A stretch of DNA of 64,000 bases from Terricaulis silvestris. GTDB taxonomy: Bacteria; Pseudomonadota; Alphaproteobacteria; Caulobacterales; Aquidulcibacteraceae. Positions 1-64,000 of the stretch are shown here, piece by piece (within the stretch, counting starts at the first letter, position 1; the number at the start of each line of letters is the position of its first letter). The stretch covers positions 372,001 through 436,000 of the forward strand of contig NZ_CP047045.1 of the NCBI RefSeq assembly GCF_009792355.1, read 5' to 3'. Below the pieces are notes generated by a model, which saw nothing but the letters and a program-made list of their open reading frames with translations, had not been told where the DNA came from and searched no databases. The position numbers were made by a program, and so were the translations under genes.

Positions 1-370
1 TCTCGGCGCTCAGCGTCCTTGGCAGGAAGAACGCCTTTTGCGCGTCGGTCCCATAGTGCGTGAGAACCGGACCTATCATGCCGACGCCCATTGGAGACAA
101 AGGCGGCGCAGCGGCGCGGGCGCGCTCCTCGGCGAAAATCATGTATTGGACTCGCGTCCAGTCGCAGCCGCCGTAAGCCTTTGGCCATGCCGGCGCGGCC
201 CAGCCTTGTCGGTGCAGCACGCCCTGCCACTCGCGCGCGATCTCGGGATCGGCGTAGACGCTAGTCAGAAGATCGCCGGCGCGGCGGAAGCGCGGCGTGA
301 GATGAGTTTCGAAGAAGGCGCGCACGATGTCGCGAAAGGCGTGCTCTTCGGCGCTGAATGAGAGATCCAT
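1..370 (-). CDS. Acyl-CoA dehydrogenase, N-terminal part (cut by window edge)
   Basis: Reading the minus strand from the ATG at 370 gives an open frame that runs off the window. It begins MDLSFSAEEHAFRDIVRAFF and continues with GWAAPAWPKAYGG, then EERARAAAPP and GPVLTHYGTDAQKAFFLP. This order of motifs is the N-terminal helical domain of FAD-dependent acyl-CoA dehydrogenases. Members oxidise acyl-CoA thioesters to enoyl-CoA and pass electrons to ETF. Only about 123 residues are visible, so the flavin and catalytic-base regions cannot be checked. It lies 12 bases downstream of the serine hydrolase gene on the same strand, which suggests one catabolic transcript led by the tandem TetR gene. Confidence 0.85.
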   Translation of the reverse strand, partial: MDLSFSAEEHAFRDIVRAFFETHLTPRFRRAGDLLTSVYADPEIAREWQGVLHRQGWAAPAWPKAYGGCDWTRVQYMIFAEERARAAAPPLSPMGVGMIGPVLTHYGTDAQKAFFLPRTLSAE

Positions 371-382
371 CTCGGGCTCCGC

Positions 383-1537
383 TTAAGCGCAGGTTGAGAT
401 CGCTTGCGCCAGCGCGACGGCGCGCGCGTCACCGACCAGCTCCGGGCCCATGCGGTTCATGACGTAGGCGGCGCCAACACCCGTCGCCAAATCGGCATAG
501 CCAAACGAACCGCCCCAACCGGTGTGACCAAACGCGCGTGGGTTGGCGCCGAAAATGCCGGTGGCATTCAGTGCAACGCCCCGACCCCACGGCACCGCGA
601 AGCCAAGCAACAGGTCGGTACGTTCGCATTGCACCTCGCTCATCGCGGCGATTGCGGCGGGGCGGAGTAGCCGCACGCCGTGCAGTTCGCCGCCGTTTGA
701 GACTGCACCAAACACGCGCGCGATGCCGTCGGCGGTGGCGTGGAGGTTCATGGCGGGGAGTTCAGCGTCGCGCCAGGCGCTGGTGTTGGCCTGCGCTGGA
801 TCGAGCGAGGGGTTGCTCATCGCCATCAGCGCAATCTTGGAGAGGCCAAGCGCCGCTAGATCGACTTCGATCGATGGCCCAATCATTGGCGCGATACGCG
901 CTTCATACTTCGCGGCGTTGCCAAGATGAATGTCGGCTTCGAGCGGACGGGCGATCTGACGCGCGATGAAAGCGCCGACTCTTTCGCCCACGGCGCGGCG
1001 GAAAATTTCGCCGGCGAGGAATCCAAACGTGCCGGCATGATAGCATGTGTTTTCGCCGATCGGAAACGCCGGGGCCTGTGCGGCCAACTTCGCACAGCAG
1101 CCGTCCCAGTCGTAGATGTCTTCGGAGGCCGTTGGCGCAACGAAGCCTGGGAGGCCCACCTGGTGCGAGAGCACGTGCGAAACCGTCGCACGCTCTTTGC
1201 CGTTGGCGGCGAAGTCGGGCCAGTAGTGATAGACCGGCGCTTCGTAGTCGATCAGGCCACGGTCATGAGCAATGGCGAATGCAATCGCGACGACGCCTTT
1301 GGTGGTCGAGTAGACGTTGGCCAGCGTGTCGCGGGTCCAAACTTGTGTCCGCGCTGCGTCGCGCCAGCCGCCCCAGAGATCGACGACGCGCTGGCCGCGA
1401 CGGTAGACGCAGAGCGAAGCGCCGAGGTCGCGCTGCCACTCGTCGCGTTGGAAATTTGCAGCGAAAGCATCTCGAACGGGTTCAAAGCCGGGCGCGACTT
1501 CGCCATCAATGCGGATTGCGTGAGCTGCGGTAGTCAT
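383..1537 (-). CDS. Serine hydrolase, beta-lactamase/esterase EstB family
   Basis: The 384-residue protein has the class C beta-lactamase fold signature. The SxxK nucleophile motif is S77-T-T-K80 (in NVYSTTKGVV), a tyrosine motif occurs in CYHAGTFG, and a C-terminal HTGWGGSFGY matches the HxG/KTG-like box. Family members are mostly esterases or peptidases rather than true beta-lactamases. No signal peptide is seen, so a cytoplasmic esterase is likely. Its ATG overlaps the stop of the tandem TetR gene by four bases (ATGA) and an acyl-CoA dehydrogenase follows, so an ester-cleaving role in the same catabolic route is inferred. The substrate is unknown. Confidence 0.85.
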   Translation of the reverse strand: MTTAAHAIRIDGEVAPGFEPVRDAFAANFQRDEWQRDLGASLCVYRRGQRVVDLWGGWRDAARTQVWTRDTLANVYSTTKGVVAIAFAIAHDRGLIDYEAPVYHYWPDFAANGKERATVSHVLSHQVGLPGFVAPTASEDIYDWDGCCAKLAAQAPAFPIGENTCYHAGTFGFLAGEIFRRAVGERVGAFIARQIARPLEADIHLGNAAKYEARIAPMIGPSIEVDLAALGLSKIALMAMSNPSLDPAQANTSAWRDAELPAMNLHATADGIARVFGAVSNGGELHGVRLLRPAAIAAMSEVQCERTDLLLGFAVPWGRGVALNATGIFGANPRAFGHTGWGGSFGYADLATGVGAAYVMNRMGPELVGDARAVALAQAISTCA

Positions 1538-2808
1538 GCGGCGAGTCCGCGGACATAAAGGCGCACCACTTCATCGCCGAGCGCGCGCGCACTTAGCGCG
1601 TCGTTCTCGCGCCGCCATTTCGGAATCCACGCGAAGAGGCCGGCGCCCGAGCGCGCGGCCGCCTGGATGTCGTCAATGTTGAGCGTGCCATCTTTGACGC
1701 CGCGCCGGCCCATGGCTTCGTAACGCTTCGAGATCCGTGTCGCACGCGCATTGAGGGAGTCACGGAGGTCGTCGGGTAGTCCGCGCAGACCCGCAAGCGG
1801 CGCAAGCGGCGAAAGCGAGCCAGCTTGAGCCTGGGTGTTGAGGTGAACACCGATCACGGTTTGCTCGAGACCAGTTTGGCCGAGTTTTTCCGCGCGCGCG
1901 GTGATGGCGTCGTAGAGATCGAATGCGCGCTCGTAGCAGCCGCGCACGAGATCGGTTTTATCCTCGAAATAGTGGTAGAGCGCGCCCTTGGTGGCGCCGA
2001 GTTCGGCGGTGATGTCGTCCAACGAAACGCCGTCGATGCCGCGACGGCCGAATAGGCGAGAGGCCGTGGCAAGCAGCGTTTCTATTTTTGCGGCCGCCGC
2101 CGCATCGCGGTCGAACAGGTTATCGTAGTGCGTCCGCAGCTCGTTCACATCGACATGGACCGGCGGCACTTGCACGCCGGGCGCGCCGACGCCGCGTCTC
2201 AGTAACTCAAGCACCTGAACCGAATCGCGGGCGCGCTGTTCGGTTTCCTGCGAGTTGAGCCAGGTCGGCGTGATCTGGATCCAGGAGACGAAACCGGTGA
2301 TAGTCTGCGCCATGGCTTCGGCGTCGCAGGGGCGAATGGAGCCGTCTTCGACGCCCCGCTCGATGAAGCCGCGCAACGCGCGCGTGTTACGCGCGGCGGC
2401 GCGCGCGATGATCTGGCGCTGCGCTGGTTTCAGATGTTCAACCTCGCTCAGCACCGCGACAGGCGTGCGTTCCGGCGTGAGCGCACGGCGGGCGAAGGCG
2501 AGCGTTTTTTGCAGACCGTTGCCGCCGTCTTCGTCGGCGGCTTCTAGGTCGCCGGCCGCGATCTGGCAGGCGCGTTCGTAAGTCTGGAACACCAGGTCGT
2601 CGCGCTCGTCGAAGTAATAATAGAGCGCCGCGCGCGTGACCTGCATTGCCGCGGCGACGTCGGCGATGCCAGTCGATGCGATGCCGCGCTCGTTGAAAAG
2701 ACGTGCGGCCTGATCGAGAGCCACCTCGCGCTTCGACGCGCGCTTGGCCGCGAGGCCGGGACGCGCCTGCGCGGAGTGTTTCTCGTGCTTCTGGCCCGGC
2801 TTGGCCAC
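1534..2808 (-). CDS. Tandem TetR-family regulator with two DNA-binding domains
   Basis: At 424 residues this is about twice the usual TetR length. Residues 30-76 form one TetR helix-turn-helix (IADVAAAMQVTRAALYYYF) and residues 243-288 form a second (DDITAELGATKGALYHYF). Each is followed by its own helical ligand-binding-type region, so the protein looks like two TetR units fused head to tail. One polypeptide may thus mimic a TetR dimer. It is the first gene of the minus-strand operon and faces the divergent TonB receptor at 2976. A perfect 17-base inverted repeat lies 37 bases upstream of its start and is the obvious operator candidate. The ligand is probably a metabolite of the pathway encoded on both sides (inference). 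Confidence 0.9.
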   Translation of the reverse strand: MAKPGQKHEKHSAQARPGLAAKRASKREVALDQAARLFNERGIASTGIADVAAAMQVTRAALYYYFDERDDLVFQTYERACQIAAGDLEAADEDGGNGLQKTLAFARRALTPERTPVAVLSEVEHLKPAQRQIIARAAARNTRALRGFIERGVEDGSIRPCDAEAMAQTITGFVSWIQITPTWLNSQETEQRARDSVQVLELLRRGVGAPGVQVPPVHVDVNELRTHYDNLFDRDAAAAAKIETLLATASRLFGRRGIDGVSLDDITAELGATKGALYHYFEDKTDLVRGCYERAFDLYDAITARAEKLGQTGLEQTVIGVHLNTQAQAGSLSPLAPLAGLRGLPDDLRDSLNARATRISKRYEAMGRRGVKDGTLNIDDIQAAARSGAGLFAWIPKWRRENDALSARALGDEVVRLYVRGLAA

Positions 2809-2844
2809 GAACTGCTCCTGTCATCAACGTAGTCGAACATACTC

Positions 2845-2861
2845 CAACGTCAAAAACGTTG
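2845..2861. promoter_or_regulatory. Inverted repeat, candidate TetR operator
   Basis: CAACGT-CAAAA-ACGTTG is a perfect 6-bp inverted repeat with a 5-base spacer in the 167-base divergent intergenic region between the tandem TetR gene and the TonB receptor. A further ATCAACGT half-site lies at 2823-2830. The position fits an operator controlling both divergent transcripts. Assignment is by position and symmetry only. Confidence 0.5.
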
Positions 2862-2975
2862 ACAAGCGTTATTTGGACGTGCAGACATGGAAACATACGC
2901 TGGTGTCAAATTTCCGCGAAGCCGGGAAAGCACAAGTGAAACGGCAGGTTACGCCGTTGAGGGAGGAGGGTTTCG

Positions 2976-5237
2976 ATGTCGATCCATGCGCGCGGCCGGT
3001 TCTGGGGAACAGCGGCTTCGGTGTTTGCCTTGATGTGGTGCGCCGGAGCACCGGCGATGGCGCAAGAGAGTGACGACAGCGACGAAATCATCGTCACAGC
3101 GCAAAAGCGTGAGCAGAATGTGCTCGACGTTGGCATCGCGGTGCAGTCGCTGTCGCAAGAGACGCTGACAGAGCAGCGCATCGAGCAATTGCGCGATCTG
3201 AACGCTGCATTGCCGAACGTTTCGATCAAGGAGCAGATTCCGGGCGCTATTCCGGTGATCGCCATACGGGGCGTCGGCCTCGACGATTTTAGCTCCACCA
3301 ACAATCCGGCTGCCGGTATCTACATCGACGAAGTGCCGCTTTCGTCGCTCGCGCTGATGAGTTTCGATTTCTTTGACCTCGAGCGCGTCGAGGTAGTGCG
3401 CGGCCCGCAGGGCACGCTTTACGGCCGCAACACGACGGCTGGCGCTATCAACGTGCTGAGCGCGCGTCCCGCGGATCATTTCGAGGCGCGCCTATTCGGC
3501 GGCTACGGCAGTTTCGAACGCGCGGAGGCCGAAGCGATGCTCAACCTGCCACTCGGACCGAACGCGGCATTCCGCGTTTCGGGCCGGTATGTGGATCAGG
3601 GCGAGGGGTTCTGGGAAAGCCGGTTGCTGCCAGGCGAAACCATTGGCGAGCACAATGCTTGGCAAGCGCGCGCGCAACTCGCGGTTAGCTTGGGCGAGAA
3701 TTGGGATGCGAATCTCAAGATCGAGGGACTGCGCCAGCGTTCGGAAATGGGATTTGGCGAACATTTCGGCACAGTCAGTTTCCTGACCGGTTCGCCACCG
3801 AACTTCACCTGTGATCCGGTGCTGGCCGGCCAACTCGATCCGACGCAATGTACGGATTTTCTTGGCTACACCGACACCGACGGCGATCCTTTCACCGGCG
3901 ACTGGGTGCGGCAAAACCAATACGACATCGATCAGACCAACACGACGGCGCGCATCGAAGGTGATCTCGGTTTCGCCACGCTGACGTCTGTCACCGGCTA
4001 CATCGATTTCGAGCGCGATTTTTACACCGATCCCGACGCGTCACCGGCGCGCCAGTTCGAGTTCAATCAGCTCGATTGGGTAAAGCAGTTCACGCAGGAA
4101 GTGCGGCTGAGCGGCGAGCATGATGGGCTAGATTGGATCGTTGGCGCGTTTTATTCGAGCGACGACATAACGCTGCGCACGCCCGGTTTCCTCGATGACC
4201 TATTCGGCACCGAAGTCCTTATCAGCGCTGATCAGGAATCGACGTCGCTTGCGGCGTTCGGCCAGGCCGAATGGGCGTTGACGGACCGCATCGATCTCAT
4301 CACCGGCGTTCGCTTCACAACGGAGGAGAAAGACTATGTTGGCGGCACGCTGGATCAGAACCCGTTCGGGCTGAGCGCACTGGTGGCGATGAATCCCACG
4401 TGTCCAGGCGCTGCGCTGCCGTGCCAACTTTCGTTTGCCGACATCGGCATAGAGGACGAATTCGTCTCCTGGCGCGCTGGCCTCGACTATCGCGTGAACG
4501 CAGACACGCTGCTCTATGCAAGTGTCTCGCGTGGGCAGAAGAGCGGCGGTTTTTTCACCGGCGTCACGCAAACGGATGCGCAGCTTGTGCCGTACGCTCC
4601 TGAAGAACTTACCGCATACGAGGTCGGCCTCAAGTGGCATGGCCCGAGCCTGCGCGCTGAACTCTCCGCGTTCTATTATGACTACTCCGACCTGCAGACC
4701 TTCATCCGTGTCGATCTCGGGCTGATTTCTGTTCAGGCGCTCGGCAACGTGCCGGAGGCGGAGATATCTGGGTTCGAAGCGTCGCTGGCGTGGGAGCCCA
4801 CTGAGAACCTGACGCTCCAGGCCGGCCTCGGCTTGCTAGAAACCGAACTTGGCGCATTCGAAACGACAGGCGGTCCGATCCCCGCCGGCAACGAGATTCC
4901 AAACGCGCCGGGCATGAGCTTCAATGCGCGCGCCATTTATGAATGGAATGTCGGTTCGAACCTCCTGGCCCGCGCGCAAGTCGGTGCGGACTATGCCGAC
5001 GGCATGTTCAAGGATGCGCTCAACGATCCGATCATCGCGGCGGAGTCGTATTGGTTGTTCGATGCGCGCCTCGGCGTCGGCTCGATGGATGGCAACTGGG
5101 AAGTCGCGCTCTGGGGCTCAAACCTCAGCGACGAGCAATACGTCGTGCAAGGTTTGAACTCCGGCCTTGGCGCCGGCAACCGCAACTATAACGCCCCACG
5201 CAGGTACGGCGTGAGCGTGTCGAGACAGTTCAACTAA
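2976..5237 (+). CDS. TonB-dependent outer membrane receptor
   Basis: The 753-residue protein starts at an ATG preceded by GGAGG. It has a signal peptide ending near residue 29 (GAPAMA/QE), then DEIIVTAQKREQNVLDV, the TonB-box and plug start typical of Caulobacter and sphingomonad receptors. Plug motifs include IRGVGLDDF and VEVVRGPQGTLYGRNTTAGAINV. The C-terminus is a beta-barrel ending in aromatic YGVSVSRQFN. Such receptors import bulky substrates across the outer membrane using ExbBD-TonB energy. The next three genes encode NAD(P)-linked oxidoreductases, so the substrate is more likely an organic carbon source than a siderophore (inference). A paralogue of almost the same length lies at 31326-33584. 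Confidence 0.93.
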   Translation: MSIHARGRFWGTAASVFALMWCAGAPAMAQESDDSDEIIVTAQKREQNVLDVGIAVQSLSQETLTEQRIEQLRDLNAALPNVSIKEQIPGAIPVIAIRGVGLDDFSSTNNPAAGIYIDEVPLSSLALMSFDFFDLERVEVVRGPQGTLYGRNTTAGAINVLSARPADHFEARLFGGYGSFERAEAEAMLNLPLGPNAAFRVSGRYVDQGEGFWESRLLPGETIGEHNAWQARAQLAVSLGENWDANLKIEGLRQRSEMGFGEHFGTVSFLTGSPPNFTCDPVLAGQLDPTQCTDFLGYTDTDGDPFTGDWVRQNQYDIDQTNTTARIEGDLGFATLTSVTGYIDFERDFYTDPDASPARQFEFNQLDWVKQFTQEVRLSGEHDGLDWIVGAFYSSDDITLRTPGFLDDLFGTEVLISADQESTSLAAFGQAEWALTDRIDLITGVRFTTEEKDYVGGTLDQNPFGLSALVAMNPTCPGAALPCQLSFADIGIEDEFVSWRAGLDYRVNADTLLYASVSRGQKSGGFFTGVTQTDAQLVPYAPEELTAYEVGLKWHGPSLRAELSAFYYDYSDLQTFIRVDLGLISVQALGNVPEAEISGFEASLAWEPTENLTLQAGLGLLETELGAFETTGGPIPAGNEIPNAPGMSFNARAIYEWNVGSNLLARAQVGADYADGMFKDALNDPIIAAESYWLFDARLGVGSMDGNWEVALWGSNLSDEQYVVQGLNSGLGAGNRNYNAPRRYGVSVSRQFN

Positions 5238-5262
5238 AGCGGTCCACCTGAAGGAATCCGCG

Positions 5263-6276
5263 ATGACTCAACTCGTCAATCGCCAGCTCAAGCTTGCGCG
5301 CCGGCCCGAAGGGCGCGTCTCGCTCGACGATTTCACGCTCGAGGAAAGCGCGCCACCGTCGCCGCCGGAGGGCGCGGTGCTGGCGCGCACTCTGTTTCTC
5401 TCTGTCGATCCGACCAACCGCGTCTGGATGAAAGACGTGCCGCAATACATGCCGCCGGTGGCGATCGGCGAGGTCATGCGCTCCGGCGGCTTGGCGGAAG
5501 TGGTGCAATCCAATATTGACGGCTACGCGACCGGCGATCTCGTCTTCGGCATGACCGGTTGGCAGGATTATTCGGTGCTGAAGCCGGGCGGCGCGCTGGG
5601 TCTCACGAAAATTCCGAGCGTGGCGGGACTCGCACCGGAGAAGTTTCTCGGCGTTTGTGGTCCGAACGGGGTCACCGCTTACGTCGGTATGATCGACGTC
5701 GCGGCGGTTGGACCTGGCGACACGGTCGTCGTCACCGCAGCTGCCGGATCCGTTGGCTCAGCCGCCGGGCAGATCGCAAGGCTAAGAGGCGCGCGCGTCA
5801 TTGGTGTTGCCGGTGGCGCCGAGAAATCGCGCAAGCTTGTCGAAGAGTACGGCTTCGACGCTGGCGTTGACTATCGCGCCGAGGATTTCCGCGCACAGCT
5901 GAAGGCTGCGACGCCCGACGGCGTCGACGTTTTGTTTGAGAATGTCGGCGGCGAGATTATGGAAGCGGCAATCGCGCGCATGAACGCCCGGGGCCGCATA
6001 GCGCTTTCAGGCATGATCTCGATCTACAATGGCAAAGGCGGCACGCGCTACGATTGGGCGCCGATCATGGCCAGGCGCCTCAAGCTGCAAGCGTTCAATC
6101 TGATCGACTGCGCGGAAATTTGGCCGCGCGCTGCGCGCGAACTCGCGGGCTGGGTGCGCGAGGGCAAGATCAAGGCGGAAGAAACCATTGTCGACGGCCT
6201 GACCAACGCGCCGGACGCGCTCAACATGCTGTTCGACGGCGCCAATGTCGGGAAGCTTCTGGTGCGCGTCGCATGA
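5263..6276 (+). CDS. NADP-dependent oxidoreductase, zinc-free MDR (CurA/YncB type)
   Basis: The 337-residue protein begins MTQLVNRQLKLARRPEGR, as in leukotriene B4 12-hydroxydehydrogenase/CurA-type reductases. It contains the nucleotide-binding stretch VVTAAAGSVGSAAGQIARL, then DVLFENVGGEIMEAAIARM and GRIALSGMIS. Zinc-binding cysteines are absent, which fits reduction of alpha,beta-unsaturated ketones with NADPH. The start follows an AAGGA ribosome site. It is 25 bases after the TonB receptor and overlaps the next gene by four bases (ATGA), so it is the second gene of a tight operon. The substrate is not known. Confidence 0.9.
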   Translation: MTQLVNRQLKLARRPEGRVSLDDFTLEESAPPSPPEGAVLARTLFLSVDPTNRVWMKDVPQYMPPVAIGEVMRSGGLAEVVQSNIDGYATGDLVFGMTGWQDYSVLKPGGALGLTKIPSVAGLAPEKFLGVCGPNGVTAYVGMIDVAAVGPGDTVVVTAAAGSVGSAAGQIARLRGARVIGVAGGAEKSRKLVEEYGFDAGVDYRAEDFRAQLKAATPDGVDVLFENVGGEIMEAAIARMNARGRIALSGMISIYNGKGGTRYDWAPIMARRLKLQAFNLIDCAEIWPRAARELAGWVREGKIKAEETIVDGLTNAPDALNMLFDGANVGKLLVRVA

Positions 6277-7046
6277 GCGGACGCTTCTCTGGCAAGATCG
6301 CGCTGATCACGGGCGCTGCATCGGGGATCGGGGCGGCCTTCGCGCGATTGGCTGTGGCTGAAGGCGCGGAAGGCTTGGCATTGCTCGATCGTGATTCGAA
6401 TCGGCTGTCCGCGTTGGCAGAAGTGCTCGAGCGACCGACCGTTCTCGCTGGCGGTGATGTCGGCGATGTCGCGCTTTGGGCGGATTTTGAAGCGCGCATC
6501 GGCGCTCGGTTCGGCCGGATTGAGCTGGCGCTCGCCAATGCCGGAATTGGACATCCGATGATGCCGATCGCCGAACTCGAGCCGGAGATGTGGTCGCGCG
6601 TGATCAACGTAAATCTCACGGGGGCGTTTCTAACGCTACGCACGGCGCTCCGGCTGATGAACGACGACGGCGCGATCGTTCTAGTGTCGTCTTCCATGGG
6701 CGTGAAACCGTCGCCGAACACGGCGGGCTACGGCGCCTCGAAGGCGGCGCTCATTCACCTCGCGAAGATCGCTGCGCTGGAAGCCGCGCCGCGCGGCATC
6801 CGTGTCAACGCGATCGCTCCGGGCGGCGTGGAGACGCCGCTCTTCCGTGATGCCGATTTCTTCAAAGGGCTTATTAAGCAAACCGGCAGCGAAAGGAGTG
6901 CATTCGACACTCTGGCGTCGCGCACGCCGCTCGGACGCTACGCCAGCGCGGAGGAGACCGCCGGCCTGATCGCATTTCTGATGAGTGACGCCGCCGCGCA
7001 AGTCACCGGCGCCAATTTTGTCGCCGACGCGGGGATGACTCTATGA
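6273..7046 (+). CDS. Short-chain dehydrogenase/reductase (SDR), first of pair
   Basis: From the ATG at 6273, which overlaps the previous stop, the protein has 257 residues and starts MSGRFSGKIALITGAASGIG. It has the classical SDR glycine motif TGxxxGIG, NAGIG, the catalytic VSSS and YGASK (YxxxK), and RVNAIAPGGVETP. The C-terminus TGANFVADAGMTL is the usual SDR ending. An open frame extends farther upstream inside the reductase gene but without SDR sequence, so the overlapping ATG is preferred. It probably oxidises or reduces a hydroxyl/keto group in the same pathway as its neighbours. Confidence 0.9.
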   Translation: MSGRFSGKIALITGAASGIGAAFARLAVAEGAEGLALLDRDSNRLSALAEVLERPTVLAGGDVGDVALWADFEARIGARFGRIELALANAGIGHPMMPIAELEPEMWSRVINVNLTGAFLTLRTALRLMNDDGAIVLVSSSMGVKPSPNTAGYGASKAALIHLAKIAALEAAPRGIRVNAIAPGGVETPLFRDADFFKGLIKQTGSERSAFDTLASRTPLGRYASAEETAGLIAFLMSDAAAQVTGANFVADAGMTL

Positions 7047-7834
7047 GTGCGTTGCAATCGTTGTTTGGCCTTGATGGCAAGGTCGCGCTCGTCACGGGCG
7101 GCGGCCGCGGCATTGGTCGCATGATCACGGAGGGGTTTATCGCCGCCGGCGCCGCGCGTGTCTATATCGCCTCGCGCGATGCTGACGCGTTGGCGCGGGC
7201 GGCGGACGAGATCGCGTCGGATGGGCGATGCATCGCGCTGCCTGCGAATCTTGGAACCGATGCCGGGTGCGTTGCGCTTGCCGAGGAAATTTCCATGCGA
7301 GAAGGCAAGCTCGACATCTTGGTGAACAATTCGGGCGCGTCGTGGCTGGCGCCGTTCGAAACCTATCCCGAAGCGGCCTGGGACAAGGTGTTTCAACTCA
7401 ATCTGAAAGCCCCATTTTTTCTCGCCCGCGCACTCGCGCCGAGCCTCGAGAAGGCAGCCAGCGGCAGCGAAACTGCGCGGATCATCAACATTGGGTCCGT
7501 CGCCGGCGAGATCGCGGAATCGATGAGCACCTACGCCTATGGTCTGTCCAAAGGTGCGCTGCATCACTTGACGCGGATGCTAGCCAAGGAGTTCGCCGCG
7601 CGTGGCATCGCGGTCAACGCCATCGCGCCAGGCCGCTTTCCAAGCAAGATGACCAAATCCGTGCTGGAGGATCGCGCACGCTATGAAGCCGAACTCGCTA
7701 GCATCCCGCTCTGTCGCTGGGGCACGTCCGACGATATGGCGGGGGCATCTCTCTTCCTAGCTTCGCGCGCGGCAGGTTACGCAACCGGCGTGATCCTCTA
7801 TCTCGACGGCGGCGTCACGCTGACCTCTGGCTAA
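7043..7834 (+). CDS. Short-chain dehydrogenase/reductase (SDR), second of pair
   Basis: The 263-residue protein has TGGGRGIGRMI, NNSGASW (in place of NNAG), INIGSVAG and the active-site pair YAYGLSKGALHHL, followed by AVNAIAPGRFPSKMT. It overlaps the first SDR by four bases (ATGA) and ends the operon. Wording such as EISMREGKLDILVNNSG resembles the RhlG/FabG-like branch, which acts on beta-hydroxyacyl or cyclic alcohol substrates. Two consecutive SDRs plus an MDR reductase suggest a multi-step oxidation or reduction of a ring or side chain. Confidence 0.9.
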   Translation: MSALQSLFGLDGKVALVTGGGRGIGRMITEGFIAAGAARVYIASRDADALARAADEIASDGRCIALPANLGTDAGCVALAEEISMREGKLDILVNNSGASWLAPFETYPEAAWDKVFQLNLKAPFFLARALAPSLEKAASGSETARIINIGSVAGEIAESMSTYAYGLSKGALHHLTRMLAKEFAARGIAVNAIAPGRFPSKMTKSVLEDRARYEAELASIPLCRWGTSDDMAGASLFLASRAAGYATGVILYLDGGVTLTSG

Positions 7835-8064
7835 TGTCCAAATCAATGTCCGCTCATGGGAAGCATACAGCGAAGGTCCAGTCCTGGGATGTTTCGGAGA
7901 TGTGAGGGCGAAGGTCTTCCGTCCGAACTTCAACCAAAACCAGCCGCTGGTTGGAGAATGCTCAGTGGCCACACTCGGCGAATGCGTGCCGTCAAAGAAT
8001 TTTGACGGGATGGCCCGAATCCGCTGCAAGACCGCCGCTTGCAGCGTTGCCGAAGCGCCTTCCT
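7835..8064. terminator. Intergenic region with two hairpins between converging genes
   Basis: Two perfect inverted repeats lie here: GTCAAA-GAAT-TTTGAC at 7991-8006, and GCTGCAAG-ACCGCCG-CTTGCAGC at 8023-8045 (8-bp stem, 7-base loop). Neither is followed by a long T tract. They lie between the end of the SDR operon and the end of the phage terminase gene, so a bidirectional terminator is the simplest reading. No gene was recognised. Confidence 0.45.
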
Positions 8065-9636
8065 TCAGAACATCCCCACAGTCGTTCCAGATTGGGCAAT
8101 GTTGCCGACCTGGCGAACGCGATAGCGTGTGTCATCACAAGCGTGATCCTCCGCGTTTTTATCTGGCCGGTCTAAATCGCTTTCATCGCGCGCCATGGTT
8201 GGCACCGTGCGCAGGAAGCCATCCTTGCAGAGCTCGGTGACGAACAGGCCCTGAAATTCACGCGGGCGCCCGTCCTTGTTGGGATGGGCTTGCTTCATCA
8301 TCTTGCGCATCATTTCGCAGCCGCCCACCACCGAGCCGTCGCGCTTGTCGGCCGGGATCCATTGGACGCCAGGATAGGTGCTATCGCCGATGCGCACTGG
8401 CCGGCTCATGTCTTGGGCGATGGAAACGCCATTCTCAAAGTTGAAGATGGCGCTATCGGCTGGACCCATGCGTACGACGTCATAGATATTCCAGGCCAGC
8501 TCCCGCTCGACGATGCCGCGGGCAATGTCGACCGCGAGCATGCGCTTGCCCTGGTTGGGCTGGCCGGTCCAACCGTACCATTCCTGCATCCGGAAGATGT
8601 CGCCCTTCACGGTCGAGCGCCACAGGCCGGCGATCTTCACATCCGAGCCGTCGGACTCAGCCCACCAGGCGACGCTGAAGGGCGCTGACGAACCCCAGTC
8701 AAACGAACGATTGATCCGCCACGATTTCGGCGGCTGAAACTGCGGCACGATGTTGTGGCGCCGATCCCAAACGTCATCGAACAGCCCACCAGCGACCACA
8801 TCCCAATCGCCATCGAGCCAGGCCTTGGCCATCGCCGGGTTCGAGGCGGCGCTGATGATGGTTTGCTTGTAGAGCGGGTCGGCTTTCAGCAGCACATGGT
8901 TTTCATCGATGTGGCCGTGGATGGCGGCGCGGCTATGCTGGCGCCTGCCATCGGGGCCAATAGGATCCAGCACGATTGAGGTTTTCCACCAGCGCCCTGC
9001 AAGCTCATAGCGCTGCTTCACCCAATTGTGCCCCGGGCCGTACGGGTTGGTGGTGGCCCGTACCATTTTTGGAACGCCCATCGTTGCGCTGCGGCAGCAC
9101 GCCATCATGCGCGTGAAGCATTCATCACTCGGCCAATTGGTCAGCTCTTCCCAGCCGATGAACGGGTATTCGTGACCGTGATAGTTCAGATAATCTTCTG
9201 GCCGCGCCATGTGGCGAAACAACAGCCGCTCGCCGCCGGGAAAGGTCCAGGTCATCGCCGAGCGATTGAAGCGCGCGCCAGGAAAAATGCGCGGAAACCA
9301 TTTTTCCGATTTGGCGACGATGTCGGCTAGTTGCGGATAGGATTGGCGAAGGATGATCCCCGCCCAGGCGCGGCCGAAGCCTTTGCCGACGTGCTGGGCG
9401 TAGCTCATCAACAGCGTGTCGGTTTTTCCAGGTCCCCGGGTGCCATGATAGAGCGCTTCGAAATAGGTGCAGCTCATGAAGGCTTCTTGCGAGCCGTTGG
9501 TCTGCAGCGGCGCCCACACCACCTCCTTACCGCCGATGTTGCGGGTAGGGGGCGTGCGCGCGGCGTTCTCTCTTTCGCGCGCGAGGTTTTCGTCAAATGC
9601 GCGCGCTTCCTCGGTGGTGGGCGTGTACTCGGTCAT
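8065..9636 (-). CDS. Phage terminase large subunit (TerL)
   Basis: The 523-residue protein carries the DNA-packaging ATPase motif HGTRGPGKTDT (residues 64-74) and a Walker B-like stretch YPFIGWEE (157-164). The C-terminal RNase H-fold nuclease motif RSFDWGSSAPF is near residue 313, and the final DKNAEDHACDDTRY is typical of TerL nuclease ends. TerL powers translocation of phage DNA into proheads and cuts it at maturation. It is the last gene of a four-gene minus-strand cassette with ATGA overlaps. No portal, capsid or tail genes are nearby, so this is either a phage remnant or a stand-alone packaging module. The frame is intact. Confidence 0.9.
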   Translation of the reverse strand: MTEYTPTTEEARAFDENLARERENAARTPPTRNIGGKEVVWAPLQTNGSQEAFMSCTYFEALYHGTRGPGKTDTLLMSYAQHVGKGFGRAWAGIILRQSYPQLADIVAKSEKWFPRIFPGARFNRSAMTWTFPGGERLLFRHMARPEDYLNYHGHEYPFIGWEELTNWPSDECFTRMMACCRSATMGVPKMVRATTNPYGPGHNWVKQRYELAGRWWKTSIVLDPIGPDGRRQHSRAAIHGHIDENHVLLKADPLYKQTIISAASNPAMAKAWLDGDWDVVAGGLFDDVWDRRHNIVPQFQPPKSWRINRSFDWGSSAPFSVAWWAESDGSDVKIAGLWRSTVKGDIFRMQEWYGWTGQPNQGKRMLAVDIARGIVERELAWNIYDVVRMGPADSAIFNFENGVSIAQDMSRPVRIGDSTYPGVQWIPADKRDGSVVGGCEMMRKMMKQAHPNKDGRPREFQGLFVTELCKDGFLRTVPTMARDESDLDRPDKNAEDHACDDTRYRVRQVGNIAQSGTTVGMF

Positions 9637-9959
9637 GAGCGATCCTCGTCATCGTCTCGCGCCGGCGGCGTTGCATTCGCATTGCGCGCGGCTTCGCGCG
9701 CGGCCCAATCCTCGTTGGAAAGCAGCGTCGGCGCGAGCAACACGCCTTGATGTTCGCTGGCGCCGATCTGAGCGAAGAAGTCCTTGAGCGCGTTCTCGGC
9801 CGCGAGATCGGGCTTCATCATTTTCAGCTTCAGGCAGAACACGACGTACTGAACCAGATTCATGAGCTGGACTTCATCGCCCACTTGAACCGGGCGCTTG
9901 CGCAGCGCCATTTCGCGGACAATCGTCTTTCTGTTGCGCGCGCGTTTGGGTCGACTCAT
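9633..9959 (-). CDS. Small protein of phage packaging cassette
   Basis: From the ATG at 9959 this encodes 108 residues beginning MSRPKRARNRKTIVREMALRKRP. The start codon overlaps the stop of the upstream gene by four bases and its own stop overlaps TerL by four bases. A longer frame adds 20 upstream residues but would run into the preceding coding sequence, so the overlapping start is preferred. The N-terminus is very basic and the C-terminus acidic (PARDDDEDRS). Its position just before TerL suggests a small-terminase-like or accessory DNA-binding role, but no family motif was recognised. Confidence 0.7.
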   Translation of the reverse strand: MSRPKRARNRKTIVREMALRKRPVQVGDEVQLMNLVQYVVFCLKLKMMKPDLAAENALKDFFAQIGASEHQGVLLAPTLLSNEDWAAREAARNANATPPARDDDEDRS

Positions 9960-10393
9960 GGCTTGCTCTCGCCCTTGGCCAGCGCTGCACTTGCTGCATC
10001 GATTTGGCGCTGGCTCCATTCCGTGCCGCCGTGGCGCTCAATCAGCAGCCTGGCGACTTCAAGCGTCATCCCCGGCGGGCAAACCACCACGTTGGTGCGC
10101 GCCGCCATTTCCACGACGCCCGCCTCAAGGCATTCCTTCAGAATGTGCCGCGCTGAGCGGACATTGTTTTTCGCCTTGGCGACGTGGGCGGCGAACGCAA
10201 TCTCGAACGCCGATTCCTGGCGCTCGACGCCGTTCGCATCACGAAGCCCCATCGGCCCGTAGAATTCCGCGTGCGGATCGATTTTGGCCTGGGCCGGCGC
10301 CTTGCGCTTGCCGGACTTGCCGCGGCGGCCATGGATGCAGCCACAGCCGGTGAAAGTGCCGTTGGCGCGCCGCTCTGGTGTGTTGGCGCTCAT
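9956..10393 (-). CDS. DUF5681-like phage protein
   Basis: The 145-residue protein starts MSANTPERRANGTFTGCGCIHGRRGKSGKRK. This resembles the short glycine- and basic-rich N-terminal motif of DUF5681-type proteins that often precede terminase genes in alphaproteobacterial prophages. The remainder is helical and unremarkable. It overlaps the methylase stop upstream (10390-10393) and the small protein downstream. It could be a small terminase or DNA-recognition subunit. That assignment rests on context only. Confidence 0.65.
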   Translation of the reverse strand: MSANTPERRANGTFTGCGCIHGRRGKSGKRKAPAQAKIDPHAEFYGPMGLRDANGVERQESAFEIAFAAHVAKAKNNVRSARHILKECLEAGVVEMAARTNVVVCPPGMTLEVARLLIERHGGTEWSQRQIDAASAALAKGESKP

Positions 10394-11697
10394 GACTGCG
10401 CCTCCACGGCTTCAGCTTGGCGCTGTGCGGCGACAGCCTCAAAGGACGCGCCGGTGGCTTCCAGCGTGGCGCTGAGCCCGCACACGGCCAGCATGCGCCG
10501 GACAATCACATCACAATAGAACACATCGATTTCGATGCCGGCGCCGATGCGGCCGGTCTTATGCGCCGCGACCAACGTGGTGCCGGAGCCCGCGCACGGA
10601 TCCAACACCAGCGCGCCTCGCTTTGAGCAATCTCGAATGGCGTCAGCCACCAAAGCGGTGGGCTTGACGGTGGGGTGCAATTTCAGATTTTCGCGCTCGG
10701 CGCCAAAACCGTTGACGCCGGCATAGTGCCAAACGTTGCTGCGGTTGCGGCCATAGCGACCAAGTTGAATGTTGTTGGTGTGCGCCCCAGCGCCGCTCTT
10801 GAACACAAAAATCAATTCATGCTGACTTCTATACAGCGAGCCCATGCCGGCGTTGGTCTTGGTCCAAACGACAAGATTTTTGAGTTCGGTATAGGCGGCC
10901 TTTCCGGCGGCGTGCATTTCGCCGATGTGCCGAAAATCCATGCATTGAAAATGGATCGATCCGTCCTTGGAAAAGGCGGCGAGGTGACGAAAGATAATAG
11001 TGAGGAAGCTGGTGAACTCAGCCTCGGACATTTCACCGCGCGCCATCGCAAAGTCGCGATGCTTGACGGCGCCAGCGCCGCCTATGTGGCCATCAGTAGG
11101 TACATTGAACGGGAGGTCGGCGAACACCAGAGCGGCGCGCGCTTCGCCTAGGAGCTTCGCGTAGGTTTCAGCTTTGGTTGAATCACCGCAGATAAGCTTG
11201 TGCGAACCGCTAAGCCACACATCGCCCGGGCGGGTCACCGCGCGCGCTTCCAACGCCGGCAGCGCGTCAGCCGCATCACCGGCGGCTTCGAATGCGCCGA
11301 GCACGACATCAATTTCTGGCGCCGCAAAGCCGGTCAGCGATAGATCGAAATCAAGCTCTTCGAGATACTTGAATTCGATCGCCAGCAGTTCGCGGCTCCA
11401 GCCCGCGTTTTCGGCCAGCTTGTTGTCCGCGATGACATAGGCGCGAAGCTCGGCTTCGCTCATCCCCGACAGCAGAATGGTTGGTAGGGCGGTAAAGCCA
11501 AGCAGCTTCGCGGCGGTCAAGCGGCCATGGCCGGCGATCACGCCGTTGGACTCATCCACCAGCAGCGGTTGGGTGAAACCTGACCGCGTGATGCTGTTGA
11601 CGAGTTGCTGAATTTGCTCTGGCGGGTGCGTGCGCGGATTTCCCGCGCGCGGGCGCAACGCCTCAATGGGTTTGTAGACAATTTTTAGCTTACGCAT
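10390..11697 (-). CDS. ParB-like nuclease domain / DNA methyltransferase fusion
   Basis: From the ATG at 11697 the protein has 435 residues. Residues about 9-100 form a ParB/Srx-like domain (ALRPRAGNPRTHPPEQI, then GVIAGHGRLTAAKLLG). Residues about 160-400 form an N4/N6 amino-methyltransferase, with motif I DPCAGSGTTLVAA (366-378) following the catalytic region as in beta-class enzymes. Motif IV reads DLPFNV (194-199) instead of the usual DPPY. The frame is open to 11727, but a perfect hairpin covers those bases and MRKLKIVYKP is the natural start. Such fusions are common at the head of phage packaging cassettes and presumably modify phage DNA. Confidence 0.88.
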   Translation of the reverse strand: MRKLKIVYKPIEALRPRAGNPRTHPPEQIQQLVNSITRSGFTQPLLVDESNGVIAGHGRLTAAKLLGFTALPTILLSGMSEAELRAYVIADNKLAENAGWSRELLAIEFKYLEELDFDLSLTGFAAPEIDVVLGAFEAAGDAADALPALEARAVTRPGDVWLSGSHKLICGDSTKAETYAKLLGEARAALVFADLPFNVPTDGHIGGAGAVKHRDFAMARGEMSEAEFTSFLTIIFRHLAAFSKDGSIHFQCMDFRHIGEMHAAGKAAYTELKNLVVWTKTNAGMGSLYRSQHELIFVFKSGAGAHTNNIQLGRYGRNRSNVWHYAGVNGFGAERENLKLHPTVKPTALVADAIRDCSKRGALVLDPCAGSGTTLVAAHKTGRIGAGIEIDVFYCDVIVRRMLAVCGLSATLEATGASFEAVAAQRQAEAVEAQS

Positions 11698-11699
11698 GC

Positions 11700-11722
11700 G
11701 CGCTCCGACAGCTTCGGAGCGC
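11700..11722. promoter_or_regulatory. Perfect 9-bp hairpin at methylase start
   Basis: GCGCTCCGA-CAGCT-TCGGAGCGC is a perfect 9-bp inverted repeat with a 5-base loop. It sits 2 bases upstream of the proposed methylase ATG on the minus strand. In mRNA it would bury the ribosome-binding region. In DNA it could be an operator for self-regulation. A related GCTCCGAG string follows at 11742-11749. Confidence 0.5.
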
Positions 11723-12102
11723 GCCAACGCAAATAGCGACGTGCTCCGAGGTTTACTCGAACCACGCCGTCCGCATCACGCTTTGGCTTGGGGCCTTTTC
11801 GGCCGGGCTTCAGGCATCACGCAAGCCGCCCGGTCTGCAACGGCGGCGCTGAAGCATCACGCAACCTCGCCGTTTCACCCGTCTCAGGTTGACGACAATA
11901 TAGCGATTATCCACAGGGCGTTCAACCGGTATTTGCGAGGCCAAACACCTGAAACCGCGGCGGAATATCCAGTTCTCGGGCGTTTATGCGCCTGTTCCTG
12001 CACTTAATTCGCGCGGGCCAAATGGCCTATTTTAAAGGGAAATCTCAGCGCTGGAGTGCGAAAACCCAGCAAAATAGCGATTTCACCCCGGTATTCGCCT
12101 GT
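11723..12102. repeat. Gene-free region with three GCATCACGC repeats and a palindrome
   Basis: No convincing gene is present in this stretch upstream of the phage cassette. The nonamer GCATCACGC occurs at 11773-11781, 11814-11822 and 11854-11862, at 40-41 base intervals. The sequence becomes AT-richer from about 11890. At the edge (12097-12112) lies the palindrome GCCTGTTTAAACAGGC. The region could hold the cassette promoter or an att/origin-like site, but this is not established. Confidence 0.4.
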
Positions 12103-12155
12103 TTAAACAGGCTTTGGGCCAGATACCGGTTCGCTCCGGACTGCCCACACCGCCA
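12097..12155. repeat. Palindrome-containing element, copy 1 of 2
   Basis: GCCTGTTTAAACAGGC (12097-12112, perfect palindrome) is followed by CAGATACCGGTTCGCTC and GACTGCC, then ACCGCCA. A second copy with the same order of blocks is at 34631-34680. Here it overlaps the 3' end of a recombinase-like remnant on the minus strand. Confidence 0.55.
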
Positions 12156-12708
12156 CCCAGTCATCGCCTTTCCCACTGAGTGAAGTCCAAGTGGTGTAAG
12201 CCCCGGCAATGTCGCGCGTTTTCTCAGTGCGCGCAGTCTCCGCAGCCGGGTAGTGCGTCGATTTCGGGCTCGAACGCGGCCTTTGTCTCCTTCCGCAAGA
12301 GAAGCAGGTGGGTTTCGCCCGTCTCGGTTTGCGGTTCGCGCTCGACTGCGTGCGTGAGGAAGAGGCGCCGCGCGCCGAGAAGAGACGCCGCTGCGCGCTC
12401 CAGTCCAAGGGCAGGTCGGCGCGGCAGAGCTGGTCGAGCGTGAGGCCGGGGCGCTGACGGCCGTCCAGGATTTCGCGGATCAAGTCGGGCGCAAGATAAG
12501 CAAGGCGCACAAACCGATGCAGGCTGGTCTGCGTCATGCCTTCCTCGCGTGCGAGCGCAGTGCTCGTCGCATAGTCGCCGCGCAACAAAAGCTCGCGCCA
12601 GCGCCATCCTTTCGCGAGTGCGCGAATGAGCGCGGGATCAGGTGCGGGGGCGTCCAACACCCGCCGGCGAGTAGAAATTCTCAGACCGTGGCGATCGCTT
12701 TGGGGCAA
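12103..12708 (-). pseudogene. C-terminal fragment of a serine recombinase (resolvase)
   Basis: The 201-codon frame contains ALIRALAKGWRWRELLLRG, then ALAREEGMTQTSLHRFVRL, AYLAPDLIREILDGRQ and LPLDWSAQRRLF. This series is the C-terminal helix-turn-helix region of large serine recombinases in alphaproteobacterial mobile elements. The N-terminal resolvase and zinc-ribbon domains are missing upstream, where only fragmented frames exist up to about 13000. After QRRLF the reading is low-complexity and unlikely to be genuine protein. It is best read as a decayed remnant of the element that brought the phage cassette. Confidence 0.6.
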
Positions 12709-13205
12709 AGGCGACGTTCGCTAGCGCTCGCATCGGCGTCACAGCGGACGTCACGCGCGAGGTCTGAACGCCAACGCGCTTCGATCGCCTTGGCGCAATA
12801 AGCGACGCCAGCCGACGCACGCACCGCCGTCGGGATGGATATAGCGCGCACTTAAGCGGCCCGTGCGAGGGCAATTTCGGACTAGAGCTCGGAGTAATTG
12901 GCGCTGCATCGCAGGGCCTTGGACATCCCTTTTGCGCGCGAAAGAAGCAGCTCGAGTCACCAAGTTGGGCAATGGCGCCCAGGCGGTCAAAGCGAGGGGG
13001 CCTTCATGTTGGCGGCGTGGAAATTGCCGCCCATGCCGTCATCGGATGCGGACTTCGATCCTACGAAAAATATCCGAAATCGTCTGGGAACCTAAGGAAC
13101 CGACTGGGCGTTTGAGGTTCCGCGGGGGATGTATGCGTATGTCTGCCCCACGAGCGTGTGCCAGAGCGGTTTGGCGCGCGGACGGCCCTGGCGGGAGCGA
13201 CGTGC
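12709..13205. other. Intergenic region without recognised gene
   Basis: About 500 bases lie between the recombinase remnant and the poly-HAMP kinase. Both strands carry only short frames without recognisable motifs. A GTG at 13158 could extend the kinase by 16 residues, but the ATG at 13206 has a GGGAG ribosome site. The kinase promoter must lie here; no clear -35/-10 pair was identified. Confidence 0.5.
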
Positions 13206-16200
13206 ATGGAAGCGAAGGCGGCTGCGGTTCAGACCCGGCGTGGCAACGGCAATGGAACTGGCCCTGACGAACCATTGACCGAAGGCCAGCTGCGCGAGTT
13301 GCTGCAAGCCCTTCAATCCATGAAGGTCGGCGATTTCTCCACGCGCTTGCCGGGGGACTGGACCGGCGTGATTGGCAAGGTTGCGGATTCCTTCAACGAA
13401 ATCTCCGCCTCCAACCAGCGTATGGCGGCCGAACTCGAGCGGGTTGGCTACACCGTGGGTCGCGAGGGGCGCACAAAACAGCGGGTGAAATTCGTCAACC
13501 GGGCTGGCGCCTGGGGCGAGATGGAAGGCTCGGTCAACACCCTGATCGACGACCTCTTGTGGCCGACCGATGAAGTCACGCGCGCCGTAGGCGCCGTGGC
13601 GCAGGGTGACTTGCTGCAAACGGTGCGGCTCGAAGTGGATGGCCGCCCGCTCAAGGGCGAGTTCCTCCGGTCGGCGAAAATCGTCAACACGATGATCCGG
13701 CAGTTGCGCGAGTTTACTTCGGAAGTGACGCGCGTTGCGCGCGAAGTCGGCACCGAAGGCAAGCTCGGCGGCCAAGCGCAGGTCCGTGAGGTGACCGGCG
13801 TGTGGAAGGAGCTCACGGAATCCGTGAACTCCATGGCCGACAACCTAACCAGCCAAGTCCGCAACATCGCCGAAGTCACGATCGCCGTCGCCAACGGCGA
13901 CTTGTCGAAGAAAATCACGGTCGATGTGCGCGGCGAAATTCTGCAGCTGAAAGAAGCCATCAACACGATGGTGGATCAGCTGCGCTCGTTCGCTTCTGAA
14001 GTGACACGCGTCGCCCGCGAAGTTGGCACCGACGGCAAACTCGGCGGCCAAGCCATCGTCCCGGGCGTCGCCGGCACCTGGAAGGATTTGACCGACTCCG
14101 TCAACGCCATGTGTGGCAACCTTACCGACCAAGTCCGCAACATCGCGCAAGTGACGACCGCCGTCGCGCGCGGCGATTTGAGCCGCAAGATCACCGTCAA
14201 CGTCTCCGGCGAAATTCTGGAACTGAAAGACACCGTCAACACGATGGTGGACCAGCTGAATTCATTCGCGTCGGAAGTGACGCGGGTTGCGCGTGAAGTC
14301 GGCTCGGAAGGCAAGCTTGGCGGTCAGGCGCAAGTACCGGGCGTCGCCGGCACGTGGAAGGACTTGACCGACAACGTGAACTTCATGGCCGGCAACTTGA
14401 CGGCCCAAGTCCGCAATATCGCCGAGGTCTCGACCGCCATCGCCAATGGCGACTTGTCGAAGAAGATCACCGTTAACGTCTCGGGCGAGATCTTCGAGTT
14501 GAAAGAGACCATCAACACGATGGTCGATCAGCTCAACCGCTTTGCCGGCGAAGTGACGCGGGTGGCGCGCGAGGTCGGCACCGAAGGCAAGCTCGGCGGG
14601 CAGGCGCAAGTGCCGGGCGTCGGCGGCACATGGAAGGACTTGACCGACTCCGTCAACTCGATGGCCGGCAACCTGACTGGCCAAGTCCGCAACATCGCCG
14701 AAGTGACGACCGCCGTGGCGCGAGGCGACTTGAGCCGCAAGATCACGGTCGACGTTAAAGGCGAAATCCTGGAGCTGAAGAACACCGTCAACGTTATGGT
14801 GGACCAGCTAAACTCATTCGCGTCCGAAGTGACGCGCGTGGCGCGCGAAGTCGGTTCCGAAGGCAAGCTAGGCGGCCAGGCCGAAGTGCCAGGCGTGGCC
14901 GGCACCTGGAAAGACTTGACCGACAACGTGAACTTCATGGCCGGCAATTTGACTGGCCAAGTCCGCAACATCGCCGAGGTCGCCACCGCCATCGCCAACG
15001 GCGATCTTTCAAAGAAAATCACCGTCGATGTGCGCGGCGAAATCCTTCTGCTGAAGGAAACGCTAAACACGATGGTCGATCAGCTCAACGCCTTTGCCGG
15101 CGAAGTGACGCGCGTTGCGCGCGAAGTCGGCACCGAAGGGCGCCTTGGCGGTCAAGCCGTCGTGCCCGGCGTCGGCGGCACGTGGAAGGACTTGACCGAT
15201 AACGTCAACCTGCTCGCCGCCAACCTCACGACGCAAGTCCGCAACATCGCAGAAGTCACCACGGCCGTGGCGCGCGGCGACTTGAGCCGCAAGATTACCG
15301 TCGATGTGAAGGGCGAAATCCTTGAACTGAAGAACACCATCAACACGATGGTGGACCAATTGAACGCCTTCGCGTCCGAAGTGACGCGCGTCGCCCGCGA
15401 AGTCGGCACCGAAGGCAAGCTCGGCGGCCAGGCGCAGGTGTCCGGCGTCGCCGGCACCTGGAAAGATTTGACCGACACCGTCAACGTCATGGCCGCGAAC
15501 CTGACCGAACAGGTCCGCGGCATCGTCAAAGTTGTGACCGCCGTCGCCGACGGCGATTTGCAACAGAATCTGACTGTGAAGTCGAAGGGCGAAGTCGCGG
15601 CCCTCGCCGACACCATCAATAATATGACGCACACGCTGGCCACGTTCGCCGATCAGGTGACGAGCGTTGCGCGCGAAGTCGGCGTCGAAGGCCGTCTCGG
15701 CGGCCAGGCCAACGTGCCGGGCGCCGCCGGCACCTGGAAGGATCTCACCGGCAACGTGAACCTGCTCGCCGCCAACCTGACCACGCAGGTGCGCGCCATC
15801 GCCGAGGTCGCGACCGCCGTGACCAAGGGCGACTTGACACGCGCGATCGAAGTGGATGCGCGCGGCGAAGTCGCCGAACTCAAAGACAACATCAACACGA
15901 TGATCGGCAATCTGCGCCTCACCACTGATCGCAACACCGAACAAGACTGGCTGAAGACCAACCTCGCCAAGTTCACCGGCATGCTGCAGGGCCAACGTGA
16001 CCTTACCTCCGTCGGCCGCCTGCTTCTGTCGGAACTGGCGCCGCTCGTCGATGCGCACCAAGGCGTGATCTATCAGCTCAGCACCGACGACGGCGAACCG
16101 ATGCTTCGGCTCTTGGCGACTTACGCCGACGATCCCGAATATGGCCACGCACCGCGTTTGCGCTTGGGCGAAGGGCTTGTCGGCCAATGCGCGGCTGATC

Positions 16201-18653
16201 GCCGGCGCATGTTCATCAGCGATGTCCCGGCGAACGTCGCGCCGATCCGCTCGGCCCTCTATAGCGCGCCGCCGCGCAACATTATCGTCTTCCCGGTTCT
16301 GTTCGAAGGCCAGGTCAAGGCGGTGATCGAACTCGCGGCCGCGGGTGGTTTCACCACCATGCAGACGACGTTTCTGGAACAGCTCACAGCCTCGATCGGC
16401 ATCGTGCTGAACTCTATCGAAGCGACGATGCAGACCGAGGGCCTGCTGACCCAGTCGCAGCAACTGGCCGGCGAACTGCAAACCCAGCAACGCGAACTGC
16501 AGCAAACTAACGAACAGCTTGAGCAAAAGGCCCAGCAAGTCGCCGAGCGCAACGTCGAGGTCGAGCGCAAGAACCAGGAACTCGAACAAGCCCGTCGCGC
16601 GCTTGAAGAAAAGGCCGCGGAACTGGCGCTTACGTCGAAATACAAGTCCGAATTCTTGGCCAATATGAGTCACGAATTGCGGACGCCGCTTAACTCCATC
16701 CTGATCCTGGGTCAGCAGCTCACCGACAATCCGGACGGTAACCTGACGGGCAAGCAAGTCGAATTCGCCCGCACCATTCACGGCGCCGGCACAGACCTTC
16801 TCAACCTGATTTCCGACATCCTCGATCTCTCGAAGATCGAGTCCGGCACCGTCTCTGTCGAAGCGGAAGAACTCTATTTCCAGAACCTGGTCGATCGCGT
16901 CGCGGCGCCCTTCCGTCACGAAGCGGACAATCGCGGCTTGTCATTCGACGTCCATATCGATCCGGCGATCGGGCGGAGCATCCTCACGGACTCCAAGCGT
17001 CTGCAGCAGGTCCTGAAGAACCTGCTCTCGAACGCGTTCAAATTCACCGAAGCTGGCGGCGTGCGTTTCGATCTCGCAGCGGCGGCCGAGGGTTGGAACG
17101 CGCGGCACCCGGTGCTGTCGCAAGCGCCGCTGGTTGTGGCGTTTACGGTGTCGGACACCGGCATCGGCATCCCGCTCGAAAAGCAGCGCATCATCTTCGA
17201 GGCGTTCCAACAGGCCGACGCTTCCACCAGCCGCCGCTATGGCGGCACTGGCCTCGGGCTCGCGATCAGCCGCGAGCTTGCCGGGTTGCTCGGCGGCGAA
17301 ATCCAGTTGCGCTCCAATCCCAACGAAGGCTCGACGTTCACGCTCTATCTGCCGATCGCCTATGTCGGCGCCAACCCGCCGGCACGGATTGCGCCACAAG
17401 CGCAAGGCTCGATGTCGCAAATGGTGCGCGCGCCGTCGGTGGCGGATCGCGTAGCCGACGACCGCGACGAGATCGAGCCGGGCGACGCTGCGTTCCTCAT
17501 CGTGGAGGACGATCCGCACTACGCGCGCATCGTCGCTGGCCTCGCCAAGGACAAGGGTCTGAAGGTTTTGGTCGCGATGACGGGCGGCGAGGCGCTGGAG
17601 CTTGCGCGCATGTTCAAGCCAACGGCGATCTCGCTCGATGTGTTCTTGCCGGACATGCTGGGCTGGACGGTGCTGTCGCGCTTGAAACAAGATCCGATGC
17701 TGCGGCACATCCCCGTGCAGATGCTGACGCTCGACGAAGACCGCCAGCACGGCCTTGCGCGCGGCGCCTTCGGCTTCGTGTCGAAACCCATCGCCGCCGG
17801 CGATCTGAGCGGCGCCATCGACCGCGTGCTCGATTTCTCCAAGCCGCGCAAGCGGCGGCTCTTGGTGGTGGAAGACGATCCCACCGAACAATTCTCGATC
17901 CGCGAATTGCTACTACACGACGACGTCGAAATCGAATCCGCCGCCACAGGCGAGGATGCGCTCCGCAATCTGCGTGAGGACGATTGGGATTGCGTGGTGC
18001 TCGATCTCAGATTGCCCGACATGTCCGGTTTTGACGTGCTCGAGCGCATGCGCGAGGAGCAGACGGCGGATGTCCCCGTTGTCGTTTTCACCGGCCGCGA
18101 ACTCTCGGCGGAGGAAGACGCGCGGCTCCACACCATGGCGCGCAGCATTGTCGTGAAGGGCGTGGAATCGCCCGAGCGCCTGCTCGACGAAACCGCGCTC
18201 TTCCTGCACCGCGTGATCTCCGACCTTCCAACGGAGAAGCAGCGCATGCTCGAGCGTCTGCATGGCTCGGACGAGGACCTGCTCGGCCGCACCGTGCTGC
18301 TGGTGGACGACGACGCCCGCAACATCTTCGCTCTCTCCAGCCTGCTCGAACGCCGCGGCATGCAAGTGCTGACGGCGACGACCGGGCGCGAAGCGATCGA
18401 CATCGTGGAATCGACGCCGGAAGTCTCGCTCGTCCTGATGGACATCATGATGCCGGAGATGGACGGCTATCAGACGACGCAGAAAATCCGCGAAAACCCC
18501 GCACATCGCCGCTTGCCCATTGTCGCGCTGACAGCGAAAGCGATGAAGGGCGACCGCGAGAAATGCCTGGAAGCGGGCGCGTCTGACTATCTCGCTAAGC
18601 CCGTCAACACCGAGCAGTTGCTATCGGCGCTGCGCATGTGGCTGCACCGTTGA
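13206..18653 (+). CDS. Poly-HAMP hybrid histidine kinase with three receiver domains
   Basis: From the ATG at 13206 (GGGAG upstream) the protein has 1815 residues and no membrane segment. Residues about 42-905 are a HAMP array in units of 92 residues, with GDL(S) motifs at 133, 231, 323, 415, 507, 599, 691, 783 and 875. A GAF domain follows (about 910-1075), then a glutamine-rich coiled coil. The HisKA motif [12 protein letters not shown] places the phospho-accepting histidine at 1156. HATPase motifs include DTGIGIP and GTGLGL. Three receiver domains follow, starting [16 protein letters not shown] and VLLVDDDA. The layout resembles fungal group III (Nik1-type) kinases and their bacterial relatives. 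The next gene overlaps by one base, indicating a joint signalling role. The input signal is unknown. Confidence 0.95.
13324..15918 (+). repeat. 276-bp tandem repeats encoding the HAMP array
   Basis: The coding DNA repeats every 276 bases, for example the AAGTCGG(C)ACCGAAGGCAAGCT block in successive units from 13743. Alternate units share extra identity: NGDLSKK units (231, 415, 599) alternate with RGDLSRK units (323, 507, 691). This gives a 552-bp higher-order period, which suggests growth by duplication of unit pairs. Confidence 0.85.
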
Positions 18654-20182
18654 TGTCAGGTGATCTGGGGCTAGCCGAGCGCGTCAACATTCTCCTGGTC
18701 GACGACCAGCCGGGTAAGCTGATGAGCTACGAGCTCATTCTGGAGGATCTTGGCCAAAACCTTCTGAAAGCGAACTGCGCCAAGCAGGCGCTGGAATTGC
18801 TGCTGAAGAACGACGTCGCGGTGATCCTGGTTGATGTCTGCATGCCCGATCTCGATGGCTTCGAGCTGGCGCAGATGATCCGAGAGCATCCACGCTTCAA
18901 GGACACGGCGATCATCTTTATCTCGGCGATCAATGTCACGGAGATGGATAGTCTTCGCGGTTACGAACTTGGCGCGGTCGATTATGTGCCCGTGCCTGTC
19001 GTACCGGGAGTGTTGCGCGCCAAAGTGCGGGTGTTCGTCGATCTCTATGTCAAGACCCGTGCGCTCGCGCGCATGAACGGCCAGCTCGAACAGCGTGTGG
19101 CCGAGCGCACGGCCGAGCTCGAGGCGGCGACGGAGCGGCAAGAGCTGCTCGCCCGCGAAGTCGATCACCGCGCCCGCAATGCCCTTGCCGTCATTCAGTC
19201 CATCGTTGCCCTAACGCCGGTTGACGACAACGTGCGGTTTGCTGAGGCAATAAAGGGGCGCGTCCGGGCGATGGCGACGGCGCACAACCTGCTTTCGGAA
19301 TCGCGTTGGCGCGGCGCAAATCTCCTAAGCCTCATGCACGAAGAACTCGCGCCCTACAGCCAGAACGGGCGCGTTAGCATCAGTGGCACTGCGGTCTCGA
19401 TCGCGCCGGCCGTGGCCCAAAACCTAGCTCTTGCGCTCCACGAATTAGCGACCAACGCGGCGAAATACGGCGCCTTGTCCGACATCGACGGAAAACTGAC
19501 TGTGGCTTGGCGGATCGACGGAGAAACGATGCTCATGGAGTGGCGTGAAGATTGTCCGCACGCCGTGATAGAACCTTCGAAGAAGGGGTTTGGCTCGAAA
19601 GTCGTCGAAGCCAGTGTGACCGGTCAGCTGGGCGGGCGCATCGAACGCGATTGGCGTCCGAACGGCTTGCATTGCCGGTTCTCGCTGCCGAGCAGGCATT
19701 TTGCTGATGTGGAAACAGGCGAGGCACAGCAGCTTGCGAGTCGCGAGGGCCGCACCCAGAAGCCTGCCGCGGGCAGCCTAAAGGACCGAAGAATACTGGT
19801 GCTGGAAGACGAGCCGCTCATCGCGATGATGACCAGCCAACTGATCAGGGAGCTGGGTGGCGTGGTCCTCGGTCCATTCACCGGTGTGCGTAAGGCCGCC
19901 GATGCCGTCACTGTGGGAGTCGATGCGGCGTTGCTCGACGTGAACATCGCCGGTGAGCTTGCTTATCCTCTCGCCGATCAACTGTCCGGCCTGGGCATCC
20001 CGATCATCTTCATGACCGGCTACCACGCCGGCGCCATCGAACCGCGCTTCGCCGGCTGCCCGGTGCTGACCAAGCCGGTCGATCGCGACGAACTCGCACT
20101 TGTGCTGACTCGCGCCGCCGGGACCACCGAGATGGAGAACACCGCGCTCGTGACCGAAAGGTCGCCGAGGTCGCACGCGTAG
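18653..20182 (+). CDS. Receiver / HWE histidine kinase / receiver protein
   Basis: Starting at the ATG that overlaps the kinase stop (TGATG), the protein has 509 residues. Residues 12-130 form a receiver with phospho-acceptor D61 (VILVDVCMPDLDG). In it the usual lysine switch is replaced by DYVPVPVVPGV. A coiled coil leads to an HWE-family kinase core with H172 (EVDHRARNALAVIQS), an N-box ALHELATNAAKYGAL and WRE, then GFGSKVVE. From about residue 380 there is a second receiver (RILVLEDEP, LLDVNIAGE, LTKPVDRDEL). HWE kinases often act in stress or light pathways in alphaproteobacteria. Translational coupling suggests phosphotransfer with the poly-HAMP kinase. Confidence 0.92.
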   Translation: MSGDLGLAERVNILLVDDQPGKLMSYELILEDLGQNLLKANCAKQALELLLKNDVAVILVDVCMPDLDGFELAQMIREHPRFKDTAIIFISAINVTEMDSLRGYELGAVDYVPVPVVPGVLRAKVRVFVDLYVKTRALARMNGQLEQRVAERTAELEAATERQELLAREVDHRARNALAVIQSIVALTPVDDNVRFAEAIKGRVRAMATAHNLLSESRWRGANLLSLMHEELAPYSQNGRVSISGTAVSIAPAVAQNLALALHELATNAAKYGALSDIDGKLTVAWRIDGETMLMEWREDCPHAVIEPSKKGFGSKVVEASVTGQLGGRIERDWRPNGLHCRFSLPSRHFADVETGEAQQLASREGRTQKPAAGSLKDRRILVLEDEPLIAMMTSQLIRELGGVVLGPFTGVRKAADAVTVGVDAALLDVNIAGELAYPLADQLSGLGIPIIFMTGYHAGAIEPRFAGCPVLTKPVDRDELALVLTRAAGTTEMENTALVTERSPRSHA

Positions 20183-20473
20183 TCGGAACGACACAGCATC
20201 ACATCCACTGCCGCCCGATCTGTTCCGATCCCCGCCACTGGGCTTGGCCGCCGTCGGGTCGCTCAATCCCTACGGCGCGCTGACATAGACTGTTTGGGTC
20301 AAGCTGCTTCGCTACCAACTATCTCGCATATCTGGCCCAATCGCAGCGCCCAAGGTCTCCTTCAAGAAAGCGCGCGCTCGGCGTCGATCAACTTCCGCAA
20401 TTGATGCTGTGGACGGCACCCAACCCGCGGCGGTGAACCCGATCTAAGGTTCAACTCCGTCAAAGGAGGGCAG

Positions 20474-20880
20474 CTGCAGACCGTTGTCACAGTGGGTCTC
20501 GATATCGCGAAGAACGTGTTTCAGGCGCATGGCGTCGATGCCGAAGACGTCGTCGTATTCTGAAAGCGTCTCACGCGCGCGAAGGTCCGAGAGTTCTTTG
20601 CAAATCTCCCGCGGTGTCTGGTCGGCATCGAGGCGTGCGCCAGCGCCCATTATTGGGCGCGCGATCTGGGTGCGTTAGGGCACCCGGTGAAGCTGATGCC
20701 GCCGGCGTACGTAAAACTATATGTGAAGAGCCAGAAGAATGATGCCGCTGATGCCGAGGCCATCTGCGAAGCGGTAACCCGACCGACGATGCGGTCGCAG
20801 AAGTGAAATCGGTGGAGCAGCAAAGCGTGCTCGCGATGCACCGGCTCCGCGCCTCGCTCCAGCGGCGCTCGCGTCGCGTA
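20474..20880 (+). pseudogene. IS110-family transposase remnant
   Basis: Translating from 20483 gives VVTVGLDIAKNVFQAHGVDA, then after a TGA stop KRLTRAKVREFFANLP, CLVGIEACASAHYWARDL, KLMPPAYVKLYVKSQKNDAA and DAEAICEAVTRPTMR. A frameshift near 20800 leads into VKSVEQQSVLAMHRLRASLQ. This is the N-terminal DEDD catalytic region of IS110-type transposases. The gene has an in-frame stop, a frameshift and no C-terminal half, so it is dead. No inverted ends are expected for IS110 and none were seen. The 290 bases upstream (20183-20473) hold nothing recognisable. Confidence 0.85.
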
Positions 20881-20959
20881 AACAGGCCGGACACATGAGC
20901 GCACCGCCAAGCATGATCAGAGATTTTCCTTGCCAGCGGGGCGCCGTCCACACATGGGA

Positions 20960-22330
20960 TTAGTCGGACCAGCCAGCTCCGAGCGCCTGACCGAGTCTCA
21001 CATAGGCAATGGCGCGTTGGGTGCTCGCCAGCGCCAGTCGATCTTCGGCTTCGGCAAGGCGGCGCTCGGCGTCGAGCACGCTGAAGAAGGATTCCATGCC
21101 TTCGCGATAGCGAAGACGCGAGATGCGCGCGGCTTCACGGGCTGCTTCGGCGGCGCGGGTTAGGCTTTCTGTTGAGCGCGAGGCGGCTTGGAGATTGGTG
21201 AAGGATGTCTCTACGTCGCGCACAGCGGCGTAGACGATCTGATCGTAGCGGTAGAACTCCGCTTCCGCATTGGCGCGCGCCGCCTCTGTGCGCAGCATGT
21301 TGCGGCGGAAATCGAGCGCTGGCCAATCGATGCGCGGGCCGACCGTGAAGGAAAAGCCGTCACTATCCCCAACCGCGTCGAAGTCAGCGCCGATCCAGTT
21401 GGCGACGCCGAAGAGTGAGATGCGTGGCCACCAATCAACGCGCGCGGCTTGGGTGCGCGCGGTGGCGGCTTCGAGCACGGCGCGGGCGCGGCGAATGTCG
21501 GGGCGACGTTGCAGCAGCTCTTCGGGTGAACCCAAGCCGAACTGCGCCGGCGGGGCAGGGACGGGCGCGAGAGTAAGGTCAATGTCGGTGGGAATGCCCA
21601 TCACCAGCACGTCGAGTGCATTGCGGGCCGCGGAAAGCTCGCCATCGATCGTCGCGACTTGGGCAGCGGTGGTTTCGTATTGTTCGCGCGCGCGGGCGAC
21701 GTCGAACGGACTGCCGCGCCCCGCTTCGCGCAGCGCTTCGATACGGATGACGGTTTGGCGTTGCGACTCCGCATTGTTTTGCGCCGCTTGCAGGCGCGCT
21801 TGGGCGCCGCGCAGGGTGGCGTAGGCGACGGCGGTTTCGGTGGCGATGGTGACGCGGACGCCGCGGCGGGCTTCTTCGACGCTCAGTGCTTCGCGGCTCG
21901 CGGCGCGGGCGCCGTGACGGAGACGGCCGAACACGTCGAGCTCCCAGGAGATGTCGGCGCCGGTGGCGGCGAAGTCTTGCTCTGCGACCGGGTTGATGTC
22001 GCGCGTGCGGCCGCCGGAAGCGGAGACGTTGGCGGACGGGAGGAGCTGCCAGCCTTCAATGCCGGCAATAGCGCGGGCGCGGCGGACTTCCGCTTCGGCC
22101 GCGAGGAGATCGCGGTTTTCGACCAGCGCGCGATCAACGAGCCGATCGAGTGTCGCGTCGCCGAAGCCGCGCCACCAATCGGTCTGCGGCGCGGTCTGCT
22201 CCGCCGACGCGGCTGCGAACGCTGGCTGCAGCGTTTGCAGCGCCGGCGCGGCGTCAGGGTTCGGATCGCTGGCGCAAGCGGCGAGGAAGGCGGCGAGCGC
22301 GACGGCGGCGAAGGTGAGCTTGGTGGTCAT
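20960..22330 (-). CDS. RND efflux outer membrane lipoprotein, NodT/OprM family
   Basis: The 456-residue protein has a lipoprotein signal with lipobox FLAAC, acyl-accepting Cys19. It contains two TolC-type outer-membrane efflux repeats, with WWRGFGDATLDRLVDRAL and ELDVFGRLRHGARAA near the start and RRPDIRRARAVLEAA in the middle. It forms the trimeric channel through the outer membrane for the pump encoded immediately upstream. It is the last gene of the three-gene efflux operon, starting 6 bases after the permease stop. The length is normal for the family. Confidence 0.95.
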   Translation of the reverse strand: MTTKLTFAAVALAAFLAACASDPNPDAAPALQTLQPAFAAASAEQTAPQTDWWRGFGDATLDRLVDRALVENRDLLAAEAEVRRARAIAGIEGWQLLPSANVSASGGRTRDINPVAEQDFAATGADISWELDVFGRLRHGARAASREALSVEEARRGVRVTIATETAVAYATLRGAQARLQAAQNNAESQRQTVIRIEALREAGRGSPFDVARAREQYETTAAQVATIDGELSAARNALDVLVMGIPTDIDLTLAPVPAPPAQFGLGSPEELLQRRPDIRRARAVLEAATARTQAARVDWWPRISLFGVANWIGADFDAVGDSDGFSFTVGPRIDWPALDFRRNMLRTEAARANAEAEFYRYDQIVYAAVRDVETSFTNLQAASRSTESLTRAAEAAREAARISRLRYREGMESFFSVLDAERRLAEAEDRLALASTQRAIAYVRLGQALGAGWSD

Positions 22331-22336
22331 GGGCGT

Positions 22337-25300
22337 TTACTCAGCAGAGACCGTTTCTGGTGCGGGTTTGGGGCGGGCAAAGCGCGACGCGAACTCGCGG
22401 ACGATCACGTAGAAGGTTGGTGTCAGCAGCAGGCCGAGGAAGGTGACGCCGATCATGCCGGCGAACACGGCGGTGCCGATGGCGATGCGTTGCTCGGCGC
22501 CGGCGCCGCTGGCGAGCACGAGCGGCACGACACCCAGGATGAAGGCGAGCGACGTCATCAGGATGGGCCGGAGGCGCAGGCCGGCCGAGCGGATGGCGGC
22601 GTCCTTTGGCGATAGCCCTTCGTGATCCTCGAGCTGTTTGGCGAATTCGACGATCAGCACCGCATTCTTGGCGGCGAGGCCGACGAGCACGATGAGCGCG
22701 ACTTGCGTCAGGATGTTCACGTCGAGTCCGCGTATAAAGAGCCCGGCCAGCGCGCCGAGAATGGACATCGGCACGATGAGGATGACGGCCATGGGCAGCG
22801 TCAGGCTTTCGAACTGTGCGGCGAGCACTAGGAAGACGAAGAAGGCCGCGAGCACGAACACAATCAGCGTGTTGCCGGATTCGGTGCGCTCGATGTAGGC
22901 GATTTCCGTCCATTCGAAGCTGAAGCCCGCGGGCAGCACTTCGGCGGCAACGTTTTCCAAGCGCTGGATCAGCGTCGATGACGACGTGCCAGGCGCCGCT
23001 TCCGCCATGAGCTCGGCCGCGGGGTAGAGATTGTAGCGCGGCACGCGTTGCGGTCCGGCCGTTTCCGTCGCTGTCACCAGCGTGGAGAGCGGGACCATGG
23101 CGCCCTCGCTGTTGCGCACCCAGTAGCGGCCGAGATCTTCGGCGCCGGCGCGGAATTGGCCGTCCGCTTGTGCCGTCACGCGGAAGGTGCGGCCGAGATA
23201 GTTGAAGTCGTTGACGTAGGCCGAGCCGAGATAGACTTCGAGCGCTTGGTTGATCTCGGAGACGGGTACGCCCATCGCTTCGGCCTTGTCGCGGTCGATC
23301 TCGAGCCGCAGCCGCGGCGTGCGCGTTTCGAACAGTGTGAACGCGCCGCCGACGCCTGGCGTTTGGTTCGCTGCCATCATCATCGCCGTCGACGCCTCAG
23401 AGAGCGCGGCATAGCCGTGCTCGCCGCGGTCCTGGATCATCATCTTGACGCCTGAGCCGTTGCCGATGCCGTCCACGGCCGGCGGGCCCAGCACGAGCGT
23501 CTGCGCTTCCTGGATGGTGGAGAGCGATTGGCGCACGTCGTTCAGGATTTCATCGGCGCCGCGGCCAGAGCGGACGCGTTCGTCGAATGGCGTGAAGCCG
23601 AAGAAGATGGTGGCGGAGTTCGTGGCTTGCGTGAAGGTCGCGGCGTTGAGGCCCACGAAACCAGGATCGCTGGCGACGCCTTCGACCGCGCGGATGCGGC
23701 GCGAAGCTTCCTCGACGACGGCGCGCGTACGCTGCACCGAGGCGCCTTCCGGCAGTTGCACGAGCGCGAAGCCGTAGCCGCGATCCATCGCGGGGATGAA
23801 GCCTTTGGGGGAGAAGAAGAAGGCAGCGCCCGTGACGGCAAGCAGCAAAAGGTAGATGCCGATGACGCGTGGAGTACGGCTCACGATCACCTGCGTGGTG
23901 CGGCCGTAGCGATCCGAGAGGGTATTGAAGCCGCCATTGAAGCGATCGAAGAAGCGCTGCAGCGGTTTCCAGGTGCGGTCGTGCTCGGTTTGCGTGTGCG
24001 GCTTTAGCAGAACGGCGGCAAGGGCGGGCGACAGCGTCAGCGAGACGAAGCAGGAGATGAGCGTCGCCGTGGCGATGGTAAGCGCAAACTCCTGGTAGAA
24101 CGCGCCGGCCACGCCGCTGATGAAGCCAACCGGCACGAACACTGCCGTTAGCACAAGCGCGATAGCTATGAGGGCGCCGCCAACCTCCGTCATGGACACG
24201 CGTGCTGCTTCCGCGGGAGAGAGCCCGCGCGCAATGTTGCGCTCGACGTTCTCGACCACGACGATGGCGTCATCGACGACGATGCCGATGGCGAGGATCA
24301 TACCAAAGAGCGAGAGCGTGTTGATCGAGCCTCCCGTCAGCGCCAGCACGGCGAAGGTGCCGAACACCGAAACCGGGATAGCGAGCACCGGGATGATGGC
24401 CGCGCGCCAGCTTTGCAGGAAGATGAAGACCACAAGCACGACGAGCGCGACGGCGATGATGAGCGTCACCTCGACTTCGTGGATCGAGTATTCGACGAAC
24501 TCGGTGGGGTTATAAACGACCTCGTGTTGGAGACCTTCGGGGAAGGTCGCGGAGAGTTCCTCCATGGTGTGGATGACTTCTTCCGCCGTCGCGAGTGCGT
24601 TCGAGCCAGGGCGTTGGAAGATGCCGATGGCGACGGCGGGCTCGCCGCGCAGCAGAGCGGCGGAGGAATAGTCCGCGGCGCCGAGTTCGACGCGGCCAAT
24701 ATCGGAAACGCGCACAAGCGCGCCGTCCGTGCCGGTGGCGACGACGACATTGGCGAACGTTTCCGCATCGACGAGGCGCCCCGGCGCTTCGACGGTGAGT
24801 TCGAAGGCGGAGGTGTTGGGCTGGGGTTCGCCGCCAATGGCGCCGGCGGCGACTTGGATATTCTGGCGGCGTAGGCCCGCGAGCACGTCGCTTACTGAGA
24901 GGCCGCGTGAGGCGATCTTTTCCGGGTCGAGCCAGATGCGCATGGAATAGTCGCGCGCGCCGAAGACTTGTGCGTCGCCCACGCCTTCGATGCGGGCGAG
25001 GCGGTCGCGTACATTGAGCGTGGTGTAGTTGGAAATGTAGGTCTGGTCGTAGCGCCCGCCGGGCGAGAGCATGTGCACGACGAGCAGGAACGAGCCGGCC
25101 GATTTCTGCACGGCGACGCCTAACCGGCGCACCTCTTCTGGGAGGCGCGGTTCAGCCGTCGAGATGCGGTTTTGCACCTGTACCTGCGCGTCATCGAGAT
25201 CGGTGCCGAGCGCGAAGGTCGCGGTGATCAGCAGGCGCCCATCGGCTGTCGAGTGCGATGACACGTAAGTCATGCCCTCGACGCCGTTGATCGCTTGTTC

Positions 25301-25501
25301 GATCGGCGCGGCGACGGTTTCGGCGATCGTCTCCGGGCTGGCGCCTGGATAGCTCGCATTGATGGTGATCGTCGGCGGCACGACTTCGGGATATTCCGAC
25401 AGCGGCAGCGTAGGGATCGCGAGAATCCCCATGAACGTGATGACGATCGAGATCACCGAGGCGAAGATCGGCCTCGCGATGAAGAAGTGCGACAATCGCA
25501 T
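22337..25501 (-). CDS. RND multidrug efflux permease, HAE-1 (AcrB) family
   Basis: The 1054-residue protein begins MRLSHFFIARPIFASVISIV, with the first transmembrane helix. It has the large periplasmic porter loops and the TM4 proton-relay segment GMILAIGIVVDDAIVVVENVER containing the two essential aspartates. The second half repeats the fold (VALIVLVGLAAKNAVLIVEFAK). It uses the proton gradient to pump hydrophobic drugs from the inner membrane and periplasm. It lies between the membrane fusion protein and the NodT channel. It is full length with no disrupted motif. Confidence 0.96.
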   Translation of the reverse strand: MRLSHFFIARPIFASVISIVITFMGILAIPTLPLSEYPEVVPPTITINASYPGASPETIAETVAAPIEQAINGVEGMTYVSSHSTADGRLLITATFALGTDLDDAQVQVQNRISTAEPRLPEEVRRLGVAVQKSAGSFLLVVHMLSPGGRYDQTYISNYTTLNVRDRLARIEGVGDAQVFGARDYSMRIWLDPEKIASRGLSVSDVLAGLRRQNIQVAAGAIGGEPQPNTSAFELTVEAPGRLVDAETFANVVVATGTDGALVRVSDIGRVELGAADYSSAALLRGEPAVAIGIFQRPGSNALATAEEVIHTMEELSATFPEGLQHEVVYNPTEFVEYSIHEVEVTLIIAVALVVLVVFIFLQSWRAAIIPVLAIPVSVFGTFAVLALTGGSINTLSLFGMILAIGIVVDDAIVVVENVERNIARGLSPAEAARVSMTEVGGALIAIALVLTAVFVPVGFISGVAGAFYQEFALTIATATLISCFVSLTLSPALAAVLLKPHTQTEHDRTWKPLQRFFDRFNGGFNTLSDRYGRTTQVIVSRTPRVIGIYLLLLAVTGAAFFFSPKGFIPAMDRGYGFALVQLPEGASVQRTRAVVEEASRRIRAVEGVASDPGFVGLNAATFTQATNSATIFFGFTPFDERVRSGRGADEILNDVRQSLSTIQEAQTLVLGPPAVDGIGNGSGVKMMIQDRGEHGYAALSEASTAMMMAANQTPGVGGAFTLFETRTPRLRLEIDRDKAEAMGVPVSEINQALEVYLGSAYVNDFNYLGRTFRVTAQADGQFRAGAEDLGRYWVRNSEGAMVPLSTLVTATETAGPQRVPRYNLYPAAELMAEAAPGTSSSTLIQRLENVAAEVLPAGFSFEWTEIAYIERTESGNTLIVFVLAAFFVFLVLAAQFESLTLPMAVILIVPMSILGALAGLFIRGLDVNILTQVALIVLVGLAAKNAVLIVEFAKQLEDHEGLSPKDAAIRSAGLRLRPILMTSLAFILGVVPLVLASGAGAEQRIAIGTAVFAGMIGVTFLGLLLTPTFYVIVREFASRFARPKPAPETVSAE

Positions 25502-25527
25502 TGAAGTATGCCTTGAAGAGGGGGGCC

Positions 25528-26703
25528 TTAGCCTTCGCGGGCGGGCTGCGAAGTGAACGTGACTTCGCCAGGTTGCGGCGTGACGGTTGAGCCGGGGAAG
25601 GCGCGCTGAAGGCCGTTGATGACGACGCGCTCGTCGCCATCGAGGCCGGTGCGCACCACGCGCAAGCCATCTCCAGCGCGGGGGCCGAGTTCGACGGCTT
25701 GGTACTGCACGACGTTCTCGTCGTTCAGGACAAGCACGTAACGGTGCGTCTGGTCGGCGGCGACTGCGACTTCCGGGACGAGCACGGAAGGTGCTGCGTC
25801 CGGCGCTATGATGCGCACGCGTCCGAACTGGCCCGGCGTGAACTGGCCGTTGTTCGCGAACACAGCGCGGCCGCGAATGGTGCCGGTTTGCGGATCGACG
25901 GCGTTGTCGATGAAGTCGATGCGGCCTTGGTGCGAGAACTCGCCCTCACCCTCCAGCTGCAGCAACACGTGCCGCTCGCCGGTTTGGGGGTTCGTGCTCG
26001 CGGCAGCGAGGAGCGATTCCGGCGCCGAGAACTCGAAATGGATCGGATCGAGCGAGACGATGCGTGTCAGCACGCTTTCGCCGGCACGCACCAAATTGCC
26101 CGCGTGGACGTGAGCGTCCGAGATGCGGCCGGTGATGGGCGCGCGGATGTGTGCGTATTCGAAGTCGAGCTGCGAAGTCCGCAGCGCCGCCTCTGCCGCC
26201 AGCTTCGCGGCGGCGGCTTGCGCTGCAGTTTCGCGCCGGGCTTCGAACTCTTCCTGCGAAATCGCGTCGAGGCTAAGCAGCGTTTGCGCGCGGGCGAACT
26301 CGCTTTCGGCGCGGGCGCGTAAGGCTTCCGCTTGCGCAACGTCAGCGCGGGCGCGATCGGCGGCGGCGCGGAACGGGGCGGCGTCAATGGTGAAGAGAAG
26401 ATCGCCCTGACGGACGACTTGGCCTTCCCGGAAGTGTACTTGCTGCAGATAACCGCTCACGCGCGGGCGCACTTCGACGTCGGCTGAAGCCACAAAGCGG
26501 CCCGTGTGCTCCGTCCACTCCGCCACGTCCTGCACGAGCGGGCGCGCCACTGTGACTGTCGGCGGGGGCGGCGCCGCCTCTTGCGATTGCGCGCCGCCCG
26601 CGACCATGGCCGCGGCGACGCCGATCCCGGCAATTGCGCCGAGCCCCGCGCCCCAGCGCGTCTTGGGGCCGAGTTTGAATGAGGAGGTGTTGAAGCGCAG
26701 CAT
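25528..26703 (-). CDS. RND efflux periplasmic adaptor (membrane fusion protein)
   Basis: The 391-residue protein has a single N-terminal hydrophobic anchor (AIAGIGVAAAMVAGG). It continues with lipoyl halves (ADVEVRPRVSGYLQQVHFREGQVVRQGDLLFTID), an alpha-helical hairpin, the second half IRAPITGRISDAHVHAGNLV, and a C-terminal beta-barrel. This is the AcrA/MexA order. It bridges permease and outer-membrane channel. It is first in the efflux operon, and two palindromic operator sites lie 39-71 bases upstream of its start. Confidence 0.95.
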   Translation of the reverse strand: MLRFNTSSFKLGPKTRWGAGLGAIAGIGVAAAMVAGGAQSQEAAPPPPTVTVARPLVQDVAEWTEHTGRFVASADVEVRPRVSGYLQQVHFREGQVVRQGDLLFTIDAAPFRAAADRARADVAQAEALRARAESEFARAQTLLSLDAISQEEFEARRETAAQAAAAKLAAEAALRTSQLDFEYAHIRAPITGRISDAHVHAGNLVRAGESVLTRIVSLDPIHFEFSAPESLLAAASTNPQTGERHVLLQLEGEGEFSHQGRIDFIDNAVDPQTGTIRGRAVFANNGQFTPGQFGRVRIIAPDAAPSVLVPEVAVAADQTHRYVLVLNDENVVQYQAVELGPRAGDGLRVVRTGLDGDERVVINGLQRAFPGSTVTPQPGEVTFTSQPAREG

Positions 26704-26741
26704 GAGCCGGTCCCCGGAAAATCCCTCGGCCTGGTGTGGAA

Positions 26742-26774
26742 ATGACGATCGTCATATTATATGACGGACGTCAT
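26742..26774. promoter_or_regulatory. Two tandem palindromic operators of the efflux/TetR locus
   Basis: ATGACGATCGTCAT (26742-26755) is a perfect palindrome, and ATGACG-GA-CGTCAT (26761-26774) is a near-identical second one, with centres 19 bases apart. Between them, on the minus strand, lies TATAAT (26760-26755), an ideal -10 element for the efflux operon; no good -35 accompanies it. Occupancy by the divergent TetR protein would directly block this promoter. Operator identity is inferred from symmetry and position. Confidence 0.75.
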
Positions 26775-26939
26775 TCCTGGGCCGGCAGCGTATTTGGGCG
26801 GTGCGGCGCCGGCTTCAAGGCGGGATGCGGAGAGAGGGTGAAATAAATTGACCTGATGCCTATTAAATAGAGGCAACACGTGTATGGGATTTCAGCCGTA
26901 ACAATAAAAACATCTGAGGAAACGTCGAAGGAGGTCGGA

Positions 26940-27524
26940 ATGACAGTGGCGATTGCGGCGCGTGTCGCGGCGACACGCAAAGAAGAGACGCGCGATCGCA
27001 TTCTCGAAACCGCAAGCCGGTTGTTTCAGGAGCGAGGCGTCGACGGCGTAGGCGTCGATGAGATCATGCGCGAGAGCGGCCTGACGCACGGCGGCTTCTA
27101 TGCGCACTTCACCAACAAGGAAGATCTCGTCGAACAAGCCTGCATCTGCGCCATCGATGCGAAACTCGACGAACTTTACGAGTTGATGACGTCGCTCGGC
27201 GACGACGCCGCGTTTGAGCGTCACACTCAGCGTTTCCTCAAGGGCGATCCGCGCACCGACAGCCCTACCTGTCCGATGGCGATGCTGGGTCCCGAAGTCG
27301 CTCGGCGCGAACACATCCAGAAAGCATATGCCCAGCGCATTCGCCGTCTGGTGGGACGTATCGCCAAAGCGCTCGATTGCCCGCGAGAAGAGGCAATGCT
27401 TACGCTTTCGGCGCTTGTGGGCGCCACCGTGCTCGCCGCTCAGACAAGCAGCGACGCGGCGCTCGCAAAGCAGATTATGCTCGCCGCTCGCGATGGACTG
27501 CTAAGCTGCCAAGGCGATCGGTGA
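26940..27524 (+). CDS. TetR-family repressor of the efflux operon
   Basis: The ATG at 26940 has an upstream AGGAGGTCGGA ribosome site and gives 194 residues; a longer GTG frame lacks one. The N-terminal HTH is [20 protein letters not shown] followed by [17 protein letters not shown]. The C-terminal half contains [17 protein letters not shown], typical of the NemR/AcrR-like branch. The gene is divergent from the RND operon, and two palindromes lie between them. Local repression relieved by pump substrates is the likely mechanism. Confidence 0.92.
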
Positions 27525-27599
27525 GCGGTGGGAAGGTCTGTTTTCTGCAATCAGGGCGCTTCAAATGTCCGCTTGCAGCGGCGCGCACCCTCTGTCGGT

Positions 27600-27990
27600 C
27601 TTTGGGAATGGTCGGACGAAACGCCTCTGCTGCTATACGCCACTTGCGAGGGAGTTTCGGTGAGGGCGCGGACGATTTTGTTCTGCGCATTGAGCAAACG
27701 GCGCGAGGCATGATCGGCTCGCCGCTGAGCTCGAACCCCATGATGATGACCTCTTCGCCGGTCTTGATGAGATGGGCGGCCGCGCCGTTCATGCAAATCT
27801 CGCCGGAGCCCGCTTCGCCGGCAATGATATAGGTTTCAAGCCTTGCCCGGACGTGTTTGAAGCCACCAGCACCTTTTCGCCAGGGCCCAACCCCACGGCG
27901 TCCAAGAGCGCGCTATCGATCGTAATCGAGCCGACATACGCGAGGTCGCTTCGGTTAACGCGTCCATTGCTGGCTTCGCTCCACGACCTC
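27600..27990 (-). pseudogene. panD: Aspartate 1-decarboxylase (panD) remnant, multiply frameshifted
   Basis: On the minus strand three frames together spell PanD. They are [20 protein letters not shown] plus [16 protein letters not shown]; then [20 protein letters not shown] plus [20 protein letters not shown]; then [12 protein letters not shown]. The pyruvoyl-forming serine is visible in DYVGS-type context (AYVGSITID). Joining them needs a missing G in the GGG run near 27842 and a missing T near 27703. A third lost base near 27955 would restore TEADL. PanD makes beta-alanine for coenzyme A. All lesions are single bases in short runs, so either decay or assembly error is possible. Confidence 0.75.
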
Positions 27991-28250
27991 GATCCAAGGT
28001 ACGTGTTGCGTCGATCAGTTGAACTCACAGGATTTTGGAGAAACTACGATCAACCGGAATGGTCCTGCGTCGCGCCATTGATAAGCTGTTGTCGCGACGA
28101 CCGAGATTGGCCCGAAGCTGACATTGGGCGCTCTCTCCGCGTGGATCTCTAGGATTTCTTGCCGAACAGCCAATATGCCGCCCACACAAAATCCGCGCGG
28201 ACCAGCCGCTATAGGTACCGACCGCCCGAACAAGGCCCATCCTCAGAGCA
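27991..28250. other. Intergenic region without recognised gene
   Basis: About 260 bases between the panD remnant and the lactone oxidase gene. Short frames exist on both strands (for example minus 28015-28233), but none shows a recognisable motif or ribosome site. The start of panD cannot be fixed with confidence in this stretch. Confidence 0.4.
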
Positions 28251-29516
28251 TCAGGAGCCCGCGAATAACGCCGTTAAGTGCGCGTTGGCGAACTTGGCGC
28301 CCGGATCGTGAGCGGCGCGCACGGAGTTGAAGCTGCGCGCGTCGGGGTAGAGGGCTTCAACGTCGGCGGCGTTCAAAGTATGGCGCTTGGCCCAATGCGG
28401 CCGGCCAGCGTGGGCGCGAAATATCTGTTCGGCCTCGCTGAAGATCTTGCGCCATGGCATCTTGGCGTATTGATGCATTGAGATCGACGCGCCCGGGCCC
28501 TTGTTGAAGGGGCTGAGCCAGATGTCGTCGCCGGCGCACAGCCGAAACTCAAACGGAAACGCCACGGGAAGGCTCTTCTTCCGGATCCATGCAATCACTT
28601 CGCGAAGCGCTGGCCAACCATTGGCGCGCGGCAACTCGTATTCCATTTCCTCAAACTTGATCGTCCGTTCCGAGGGAAAGATTTGAAACGCGGGTCCTAC
28701 GCGGCGCTGACGGATGCCTTTGCTCACGAGACGAGCTTGCAAGAACGGCGTCAGAAACGGCGCCGCCGCTGAGATGTCGCAGACAAGGCGAAACGGACTC
28801 TCATCTATGTCCGTCATCTGCTTCAACGGTCCCTCCGCCGCGGTGGGCTGCAGCGTCTTCAGAAGCGCGTCTTTGCCGTACGGAAAGACAAAGAACTCCG
28901 CATGACGATGCGTCGCCGCAAGTTCATCCCAACGTTCGGCGATTTCATCGAGCGGCAACGACGTGACGCGTTCCTCGAGATAGTAGGCTGGTAGGACATC
29001 GATCTTAATGCGCGTGGCCACACCCAACAAACCAAGCGACAGGCGTTGCGCTTGGAACAAGCCGGGACGTTCGTCGGCGTTGGCGGTTACGACTGATCCA
29101 TCGGCAAGCATGAGGCGAAACGCGCGCGCAGCGGTCGAGAGCGAGCGAAGCTCCGCGCCGGTGCCGTGTGTGCCCGTGGCGATGGCGCCGGCAAGCGTTT
29201 GAGGATTGACGTCGCCTTGATTGATCAAGGAGACGCCTTCGCGCCAAAGCGCGTCCGTCAACCGCGCTAGACTCCAGCCCGCTGGGGCCCAGACGCACGT
29301 CCGGTCGGCGTTGAACTCGATCTCGCCTTCCAGATCGGCGAGCGAAATAAGGACGCCCTCGGTTTCACAAAGCGGCATGAAGGAGTGACCCGCCCCAACA
29401 ACCCTGACTTTGTCAGCGCGCGAGACTATCGCGGCGAGTTCGGCCTCGGTGCGTGGCCGCGCGATCTCACTTGGCCGCGCTTGAACGCTGCCGGACCAAT
29501 TCGACCACGCGCTCAT
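28251..29516 (-). CDS. FAD-binding D-arabinono-1,4-lactone oxidase family protein
   Basis: The 421-residue protein has the FAD_binding_4 motif VRVVGAGHSFMPL, whose histidine normally carries covalent FAD, and GALAGAIATGTHGTG-like spacing (QTLAGAIATGTHGTGAELRS). The C-terminal ALO domain motifs are HTLNAADVEALYPDARSF and DPGAKFANAHL. Family members oxidise aldonolactones or related alditols with oxygen or another acceptor. The gene is last in an operon with a TonB receptor, an MFS carrier and TetR, its ATG overlapping the TetR stop by four bases. The substrate is probably the transported compound or a derivative. Confidence 0.9.
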   Translation of the reverse strand: MSAWSNWSGSVQARPSEIARPRTEAELAAIVSRADKVRVVGAGHSFMPLCETEGVLISLADLEGEIEFNADRTCVWAPAGWSLARLTDALWREGVSLINQGDVNPQTLAGAIATGTHGTGAELRSLSTAARAFRLMLADGSVVTANADERPGLFQAQRLSLGLLGVATRIKIDVLPAYYLEERVTSLPLDEIAERWDELAATHRHAEFFVFPYGKDALLKTLQPTAAEGPLKQMTDIDESPFRLVCDISAAAPFLTPFLQARLVSKGIRQRRVGPAFQIFPSERTIKFEEMEYELPRANGWPALREVIAWIRKKSLPVAFPFEFRLCAGDDIWLSPFNKGPGASISMHQYAKMPWRKIFSEAEQIFRAHAGRPHWAKRHTLNAADVEALYPDARSFNSVRAAHDPGAKFANAHLTALFAGS

Positions 29517-30151
29517 GGTTCGGCATCGCGCAACGACCAGCGCAGTAGGCGCGCGGCTTCCCGAAGAATTTCTTCCCGAGGTATCAGATCTTCTTCGCTG
29601 AGCATCTCGTCTGTCGCGTAACCGTATTCGACCGAGAGCCTAATGCGCCGCCACAACAGGTCTGGGTCCATGTCCGGAAGGAGTGGTGCGTAGACTTCCA
29701 GCATGGCGTCGGTGACGCTGCGGTGAGAGTCTATGCGCACATGCGCCAATTGCGGCACAGCCCGGAGTGCGCGTTCGATCCAGATGCCGCCGGGTTCTGA
29801 AGCCGTGATCGCGGCGGTGTCGCGCAAAAGGTCTTCGACGTTGTCGGCATAAGCATCGGCGCCACCGCCTTTATGCTTTTCAAGCCAGGCCAAGAGGACG
29901 GCGTTCTGCCTGTCCATCAGCCGCTGCCCGAGCGCTTCAAGCACGGCGTATTTGTCCTTGAAGTAGCGATAGAGCGTCGGCGGCGTCACGCCGGCGTGCG
30001 CGCTAATCATGTTGGTCGAGATGCGCTCGATGCCGACTTCGGCCAAAAGTTCACCGGCGACGTCCAAGAGGCGCTCGCGCGTCTGCACGGCGCGTGCTTG
30101 CTGAGGTTCGCGCACCGGCTTGCGCTTGGGTTTGCGCCGGGCGTTGGTCAT
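29513..30151 (-). CDS. TetR-family regulator within transport/oxidase operon
   Basis: From the ATG at 30151, which overlaps the MFS stop by four bases (ATGA), the protein has 212 residues starting MTNARRKPKRKPVREPQQAR. The HTH reads RLLDVAGELLAEVGIERIST, then MISAHAGVTPPTLYRYFKDK. The open frame extends upstream to 30649 inside the MFS gene but is not protein-like there. It sits inside the operon it probably controls, so autoregulation is expected. The candidate operator is the inverted repeat at 33601-33625 ahead of the first gene. Confidence 0.9.
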   Translation of the reverse strand: MTNARRKPKRKPVREPQQARAVQTRERLLDVAGELLAEVGIERISTNMISAHAGVTPPTLYRYFKDKYAVLEALGQRLMDRQNAVLLAWLEKHKGGGADAYADNVEDLLRDTAAITASEPGGIWIERALRAVPQLAHVRIDSHRSVTDAMLEVYAPLLPDMDPDLLWRRIRLSVEYGYATDEMLSEEDLIPREEILREAARLLRWSLRDAEP

Positions 30152-31326
30152 GACGCCGCCTCTACGGCTGCCCCGCGCGCCCGCGTTTGATGTAGTGCCA
30201 AAACGATGCCCATGGCGAGGACGAGGCTTGCGGCGCCGAACGCTAGCGCGCCACGCGCATCCGCATCGGTGACAAAGAAGGATGCGAAGAGCGGCCCGAA
30301 GCTGCCGCCGACCAGCTGTACGCCGCCCATCAGCACCGCCGCACGCCGCGTCGGATCGGCTTCTATTGTCATAGGCACGAGGAATGGCGAGGCGAACAGC
30401 CAGACGAAACCGAACGCACCGGCAAGGGCAAGAAACACGGCAGGGCCTGGCAGCGCGGCAAAACCGGCAAAGAGAGCGAGGTTCACGAGGGCGCAGACAA
30501 GCAAGGCGGCGAGCCAATTGATACGCCCCGCTAGCGCGGTTGCCGCGAATCCGCCGACGACCTGGCAGGCGAGCGAAAGTGACACGGCTTGGCCCGCAAT
30601 AGCGGACCCGTGTCCCGCTTGGCGCGACAAGGGTTCGGCATAAACCCAAACCCCGATCGTGAAGGCGATATAGAGAAACGATACCGCAAGTGCGGCCCAG
30701 CCGCGCGCGTTAGGCAATCGCCCGCCGCTCTCTTGGCGCGCTAGCGGCGCGAATTCGGCGGGTAGCAGGAGTGTTGCGGCGACGTTGACGAGGCAGAAGA
30801 GGGCAAGCGCAATGAAGCCGCCGTCGGCGCCGTAGCGCGGCACAATGAATGCGGTGAGAAATGTCGCGAGCAGGAATTGCGCGAGCGTCTGTACGGTGAG
30901 ATAGGCGCCAGACCAGCGTTCGGGCGTCGGCGAGCGCGCGATCATCGAGATTGTCACCCAGATGAGCACGCCGCTCGGCACGCCGGCCGCCGCGCGAGCG
31001 AGCGTCACCATCTCACCACGCGCTAGGGGCGTCAGCGTGTCGATGACCGCCAAAGCGATGAGCGCCGCAATCGCGATGATCTTGAGGCGCGCAGGGCGCA
31101 GCAGGACGCCGGCGAGTGCGGCGGTCAGGCCCATGGTCAAGAGTTCGGCGGTCGCGGTTTGTCCGAGTTCAGCCGCCGTGAGGCGGCCTTCTTGCGCCAG
31201 GCCCCCGAGCAACAGGGGTTGCAGACCCGCGATCATGATGCCGGTGACGCCGACAAACATGATCGCGAATATTTGCGCAGCGTTTGGCCGTGGGCCGATC
31301 CAATCTGGCCTAGTCTCGTCGCTCAT
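30148..31326 (-). CDS. Major facilitator superfamily transporter
   Basis: The 392-residue protein is strongly hydrophobic with about 12 predicted membrane segments, for example IFAIMFVGVTGIMIAGLQPL, IIAIAALIALAVI and FGAASLVLAMGIVLAL. It has an MFS-like loop between TM2 and TM3 (LLRPARLK). It overlaps the TonB receptor stop (TGATG) and the TetR start (ATGA), so it is the second gene of the operon. An inner-membrane carrier for the compound brought in by the receptor is the natural role. Confidence 0.88.
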   Translation of the reverse strand: MSDETRPDWIGPRPNAAQIFAIMFVGVTGIMIAGLQPLLLGGLAQEGRLTAAELGQTATAELLTMGLTAALAGVLLRPARLKIIAIAALIALAVIDTLTPLARGEMVTLARAAAGVPSGVLIWVTISMIARSPTPERWSGAYLTVQTLAQFLLATFLTAFIVPRYGADGGFIALALFCLVNVAATLLLPAEFAPLARQESGGRLPNARGWAALAVSFLYIAFTIGVWVYAEPLSRQAGHGSAIAGQAVSLSLACQVVGGFAATALAGRINWLAALLVCALVNLALFAGFAALPGPAVFLALAGAFGFVWLFASPFLVPMTIEADPTRRAAVLMGGVQLVGGSFGPLFASFFVTDADARGALAFGAASLVLAMGIVLALHQTRARGAAVEAAS

Positions 31327-33584
31327 CAGTAGTTGAAGCGCGCGAAGACGCCGGCGGAAGGCGGCGCGCCCATGCTGAAGAGATCGAAGCCCAGACCCTC
31401 GATGGGAATGATGTCGCTGATGTTGGTCTCGTCGAACAGGTTGCGGCCGAATATGCCGACCTCGAGATGCTCATCCGGCGTCGTCCAGCCAAGACGCGCA
31501 TTGACGAAGGTGCGCTCAGGGTCGGAGAGGCGTTCCACGTTGCGGGTGTCGTAGAAAACCTTGCTCCGGTAGGAGACGTCGCCTTGTGCGCGGGCACTGC
31601 CGCCAAACGCCGGCCATTCATATTGTGCCGAGGCCGTCAGGCTGAACTCTGGCGCATTGGGCAGTGTGTTGCCCGAATAGTCGTCGCCTTCGGAGCTGAA
31701 GTCTTCATAGGTCGCTTCGAGGTAGGCGGCCGTCAGCGACAGATCGAGGCCCTCGGCAGTCGAAGCCGAGAGCTCGGCCTCTACGCCGGAGACGGTAGCG
31801 TTCGAAGCGTTGGTGAACTGCTGGATCGTCAGGAAGGGCGGATCCGGGCTGACTACCAGCGTATAAACCTGCAGGTCCTGATAGTCGTAGTGGAACGCCG
31901 CGAAGTTAGCGCGCAGGCGGCGGTCGAACAGCTCCGTCTTCATGCCGATTTCGTAAGCGTTCACGACTTCATCGTCATAGGGAATGACCGTGGCCGGATC
32001 GACGGTCTGCCCGCCGAAAAAGCCGCCGCTCTTATAGCCGCGATTGTAACTCGCATAGAGATTGATGTCATCGCTCAGCGCGTATTGGAGCCCAAGCCGG
32101 CCGGAGACCGAGCTGAACGTGTCGCTGTCGTGGAGATCGATGAAGGCCGGAAGGTCCGGCGCCGTATCGGGTTGCACCGAGTAGAGCGATTGGTAGTCGA
32201 AGGTTTTCTCGTCAGCTGAATAGCGCAGACCGATTGTTGCGGTGAGCCGGTCCGTGAGCGCGTAGTCCAATTGCCCGAACGCGGCGTACGAATCCGTTTC
32301 TTGCGAGAAAGGCCAAGCGAATACCCCGATGCCTAGGCCCGCGAGAACTGGAGCGTCCAACGGGTCTCCAGTGTTCGCCACGCGGAAGACATCGTAGTAC
32401 GAATTCGTCGATAGATCGTCGTGCGCGAAATAGACGCCAAGCACCCAGGTCGCCGGGCCATCGCCGTTGGATTGCAGCCGTAATTCTTCACTCGCGGCCC
32501 ATTGTTGAGCACGATACCGCGCAGTGATGATGTCCGTAGGGCCCGCGTCCGTATCTTCCACATCGTCGCGATCGGCGTGATCGTAACCGGTCACGGAAAT
32601 GAGCGAGACGGCGCCTAGATCCCAAGTCAAGATCGCCGAACCGCCATAGGTTTCGACATCGTCTTGGCCTTCGAGGTGATAGTCGCCGGCGTAGAGATCG
32701 TTGCTGGTGTTGGCGTAGCCGCCGAGATCGGTGCATTGGCCCGATGTGTAGAAGCCCGGGGCGCAGAAACCGTCGGGGCCGGTCGCTTCAGGCGTCGCCG
32801 GCAGCAGCGAGCGGTTGTAGGCCCAAATCGAGCCGCCTTGCGAGCGAGCGTAACGCGCCTGGAAGAGCGCTTCGAAATTGTTTGCCGGCGTCCACAACAA
32901 CGAAGCGCGGATGCTGCCGCGATCGGCGTTGTTGCCTTCATGCCCGGTCAGACGATTGGTGGTGTAGCCGTCATCGACGGTGTAGATCGCGGCCACGCGG
33001 AACGCGAGCAGGTTGTCCACGAGTGGGCCGCCAACGCCGCCGTCAATCGACATTGAGCCGAACTCGCCCGCTTCGAAATTGGCGTCGCCTTCCCAAGACT
33101 GTGTCGGCCGCCGGCTAATGAGATTGATGGCGCCGCCTGTCGTGTTGCGGCCATAGAGCGTGCCTTGCGGTCCGCGCAAAACCTCAACGCGGTCGAGATC
33201 GAAGAACTGGCTCATCTGCGCCAATGGCGAGCCGACATAGACGCCATCCGAGTAAAGCGCGACGGCGCCTGCGGTGTTGGGGTTGAAATCGTTCAAGCCA
33301 ATGCCGCGGATGAAGATCTTTGGATTGGCCGCGTTGTCATCGGTCTTGATCTGAAGGCCGGGCGCTAACGCGTTCAGATCCATCACGTCGGTGACGTGGT
33401 TGTCCGCAAGCGTGTCGGCGTTGAGGACGCTGACCGCGATGGGCACGTCTTGAACGTTCTGCTCGCGCTTCTGGGCGGTGACGATAATGTCGTCGTTGGT
33501 GGCCGTTTCCTGCGCGACCGCCTGAAGCGGGGCGAGACAAATTGCGCCGGCAAATGCGGCAAGCCACGTCCGAGTTAGGATCAT
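31326..33584 (-). CDS. TonB-dependent outer membrane receptor
   Basis: The 752-residue protein has a signal peptide ending near AVAQE, the plug start DDIIVTAQKREQNVQDVPIAV, IRGIGLNDFNPN, VEVLRGPQGTLYGRNTTGGAIN and a C-terminal barrel ending VFARFNY. It is closely similar in plan to the receptor at 2976-5237, so the two are paralogues for different substrates. It heads an operon with an MFS carrier, a TetR regulator and a lactone oxidase, all with overlapping stop and start codons. A small organic acid or lactone substrate is inferred from the oxidase. Confidence 0.93.
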   Translation of the reverse strand: MILTRTWLAAFAGAICLAPLQAVAQETATNDDIIVTAQKREQNVQDVPIAVSVLNADTLADNHVTDVMDLNALAPGLQIKTDDNAANPKIFIRGIGLNDFNPNTAGAVALYSDGVYVGSPLAQMSQFFDLDRVEVLRGPQGTLYGRNTTGGAINLISRRPTQSWEGDANFEAGEFGSMSIDGGVGGPLVDNLLAFRVAAIYTVDDGYTTNRLTGHEGNNADRGSIRASLLWTPANNFEALFQARYARSQGGSIWAYNRSLLPATPEATGPDGFCAPGFYTSGQCTDLGGYANTSNDLYAGDYHLEGQDDVETYGGSAILTWDLGAVSLISVTGYDHADRDDVEDTDAGPTDIITARYRAQQWAASEELRLQSNGDGPATWVLGVYFAHDDLSTNSYYDVFRVANTGDPLDAPVLAGLGIGVFAWPFSQETDSYAAFGQLDYALTDRLTATIGLRYSADEKTFDYQSLYSVQPDTAPDLPAFIDLHDSDTFSSVSGRLGLQYALSDDINLYASYNRGYKSGGFFGGQTVDPATVIPYDDEVVNAYEIGMKTELFDRRLRANFAAFHYDYQDLQVYTLVVSPDPPFLTIQQFTNASNATVSGVEAELSASTAEGLDLSLTAAYLEATYEDFSSEGDDYSGNTLPNAPEFSLTASAQYEWPAFGGSARAQGDVSYRSKVFYDTRNVERLSDPERTFVNARLGWTTPDEHLEVGIFGRNLFDETNISDIIPIEGLGFDLFSMGAPPSAGVFARFNY

Positions 33585-33600
33585 TTTGCTCCCCTCGACA

Positions 33601-33625
33601 AAAAGTAGCGATGACTAACTTTTTG
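33601..33625. promoter_or_regulatory. Imperfect palindrome upstream of receptor operon
   Basis: AAAAAGT at 33601-33607 and ACTTTTT at 33619-33625 are inverted arms around an 11-base centre (AGCGATGACTA) with partial internal symmetry. It lies 16 bases upstream of the receptor ATG, a position where a bound TetR protein would block transcription or initiation. It is the only symmetric site found in this intergenic region. Confidence 0.5.
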
Positions 33626-33665
33626 ATTTAGGGCGCGGCTTTGTCAAGCCAAATCGCTGCTGGCC

Positions 33666-33950
33666 CTAAGCAGCCGCTTTCTCCTTGGTAATTTCCGGAG
33701 TGCGCTCGGGGAAATGCTTCGAGGCCAGTTGCCGGACAACTTGGAGCGTGCGGCTCACGTCACGCTTGCCAACTCGCTCCACGACAAGCGTCGTTGTCGC
33801 GCTATCGGCTTTCTGCAAGTCAACAAATCCGCCGCCGCTAACGCCAAAATGGCCATAGAGCGCTTCTCCAAGATTGCGGACACGATGAAGCAGGTCATTG
33901 CCTTCATCGCCGACCATTTTCGGAAAAGTGATTGTGATCCGCCAACTCAT
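33666..33950 (-). CDS. Small conserved-looking hypothetical protein
   Basis: From the ATG at 33950 the protein has 94 residues starting MSWRITITFPKMVGDEGNDL and ending ERTPEITKEKAAA. A TTG seven codons upstream is possible but less likely. The mixed composition with LVVERVGKRDVSRTLQVVRQLASKHF looks like a folded alpha/beta protein rather than antisense noise. It has no signal peptide and no motif I recognise. It stands alone between the receptor operon and a decayed stretch. Confidence 0.55.
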   Translation of the reverse strand: MSWRITITFPKMVGDEGNDLLHRVRNLGEALYGHFGVSGGGFVDLQKADSATTTLVVERVGKRDVSRTLQVVRQLASKHFPERTPEITKEKAAA

Positions 33951-34224
33951 CTCAACAAAATCTGCGCTCAATTGCTCGGACTCTCAACGTCCGTTCCCGG
34001 CGAACTTTAGCCTCGCGCCGTGGTGGCAGCGAAGGGCAGGTTTGGAGCGACTAAAACATCGCGGAAATCAGGTCGCCGACTATCGCCCGCCTCGTGAACA
34101 TGAAACGCTTGCAGCGCATCTGCCAGGAAGAACGGCCTATGGTGCGCCGGATACGGTCGTTGCCAGTCGTTGGCCGGCTGACTAGATTCAATGTTTGAGA
34201 GAAACAACCGAAGGGAAACAAGTG

Positions 34225-34555
34225 ATGCGCACGTGGTATTGCCTTCGCAGCTGCCTGGTTCGCCATATTCGCCGCACCCGACGTTGGATTCGCTCAAGTC
34301 GCCCAACAGCTGCCTCGCGATGTTCAGGTCACGCCGCAGCGGACGATTCCCAGCATCGATCCAGCGGTGCGCGTGTTGCTACCGACTGAAAGTGAAGCTG
34401 AGGCCGCACGAAAAATCGCCGTTGCTCGCGCCTTGGGCCTCCTCATTACGGACGCTGCCGCGCTGCAGCCGTCGCTTTGGCCGACACCCCGTCAGCCATG
34501 GGCTCCAAGCGGGCGGCGATCAGTCCCGTTATCTCGGCACGGTCCTCGGGTCTGA
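34225..34555 (+). pseudogene. Possible small secreted protein gene with early frameshift
   Basis: An AAGGGA ribosome site precedes an ATG at 34225. One frame over, the DNA reads GIAFAAAWFAIFAAPDVGFA, then QVAQQLPRDVQVTPQRTIPS and DPAVRVLLPTESEAEAARKI, ending at 34555. The first part is a convincing signal peptide, but the ATG is one base out of frame with it. A single indel in the first five codons would restore a roughly 110-residue secreted protein. No family was recognised. The stretch 33972-34224 upstream contains nothing else that I can support. Confidence 0.35.
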
Positions 34556-34630
34556 GCCACTGACTTCTCTGCGAAAACCGCTGCCACGGCTGCAAAAAGG
34601 GGGTGTAATTCGCTGATTTCCTCGTTATTT

Positions 34631-34680
34631 GCCTGTTTTTACAGGCCAGACCGGTTCACTCGTGACTGCGTCCACCGCCA
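34631..34680. repeat. Palindrome-containing element, copy 2 of 2
   Basis: GCCTGTTTTTACAGGC (34631-34646) is followed by CAGACCGGTTCACTCGTGAC, then TGCGTCCACCGCCA. The order and content match the element at 12097-12155, which adjoins a recombinase remnant. The flank here is also decayed DNA. Such elements may be element ends or repeated extragenic sequences. Confidence 0.55.
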
Positions 34681-34772
34681 GCCTTCCAATTCCTCAAGTT
34701 CCCTCACGTTTTTCGCGCCGATTAGCGTGAATGAAAGCTTTTTGAGCGACGACCGCGTGCAGGAGTAGGCAC

Positions 34773-35279
34773 GTGCGCTGGCTATACCGTCAAAGCTATT
34801 TCGGCCCGGATCGGCGTTCAAACCGGTTCCAGGTGCGATTCTTCGAACGCCGCCACGAGGATGACTCGGGGACCCGCGCGTCGTTGATGACAAGCCTGAA
34901 GAAGCTCGCAGCGCAGGGCCTTCGTTGGGTCGACCATTTCAACTATTTCGGGCCGGATCGTCGCGGCGACGCCTTCAGCTATTTCTTCCTTGAGCGCCGC
35001 CGGCACGCGCACGTAGGGACGCCACCGCCGCTTCACGCCGCGCTGCGTCAGCTCCGCGTACGCGTTCTTGAAGTCGATAACGAGGATGCGCGCAAAGCCT
35101 TGCGCGAGCGCATCACGGCGACCGCGATCCTGGCCGACGCCCAAGGGCGCGCCGACATCGGCGACCTGCTGACGGAGCTGGCGAGCAAACTCGACGACGG
35201 CGCCCAAGGATTGGCCGCCGTCGTCCAATCAGAGCTGCTCCGCGCCGCGGCCATGCTGGGCGATATCGCACAGTCCTGA
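34773..35279 (+). CDS. Uncharacterised protein with duplicated YFGPDRR motif
   Basis: A GTG start at 34773 with GGAG upstream gives 168 residues. The N-terminal half contains two copies of a motif about 47 residues apart: YFGPDRRSNRFQVRFFERR and YFGPDRRGDAFSYFFLERR. The C-terminal half is helical (ARKALRERITATAILADAQG, then LLTELASKLDDGAQGLAAVV). There is no signal peptide or membrane segment. The repeated basic-aromatic motif may bind a partner or nucleic acid. I do not recognise the family. It is upstream of, but 79 bases from, the pabBC gene. Confidence 0.7.
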   Translation: MRWLYRQSYFGPDRRSNRFQVRFFERRHEDDSGTRASLMTSLKKLAAQGLRWVDHFNYFGPDRRGDAFSYFFLERRRHAHVGTPPPLHAALRQLRVRVLEVDNEDARKALRERITATAILADAQGRADIGDLLTELASKLDDGAQGLAAVVQSELLRAAAMLGDIAQS

Positions 35280-35358
35280 GCCGCCGGCGGCCTGTCCGCC
35301 GCTGAATTTCCAAGCTATTCCAGCGCATCCGCGATAGAGCGCGGCGTGTTGATAGCGA

Positions 35359-37155
35359 TTGGACTTGAAGCTGCTTTCTGACAGCGACCCGTTTGTTTTG
35401 TTTGAAGACGCCCGTCCTGGCGGCAGCGTCGCGCGGTTGTTTACTGGGCCGTGCGAGACGGTCGTGGCTTGGACGCTGGATGAGGTTGCGCCGGCGCTTG
35501 AGGCGCTGCGGGCGGGGCTGAAACGCGGGCGCCATGCGGCGGGGTGGTTCAGCTACGAGGCGGGGCACGAGTTCGAGCCGCGGCTGGCGGCGCGCGTGAA
35601 GCGGCGCGATGCCGGGGCGTTTCCGCTGGTCTGGTTTGGGCTGTTCGAGCGCGCCGAGCTGGTGACGCGCGAAGCGCTGGAGCGGGCTTTGCCGGATGGC
35701 GCCGGGGCGTGGCTCTCCGCGCCGCGGCCGAGGATGACGCGCGCGGCTTACGCGCAGAAATTCGCGCGCACGCAGTGCTACATCGCCGATGGCGACGTCT
35801 ATCAGATCAATCTCAGCTACCGCGCCGATCTCACGGTGCTGGGCGATCCGCTGGCGGCTTACGCGCGTCTGCGCGGCGCTGGGCAGGGTGGGTGGAGCGC
35901 TGTCGTGTACAATGGCGATCAATGGCTGCTGTCGACATCGCCGGAATTGTTTTTCCGTTTGTCCGACGGCGCCATCGAAGCGCGACCGATGAAGGGCACG
36001 GCGAAGCGGCGTAGCGATCCGGAGGCGGATCGCTTGGTGGCGGAGGCGTTGCGGCGCGATCCGAAAGAGTTGGCCGAGAACGTGATGATCGTCGATCTGC
36101 TGCGCAATGATATTTCACGCCTGGCCAAGCGCGGTTCGGTGCACGTGTCGGAGCTGTTCAAGGTCGAGACCTATCCGACCCTGCACACGCTGACGTCGAC
36201 GGTGAAGGCTGAGATCGAGGATAAATACGACGCCGTCGATGTGCTGCGCACGTTGTTTCCGTGCGGATCAATCACTGGCGCTCCCAAGATCCGCGCCATG
36301 GAGATCATCGACGAACTTGAGACTGATGAGCGTGGGGCGTACACAGGTTCGATCGGCTGGATGGCGCCGGATGGATCAGCGGAGTTCAACGTGGCGATCC
36401 GCACCATCGCGATCGATGGCGCGCGCGCGGAGGTTGGCCTGGGCGCGGCGGTGGTTGCCGATTCCACACTGGACGGCGAATGGGAGGAGTGCCGCACCAA
36501 GGGCGCTTTCATTACCGCCAACGCGCCGGCGTTTGATTTGATCGAGACGATGCGGTTCGAGCCGGGCGCGGGCGTGAGCTGGATCGAGTTGCACTTGGCG
36601 CGGCTGGAGGCGTCGGCGAGGACGTTTGGTTTTGGCTTCGACGCGGCGGGCATTCGTGACGCTATCGCGGCGGCAATAGCTGGTGCGGCGCCGAGCGTGG
36701 TTCGCTTGTTGCTTGGCGCGGATGGGTTGCCGCGTATTGAGCTGAAGCCGCTGCCGGCGTTTCCGGCTGCGGGGGCGAGCGTGGCTGTGGCGCCTTTACC
36801 CGTCGATGCGCGGGATTTCAGGCTTCGCCACAAGACAACGTTGCGCGACTTCTACGACGACGCGCGGGCCGGTTCGGACGCTGACGAAGTTGTTTTCTTG
36901 GATGGTGAGGGTTTCGTCACCGAGGGCAGTTTCACCAACGTGTTTGTTGAGCGTGATGGCATGCTGGTGACGCCGCCGTTAATGCGCGGGCTGTTGCCGG
37001 GCGTGTTGCGCGCGGACCTCATCGCCAGCGGTCGCGCGCGCGAGGGCGATCTGCGCGCGGCTGATCTGGGGCGCGGGTTCTTTGTCGGCAACGCCGTGCG
37101 TGGGCTTGTTGCGGCGCGGTTGGCGACGCCGGTGTTGCGGCGCGCTGCGTCGTGA
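35359..37155 (+). CDS. pabBC: Aminodeoxychorismate synthase / aminodeoxychorismate lyase fusion (PabB-PabC)
   Basis: The 598-residue protein joins two enzymes of p-aminobenzoate synthesis for folate. Residues 1-390 are the chorismate-binding domain, with ARPMKGTAKRR (K212), ENVMIVDLLRND and FPCGSITGAPK (300-310). Residues 393-598 are a class IV PLP lyase with HKTTLRDFYDDAR (candidate PLP lysine K492) and DEVVFLDGEGFVTEGSFTNV. The start is taken as TTG at 35359, because the protein needs DPFVLFEDARPGG near its beginning and no ATG is available. The glutaminase PabA is not in the window. The stop overlaps the GTG start of the Sua5 gene. Confidence 0.93.
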   Translation: MDLKLLSDSDPFVLFEDARPGGSVARLFTGPCETVVAWTLDEVAPALEALRAGLKRGRHAAGWFSYEAGHEFEPRLAARVKRRDAGAFPLVWFGLFERAELVTREALERALPDGAGAWLSAPRPRMTRAAYAQKFARTQCYIADGDVYQINLSYRADLTVLGDPLAAYARLRGAGQGGWSAVVYNGDQWLLSTSPELFFRLSDGAIEARPMKGTAKRRSDPEADRLVAEALRRDPKELAENVMIVDLLRNDISRLAKRGSVHVSELFKVETYPTLHTLTSTVKAEIEDKYDAVDVLRTLFPCGSITGAPKIRAMEIIDELETDERGAYTGSIGWMAPDGSAEFNVAIRTIAIDGARAEVGLGAAVVADSTLDGEWEECRTKGAFITANAPAFDLIETMRFEPGAGVSWIELHLARLEASARTFGFGFDAAGIRDAIAAAIAGAAPSVVRLLLGADGLPRIELKPLPAFPAAGASVAVAPLPVDARDFRLRHKTTLRDFYDDARAGSDADEVVFLDGEGFVTEGSFTNVFVERDGMLVTPPLMRGLLPGVLRADLIASGRAREGDLRAADLGRGFFVGNAVRGLVAARLATPVLRRAAS

Positions 37156-37787
37156 AGGTCATAGATCTTGGCAATTTCGACGCGGCGGTCACGCGAGCGG
37201 CGGACGAGATTCGCGCTGGCGGCGCTGTGATCTATCCGACGGATACAGTCTATGCGCTCGCGGTCAGCGCGGTGTCGGAGGCAGCGCTGGACCGCGCCGA
37301 TCGCGCCAAAGGACGGGCGCCGGCGGCGAAACCGCTCTCTCTGTGCGTTGCCGATCTGGAGCAGGCGGCGGCGTTCGTGGAGATCGACGATCGCGCGCGC
37401 ACATTGGCGGACGCGTTTTTTCCGGGCGCGTTGACGATGGTGTGCTTGTCAAAGAACGTGTTGCCGGCGCGGTTACAGGCGGGATTTCCGGGCGTGGGAA
37501 TTCGCGTGCCGGGGCATCCGTTCGGACCGGCATTGGCGCGTGCACTCGGGCATCCGATCACCACCACCAGCGCTAACGCGTCCGGCCTGCCGCCGGCAAT
37601 TGACGCAGCGAGCGCGCAGGCGGCGTTCGCGGGCAGTGAGTTCGAGCCTGCGCTGCTGATCGATGGCGGGCCGGCGCCGATCGGCATGGCGTCCACGGTG
37701 ATCGATCTCACTGGCGGCGAGGTAAAGCTGCTGCGTGAAGGGGCAATCCCGTTCCGAGCTGTGTTGGATGCGCTGCGCGGCGCTTAG
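37152..37787 (+). CDS. tsaC: L-threonylcarbamoyladenylate synthase (Sua5/YrdC family)
   Basis: The 211-residue protein starts at GTG overlapping the pabBC stop. It shows the YrdC fold motifs GGAVIYPTDTVYALAVSA, RAKGRAPAAKPLSLCVADL, FFPGALTMVCLSKN, GIRVPGHP and TTTSANASGLPP. The enzyme makes threonylcarbamoyl-AMP from threonine, bicarbonate and ATP, the first step of t6A37 tRNA modification. The usual KxR...SxN tetrad is represented by KGR...KP and SAN. It starts a run of all four bacterial t6A genes. Confidence 0.92.
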   Translation: MKVIDLGNFDAAVTRAADEIRAGGAVIYPTDTVYALAVSAVSEAALDRADRAKGRAPAAKPLSLCVADLEQAAAFVEIDDRARTLADAFFPGALTMVCLSKNVLPARLQAGFPGVGIRVPGHPFGPALARALGHPITTTSANASGLPPAIDAASAQAAFAGSEFEPALLIDGGPAPIGMASTVIDLTGGEVKLLREGAIPFRAVLDALRGA

Positions 37788-37832
37788 TGCGCTTTTCTCG
37801 CTGCATCGGCTCAGCTACGTCTCTCGCCGCAT

Positions 37833-38279
37833 ATGAACGCCATCGCTACCACCCGCGCTACAACGAGATCGCCCGAAGAGACTGTCGCGCTCGGCCGCGC
37901 GCTCGCGGCGGATTTGCGCACGGGCGACATCGTGCTGGTGTGCGGGCCGATGGGGGCGGGGAAGACGTATTTGGCGAAGGGTTTGATCGCTGGCATGGGT
38001 GGCGCTGCGGAAGATGATGTTGCGAGTCCGGCGTACGACATCGTGCATCAGTTCCCCGGACGCGAGATGGTGTTTCACTACGACCTGTTTCGCCTGCAGC
38101 AGCTGTCCGGTGAGGACGTCGAGTGGATAATGGAATTGCTGCAGCAAGACGGTGTGCACGTGATCGAGTGGGGCGATCGCCTCGAAGGCGCGCTGCGCCG
38201 TCCGTTCGCGAAGATCACGATTGGATTTGGTGAAAGTGACGAAGATCGTGTGATCGATATTGAGGGGGCGCAGCCATGA
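37833..38279 (+). CDS. tsaE: tRNA t6A ATPase TsaE
   Basis: The 148-residue protein has a P-loop CGPMGAGKTYLAKG (Walker A at 38-45), VASPAYDIVHQFPG, VFHYDLFRL and HVIEWGDRLEG, the order of TsaE. TsaE binds TsaB-TsaD and its ATPase activity resets the complex. The middle (GEDVEWIMELLQQD) is unlike the usual alphaproteobacterial form as I remember it. Its stop overlaps the tsaB start by four bases. Confidence 0.88.
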   Translation: MNAIATTRATTRSPEETVALGRALAADLRTGDIVLVCGPMGAGKTYLAKGLIAGMGGAAEDDVASPAYDIVHQFPGREMVFHYDLFRLQQLSGEDVEWIMELLQQDGVHVIEWGDRLEGALRRPFAKITIGFGESDEDRVIDIEGAQP

Positions 38280-38824
38280 CCATTGCCGCGCTTGACGCCT
38301 GCGGCCGTTACGCCGTCGCCGCTGTAGGGCTTGGCGACGTCACTTTCTATGCGGCGAGCGATGCGGGGGTCGGCGCGGTTCGCGCTGTGTATTCGAGTTT
38401 CGACCGCGTGTTGGAGAAGGGCGGCGTCAAGCCGTCCGAACTCGACGCTATCGTCGTCAACACTGGCCCCGGTTCTTGGACTGGCGTGCGTGTTTCGGTG
38501 ACCTACACCGCGAGCCTGGCGTTCGGCGCCGGCGCGCGTGCGTATGGCCATTCCGGTTTTGCCATCGGCAAGCGGCTCGCGGGCGGCGTCGCGTTCATCG
38601 ACCAGCTGGGCAAGACGATCGCCGAACAGGGCGCGGGCGAGGCGCCGCTTTTAGTTGAGTTGTTTGCGGAGATTGGCGCCGACGACTATCTCTCGCGCAG
38701 GCAGGCATGGCTGGATCAGATGCTGGCGCTGGGCGCGGAAGCCCTGGCTGCCGGTGAAGCGGGTGATCCGCTCGATCTGCAGACGACATACTTTCAGGAG
38801 TTTCTCGCGGGCGCGCGGAAGTAA
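38276..38824 (+). CDS. tsaB: tRNA t6A complex subunit TsaB, short divergent form
   Basis: The 182-residue protein has AALDACGRYAVAAVG in place of the usual LAIDTA start and the recognisable core DAIVVNTGPGSWTGVRVSVT. TsaB is a degenerate ASKHA protein that dimerises with TsaD and has no activity of its own. It is shorter than the usual about 220 residues because the C-terminal lobe is reduced. Context between tsaE and tsaD, with a four-base overlap, makes the call secure despite divergence. Confidence 0.82.
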   Translation: MTIAALDACGRYAVAAVGLGDVTFYAASDAGVGAVRAVYSSFDRVLEKGGVKPSELDAIVVNTGPGSWTGVRVSVTYTASLAFGAGARAYGHSGFAIGKRLAGGVAFIDQLGKTIAEQGAGEAPLLVELFAEIGADDYLSRRQAWLDQMLALGAEALAAGEAGDPLDLQTTYFQEFLAGARK

Positions 38825-38825
38825 C

Positions 38826-39860
38826 ATGGGTTTGGTTCTCGGCATCGAAACGGCGTGCGACGACACCGCGGCGGCAGTGGTGGACGAAGATTTGCGCGTG
38901 CGATCGAGCGTGGTGTGGGGGCAGAAGCAGACGCACGAGCAGTTCAACGGCGTGGTGCCGGAACTCGCGGCGCGCCGGCATGCGGAAGTGATTTTGCGCG
39001 TGGTGAAGCAAGCGCTGGAGGAGGCGGGCGCCAAGATGAGCGATCTTTCGGCGATCGCCGTCAACAACCAGCACGGTTTGATCCGATCTGTCGTTGTCGG
39101 CGTCGCGGCGGCACGTGGGTTGGCGTACGCGCAGGGCGTGCCCCTTGTTCCGGTGCATCACGTCGAAGCGCATGTGTTTTCTGCGATCATGACCAATCCG
39201 GCGCTGTTCGAGCCGCATATCTGTCTGGCTGTGGCGGGCGGGCACAATGCGCTCATCCATGTGCATTCTGTTGGCGATTACGAAGTGATCGGGCGCACGC
39301 TGGACGACAGCGCGGGCGAGGCGTTCGACAAAGTCGGCTCGTATCTGGGTTTGCCGTTCCCGGCAGGCGCGCAAGTGGACAAGCTCGCGCGCGGCGGCAA
39401 TCCGCGCGCGTACGATTTTCCGCGGCCAAAGCTGAAGGACGGTTCGCTCAACTTCAGCTTCAGCGGGTTGAAGACGCCGGTGCGGATGGTGGCCGAGAAG
39501 CTGCAAGACGGCGCTTCAGCAGCCGATGTTGCGGCGAGCTTCGAGCGCGCTGTCGTCGATGTGTTGGTAGCAAAGACGCTCGCGGCGGCGGAGCAGTGCG
39601 GCTTGCGCCAGGTGAGCGTGGTCGGCGGCGTGGCTTGCAACACATTGCTGCGCGAAGAACTGCCGCGTGCAGGTGCGAAGGCGGGAATCGTAGTGACATT
39701 CGCGCCGCCGCGTTTGTGTACGGATAATGCCGCGATGGTGGCCGGATTGGCGCAGCACAAGCTGCGCGAGGGGGCTGTGGGCACGCTCGACCTTGACGCC
39801 ACGCCAAACGCGCCGCTCGGCCGCCGTGGCGCCAACTATCGGCCAAATCAATCCGCCTGA
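38826..39860 (+). CDS. tsaD: tRNA t6A transferase TsaD, divergent form
   Basis: From the ATG at 38826 the protein has 344 residues, starting MGLVLGIETACDDTAAAVVD. Conserved parts are GVVPELAARRH, HHVEAHVF (metal ligands H112 and H116), DDSAGEAFDKVGSYLG, LNFSFSGLKTPVR and CTDNAAMVAG. Unusual are NNQHGL (80-84) where TAGPGL is normal and AGGHNAL where SGGHT is normal. TsaD transfers the threonylcarbamoyl group to A37 of ANN-decoding tRNAs. It is the last of four consecutive t6A genes. The upstream in-frame extension into tsaB is not used. Confidence 0.88.
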   Translation: MGLVLGIETACDDTAAAVVDEDLRVRSSVVWGQKQTHEQFNGVVPELAARRHAEVILRVVKQALEEAGAKMSDLSAIAVNNQHGLIRSVVVGVAAARGLAYAQGVPLVPVHHVEAHVFSAIMTNPALFEPHICLAVAGGHNALIHVHSVGDYEVIGRTLDDSAGEAFDKVGSYLGLPFPAGAQVDKLARGGNPRAYDFPRPKLKDGSLNFSFSGLKTPVRMVAEKLQDGASAADVAASFERAVVDVLVAKTLAAAEQCGLRQVSVVGGVACNTLLREELPRAGAKAGIVVTFAPPRLCTDNAAMVAGLAQHKLREGAVGTLDLDATPNAPLGRRGANYRPNQSA

Positions 39861-39950
39861 CGGCTATCCGCCGCATTCTGTAATCCTGCGCGGCGCACGC
39901 TCTTGATCTCGTGCGCTGCGGCGCTACGCCTGCACCGGAGGGAGATCGTC

Positions 39951-41615
39951 ATGAACCTGAGCCGCCGCTGCTTTGCACAAGCTTCTCTGGCAGCCCTTGC
40001 CGCTGGCTGCGGTCGCAGCGAACGGGCGCCTGATCTCATTATTTTCGGCGGGCCGATCTACACCGGTGTTTCACGGACGCCGCGTGTCGAAGCGCTGCGC
40101 GTGCGCGACGGGCGCATCGTGTTCGCCGGCGCATTGGAAGAGGCAACCGCCAACCGCGGCAACGCGCAATCGATCGATCTCGGTGGCGCGGCAGCGTTTC
40201 CCGGCTTCACGGATTCGCACGTGCATCTCACCGGCGTTGGCATGGCCGCGTTGCAACTCGACCTTGTTGGCGTGGAGTCAATCGCGACGATGCTGGAGCG
40301 ACTGCGCGCGTACGCAGCGGCGAATACGGAGGGGCCGATCTATGGCCGCGGCTGGATCGAAACGCATTGGCCGGAGCGCCGCTTCCCGAACGCTGCAGAC
40401 TTGGACGCTGTCGTCAGCAATCGCATCGTTGTTCTGGAGCGCATCGATGGCCACGCTGTTGTCGTCAACACGGCGGCGCTGACGCTCGCCGGCATCAACA
40501 ATAACACGCCGAACCCACCGGGCGGCAGCATCGAGCGTGATGCGAGCGGCGCGGCCACCGGCATGCTGATCGATAACGCAGCCAGCCTCGTGCAGAGCCG
40601 ATTGCCGTCGCCGACGCCGGAGATGATGCGCAACGCGTTACGCCAAGCAGCGCAATTGTACGCACAGCGCGGCTGGACGGGCATTTCCAACGTCAGCACC
40701 ACTGCGCAAGAGGCGACGTTCTTTGAGGAATTGGCGCGTGTGGGCGAGATGCCGCTGCATGCGAGCCTTTATATGGATCCATCGGCACTCGACCCGCTGT
40801 TCGAGCGTGGGCCTTATGTGGACGCCACGGGCCTGGTGCATGTCCGCGGCGTGAAACTTTACATGGATGGCGCGCTCGGATCGCGCGGCGCTGCGCTGTT
40901 GTCGCCCTATTCGGACGCGCCAGGCGATGGCTTGCTCGTTACGCCGGTGGACGAGATTCGCGACCTGTTGCGGCGTGTGCGTGCCGCGAACGCGCAAGCC
41001 GCGACGCACGCGATTGGCGATCGTGGCAATCGCCTGGTGCTTGACGCTTATCGCGATACCTACGCAGACGCGCCGGATGCGTTGCGCGGCGCGCGCTGGC
41101 GGATCGAGCATTCACAGATCATCGCGCCGGAAGACCTGCCGCGCTTCGGGCAGATGGGCGTGATTGCGTCGATGCAGCCGTCTCACGCGATCAGTGACCT
41201 GCATTTCGCGCCGGCGCGGCTGGGGACGAACCGGCTTGCGGGCGCGTATGCGTGGAAGGCGTTGCTGGAGTCCGGCGCCGTCATTGCGGCTGGCAGCGAT
41301 GCCCCCGTCGAGAAGGGCGATCCGTTGATCGAATTCTATGCGTCGTTCTACCGCCACGATCTCAGCGGCTTCGCCGGTCCCGAATGGCATCTCGATCAAG
41401 CTGTCTCGCGCGACCAGACCCTGCGTACGTTGACCTGGGGCGGCGCTTTCGCGGCGTTCGAGGAGGCCGATCGCGGCACGCTGGAGGTTGGCAAGTTTGC
41501 GGATATCAGCGCGTTCTCTGTCGATCTGATGGAGGCCGAACCGGCCGCCATCCCGACCGCGCGTGCGGTGCTCACTGTGAGTGGCGGACGGGTCACCCAC
41601 TCCGCCATCACCTGA
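39951..41615 (+). CDS. YtcJ-like metal-dependent amidohydrolase, probable lipoprotein
   Basis: The ATG at 39951 has a GGAGGGAG ribosome site and gives 554 residues. The N-terminus SRRCFAQASLAALAAGC combines a Tat-like RR with a lipobox, with Cys20 as the likely lipid site. The amidohydrolase motifs follow: FPGFTDSHVHL (H90, H92), VKLYMDGALGSRGAALLSPY, THAIGDRGN, RIEHSQII and AGSDAPVE. YtcJ-type enzymes hydrolyse amides or carbamates. It is a separate transcript unit after tsaD; the substrate is unknown. Confidence 0.9.
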   Translation: MNLSRRCFAQASLAALAAGCGRSERAPDLIIFGGPIYTGVSRTPRVEALRVRDGRIVFAGALEEATANRGNAQSIDLGGAAAFPGFTDSHVHLTGVGMAALQLDLVGVESIATMLERLRAYAAANTEGPIYGRGWIETHWPERRFPNAADLDAVVSNRIVVLERIDGHAVVVNTAALTLAGINNNTPNPPGGSIERDASGAATGMLIDNAASLVQSRLPSPTPEMMRNALRQAAQLYAQRGWTGISNVSTTAQEATFFEELARVGEMPLHASLYMDPSALDPLFERGPYVDATGLVHVRGVKLYMDGALGSRGAALLSPYSDAPGDGLLVTPVDEIRDLLRRVRAANAQAATHAIGDRGNRLVLDAYRDTYADAPDALRGARWRIEHSQIIAPEDLPRFGQMGVIASMQPSHAISDLHFAPARLGTNRLAGAYAWKALLESGAVIAAGSDAPVEKGDPLIEFYASFYRHDLSGFAGPEWHLDQAVSRDQTLRTLTWGGAFAAFEEADRGTLEVGKFADISAFSVDLMEAEPAAIPTARAVLTVSGGRVTHSAIT

Positions 41616-41829
41616 ATCCGTTGGTTGCGGCGCCGAGGACACACCTCACGGACCAGGCCTTCCCCCGTTGGGCCAAAGGCCCTTGCCAAACCCAGCATTT
41701 ATGACCTAGTCCTAGAAAAGACACCGGTGGCAAAAATAAAGATAGCGGTGTCATAGGGATGAAACGGGGTCTTTTCGCGTAAGGGCACAAGCTGCTCATT
41801 GCGACCTAAGGCCCGCCGGGGAGGAACTT
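41616..41829. promoter_or_regulatory. Upstream region of carbohydrate receptor with paired operator-like sites
   Basis: GACACCGGTGGC at 41720-41731 is a near-palindrome and AGCGGTGTCA at 41744-41753 repeats the half-site CGGTGTC. GACACCG and CGGTGTC therefore also form a wide inverted repeat. ACCGGT-centred palindromes are typical of LacI/GntR-type sugar regulators, but no such gene is present in the window. The receptor start has a strong GGGGAGGAACTT ribosome site. Confidence 0.5.
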
Positions 41830-44800
41830 ATGGCGGTTAATAAGTCGGCGGCGCGTAAAGCCCGTGGCAGCGTCTCGTTGTTTGCGCTCGGGGCCGCATT
41901 GGGTCTGGTCGCGGCGGGTCCCGCACTCGCGCAAGAGGGGGCGCAGCCCGAGGAAGACGAAATTGTCATCACCGGGTTTCGCGGCTCACTGGCGCAAAGC
42001 CTTGAGGTCAAGCGTGACTCGAATGGCTTTGTCGACGCCATCACCGCAGAAGACATCGCGGACTTCCCCGATCTCAACCTGGCGGAATCCGTCCAACGCA
42101 TTCCTGGCGTCGCCATCGACCGCGACAGCGGCGAAGGCCGCTCGATCGTCGTGCGTGGTCTCGGCGCAGAATTCACCCGCGTGCGGGTCAACGGCCTCGA
42201 AGCGCTGACCACCACAGGCGGCAAAGACGGCTCCGGCGGCAACAATCGCGGCCGTCAGTTCGACTTCAACATTTTCGCTTCCGAGCTCTTCAACTCGATC
42301 ACCGTCCGCAAGTCCTCCTCAGCGGCGGTTGAAGAAGGGTCATTGGGCGCGACGGTGGATCTGCGCGCGGCCCGGCCGTTCGACTTTCAAGACTTCACGA
42401 TGGGTCTGTCGGGTCAGGCCGGCTACAACGACTTATCCGAAACCTACGATCCACGCGCCACGTTCCTCATCAGCAATCGCTGGGAAACGCCGATCGGCGA
42501 GTTCGGCGCTCTGTTCTCGGTCGCCTACACGCACCGCAACGTGCTGGAAGAAGGATCAAGCACGGGCCGTTGGGAAAACCCGAGCGTTGGCACCCAGATC
42601 ACTGGCACCGCGAGCGGAACGGCGTTTCCGTGTCCGACGTCGACCGCACCTCCCGGCGCCAATTACAATCCGTCGAGCGGCCCGCCGCTCACCTGCGCAG
42701 ACATCGGCGTTGGCACCGTCAACCCAGCCCTGATCGTATCGCCAACCAACCCAGCGCCGGTTGGCACCGTCAACAATTCCTGGCACCCGCGCATTCCGCG
42801 CTACGGCCGGCTGGCTTACGATCAAGATCGCCTCGGCCTCACAACGGCGCTGCAGTGGCAGAACGACTCCACTCAAGTGTCGCTCGATTGGATGCACGCC
42901 GAGTTCACCGGCACGCGCCAGGAAAACTATCTCGAAGTTATCGGCTTCAGCCGCGCCGGACAGGGCGTGCCGCAGATGGATGTCGTGGCCTATGAAATCG
43001 ATGATCAAGGCCGCCTCGTCGCCGGCACCTTCGATGATACGGACGTGCGCGTCGAAGAGCGCATCGACGAGCTGAACACCTACTTCAACGAATACACGCT
43101 CGGCATCGAGCACGAGTTCACCGATCGCTTCCGGATGAACTTCCTCGCCGGCCAGGCGGTCTCGCATCACACCAACCCGGTGCAGTCGACGGCTTCGTTG
43201 GAGCGCTACAATGTCGACGGTTATCAGTACGACTATAGCGGCGACGATGCGCGTCCGTTCTTCGATTACAATTTCGACGTCACCAACCCGAACAATTTCG
43301 TGTTGAGCAACTCGGCTGCGCAGGGCGATGCTTCGCTAATTCGCATGCGGCCAAGCGTGACGGACAACACCGTCGAGACCTTTGCGATCGACTTCGAGTA
43401 CGACCTGAACGAGCAGTTCTCGTTCTTGTTCGGCGCATCACAAAAGAGGTTTGAGTTCTTCACGTCGGAAGTGCGCCGCACAAACAACACCGAAGTCGCG
43501 CCACCGCTCGCCGCCGGCGACTGCAACAATGACGGCGTCCGCGGCGATTGTACGATGGCGGACATCACCCATCTGGTCACTGACTTTGGCCGCAATCTCG
43601 ACCTGCCGAGCGGCACGGACACGGCGTGGGTCGTGCCCGACCTCAACGCCATCGCGAACGCGTTCAACATCAATTGCAACTGCATCGATGAAGGTGCGAA
43701 CGGGGTCTACAACTCCACCGCAGGCGCTGACTTGATCCTCGGAACGCCTGATGACGTTCTCGCCGGCGACGACATTGACTATCGCATGAACGTCAACGGC
43801 TTGTTCGCGGGTAACCGCCAGGTCGAAGAAACCAGCAACGCGGGCTTCGTGGCGATAACTTGGGACACGACGCTGGCCGGCATGCCCGTGCGTGGCGACT
43901 TTGGCGTCCGCTACTTCGAGACCGAGGTGAATTCCTCGGGCTATCTCGGGCCCATCCAGGTCACGGCCCAGAACTCGTACACTGACACGCTGCCGTCGCT
44001 GAACCTCGTCGTCGAGCCGCATGAAAATTTCCTCGTGCGCTTTGCGGCGTCGCAGGCCATCTCGCGTCCGGACTTGCCGCGCCTCACGCCTGGCGGCCAG
44101 ATCAACGTCACCGCTGGCGGCGTCTCGATGAGCATCGGCAACCCGCTGCTCGAGCCGATCCGCTCGACCAATTACGACCTCGGCTTCGAATGGTATTTCG
44201 ACGAGGAGGCGCTGGTTTCGGTGTCCTTCTTCCGCAAGGATATCGAGAGCTATCAGCAGGTCGTGCAGACGGCGACGACATTCGATCAAACTGGCATTCC
44301 GGCGTCGCGCCTTGACGGCACTGCGCAGGACGGTGTGGACCCGACAACGATACCGACAAATATGGTGGGCTTCCAGAACACGCCTGGCGGCGAACTCAAC
44401 GGCTACGAGATCAGTTACCAGCAACCGTTCACGTTCCTGCCGGGCATTCTCGCCAATTTCGGTACGATCCTGAACTACACGCATGTCGAATCCGACATCG
44501 AGTACTTCCTGAACAACGCCGGGACTCAGACGGTGACACTGCCGTTGCTGAACCTGTCGCCCGAAACTTGGAACGCGACGCTCTACTATGAGGACGGTCA
44601 TTTCAGCGCCCGTGTTTCGGCGGCGCATCGCGATTTGTATCTGACGGGGCCGTTTGCCGGCATCAATGGCAACGACTCGCGGGGCAAGCGCGAAACGCTG
44701 AACGTCGATACGGCGGTGAGCTACACGTTCAACGACCACATGACGTTCACCTTCGAGGGCATCAACTTGACCGATCAGGCCGATGACCGCTGGCTCAACT

Positions 44801-44874
44801 CGACGCTCGATTTCACCGAGAGCTTCGAACACACCGGACGGCAATACTACGTCGGCTTCCGCTACACCTACTAA
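41830..44874 (+). CDS. TonB-dependent receptor of the carbohydrate (TIGR01782-like) family
   Basis: The 1014-residue protein has a signal peptide (LFALGAALGLVAAGPALAQ), TonB-box DEIVITGFRGSLAQSLEVKR, then TAEDIADFPDLNLAESVQRI and PGVAIDRDSGEGRSIVVRGL. That opening is characteristic of the long receptors of Caulobacter and Xanthomonas for oligosaccharides. The barrel ends with FEHTGRQYYVGFRYTY. It heads a set of genes for a GH43-type glycosidase and a pectate lyase, so uptake of pectic oligosaccharides is inferred. A strong hairpin follows its stop. Confidence 0.93.
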   Translation: MAVNKSAARKARGSVSLFALGAALGLVAAGPALAQEGAQPEEDEIVITGFRGSLAQSLEVKRDSNGFVDAITAEDIADFPDLNLAESVQRIPGVAIDRDSGEGRSIVVRGLGAEFTRVRVNGLEALTTTGGKDGSGGNNRGRQFDFNIFASELFNSITVRKSSSAAVEEGSLGATVDLRAARPFDFQDFTMGLSGQAGYNDLSETYDPRATFLISNRWETPIGEFGALFSVAYTHRNVLEEGSSTGRWENPSVGTQITGTASGTAFPCPTSTAPPGANYNPSSGPPLTCADIGVGTVNPALIVSPTNPAPVGTVNNSWHPRIPRYGRLAYDQDRLGLTTALQWQNDSTQVSLDWMHAEFTGTRQENYLEVIGFSRAGQGVPQMDVVAYEIDDQGRLVAGTFDDTDVRVEERIDELNTYFNEYTLGIEHEFTDRFRMNFLAGQAVSHHTNPVQSTASLERYNVDGYQYDYSGDDARPFFDYNFDVTNPNNFVLSNSAAQGDASLIRMRPSVTDNTVETFAIDFEYDLNEQFSFLFGASQKRFEFFTSEVRRTNNTEVAPPLAAGDCNNDGVRGDCTMADITHLVTDFGRNLDLPSGTDTAWVVPDLNAIANAFNINCNCIDEGANGVYNSTAGADLILGTPDDVLAGDDIDYRMNVNGLFAGNRQVEETSNAGFVAITWDTTLAGMPVRGDFGVRYFETEVNSSGYLGPIQVTAQNSYTDTLPSLNLVVEPHENFLVRFAASQAISRPDLPRLTPGGQINVTAGGVSMSIGNPLLEPIRSTNYDLGFEWYFDEEALVSVSFFRKDIESYQQVVQTATTFDQTGIPASRLDGTAQDGVDPTTIPTNMVGFQNTPGGELNGYEISYQQPFTFLPGILANFGTILNYTHVESDIEYFLNNAGTQTVTLPLLNLSPETWNATLYYEDGHFSARVSAAHRDLYLTGPFAGINGNDSRGKRETLNVDTAVSYTFNDHMTFTFEGINLTDQADDRWLNSTLDFTESFEHTGRQYYVGFRYTY

Positions 44875-44894
44875 GCAATCCGGCATCTCCGGGG

Positions 44895-44923
44895 GGGCGC
44901 CGAGCGAAAGCCCGGCGCCCTTT
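44895..44923 (+). terminator. Rho-independent-like terminator after TonB receptor
   Basis: GGGCGCCG (44895-44902) and CGGCGCCC (44913-44920) form an 8-bp GC stem with a 10-base loop, followed by TTTC. It lies 20 bases after the receptor stop and 25 bases before the next start. It probably attenuates readthrough, so the receptor would be made in excess over downstream enzymes. Confidence 0.7.
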
Positions 44924-44947
44924 CGAGTCGGGGAAGGGACGGCTAGG

Positions 44948-46678
44948 ATGATCGCCCGCGCTCAATCGTGCAGCGGAGACGCCGTGTCACCGACCGAAAT
45001 GCAGCAACAGATGCGTGAAGCGCTGGCGTTGTTTCAGTGCGGTGATGCTGCTGCCGCAGAGGCGGCGCTAAAACCGGTGCTGAGCGCCGCGCCGCGCGAT
45101 CCGAATGTTCGCCACCTCGCGGGTCTTATACGCCGCGCGCAAGGTGATGCTGACGCCGCGCTGGTCGATTTTGACGCGGCGCTCGCCGCTGCGCCGAGTG
45201 CGGCGCGCGTTCACGTGAATAGGGCAGCCCTTCTGGCCGAACTCGGGCGTCACGAGGAGACGCTCGCGGGATTGGATGCGGCGGCGCGCCTAGGCGTTGA
45301 TGATATCGCGCTTTGGCGTGCGCGTGGCGTCGCGTTGAGTCATCTGGAGCGGCATGTGGACGCCATTGCAGCGTTCGACCGGGTTCTAGCACTGGATCCG
45401 AACGCCGCCGATGCGCGCGCCAACCGTGCGCGCGCCTTGCTCGCGGAAGGTTGCTACGAGGAAGCGATTGCTGATTACGATGCGCTGCTCTGCCTTGATC
45501 CCGGCGATGCCGGATTGTGGGACAATCGCGGTGTGGCGTTGTTCAAGCTTGATCGGCTCGATGAGGCCGAGACGAGTCTCGCGCGGGCGCTTCAGCTTCG
45601 ACCGGATCATGCGAGCACGCTCTCCAATGCCGGTCTCGCCTTGTTTGGCCTCGGCCGGCCTGACGAAGCGATCGCCGCATTCGATCGCGCGATTGCCCTC
45701 AACGAGGGCGCTGATTCAAGAGCCCTGGCGACACTCCACTATAACCGTGGCATGGCGCAACTCGCGCGCGGCGCCTTCGATGCAGGATGGCAAGGTCTCG
45801 AACAGCGCTGGGTGGCGGGGATGGTCAATTCGCCTCGCGTCGATAAAGGCGAGCCCGAATGGCGCGGCGAACCCGTTGAAGGCGTCCTTCGCGTCTGGCC
45901 TGAGCAAGGGGTAGGCGACCAGATTCTTTTCGCACGATTGGCCCCGCTTGCGCGCGAACGAACAGGGCGTGTCGTGCTCGAATGCGATGCGCGACTGGCG
46001 CCGCTGTTCATGCGTTCCTTCCCGGAGATTGAAGTTGTCGCGGAGTACGCGCAACCGGCGGCGGCGCAGTGCGCGCTTGGCAGCCTTGGCGCTGTGATGG
46101 GAGTTGAGCGCGAGGATCTCGCCGGTGGCGCCGCGTTTCTGCGCGCTGATCCGCGCGACGCAGGGGAAATACGGACGCGCTACGCCGCGTTGGCCGCGGG
46201 CCGGCCGATCGTTGGTATTGCTTGGGCCTCCATCAGCCCGGGTCGGGGCGAGTGGAAGACGGCGTCCTTGTCGCATTGGGGGCCGCTGCTGAAGCAGGAC
46301 TGCTTCTTTGTCAGCCTTCAGTACGGCGACACGGATGCCGACATCGCAGCGGCTCGCGAGGCGTTTGGCGCCGATATTCATAGAGATGCGGCGATCGATC
46401 AATTCGAAGACCTCGACGCCTTCGCGGCGCAGATCGTGGCGCTGGATCGTGTCGTGTCGGTGTCGAATACGACAGTGCACATGGCCGGCGCGCTGGGCGT
46501 CGACTGCATCGTGATGCCGCCACCGGCGCGCGGCAGGCTCTGGTACTGGAGCATCCAGGGCGACACGACGCCTTGGTACGCAAGCGTGCGTGTGATGCGC
46601 CGCAGCTTGCGCGAAGACTGGACAGATCAAGTCGCTCGCGCTGCGGCGGTCGCGGCGCGCAGGGGAGCGAGTCAATGA
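44948..46678 (+). CDS. TPR protein with C-terminal GT-B glycosyltransferase-like domain (paralogue 1)
   Basis: From the ATG at 44948 the protein has 576 residues. The N-terminal 300 residues are TPR repeats, for example FDAALAAAPSAARVHVNRAA and FDRVLALDPNAADARANRAR. The C-terminal half has RVWPEQGVGDQILFARLAPL, PIVGIAWASISPGRGEWKT and RVVSVSNTTVHMAGALGVDC, as in GT9/heptosyltransferase-fold domains fused to TPRs. No signal peptide is present, so it is cytoplasmic. Its stop overlaps the glycosidase ATG by four bases. Paralogue 2 is at 49393-51066. The acceptor is unknown. Confidence 0.85.
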   Translation: MIARAQSCSGDAVSPTEMQQQMREALALFQCGDAAAAEAALKPVLSAAPRDPNVRHLAGLIRRAQGDADAALVDFDAALAAAPSAARVHVNRAALLAELGRHEETLAGLDAAARLGVDDIALWRARGVALSHLERHVDAIAAFDRVLALDPNAADARANRARALLAEGCYEEAIADYDALLCLDPGDAGLWDNRGVALFKLDRLDEAETSLARALQLRPDHASTLSNAGLALFGLGRPDEAIAAFDRAIALNEGADSRALATLHYNRGMAQLARGAFDAGWQGLEQRWVAGMVNSPRVDKGEPEWRGEPVEGVLRVWPEQGVGDQILFARLAPLARERTGRVVLECDARLAPLFMRSFPEIEVVAEYAQPAAAQCALGSLGAVMGVEREDLAGGAAFLRADPRDAGEIRTRYAALAAGRPIVGIAWASISPGRGEWKTASLSHWGPLLKQDCFFVSLQYGDTDADIAAAREAFGADIHRDAAIDQFEDLDAFAAQIVALDRVVSVSNTTVHMAGALGVDCIVMPPPARGRLWYWSIQGDTTPWYASVRVMRRSLREDWTDQVARAAAVAARRGASQ

Positions 46679-48297
46679 CGACGCGACGTGATGCTCTGCA
46701 ATCGCTATTGCTTGGCGGGGCCTTCGCGTCCGCACCGAGCGCGACGTTAGCGCAGGACAACTCGCAGCTATGTTCACGCGCGCCTGGAGACTGGTCACAT
46801 CTGACCTGGGGGCGTGGCTTCGAAGACCAGCGCATCGCCGATCTCGGCGACGGCGTGTTTCGCAACCCGATCATGTCCGGCGACCGTGCCGACCCCACCA
46901 TCCTGAAAGACGGCGCCGGCTATTGGATGACGTTCTCGTCGTTCGATTCGTATCCCGGCGTGATGATCTGGCATTCGCGCGATCTGGTGAACTGGAGCCC
47001 GGTCGGTCCCGCGCTGCGCACGCCAATTGGTTCGGTATGGGCTTGCGACATCGCTAAGCATCGCGGTCGCTACTACATCTACATTCCCGCGCGCACCCCG
47101 CAGAGCCGCTCCAACTATGTGATCCACGCGCGCTCGATGCGTGGTCCGTGGAGCGAGCCGATCGACCTCGATCTTCCGATGCACATCGATCCCGGCCATG
47201 CAGTCGGCGAGGATGGCAAACGCTATCTCTTTCTTTCAGGCGGGGATCGAGTGCGTTTGACTGACGATGGCCTCGCTACGGATGGGCCCGTCGAACACAT
47301 GTATGATCCCTGGCGCTATCCGAGCGATTGGGACGTGGAGAGTTTTTCTCCCGAAGGGCCGAAGATCACGCGCCACGGCGACTACTTCTATCTCGTGACC
47401 GCCGTCGGCGGCACGGCCGGGCCGCCGACGGGGCATATGGTGATTGCCGCACGTTCGCGTTCGATCCACGGGCCATGGGAGAATTGCCCGCACAATCCGC
47501 TCGTGCGCACGACCGATGCGCGTGAGAAATGGTGGTCACGGGGGCACGCGAGCTTGGTGGAGGGGCCAGGGGGCGATTGGTGGAGCGTCTATCACGGCTA
47601 TGAGAACGGGTATTGGACGCTTGGACGCCAAGCGCTGCTCGATCCGATTGAGTGGACGGATGACGGCTGGTTTCGGTTCCGCGGCGGTGATCTCTCGCAA
47701 GCGATGCCCAAGCCTCGCACGCTTGTGCCACCGGCGTCACATGGCGTTGCGCTGTCGGATGATTTCTCGACGGACAAACTCGGGGCACAGTGGGCGTTCT
47801 ATGATCCCGGCCCCAACGAACGTAATCGGCTGCGATACGAAGCTGGCGCGCTCGTCCTCGAAGGGAAGGGTGATACGCCGGCCAATTGCTCACCGCTTAC
47901 CTTCATTTGCGGCGACCAAGCGTATCGGTGCGAAGTCGAGATCGAAGCCGAAGGCGACGCGACGGGCGGCGTACTGTTTTTCTACAACCGCCGGCTCTAT
48001 TGCGGCCTCGGCATGAGCGCGACGGGCCGCGTGCAGCACCGCCAAGGGCTCGAACGGCGCGGCGCGAAACCGCCCAATCTCGGCAACCGCTTCTTCATCC
48101 GGTTCGAGAACAACCGCCATATCGTGACATTCCACACCTCGCCGGATGGGCGCGCGTGGACAAAATACGACGTGCAGATGGAAGTGTCCGGCTATCACCA
48201 CAACACGGCATATGACTTCCTCAGCCTCCGACCCGGCATCTATGCTTCGGGGCAAGGCCGCGTCCGCTTCCGCAACTTCAAGTACCAAGCGCTATGA
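46675..48297 (+). CDS. Glycoside hydrolase family 43-type enzyme, Tat-exported
   Basis: From the ATG at 46675 the protein has 540 residues. The twin-arginine signal is TTRRDALQSLLLGGAFASAP. The five-bladed propeller signature includes GDRADPTILKDG, where D73 is the likely general base, then PGVMIWHSRDLVNWSPVG and WACDIAKHRGRYYIYIPA. From about residue 365 there is a second beta-sandwich domain (DDFSTDKLGAQWAFYDPG). GH43 enzymes remove arabinose, xylose or galactose side chains. Four-base overlaps on both sides place it in one operon with the pectate lyase. Confidence 0.88.
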   Translation: MTTRRDALQSLLLGGAFASAPSATLAQDNSQLCSRAPGDWSHLTWGRGFEDQRIADLGDGVFRNPIMSGDRADPTILKDGAGYWMTFSSFDSYPGVMIWHSRDLVNWSPVGPALRTPIGSVWACDIAKHRGRYYIYIPARTPQSRSNYVIHARSMRGPWSEPIDLDLPMHIDPGHAVGEDGKRYLFLSGGDRVRLTDDGLATDGPVEHMYDPWRYPSDWDVESFSPEGPKITRHGDYFYLVTAVGGTAGPPTGHMVIAARSRSIHGPWENCPHNPLVRTTDAREKWWSRGHASLVEGPGGDWWSVYHGYENGYWTLGRQALLDPIEWTDDGWFRFRGGDLSQAMPKPRTLVPPASHGVALSDDFSTDKLGAQWAFYDPGPNERNRLRYEAGALVLEGKGDTPANCSPLTFICGDQAYRCEVEIEAEGDATGGVLFFYNRRLYCGLGMSATGRVQHRQGLERRGAKPPNLGNRFFIRFENNRHIVTFHTSPDGRAWTKYDVQMEVSGYHHNTAYDFLSLRPGIYASGQGRVRFRNFKYQAL

Positions 48298-49376
48298 GAG
48301 TGGCGCCGCTCACCCTTGGCGGATTGGTCTGCTCGATGGCTCTTGGCGCGGTTGCGTTCGTTTCACCGGGCTGTGCGTCAGCGCAAGAGGCGGCGCGCTG
48401 GAGTGAAGCGATTGTTGAACAGGACGATGCCGTCTTCGCTTCGGCGCAAATGCGCGCGGTGGCTGACAACGTCGTGCTGCACCAGTCCGCCGCAGGCGGC
48501 TGGCCCAAGAACACAAATTTGGCTGACCCCCCGGCGGGCCCTGCCTCGCCAAACGTAGCGAACACGATCGACAATAACGGCACCACGCTGCCGATGGAGT
48601 TTCTCGCGCGCGTGATCAGTGCTGGCAGCGCACAGTATAGGCCATCCTTTGAACGGGGTTTGGACTACCTCCTTGCGGCTCAGTACGCAAATGGGGGCTG
48701 GCCGCAATTCTACCCGCTGCGCGGGGGCTACTACGATCACGTCACGTTCAATGACAACGCGATGATCCACGTGATGACGCTGCTTCGAGACATTTCAGGC
48801 GGCGAAGCGCCTTACGGATTTGTTGACGCCGACCGCCGGCGACGCGCTGGCGAGGCGGTGGAACGTGGTCTTGCGCTCATCCTTCGTACGCAAATCCGGC
48901 AGGGAGATGCGCTCACAGCTTGGTGCGCGCAGTACGACGGCTCCTTGCATCCGGCCTGGGCGCGTGCCTACGAACCGCCGTCGCTATCGGGTGCTGAAAG
49001 TGTAGGGATTGTGCGCTTTCTCATGGCGATCGATCATCCTTCGCCTGAGGTAATCGCCGCCGTCGAAGGCGCAGCGACGTGGCTGAGCGTCTCAGCCATC
49101 GAAGGTGCGCGGGTTGAAACGTTCACTGACGCAGAAGGGCAGCGCGACAGGCGCGTTGTAGACGACGCGAACGCGCCACCGATTTGGGCGCGGTTCTACG
49201 AACTGGAGACCAATCGGCCGCTCTTCCTGGGCCGAGATTCTGCCTTTCATTACACGTTCGCGGAGATAGAACGCGAACGCCGCGCGGGATATAACTATTA
49301 TGGCGATTGGGCGCGCACGGTGCTCGATCGCTTTCCTGCGTGGCGCGCCCGCGTTGGAGCGACCCAAGGTCGATAG
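48294..49376 (+). CDS. pelA: Pectate lyase, polysaccharide lyase family 10
   Basis: The 360-residue protein has a signal peptide (MALGAVAFVSPGCASAQ). PL10 motifs follow: SAAGGWPKNTNLA, NGGWPQFYPLRGGYYDHVTF, NDNAMIHVM, LSGAESVGIVRFLM, and IWARFYELETNRPLFLGRDS with YNYYGDWA near the end. PL10 enzymes cleave polygalacturonate by beta-elimination with calcium. The gene overlaps the GH43 gene by four bases. It supplies the strongest clue that the locus handles pectin. Confidence 0.93.
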   Translation: MRVAPLTLGGLVCSMALGAVAFVSPGCASAQEAARWSEAIVEQDDAVFASAQMRAVADNVVLHQSAAGGWPKNTNLADPPAGPASPNVANTIDNNGTTLPMEFLARVISAGSAQYRPSFERGLDYLLAAQYANGGWPQFYPLRGGYYDHVTFNDNAMIHVMTLLRDISGGEAPYGFVDADRRRRAGEAVERGLALILRTQIRQGDALTAWCAQYDGSLHPAWARAYEPPSLSGAESVGIVRFLMAIDHPSPEVIAAVEGAATWLSVSAIEGARVETFTDAEGQRDRRVVDDANAPPIWARFYELETNRPLFLGRDSAFHYTFAEIERERRAGYNYYGDWARTVLDRFPAWRARVGATQGR

Positions 49377-49392
49377 ATGATAAGCGTCTTGA

Positions 49393-51066
49393 ATGAACTC
49401 TGCTGATCTGCAGGCGCGTCTTGGACAAGCGCAGCACTTGCTGACGCGGGGCGATATCGTCGGCGCGACACACATGCTCGAAACCATGTTGAAGGCCGCG
49501 CCTGGTGAACCTAATGCGCTGCACATGCTTGCCGCCGCGAAGCATCGCGCCGGAGATTGCGCGGGTGCGCTCAAGCTTTTCGATGAGGCCACGCGCCGCG
49601 CGCCGCTCGTGGCGGCGTTCCAATTCAACCGCGCCAATCTGCTGCTGGAGATGGGCCGCAACGCGGATGCCCTCGATGGTTACGATGTGGCGCTAACGCT
49701 GAGGCCGCAGCACGCGGAAAGTTGGCGCAACCGGGCGCGAGCGCTTCGAGAGTTGGGGCGCGCCGGCGATGCGCTTGCGTCGTCGGAAGAGGCGCTTCGG
49801 TTGATGCCCAGCGATACCTTTGCTCAAAGCGAGCGCGGTTTGGCGCTGTTTGCGCTGCGGCGATTCGAGGATGCTGTTGCGGTGTTTGGGAGCGTGGCGG
49901 AGGCTGCGTCCAACAATGCCGATGCTCACTTCAATCTCGGGCGCTCGCTGCAAGAGTTGAATAGACTTGAGCAAGCCCTCGCCGCCTTTGATCGCGCCGC
50001 AGCGCTCGACCCGGCAAACGCGGACATTCAGCACAATCGCGCTGTCGTGCTGTTGTGGCTCGACCGACGTGATGAGGCGATTGCGGCATTCGATGCATCC
50101 CTCAGCCAACGACCCGGCCGTGTCGATACGCTCTACACCAAAGGTGTCGCGCATTTGGCGTTTGGCGAACTTGCAGACGGTTGGCCGCTTCACGCACTGC
50201 GGCGGCACCCGGGATCGCCGATCGCGATTAAGGACCTCTCGCGCGGCGAGCGTGAATGGAACGGGGAGCGCGTCAGCGTGTTGCGGCTGTGGCGAGAGCA
50301 GGGGGTTGGCGACGAGGTGTTGTTCGCGCGGCTCGCGCCGCTTGCCGCGCAGCGGGCAGAACGCTTGATCCTTGAGTGCAGCGAGCGGCTCGCGCCTTTG
50401 TTCGCGCGATCGTTTCCCGGTCTGAACGTGTGCGCGGTCGGAAATGCGCCGGTCGCGGACGCACAGTCTCCTGTCGGTGGCGTCGGACAGTTTGTCGCGC
50501 CGAATGCCGGGGCACTTGGCGATGGCGCGCCTTACCTCCGCGCCGACGGCGATCGTCTCTGTGCACTGCGTGCGCGCTATGTTGAGCGCGCGCGTGGCCG
50601 CAAGATCGTCGGCATCGCCTGGGCGTCGAACAACCAGCGGCTGGGTGCGCATAAGAGCACAGCGCTTGCCCAATGGGGCGCTCTGCTTCAACGCGAGCAC
50701 TTCTTCGTCAATCTGCAGTACGGCGAAGTCGCTGCCGAAGGTGAACGCGCCGCCGCTCGGTTCGGCGCTGAGATCTATTCCGATTCCGATGTGGATCAAA
50801 TGGCGAGCCTAGACGACTTCGCCGCGCAAGTGGCGGCGATGGACGCCGTCGTATCGATCTCCAACACTACCGTGCACGTCGCCGGCGCTTTGGGCGTGCG
50901 TTGCGTTGCGCTCGTCCCGCCCGGGCTAGGGTTGCTCTGGTATTGGGGCTCTGCAGCCGACACAACACCGTGGTACCGAAGCGTTGCGCTGGTGCGGCGC
51001 GCCTCGGATAAAGGCTGGGCCGAGCAGGTAGCGCGCGCGGTGGGTGTGCTTGAGCGCGACGAATGA
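49393..51066 (+). CDS. TPR protein with C-terminal GT-B glycosyltransferase-like domain (paralogue 2)
   Basis: The 557-residue protein repeats the architecture of the gene at 44948. TPR units come first (FDRAAALDPANADIQHNRAV), then LRLWREQGVGDEVLFARLAP, KIVGIAWASNNQRLGAHKST and AVVSISNTTVHVAGALGVRC, with a terminal WYWGSAADTTPWYRSV. The two copies clearly share an ancestor and bracket the GH43 and PL10 genes. It has no signal peptide and starts 16 bases after the lyase stop. Its role in a pectin locus is not obvious; glycosylation of a surface protein is one possibility. Confidence 0.85.
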   Translation: MNSADLQARLGQAQHLLTRGDIVGATHMLETMLKAAPGEPNALHMLAAAKHRAGDCAGALKLFDEATRRAPLVAAFQFNRANLLLEMGRNADALDGYDVALTLRPQHAESWRNRARALRELGRAGDALASSEEALRLMPSDTFAQSERGLALFALRRFEDAVAVFGSVAEAASNNADAHFNLGRSLQELNRLEQALAAFDRAAALDPANADIQHNRAVVLLWLDRRDEAIAAFDASLSQRPGRVDTLYTKGVAHLAFGELADGWPLHALRRHPGSPIAIKDLSRGEREWNGERVSVLRLWREQGVGDEVLFARLAPLAAQRAERLILECSERLAPLFARSFPGLNVCAVGNAPVADAQSPVGGVGQFVAPNAGALGDGAPYLRADGDRLCALRARYVERARGRKIVGIAWASNNQRLGAHKSTALAQWGALLQREHFFVNLQYGEVAAEGERAAARFGAEIYSDSDVDQMASLDDFAAQVAAMDAVVSISNTTVHVAGALGVRCVALVPPGLGLLWYWGSAADTTPWYRSVALVRRASDKGWAEQVARAVGVLERDE

Positions 51067-51084
51067 CGCGATGCAGGATGAGCG

Positions 51085-51825
51085 ATGAGGCTTAGGATGA
51101 ATCCGCAAGACCACACGATCCACGTTTTCATCGGCTACGACAGCCGCCAAGCCGTGCTCTACAATGTGGCGCAGCACAGCATCGTTCGCCACTGTTCGGA
51201 ACCGATCGCGATCACGCCGATCCGGCTCGACCAGGTGAAGAGCATTCATGACCGGCCGCGCATATCGATGCAGTCGACGGAGTTTTCGTTCACCCGTTTC
51301 CTGACACCGTATCTGCGCGGCTACCGGGGATGGGCGCTGTTTATGGATTGCGACACGCTATTGCGAGCCGATCTCGCCGAACTTTGGGCGCTGCGTGACG
51401 ATCGTTTTGCGGTGCAGTGTGTAAAACACGATCACCAACCGGCGTCGTCAGTTAAGTTTCTCGGTCACGAACAGACGCGCTACGAGAAAAAGAACTGGAC
51501 CAGCGTCATGCTGATGAACTGCGCTAAGTGCGCGGCGTTGACGCCGGAGTATGTCAACACCGCCTCCGGTCTCGATCTGCATCAGTTCAAGTGGCTGGAG
51601 TCGGACGCGCTGATCGGAGCGCTGCCACGCGAGTGGAATTTCCTGGTTGAATATTACGCACATGACGAAAGCGCCAAGCTGCTGCACTTCACCGAGGGCG
51701 GACCGTACTATCAAGCCACTCGCCATGTGGATTTCGCCCATGAATGGTGGCGTGAGTTCTCGATCGCGAACAGTTCGGAGGACAGCGAAGTCTGGGCGCT
51801 CGCTGACGCCGCCGGCAAAGACTAG
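51085..51825 (+). CDS. GT-A fold glycosyltransferase (GT8-like)
   Basis: The 246-residue protein starts HTIHVFIGYDSRQAVLYNVA after a short lead; an ATG at 51097 is an equally good start. The motif GWALFMDCDTLLRADLAEL contains the DxD metal/nucleotide-sugar site, and a later HTEGGPYY-like stretch (LLHFTEGGPYYQ) fits GT8-type active sites. It ends the operon 18 bases after the TPR-GT gene. Its 3' end overlaps the converging DUF885 gene by four bases. Donor and acceptor are unknown. Confidence 0.82.
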   Translation: MRLRMNPQDHTIHVFIGYDSRQAVLYNVAQHSIVRHCSEPIAITPIRLDQVKSIHDRPRISMQSTEFSFTRFLTPYLRGYRGWALFMDCDTLLRADLAELWALRDDRFAVQCVKHDHQPASSVKFLGHEQTRYEKKNWTSVMLMNCAKCAALTPEYVNTASGLDLHQFKWLESDALIGALPREWNFLVEYYAHDESAKLLHFTEGGPYYQATRHVDFAHEWWREFSIANSSEDSEVWALADAAGKD

Positions 51826-53390
51826 GCAGCAAAAGCGGCGCGCACGGCTTGGGTGAGACCGGGTGGGGAGAGCGGGCCATAGCGGAGCACGGCTTCGTGG
51901 AAGCGCGCCATCGTGAAGCCGCGCATGTGGCGCGTGCGCTCGCGCAGGTCGGCGATGTGGCGCGCCGCCAGGGCTTGCGCGGTGTAGACGCCGGGCTGCA
52001 CGCAGAACCGCAGCACGTCGTCCTCGATGCTGACGAAGGCGATGCTGTCGCCTTGCAGCGCGCGCATTTCGGTTATGGCGCGCTCGCGGCTCCAGCGCAT
52101 CGCGTTGATCCCGGTGTCGGCGACGATGCGGCCGTAGCGGAACAGCATCCATTGCAGGTAGCCAATGCGCCCCAACGGATCGTCGGCGAACGCGCCGACA
52201 TCGTCGGCAAGCTGCTCAGCGTAGATGGCCCAGCCTTCGCCATAGCCGCTGGCGTAGCGCGCCTGCAGCTCGAGCGGCTCGCTGCGGTAGAGGAAATAGT
52301 TCTGCAGGATGTGACCGGGGATGAGTTCGTGATGGACGACGCTGGGCAACGTCCAGCTTGGCCGTGGCGCGCCGAGATCGATCAGATAGGCGTTGCCTGT
52401 CCGCCGCCCGGCCGTGCCATTGGCCTCCTGAGCGCGGGGCAGACGGCCCACTTCCGCTGGCGTCGTCGTGATCGACGCTGCTTCGGGAATGACGTCGCAA
52501 AACAGCGAACGAATGCGGCTCAAGCACGCGCCCATGTCGAGCAGCGCGCGCGTCGCGCCATCTTCGTCCGTGCCGGTGAGGTAACGCGGATCGCGCGCCA
52601 ACGTGCGCAAGCGATCGCCGACGCTGCCGCTGGTGAGGCCCTGGCGGCGCAGCAGAGTATCGGTCTCGCGCTGCAAGGCGCGGCAGTGTTCGAGCGCTTC
52701 GCGGTGGGCTTCGCGTGGATCGACCGGCGCGCCCAGCTGCAGCTGCAACGTATTGGCGTAGAATTCCTCGCCGCCAGGCAAGCGCCAGACACCAGCGTCG
52801 GTGCTCGCCCGTGCGCGTTGTGCGCGAAGCACGTCTGCTTGGCGGTTGAGCGCGTCAACCAGCGACGCATGGCGCTCCTCGCCTGACGCAGCAACGCGCT
52901 GCGCGGCTGCTTCCACTTCGGGGATCACGGCGTCGATCGCGAAATCCGGCGCGATCACGCCCGCCGCTGCGTCTGCCTCCAAGCGGTTGGTGTCGCGGTT
53001 CACTTCGCGCAGTGCGATGCGCAGATCGTCTGCGGGATTGAGCTCGGCGGCGCGTCGGTATGCGCCGTTGCGGCTAGTCACCGCGTAAGGGACGCCGAAG
53101 TTGCCCCAAGCGCTTTGCGCAAGCGCCGCTTCGGCCTCGGCGCCGGGACCGACCGCGTCGTACAGAACGCGGCCCTGGGGCGTGAGGCGCGTGGCATCGA
53201 AACGGCGCAACAGGAAAGGTCGCGCCGAGGGCGTGCGTTGCGCGAGCCTGTCGGCAAACTCTCGGAACTCAGCGTCAGCGGCCGGATCGCCTGTTGCGCT
53301 GACGGGCTGCGCCGCCGCGCTCGCGCAGCCGGCAAGCGCCCCCGCGCCAGCCAACAGCAGGCGCCTGCGGTCAAATGAAGTGAAGTGCAT
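51822..53390 (-). CDS. DUF885 family lipoprotein, putative metallopeptidase
   Basis: The 522-residue protein has a Tat/lipoprotein signal, FDRRRLLLAGAGALAGC, with Cys22 as the lipid site. The zinc motif HHELIPGH is at residues 353-360, and YGEGWAIYAEQLADD follows as in DUF885 proteins related to M1/M32-like gluzincins. It is probably anchored in the envelope and may cleave peptides. It is a single gene converging on the glycosyltransferase. Confidence 0.88.
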   Translation of the reverse strand: MHFTSFDRRRLLLAGAGALAGCASAAAQPVSATGDPAADAEFREFADRLAQRTPSARPFLLRRFDATRLTPQGRVLYDAVGPGAEAEAALAQSAWGNFGVPYAVTSRNGAYRRAAELNPADDLRIALREVNRDTNRLEADAAAGVIAPDFAIDAVIPEVEAAAQRVAASGEERHASLVDALNRQADVLRAQRARASTDAGVWRLPGGEEFYANTLQLQLGAPVDPREAHREALEHCRALQRETDTLLRRQGLTSGSVGDRLRTLARDPRYLTGTDEDGATRALLDMGACLSRIRSLFCDVIPEAASITTTPAEVGRLPRAQEANGTAGRRTGNAYLIDLGAPRPSWTLPSVVHHELIPGHILQNYFLYRSEPLELQARYASGYGEGWAIYAEQLADDVGAFADDPLGRIGYLQWMLFRYGRIVADTGINAMRWSRERAITEMRALQGDSIAFVSIEDDVLRFCVQPGVYTAQALAARHIADLRERTRHMRGFTMARFHEAVLRYGPLSPPGLTQAVRAAFAA

Positions 53391-53455
53391 CCCGCGCGCA
53401 CTCTAGGCGAACGCGCGGGCCTGAGTCAGGTGCAGATCGTCGAAAGCTGCAGCCG

Positions 53456-54178
53456 TTAGGCGGCGACGACGCCCGTGGTGACCGTCGCGGTTGCGCCGGC
53501 TTCCTGCGGATCGCGCAGCACGTAGCCGCGGCCCCAGACCGTTTCGATGTAATGTTCCCCGCCGGTGGCGGCGGCAAGCTTCTTACGGAGTTTGCAGATG
53601 AACACGTCGATGATCTTGAGTTCCGGCTCGTCCATGCCGCCGTAGAGATGGTTCAGGAACATCTCCTTCGTCAGCGTCGTGCCTTTGCGGAGCGAGAGCA
53701 GCTCCAGCATTTGGTATTCCTTGCCGGTCAGGTGGACGCGGTGGCCGGTGACTTCGACCGTCTTCGCATCGAGGTTGACCGTGATGTCGCCCGTTTTGAT
53801 GACGGAATGAGCATGGCCCTTCGAGCGGCGGACGATCGCGTTGATGCGGGCGATCAGTTCGTCCTTGTTGAAGGGCTTGGTCATGTAATCGTCGGCGCCG
53901 TAGCCGAGGCCGCGCACCTTGGTGTCGATGTCGGCGGTGCCCGAGAGGATCAGGATGGGGGTGTTCACCCGCGCCACCCGGAGCTGCTTCAGCACATCGT
54001 AGCCGTGCATGTCGGGCAGCGTCAGGTCGAGTACGATGATGTCGTAATCGTAGAGCTTGCCGAGATCGATGCCTTCCTCGCCCAGATCGGTCGAGTAGAT
54101 ATTGAATCCCTCGGACTTGAGCATCAGCTCGATGCCCTGCGCCGTGGCGCTGTCGTCCTCGATCAATAAGACTCGCAT
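53456..54178 (-). CDS. ctrA: Cell-cycle response regulator CtrA
   Basis: From the ATG at 54178 the protein has 240 residues, starting [20 protein letters not shown]. The phospho-acceptor is D51 ([20 protein letters not shown]), and the OmpR-type winged helix contains [16 protein letters not shown]-like sequence ([20 protein letters not shown]) and [12 protein letters not shown]. These are the hallmarks of CtrA, which represses replication initiation and activates flagellar and division genes in Caulobacter. The C-terminus ends VVAA, matching the terminal di-alanine ClpXP degron. It is divergent from fliI. Confidence 0.97.
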
Positions 54179-54490
54179 AGAATGCTCCCCGTCGGCGCAA
54201 GAGCCGGGCACAGTTAACTCACAGAATCGATGGAAGGGGTTTAATCTTAGTAAACGCCGCTAACGATTCTTACTGAGCTGGTGTGCTTACCTCAGTGCTG
54301 CTGACCCATCAGTGCCCCGTTAACCAACCTTAGAATCTGATTTGGATTCGCGTGTCTACCCGTTCGTATGCGCGAAAGTGTCAGCCACTAGCCCTATGAA
54401 ATGAATCGTATCGCCAACGAGCCTTGATGCGATTCAGATTTCGCTAACCATGACCGCGCACAGAAGGTGTGAGAAATTTTCCGTAGGCGA
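54179..54490. promoter_or_regulatory. ctrA-fliI divergent promoter region with six GANTC sites and CtrA-like boxes
   Basis: GANTC sites occur at 54224, 54265, 54333, 54345, 54403 and 54431, six in 312 bases where one or two are expected. CcrM methylation of GANTC controls ctrA P1 in Caulobacter. CtrA-like motifs are TTAACCAACCTTAG (54320-54333), CTAACCAT (54444-54451) and TTAACTC (54214-54220). A GTTTA-N7-TAAAC inverted repeat is at 54239-54255. Confidence 0.75.
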
Positions 54491-55810
54491 ATGCCAACAC
54501 TCCTTTCCAGACTCGCAAGTGAGATCGATGCGCTTGATCCGCGGCGCTTCGAAGGGCGTGTGACCGGATTGTCAGGTTCCTTGATAGAGGTAACCGGACC
54601 AGTCGATGCGCTTGCGCTCGGCGCGCGCGCTACGATTCAGAGTCTGCGTCCATTCCGTGGTGAGATCGTCGGCTTCCGCGGCGATCGCGCTTTGCTTGCG
54701 CCGTTTGATCCGATCGAAGCGATCCGTCCCGGCGCGCGCGTGGCGTTCGAGGGCGGTTCGCCACTGGTGCGGCCGTCGCGGGCATGGCTGGGGCGTGTGA
54801 TTGATTGCTTCGGCAATCCGGTGGACGGCGAGGGGCCGCTGCCGCAAGGCACGAAGCCGCACCTCGTGCGCGCCGCGCCGCCGTCGGCGCACGATCGCGC
54901 GCGTGTGGGCGGACGGCTCGATGTCGGCGTGCGTGCGCTCAACATTTTTGCTGCGATCTGCCGCGGCCAGCGCATGGGCGTGTTCTCGGGGTCCGGCGTC
55001 GGCAAGTCGGTGCTGATGTCTATGCTGGCGCGCGGCGCGCAGGCGGACGTGATCGTGATCGGCCTCGTTGGCGAGAGAGGCAGAGAAGTCAAAGAGTTCA
55101 TTGAAGATACGCTGGGCGAAGAGGGGCGGCGCCGTTCCGTCGTCGTCGTTGCGACGTCGGATGAAACGGCAGCACGCCGGAGGCTCGCGCCGCACATGGC
55201 GTGTGCGGTCGCCGAATACTTTCGCGATGAAGGTTTGGACGTGTTGCTGCTGATCGACAGCGTGACGCGCTTTGCGATGGCGCAGCGTGAGATTGGTTTG
55301 TCGGTCGGTGAGCCGCCGACGACCAAAGGCTACACGCCATCCGTGTTCGCTGAGCTGCCGAAGCTGCTCGAGCGCGCGGGGCCGGGGCGTGAAGGCGAGC
55401 ACGGGTCGATCACGGCGCTCTTCACCGTGCTGGTGGATGGTGACGATCACAACGAGCCGATTGCGGACGCGGTGCGCGGCATTCTCGATGGCCACATCGT
55501 GATGGAGCGCTCCATCGCCGAGCGCGGCCGCTATCCGGCGATCAACGTGCTGAAGTCGATCTCGCGGCTTATGCCGATGTGTCATACGGCGGATGAGAAC
55601 CAACTCGTCGGACGCGCGCGCGCGTTGTTGGCGCTTTACGGTGAAATGGAAGAATTGATCCGCATCGGTGCGTACAAGCCTGGCGCCGACGCGCAAGTTG
55701 ATGAAGCGGTGCGCGTGCGCGACGCGCTGGAGGTGCTGTTGGCGCAGAACCGCGACGAACAAACCAGCATCAAGGAGAGCTTCGCGATGCTGGCTGAGGC
55801 GCTGTCATGA
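54491..55810 (+). CDS. fliI: Flagellar export ATPase FliI
   Basis: The 439-residue protein has an F1-beta-like fold with Walker [14 protein letters not shown] (from 167), [18 protein letters not shown] and [19 protein letters not shown], then the FliI-specific [20 protein letters not shown]. It energises export of flagellar subunits by the type III apparatus. It overlaps fliJ by four bases. Its divergent position beside ctrA suits direct CtrA control. Length is as expected. Confidence 0.96.
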
Positions 55811-56226
55811 AATCACTGCGTACCTTGCTGAAGCTGGCTGAGCGCGATCTTGAAACCCTGCGGCGTGAAATGGCGGCGATGATCCAGCGCCAGCGCATCA
55901 TCGAGGATCGCATAGCGGGCCACGATCAGACCATCGCGCGCGAACAGGCCTTGGCGCAGCGGGACTATGAGTCCGCGCGTGTGTTCGGCGGTTATGCGGC
56001 GGCTTCGTTGCTGCGCCGGCGCGCTATGCAGAGTGAGGGCGAGATTGTCGGCGCCGAGATCGAGCGGATCCGCGAGTTGATCACCGCGGCGCACGTCGAA
56101 ACCAGCAAGTTCGAGCGGTTGCTTGAGCTGGAAGAAGCCCGTGCGAAAGCGAGAGCCGAAAAGCGCGAAAACGAAGAGCTGGATGAGTTCGCGACGATGC
56201 GCGCGGGGCGGACCCGCGAGGCTTAG
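55807..56226 (+). CDS. fliJ: Flagellar export chaperone FliJ
   Basis: The 139-residue protein is almost entirely charged coiled coil ([20 protein letters not shown] and [20 protein letters not shown]). This, the length, and a four-base overlap with fliI identify FliJ, the central stalk-like subunit of the FliHIJ complex. Sequence alone would be weak; context makes the call good. Its 3' end overlaps the converging MinD-like gene. Confidence 0.88.
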
Positions 56227-57026
56227 CCCGCGTTCAGTGTCTCGACGATGCGGATGATGTCTTCGTAAGCTTGGCTCTGCGGGTGGCGCACCGGCAGCGG
56301 CGTTTGTGCGCGGATCGAGTCCGGCACGCGCGGGTCGCGGGCGATGACGCCCGCGAAGCGCGGTTTGAAGCCGAGGTATTCGTTGCAGGCCATCGAGAAT
56401 TGGTCGAACACCTTGCGGCCTTTGACGCGGTTCTCCGCCATATTCACGATCACCCACGGCATCACTTGCGCGCCTTGCAAGCGCAGCAGCTTCACCATGG
56501 CGTAGGCGTCGGTGAGGGCGGTGGGCTCTTCGGTGGTGACGAGGATCAAGCGGTCAGCCGCGCGCGCGAAGCGCAGCACCGTGGGATCGATGCCGGCGGC
56601 GAGATCCATGATGACGCGATCGTAGTGCGGCGTGAGCTTGGTGACGTCGTTGGCGATGCGCGCCACTTCTTCGAGCTTCACGGCGCCCAAAGCGCCGGAG
56701 CCGGAGTGGCCGGCGATGAGATCGAAGCCTCCATTGCGGCCGGGTCCGCCGAGCACCGGCGTCACGGCCGCTTCCAATTCCAGGAAGCCGCGCACGACGG
56801 AATGGACATCCGCCGTGGGGCGAACGCCGAGTTGGACGTCAACGTTGGCGAGTCCGAGATCGCAATCGACCAGCAGCGCGCGCATCCCGGCGCGGCCGAA
56901 CGCGATCGAGAGCATCGTGGAAATCCACGTCTTGCCCACGCCGCCTTTGCCGGAGGCGATCGCGAAGATTGGCGCCGCGCGCGTGCGCGGCAGCCCTTCA
57001 GTGATCGCGGCTTTTGCGCCTGCCAT
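56223..57026 (-). CDS. MinD/ParA-type ATPase, FlhG/FleN-like
   Basis: The 267-residue protein has the deviant Walker A KGGVGKT (27-33), VDCDLGLANVDVQLGV, DRVIMDLAAGIDPTVL and LVTTEEPTALTDAYAMVKLL. This set is typical of FlhG/FleN, which limits flagellar number and placement. Flanking fliJ and the flagellar context support this over chromosome partitioning. A CtrA-like box lies 57 bases upstream of its start. Confidence 0.85.
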   Translation of the reverse strand: MAGAKAAITEGLPRTRAAPIFAIASGKGGVGKTWISTMLSIAFGRAGMRALLVDCDLGLANVDVQLGVRPTADVHSVVRGFLELEAAVTPVLGGPGRNGGFDLIAGHSGSGALGAVKLEEVARIANDVTKLTPHYDRVIMDLAAGIDPTVLRFARAADRLILVTTEEPTALTDAYAMVKLLRLQGAQVMPWVIVNMAENRVKGRKVFDQFSMACNEYLGFKPRFAGVIARDPRVPDSIRAQTPLPVRHPQSQAYEDIIRIVETLNAG

Positions 57027-57082
57027 ACCTCAGATATGCGCGGCACACGTTTCGGAGGCGTTAGCGCCGGTGGTGCTTTTGG

Positions 57083-57097
57083 TTAACGAGAGCTAAA
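57083..57097. promoter_or_regulatory. CtrA box upstream of the FlhG-like gene
   Basis: TTAA-CGAGAGC-TAAA matches the CtrA consensus TTAA-N7-TTAA with one mismatch and correct spacing. It lies in the 90-base gap ahead of the FlhG-like gene, suggesting direct cell-cycle control by the CtrA encoded 3 kb away. Confidence 0.6.
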
Positions 57098-57116
57098 TGA
57101 CGAAGATATCATGCGC

Positions 57117-57755
57117 CTAGCCGGGCTCTGGGGCGCGGGCGGCGGCGGCTTGTTCGCTCGCGCAAGCAAACGCCTGATCGTTAAAGGCAAGGGGTCGTCG
57201 CCCTAGGCGCGCGGCGGCGATCGCATCGGCGAGCTTCGCGGCGCCTGCAGGCTGGCGCAGCAGCCGCGCCAGGCGGCGTGCATACGGCAAAGGCTTGGCG
57301 ATCACGGCGGCCAATGCAGCGATACGGTTGGCCAGGCGCACATGGGGCGCCGCGCGCGGCGCTTCGCTGAGGCGCGAAACACGCGCGGCGCGCTGCTGAT
57401 TGAGCCAGAGTTCGGCCAGCGTCGTCGGCGCGCCGAGCAGCCTGATGCGCGCGGGATGCGCTTTGGGTTGCGCGATCGGCGAGAGTTTGAACGCGACCTG
57501 ATGCGCACGCGCGGTTCGCGCACGCTGATCGCCTCCGGCGCGCTTGGCGATCACGAGGGGCGCCAACGCGGCCGCCTCGATCAGCAGCAATTTGCGCACC
57601 AGCGTTTCAAGCGGCGGGAGCCACATCAAAACCTCTGTGCGATGGCGGCGTGTTAGCCCTGCCAACGCAGCGGCGGTCGCGGCGCCGGCGACGCACAAGA
57701 GCTGCGTCAGCATCTGACGAGCGATGAACCAGAGATCGGCGGTGGCGTGCTTCAT
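57117..57755 (-). CDS. Uncharacterised membrane-associated protein
   Basis: The ATG at 57755 gives 212 residues starting MKHATADLWFIARQMLTQLL. Hydrophobic segments are LLCVAGAATAAALAGL and LLLIEAAALAPLVIA, separated by an arginine-bearing loop (TRRHRTEVLMWLPP). The rest is rich in arginine, alanine and leucine and may be cytoplasmic (AELWLNQQRAARVSRLSEAP). No family was recognised. It is upstream of and co-directional with the FlhG-like gene, with a 90-base gap, so a flagellar or polar role is possible but unproven. Confidence 0.65.
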   Translation of the reverse strand: MKHATADLWFIARQMLTQLLCVAGAATAAALAGLTRRHRTEVLMWLPPLETLVRKLLLIEAAALAPLVIAKRAGGDQRARTARAHQVAFKLSPIAQPKAHPARIRLLGAPTTLAELWLNQQRAARVSRLSEAPRAAPHVRLANRIAALAAVIAKPLPYARRLARLLRQPAGAAKLADAIAAARLGRRPLAFNDQAFACASEQAAAARAPEPG

Positions 57756-57881
57756 GCGCGCGATTATGCGGCGAGTGGAAGCTCGGTCGGATTGAGCGCG
57801 TTGCCGAGCTAGGGATTTCAACGACTTGGGAGGAGAGTTTGGGGGATAGGCGAAGGGCATATCCACGCAAAAGGCGGTCGG
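57756..57881. other. Intergenic segment upstream of the small ORF
   Basis: GGGAGGAGAG at about 57829-57838 resembles a ribosome site but no ATG follows at a suitable distance on the plus strand. Nothing else was recognised. Confidence 0.4.
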
Positions 57882-57950
57882 ATGCCTTTTTCGGCAATAG
57901 CAGCATTTCTGATTGGTGCGCTTTGGCTGGTGTTGCGAGATCGCGGCTAG
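57882..57950 (+). CDS. Possible 22-residue single-span membrane peptide
   Basis: The frame reads MPFSAIAAFLIGALWLVLRD followed by RG and TAG. This is one hydrophobic helix with a positive C-terminal end, the usual look of small membrane proteins. The ribosome site is weak (AAAGGCGG about 7 bases upstream). A 7-bp hairpin TGTCGCC-TTTC-GGCGACA at 57964-57981 closes the unit 14 bases later. It may be real or chance. Confidence 0.3.
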   Translation: MPFSAIAAFLIGALWLVLRDRG

Positions 57951-57963
57951 CCATGCCCGGCGA

Positions 57964-57981
57964 TGTCGCCTTTCGGCGACA
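57964..57981. terminator. Hairpin with TTTC tetraloop
   Basis: TGTCGCC-TTTC-GGCGACA is a perfect 7-bp stem with a 4-base loop between the small ORF and the converging LysR gene. There is no T tract. A terminator role is likely by position. Confidence 0.5.
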
Positions 57982-58031
57982 AGCGGACCCCTTCGCTGTC
58001 GTGTCAGTGACCGCGATCGAGGTTGAACTGA

Positions 58032-58928
58032 CTACTTCGCGCGATATCGCAACGCCTCGACTACGAGCGCGAACGCTGGCGACGGCTGACGACGGCTTGG
58101 ATAATAGAGATGGTAGCCCGCAAGAGGTGAGGACCAGTCCGCGAGAACGCGCTCGAGCCGGCCCTTTTGGATATCCCCCTCGACCACGTCTTCCGGCAGA
58201 TGCGCGAGCCCCAAACCGGCAAGCGCTGCCTGGCGCATAAGCGCGACAGAATTGAATGCGACTCGGCCTTGAACGCGGACTTTGATTTCTCTACCGCCCT
58301 TGCGAAAATCCCAGATGTAGAAACCGCCGTGCGTGGGCAAGCGCAGGTTGATGCAGGCGTGTTCGGTCAGATCACGCGGCGTGTGCGGCTTTGCGCGACC
58401 GCGAAAGTAAGAGGGCGAAGCCACTACTGCCCTTCGAAACTCCGGCGCAATCCGCACCGCGATCATGTCCTTGTCGACCTGTTCGCCGAGCCGCACGCCC
58501 GCGTCGTATCGTTCTGTGACGATATCGGTGAGCCCATAGTCATTGATGATCTCAAGGTGAACGTCGGGATATTTTTGCAAAAGTTTTGCCATGGCCGGCC
58601 AGAGAATGGACTCTGCCGCGTGCTCCACCGTCGTTATCCGGACAGTGCCCGCTGGCTTGTCGCGAAGTTCACTAAGCGCGGTCAGCTCGCCTTCGATCTC
58701 TTCAAGCTTTGGGCCAACGGTCACAAGCAAACGTTCGCCCGCCGCTGTCGGCGTGACGCTTCGGGTCGTGCGGGCGAGCAAGCGAAGCCCAAGCCGTTCT
58801 TCGAGCGCGCGCATCGTATGGCTCAGCGCTGACGGCGAAACGCCAAGCTGAGCGGCCGCCCGCGTGAAGCTCCGTTCTCGGGCGACGGCGATGAAGGCCG
58901 TCAGATCATTGATATTCGTGCGCGCCAT
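58032..58928 (-). CDS. LysR-family transcriptional regulator
   Basis: The ATG at 58928 gives 298 residues, starting MARTNINDLTAFIAVARERS. The HTH region FTRAAAQLGVSPSALSHTMR is followed by EERLGLRLLARTTRSVTPT, the LysR signature, and a substrate-binding domain of the type LRLPTHGGFYIWDF. It is divergent from an aldo-keto reductase gene, a common arrangement in which LysR activates the neighbour. The intergenic gap is 111 bases. A longer reading from 58967 is not needed. Confidence 0.92.
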   Translation of the reverse strand: MARTNINDLTAFIAVARERSFTRAAAQLGVSPSALSHTMRALEERLGLRLLARTTRSVTPTAAGERLLVTVGPKLEEIEGELTALSELRDKPAGTVRITTVEHAAESILWPAMAKLLQKYPDVHLEIINDYGLTDIVTERYDAGVRLGEQVDKDMIAVRIAPEFRRAVVASPSYFRGRAKPHTPRDLTEHACINLRLPTHGGFYIWDFRKGGREIKVRVQGRVAFNSVALMRQAALAGLGLAHLPEDVVEGDIQKGRLERVLADWSSPLAGYHLYYPSRRQPSPAFALVVEALRYRAK

Positions 58929-58994
58929 TACTGAATGGTACTCACAAGTCCATGCCGATAACAGCACCTAATCGTGGCCAAGGCGCCCCGCTAA

Positions 58995-60020
<1,026 letters not shown>

Positions 60021-60030
60021 GCGAAATGCC

Positions 60031-60444
60031 ATGACCTTAGCGGGCAACAAAGGTGCAATGCGCCGTTTCACGGACTTCATCAACACGGCGAGCGAAACAT
60101 TGGCGCAGGAGCTTGTCGCTCCGGACGCTTCGTTCCACGTGCCGGGCCGCTCTGAGCCAGTATTAGGCCCTGCCGGATACCTTGAAATAATAGGCATGAT
60201 GCGGAGCGGCTTCCCCGACATTCAGTGGACCCTGGAAGAGATGATTGCAGAAGGCGATAAAGCTGCAGCGCGGTTCACAATGCGGGGCACACACCGAGGC
60301 GCGTTCTCCGGCGTGCCCGCTACGGGGAAACCCATCGCCGTGCAGGCCATGAATATCTACCGATTTGCCAAGGGACTGATCGTCGAAGAGCGCGGCCAGC
60401 CTGACTTACTCGAACTACTGAAACAAATTGGCGCTGCACCTTAG
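60031..60444 (+). CDS. SnoaL-like / ester cyclase family protein
   Basis: The ATG at 60031 gives 137 residues. Motifs are VAPDASFHVPGRSEPVLGPA, FPDIQWTLEEMIAEGDKAAA and RGTHRGAFSGVPATGKPIAV, which define the SnoaL/NTF2-like ester cyclase group. Many members are uncharacterised isomerases or hydratases. Ten bases separate it from the aldo/keto reductase, so they form one unit, probably under LysR control. Confidence 0.88.
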   Translation: MTLAGNKGAMRRFTDFINTASETLAQELVAPDASFHVPGRSEPVLGPAGYLEIIGMMRSGFPDIQWTLEEMIAEGDKAAARFTMRGTHRGAFSGVPATGKPIAVQAMNIYRFAKGLIVEERGQPDLLELLKQIGAAP

Positions 60445-60475
60445 CCAAATACATAGCCCGGCCTGCTCCTGCGGA

Positions 60476-60506
60476 TGACGGCTTTAGGCGAAAAGCGACG
60501 CCGTCA
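60476..60506. terminator. Inverted repeat between converging genes
   Basis: TGACGGC (60476-60482) and GCCGTCA (60500-60506) are inverted arms separated by 17 bases, between the SnoaL gene and the end of flhA. It could serve as a two-way terminator; the loop is long and no T tract is present. Confidence 0.45.
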
Positions 60507-60516
60507 GCACGGCAAA

Positions 60517-62610
60517 CTAAACTTGCCCCATCGCCTTCAAGCGCACCTTGGCGTGGACTTCGGCTTGGCCGAGCACGATTGTTGACGGGCGGAAGCGTTC
60601 GATCAGGGAGCGCACGAACGGGCGGATGGCGGGGGAGGTGAGCAGGACGGGCGTCTCGCCCATCTTGGCCGCGCGCTCGAACGCGCCGCGTACGTCGGCG
60701 ACAAAGTCGTGCAGCTTCGACGGCGCAAGCGCGAGCTGGCGGCTTTGGCCTTCGCCGATCAGTGCTTCCGCGAACGCTTGCTCCCAGTTCGGCGATAGCG
60801 TGATGATCGGCAGCGAGCCGTCCGGGTTGCGGTGCTGGTAGCAGACCTGGCGCGCGAGGCGGCCGCGCACATGTTCGGTGATGAGCACGAGATCGTGCAT
60901 CGCGGGCGCGGCTTCGGCGATGGCCTCGATGATGGCGGAGAGATCGCGGATCGAGACGCGCTCTTTGAGCAGGTTCTGCAGCACGCGCTGCACGCCGCTC
61001 CAGGAGATGTGCGCCGGCGCGACATCGTCGAGCAGCGTTTGCGTGTCCTTGGGCAGGTCTTTGATCAGCTTCTTCACCTCGGCGAAGGTGAGGAGCTCGC
61101 TCATGTGCTCCTTGATCACCTCGGTGAGGTGGGTGGCGAGCACAGTGGCGGGATCAACCACCGTGTAGCCGCGGAAGCTGGCTTCCTCGCGCGCGCGCTC
61201 GTCGATCCACATCGCGTCGAGGCCGAAAGCGGGCTCTTTCACCGCTTCGCCGGGAATGGAGATGCCCGAGCCGGTCGGATCCATCGCCAGCAGCGCGTTC
61301 ATTTTCAGTTTGCCGTCGCCGGCATCCATTTCGCGGATGCGGATGGCGTAGGCGTCGGGCGCCATTTGCACGTTGTCGAGGATGCGCACGCTCGGCATCA
61401 CGAAGCCGAACTCTTGCGCCAGCGTCTTGCGCAGCGCTTTGATCTGATCGGTAAGCCGGCGACCTTGCACGTCGTTGATCAGCGGCAACAGCCCGAAGCC
61501 AAGTTCGATGCGGACATCGTCCATGGCAAGGGAGGACGCGGGCGTTTCTTCAACTTGCGCCGTTGGCGCCGCCGCGGCCGCTTCGGTGGCGGCTTCGACG
61601 ATGCGGCTCGCTTTGCGCAGCCGCCACGCCAGCAAGCCCGATGCACCGCCGAGAATCCAGAACGGGATAAGCGGCATACCCGGCAGAACGCCGACGCCGA
61701 ATGCGCACATCGAGACAATGCCGAGCGCGACGGGGTAGGCGGCGAATTGCTTCGCCAGCGCCTTGTCGGCAGCGCCGTCGATGCCGGCTTTGGTGACGAG
61801 CAACCCGGCCGCGACGGAGATGATCAGCGCCGGGATTTGCGTCACCAAGCCATCGCCGACGGTGAGCAGCGTGTAGGTGCGTCCCGCTTCGGCGAAATCC
61901 ATACCGTGCGACATCATGCCAATGATGACGCCGCCAATGATGTTGATGAACACGATCAGCAGGCCGGCGATGGCGTCGCCGCGTACGAACTTCGACGCGC
62001 CGTCCATGGCGCCGAAGAACGAGCTCTCATCTTCCAGCGCCTTGCGGCGTTCGCGCGCTTGAGTCTCGTTGATCAGGCCGGCGGAGAGATCGGCGTCGAT
62101 CGCCATTTGCTTGCCGGGCATGGCGTCCAAAGTGAAGCGCGCGGCGACTTCGGCGATGCGCGTCGAGCCCTTGGTGATGACGACGAAGTTCACGATCACG
62201 AGGATCGCGAACACGATGACGCCGATTACGAACTCGCCGCCCATCACGAAATTCGCGAACGCCGCGATCACTTCGCCGGCGGCGTGTTCGCCGGTTTGGC
62301 CGTTGGCGAGAATGAGCCGCGTGGTGGCGATGTTCAGCGAAAGCCGCAGCAGCGTCGCCAGCAGCAGCACGGATGGGAACGCCGTGAACTCAAGCGGCTT
62401 GCGGATCATCAGCGCTGTCATCAGCACCAGGATCGAGAAGATGATCGAGATCGCCAGCAGCATGTCCAACAGGATCGGCGGCAGCGGCACCAGCATGATC
62501 GCCAGAATGCCGAGTACGCCCAGCGCCAACGCGATTTCGCCGCGCATCAGCGCGTTGCGCAGCGCGTCGAAGCCGAAGGCTTGTCCTTGTGGTTGTGCGG
62601 CGTCGGTCAT
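60517..62610 (-). CDS. flhA: Flagellar type III export membrane protein FlhA
   Basis: The 697-residue protein has about eight N-terminal membrane segments (ALGVLGILAIMLVPLPPILL, MLLAISIIFSILVLMTALMI), then the FHIPEP-region motif RDAMPGKQMAIDADLSAGLI-like sequence (LDAMPGKQMAIDADLSAGLI). The large cytoplasmic domain ends FVRSLIERFRPSTIVLGQAE. FlhA forms the export gate ring that docks chaperone-substrate complexes. It follows flbD by seven bases on the same strand. It is full length. Confidence 0.97.
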   Translation of the reverse strand: MTDAAQPQGQAFGFDALRNALMRGEIALALGVLGILAIMLVPLPPILLDMLLAISIIFSILVLMTALMIRKPLEFTAFPSVLLLATLLRLSLNIATTRLILANGQTGEHAAGEVIAAFANFVMGGEFVIGVIVFAILVIVNFVVITKGSTRIAEVAARFTLDAMPGKQMAIDADLSAGLINETQARERRKALEDESSFFGAMDGASKFVRGDAIAGLLIVFINIIGGVIIGMMSHGMDFAEAGRTYTLLTVGDGLVTQIPALIISVAAGLLVTKAGIDGAADKALAKQFAAYPVALGIVSMCAFGVGVLPGMPLIPFWILGGASGLLAWRLRKASRIVEAATEAAAAAPTAQVEETPASSLAMDDVRIELGFGLLPLINDVQGRRLTDQIKALRKTLAQEFGFVMPSVRILDNVQMAPDAYAIRIREMDAGDGKLKMNALLAMDPTGSGISIPGEAVKEPAFGLDAMWIDERAREEASFRGYTVVDPATVLATHLTEVIKEHMSELLTFAEVKKLIKDLPKDTQTLLDDVAPAHISWSGVQRVLQNLLKERVSIRDLSAIIEAIAEAAPAMHDLVLITEHVRGRLARQVCYQHRNPDGSLPIITLSPNWEQAFAEALIGEGQSRQLALAPSKLHDFVADVRGAFERAAKMGETPVLLTSPAIRPFVRSLIERFRPSTIVLGQAEVHAKVRLKAMGQV

Positions 62611-62617
62611 TTAGGCG

Positions 62618-63973
62618 TCAGGCCGCCTGACCTGTCGGCGGCGCCGGCACCTTCACGCCATCGTCGGAATAGAGCTTCAGCTTGTTGCGCAACGTGCGGA
62701 TCGAGATGCCGAGAATGTGCGCGGCGTGTGTGCGGTTGCCGAGGCAATGCGTGAGCGTTTCCAGGATGAGATCTTGTTCGACGTCTGACACGGTGCGCCC
62801 TACGAGGGCGCGTGCAGCGGCTTGGCCGGCTTCGATCGCAGCGCCGAAGCCGTCATTGCGCGAACCGACCGGCGCGCCATCCGGTGCGCGGATCGCGTCG
62901 GCGCCGACTTCTTCGCCGTTGGCGAGCAGCACCGCGCGGTGCATTGCGTTTTCCAATTCGCGCACGTTGCCGGGCCAAACGTGCGCCAGCACTTGCGCCA
63001 GCCCATCCTTCGAAAGCTTGCGGGCAGGGCGGCCGTTGGACTTGGCATATTTGTCGATGAAGAAGTTGCCGAGTGCTGCGAGATCGCCTTTGCGCTCTCG
63101 GAGCGGCGGAATGCGCAGGTTCACGACGTTGAGGCGATAGAGCAGATCTTCGCGGAACTCGTTGGTGCGGACGAGCGCGGTGAGATCGCGATTTGATGTC
63201 GCCAGCACTCGGATGTTGACCGGCACAGGCTTTGAGCCGCCGACGCGATCGATCACGCGCTCTTGCAACGCGCGCAGCAGCTTCGATTGCAGCCGTAAAT
63301 CCATCTCCGAGATTTCGTCCAACAGCAGCGTGCCGCCGTCGGCTTCTTCAAACTTGCCGATCCGGCGAGCGACGGCGCCGGTGAACGAGCCTTTCTCGTG
63401 GCCGAACAACTCGCTTTCGAGCAATTGCTCGGGGATCGCGGCGCAATTGACGGCGATAAACGGCTTTTCGGCGCGCTTGGATTTTTTGTGAACGTAGCGC
63501 GCCAGCACTTCCTTACCGACGCCGCTCTCGCCGGTGATCATGATCGAGGCTTCCGAGCCTGCGATTTGGTCGGCGAGCGTGATGACTTGCTTCATCGAAG
63601 CGTCTTCGGCGATCAGCGGGCGCTCATCGTCGGCGATGGCGGCGAGCACGGCGGCGATCAGTTCGGGATCAGGTGGCAGCGAGATGTATTCGCGCGCGCC
63701 AGCGCGGATCGAGCGCGCGGCCATGGTCGGATCGATGCCGACGCCGGCCGCGACAACCGGCACCACGATGTGTTCAGCTTCGTTCGCCGCGATCAGCGCC
63801 GCGATATCGAGCCTCGCATCCACCATCAGCAGATCGGCGCCGCGGCCCGCCCGCAACGCGGCCGTGGCTTGCTCGATCGTATCCACGTGCGCGACTTTCG
63901 CGCCGTGAGTCATGGCGATCTTGGTGGCGGCGGAGATTTGTCCTCCGAGCGTGCCAACAATGAGTAGACGCAT
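62618..63973 (-). CDS. flbD: Flagellar sigma-54 activator FlbD
   Basis: The 451-residue protein has an N-terminal receiver-like domain lacking the acidic pair (RLLIVGTLGG) though D52 is retained. The AAA+ domain has GESGVGKE (148-155) and the GAFTGA loop written GSFTGA (195-200), with a C-terminal Fis-type HTH (THAAHILGISIRTLRNKLKL). This is the FlbD layout of Caulobacter, which activates sigma-54 flagellar promoters and is controlled by FliX instead of by phosphorylation. A GAGGAGAAG ribosome site precedes the ATG. The window ends 27 bases upstream, so the preceding flagellar gene is not visible. Confidence 0.95.
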   Translation of the reverse strand: MRLLIVGTLGGQISAATKIAMTHGAKVAHVDTIEQATAALRAGRGADLLMVDARLDIAALIAANEAEHIVVPVVAAGVGIDPTMAARSIRAGAREYISLPPDPELIAAVLAAIADDERPLIAEDASMKQVITLADQIAGSEASIMITGESGVGKEVLARYVHKKSKRAEKPFIAVNCAAIPEQLLESELFGHEKGSFTGAVARRIGKFEEADGGTLLLDEISEMDLRLQSKLLRALQERVIDRVGGSKPVPVNIRVLATSNRDLTALVRTNEFREDLLYRLNVVNLRIPPLRERKGDLAALGNFFIDKYAKSNGRPARKLSKDGLAQVLAHVWPGNVRELENAMHRAVLLANGEEVGADAIRAPDGAPVGSRNDGFGAAIEAGQAAARALVGRTVSDVEQDLILETLTHCLGNRTHAAHILGISIRTLRNKLKLYSDDGVKVPAPPTGQAA

Positions 63974-64000
63974 GGGCTTCTCCTCGGCGCGGCTTCTTAG

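Follow-up and report, generated by a model that had tools for sequence, protein, structure and literature searches.

A probable composite locus in Terricaulis silvestris: a partial CUT unit for pectin joined by FlmG-like TPR-glycosyltransferases at a variable site

The window is the whole stretch of 64,000 nucleotides from Terricaulis silvestris that was analysed, and positions are counted from its first letter. The ORF list and the sequence place six genes on its (+) strand, between an amidohydrolase gene and a convergent DUF885 gene. The features are as follows.

39903..41615, + strand: amidohydrolase, left border of the variable site
41830-44874, + strand: TonB receptor of the carbohydrate (Xanth-Caul) type (TIGR01782)
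44893..44922, + strand: G+C-rich hairpin with no T-run (sequence, fold energy)
44948..46678 (start possibly 44999), + strand: TPR-GT1 (Pfam TPR, relatives, AlphaFold2 model)
46675..48297, + strand: GH43 glycosidase with a C-terminal GH43_C2 domain (PF04616)
48294-49376, + strand: PL10 pectate lyase (PF09492, TIGR02474)
49393-51066, + strand: TPR-GT2, sister of TPR-GT1 (Pfam TPR, tree)
51085-51825, + strand: GT8-like GT-A glycosyltransferase (D-C-D motif, fold matches of the model)
51822..53390, - strand: DUF885 protein, convergent, right border of the variable site

The initial annotation described the six genes as tightly packed on one strand with overlaps around the GH43 gene, and the coordinates bear this out. 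GH43 starts at ATG 46675, not at 46573, and has a 4-nt ATGA overlap with TPR-GT1 and another with PL10. Gaps of 16 nt and then 18 nt lead from PL10 to TPR-GT2 and on to the GT8-like gene. The overlaps suggest common expression. The start listed for the TPR-GT1 ORF, 44783, is inside the receptor gene and too far 5'; the true start is more likely ATG 44948, preceded by GGGGAAGGGAC, or ATG 44999, and TPR-GT1 therefore does not overlap with the receptor gene. The hairpin, a strong one, is found directly 3' of the receptor stop (fold of 44874-44945, -39.8 kcal/mol). It is possibly an attenuator or mRNA stabiliser ahead of the five-gene run, and could uncouple the five downstream genes from the receptor. 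These five genes fall in the 8th to 35th percentile of 77 ORFs for G+C at third positions, which is unremarkable, and recent acquisition is therefore without support from composition. Only short, imperfect flanking repeats were found as possible traces of insertion.

The receptor scores 631.7 bits against TIGR01782 (NCBIfam cut-off 310), PL10 313 bits against TIGR02474 (NCBIfam cut-off 189.8; PF09492 is also above its cut-off) and GH43 283.3 bits against PF04616 (Pfam cut-off 32.2). The closest solved GH43 structure is 6ms3 (1.4e-51), and PL10 matches the solved pectate lyase 1r76 (1.4e-59). Read by eye, the N-terminus of GH43 contains a twin-arginine signal-like stretch and that of PL10 is signal-like, which suggests that both enzymes are exported. 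The receptor probably takes up pectin oligosaccharides. Compared with 11 relatives it has two insertions, one of them rich in Thr, Ser and Pro.

The neighbours of receptor relatives strengthen the pectin assignment of the initial annotation. These relatives adjoin uxaC, on one plasmid kduD too, and on two unannotated plasmids they stand next to KDG kinase, KDPG aldolase and kduI/kduD (by eye). Receptor-GH43 sets are found repeatedly among alphaproteobacteria, in some cases together with PL10; those on Novosphingobium plasmids are next to uxaC, and three annotated sphingomonad plasmids carry receptor, hydrolase and GH43 alongside pectin genes. A GH43 and a receptor, without GTs, were nearby in five of the nine PL10 contexts fetched. 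A GH43 relative (51%) from Caulobacter rhizosphaerae adjoins an annotated TonB receptor that does not match the one in the window, in a region without a pectate lyase, and the receptor-GH43 pairing is therefore not universal.

The receptor, GH43 and PL10 constitute a pectin partial CUT locus. A TonB receptor and degradative enzymes are present, and neither an inner-membrane sugar transporter nor a sugar regulator was recognised among the adjoining genes scanned; the locus is therefore partial, not complete. A Pfam scan of 30 proteins of the window recognised no transporter or uronate genes, in agreement with the initial annotation, the sole MFS match being under its cut-off. Its conclusion that this is not a standard utilisation locus does not follow from the missing genes, since partial CUT loci with parts scattered across the genome are already described in the excerpted text of PMC1790865 and the receptor-GH43 core recurs. 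The carbohydrate-type receptor, pectate lyase and GH43 are common to the window, the pectin CUT loci of that text and the sphingomonad receptor-hydrolase-GH43-uxaC clusters. The window differs from the pectin CUT loci in that its set is not accompanied by transporter, regulator or uronate genes and in that GT genes are interleaved with it. The window PL10 was matched by none of the pectate lyases in the three sphingomonad clusters, and those lyases are therefore of another family.

Both TPR-GTs have Pfam TPR at the N-terminus and a C-terminal domain that resembles its counterpart in flagellin-linked TPR-GTs. Against Pfam the GT domain gave only GT9 matches below cut-off, and the glycosyltransferase call thus leans on the likeness to the flagellin-linked TPR-GTs of the order (28-36% identity, 1e-34 to 1e-23), which stand in for the FlmG sequence, and on the published FlmG. 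FlmG of Caulobacter crescentus is reported as a cytoplasmic flagellin O-glycosyltransferase that binds flagellin by its TPR part and is enough to modify flagellin in a setting that produces pseudaminic acid (PMC7591256). It is like the window proteins in its N-terminal TPR, its GT domain and its length, whereas the window has two sister genes and a GT8-like gene, not beside flaF/flbT. The AlphaFold2 model of TPR-GT1 has a pLDDT of 93.4, with the GT domain at residues 275-559 or thereabouts, and a signal peptide was not seen by eye. OGT and SPINDLY are among the structure matches of the full model, spanning both domains with low TM-score; the Foldseek and VIA lists for this model consist mainly of TPR structures and say little on the GT domain.

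TPR-GT1 and TPR-GT2 are 52% identical in the GT domain; a comparison of the two domains gave 49% for GT and 37% for TPR. The phylogenetic tree of 86 rows, in which 140 hits had been reduced to 84 by dropping duplicates and matches shorter than 180 residues (seven rows derive from GT8-like loci), shows the two as sisters (SH-aLRT 99). The pair is not part of the order's main flagellin-linked clade, which is defined by gene context and not by FlmG itself, and joins a poorly resolved part of the tree. Nine residues that never vary in an alignment of 25 rows, including the two, are common to both window copies. The closest relatives in a draw of 385 genomes from the class are at most 46% identical over most of the GT domain and 49% over a part of 173 residues; with no close relative in this draw, any functional assignment is an extrapolation over a large distance. 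A scan of genome contigs gave five loci of 27-31% identity that match over the TPR repeats. No third TPR-GT was found in this genome at E<=0.01.

The GT8-like protein has a predicted GT-A fold and a D-x-D motif, in common with the GT8 enzymes GlyE, LgtC, WbbM and LARGE1, but its score against Pfam GT8 (PF01501) is 20.1 bits, below the gathering cut-off of 24.3. The motif is D88-C-D90, with D90 invariant in 18 rows and D88 nearly so. In Foldseek the best match of the model is 6u4b (1e-12), followed by GlyE, LARGE1 and LgtC, with WbbM also listed, and identity to the fold relatives is 10-18% among the best 50 matches listed. GlyE is a GT8 enzyme with a sugar-extending role; WbbM and LgtC are makers of polysaccharide or LPS. 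The relatives of the window protein differ from these enzymes in often standing beside TPR-GTs: of the 29 loci fetched, 11 have one no more than 1.5 kb away. Among 26 other genomes that have a strong TPR-GT, 19 also carry a GT8-like gene, compared with 43 of 384 genomes overall, shared descent being ignored in these counts. The relatives most like the window protein (53-57%) are mostly not beside TPR-GTs, and some GT8-like loci adjoin genes that by eye read as nucleotide-sugar epimerases.

The 84 other TPR-GTs in the tree have a flagellin, flaF or flbT homologue nearby in 33 cases, a GT8-like gene in 11 and neither in 40; by eye, some of the last stand amid different flagellar genes. Homologues of the receptor, GH43 or PL10 are near none of the 84. 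Four plasmid relatives were viewed, and those of Roseomonas and Salipiger are amid flagellar genes, those of Granulicella and Azospirillum not. The same site in the genus, with the order amidohydrolase, gap, DUF885 and ctrA, was compared in nine genomes fetched from the 16 others with a DUF885 match. Five contain the receptor only, two are empty and two contain receptor and GH43 with one more gene; GTs or PL10 were found in none of the nine. The interval between the conserved amidohydrolase gene and DUF885 thus has a cargo that varies, and the gene order, whose conservation the initial annotation had put forward as a check, is not conserved across the nine sites. The window gene set was not found in 20 order and 20 class TPR-GT contexts, nine PL10 contexts, the nine same-genus sites or ten plasmid regions. 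The union of pectin genes with GTs was thus found in this genome alone among those sampled, and both modules recur apart from each other in other genomes.

The variable site adjoins ctrA-fliI-fliJ, with flhA near. Same-genus sites without GTs still adjoin ctrA and, in most, fliI, and nearness to flagellar genes is therefore uninformative; a flagellar link based on fliI was dropped.

Together the results favour, with a probability of about 0.68, a composite locus in which a cytoplasmic protein O-glycosylation module joined a pectin partial CUT unit (TonB receptor, exported GH43 and exported PL10) at the variable cargo site. The TPR domain of each FlmG-like enzyme would hold a client protein, the GT domain would place the first sugar on it and the GT8-like enzyme would extend that sugar. 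Glycosylation activity is proposed by analogy with the published FlmG, and the order of initiation and extension by analogy with GT8 fold relatives such as GlyE. In the glycosylation of serine-rich adhesins, a Gram-positive system with accessory Sec export, a cytoplasmic initiator (GtfA/B) is likewise followed by GT8 extenders, although no homology is claimed. The most likely client is a protein leaving the cytoplasm, and the suggestion in the initial annotation that the GTs might glycosylate a secreted or surface protein was probably right as a guess. Flagellin is a tentative acceptor, at somewhat less than even odds; the proteins of the same locus (receptor, GH43 or PL10) and some other surface protein or glycan are each somewhat less likely acceptors.

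The two TPR-GTs and the GT8-like enzyme could instead be the flagellin glycosylation system of this genome, which would simply have ended up in the pectin cargo site. The 33 flagellin contexts, the other rows amid flagellar genes and the Roseomonas and Salipiger plasmids agree with this, as do the flagellin-linked rows of two loci from other orders in the tree part of the window pair. The genome's own flagellin-flaF-flbT region is, by eye, without a TPR-GT, and no third copy was found elsewhere at E<=0.01. This reading is nevertheless somewhat unlikely: the pair branches apart from the main flagellin-linked clade, its genes are interleaved with GH43 and PL10, ctrA and mostly fliI flank the site where GTs are absent, 20 of 30 genomes of the genus (some incomplete) are without a match at E<=1e-8, and the other two plasmid relatives are not flagellar. 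A role of the three GTs in making a surface glycan (LPS, capsule or glycolipid), with no action on proteins, would fit WbbM and LgtC among the fold relatives and the epimerase-like genes. It is quite improbable, given that the studied protein with TPR and GT domains, FlmG, acts on protein (as reported in PMC7591256) and that the genes adjoining the locus include no recognised export or polymerase gene.

The interleaving and the ATGA overlaps at both ends of GH43 bear on two further explanations in opposite directions. They agree with a nutrient-uptake locus that has its own O-glycosylation system, in which the two FlmG-like enzymes and the GT8 extender decorate the receptor and GH43 or PL10 before export and tune the stability, protease resistance or phage sensitivity of pectin uptake. 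The TPR domains diverge more than the GT domains, as with different clients, and the receptor has its Thr/Ser/Pro-rich insertion. This explanation is doubtful: TPR identity is below GT identity in all 13 comparison pairs as well, in one of them barely, and is thus a trait of the family; variation in surface loops is common to all receptors, and the tie is without conservation support among the 84 other TPR-GTs. Pure chance adjacency, with unrelated cargo genes that share neither expression nor function, agrees with the variable content of the site within the genus and with modules that live apart elsewhere. It too is judged fairly unlikely, since TPR-GT1 and the TPR-GT2/GT8-like pair would both need a same-strand landing around GH43-PL10 that left 4-nt overlaps and gaps of 16-18 nt.

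The initial annotation had named a conserved association with unrelated genes as evidence against a tie between GTs and pectin. Such association was largely what was found: TPR-GTs elsewhere are near flagellin genes, GT8-like genes or neither, and the order is not conserved, so the functional tie is weakened, but it may still exist. A literature search in which all terms were required together found nothing joining TPR/glycosyltransferase with TonB receptors. The locus has three exported candidates and two transferases in one gene run, and mass spectrometry of a few proteins could address the targets. Should the proteins of the locus be decorated, the FlmG class would be a general, re-targetable glycosylation system for exported proteins and not a flagellar speciality. 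Of 56 TPR-GTs viewed in wide context, 30 are without a nearby flagellin, flaF or flbT homologue, although a few of these stand amid other flagellar genes; this poses the question of further targets of the class.

The pectin half and the glycosyltransferase half of the locus are each already known, and their union was seen only in this genome among the sequences searched. All six genes of the initial annotation are present on a common strand, with ATGA overlaps flanking GH43:

39903-41615 (+) amidohydrolase, left border of the site
41830-44874 (+) TonB receptor
44948-46678 (+) TPR-GT1, TPR and glycosyltransferase domains
46675-48297 (+) GH43
48294-49376 (+) PL10
49393-51066 (+) TPR-GT2, same domains as TPR-GT1
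51085-51825 (+) GT8-like gene
51822-53390 (-) DUF885, right border

The genome is one contig of 3.86 Mb, and the window spans its bases 372001-436000. With ctrA and flbT among its genes, it would fit Caulobacterales or a near relative. From its start at 46675, GH43 overlaps TPR-GT1 upstream and PL10 downstream; the PL10/TPR-GT2 and TPR-GT2/GT8-like gaps are 16 and 18 nt. The receptor-TPR-GT1 interval is 73 or 124 nt, depending on the TPR-GT1 start, and contains a strong hairpin. Because GH43 and PL10 are interleaved with the TPR-GT genes and the GT8-like gene, common expression is favoured. Sigma-70 sites were no more frequent than by chance in a consensus scan (2 found, 2.0 expected), terminator-like sites were not in excess (6 found, 9.7 expected), and the window held no tRNA and no Rfam family over the gathering score.

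Conservation of this gene order, proposed as a check in the initial annotation, did not emerge: the union occurs nowhere else searched, which argues against a long-standing functional tie between pectin and glycosyltransferase genes. No receptor, GH43 or PL10 homologue lies near any of 84 other TPR-GTs (4-kb limit, tblastn 1e-5; 56 with wide context, 28 with only about 1.5 kb each side).

The site was compared in nine of the 16 other same-genus genomes that gave a DUF885 match. All nine retain amidohydrolase, gap, DUF885 and CtrA in that order, preceded in some by tsaD. The gap holds only a receptor in five, is empty in two, and in two (L179 and L180) holds a receptor, GH43 and one more gene, 441 or about 500 codons long; TPR-GT or PL10 is found in none of the nine gaps. 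The differing contents show that cargo is exchanged at the site, where receptor-GH43 turns up repeatedly. Among 11 receptors compared, those of L179 (53%) and L180 (52%) are closest to the window receptor, followed by Niveispirillum (51%). Bordering the site, 53456-62610 carries a conserved ctrA and fliI, a gene assigned to fliJ from its position, one for a MinD-like ATPase (by eye) and flhA (FHIPEP).

Receptor, GH43 and PL10 form a pectin uptake unit. The GH43 and PL10 are similar to solved GH43 enzymes and PL10 pectate lyases. PL10 relatives (1e-30) occur in 31 of 398 genomes of the order, the present one counted, and in no other same-genus genome of that draw. Nine contexts were fetched from the 30 other genomes with PL10. 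Three have GH43-receptor-PL10, and two more run PL10, another gene, GH43, receptor. In a sixth, a GH43 match lies roughly 8.6 kb off, at the edge of the fetched stretch, and the last three show no GH43 match; TPR-GT is in none of the nine. Three plasmids, two from Novosphingobium and one from Croceicoccus, carry pectate lyase, receptor, alpha/beta hydrolase and GH43 in this order; next come either uxaC with a gene of the mannitol dehydrogenase family or a TRAP transporter. Their pectate lyases do not match the window PL10. On two unannotated Azospirillaceae plasmids a receptor relative adjoins putative KDG kinase and KDPG aldolase genes (by eye), and in Caulobacter rhizosphaerae the GH43 relative is adjoined by a different receptor. 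Compared with CUT loci, the unit is a reduced version, a partial CUT locus as PMC1790865 uses the term.

Two receptors of the genome exceed the TIGR01782 cut-off. One is the window receptor; set against 11 relatives, it carries two insertions in loops, one of them Thr/Ser/Pro-rich. The other, the second carbohydrate-type TonB receptor (L183, G000:C1:2989375-2991876), is followed by GH53 galactanase and GH2-like glycosidase genes (by eye), likely a pectic galactan locus. Two more TonB receptors in the window lie beside TetR and dehydrogenase genes (2976-5237) and an MFS-like gene (31326-33584).

TPR-GT1 and TPR-GT2 are the only family members in the genome (E<=0.01) and are 52% identical across the GT domain. 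TPR-GT matches occur in 10 of 30 genomes of the genus (1e-8, present one counted; the other nine 32-36% identical), 2 of 60 of the family draw (1e-30), 27 of 398 of the order draw (1e-25) and 27 of 385 of the class draw (1e-38), the last at no more than 46% identity across most of the domain, apart from a single 49% match that covers 173 residues. Of 20 contexts fetched among the order and genus hits, 13 are flagellin, flaF or flbT loci, the setting typical of FlmG. Among the 84 other TPR-GTs, 33 are near flagellin/flaF/flbT, 11 near a GT8-like gene, a group inflated by seven TPR-GTs that entered via GT8-like loci, and 40 near neither, some of these (L100, L107, L108) amid other flagellar genes (by eye).

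In a tree of 86 GT domains (SH-aLRT support only, 31 of 83 inner branches below 80, no named FlmG sequence included) the window pair groups together (support 99) and belongs neither to the main flagellin-linked clade nor to the one formed by the other TPR-GTs of the genus. It joins at a poorly supported fork shared with flagellin-linked rows from other orders; the nearest rows by path, L099 and L095, are both near a GT8-like gene.

The GT8-like gene is single-copy in the genome and keeps the D-x-D motif; its model (pLDDT 84.5) matches structures of WbbM, GlyE, LARGE1 and LgtC. Of the 385 genomes of the class draw, 44 have it. Among the 26 others in which a strong TPR-GT occurs, 19 also carry the gene, whereas overall it is present in 43 of 384 (Fisher p 5e-15, shared descent ignored). 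A TPR-GT lies within 1.5 kb in 11 of 29 loci returned for 45 other matches. The association is weakened because the closest relatives (53-57% identical) have, L200 excepted, no TPR-GT within 1.5 kb; those otherwise adjoining TPR-GTs are 38-47% identical. Relatives are also found in 18 of 50,697 phage records, among them Pelagibacter, Synechococcus, Stenotrophomonas and Caulobacter phages, at up to 56% identity.

In FlmG, according to PMC7591256, the TPR part binds flagellins and both parts are required for flagellin modification. Likeness to FlmG predicts that both TPR-GT1 and TPR-GT2 are soluble protein O-glycosyltransferases; they would place the first sugar on a client protein and the GT8-like enzyme would extend it. 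Nine invariant residues of a 25-row alignment, in which both are rows, are common to the pair. The main interest of the locus is that it allows a test of whether FlmG-class enzymes act on non-flagellar exported proteins. The two are 37% identical in the TPR part and 49% in the GT part. This divergence is a family habit and no evidence of two clients here, since the TPR part is less alike in 13 of 13 comparison pairs too (in one barely).

Five tandem TPR-GT genes lie between putative fliI/fliJ and fliS/fliD (by eye) in L100 (genome G456, 4784-13422), suggesting repeated duplication of flagellar TPR-GTs. In three same-genus loci (L062-L064) a TPR-GT adjoins a small gene, about 126 codons long and DUF6165-like by eye; two of the three also have a GT25-like gene (by eye) beside the TPR-GT, a third kind of association.
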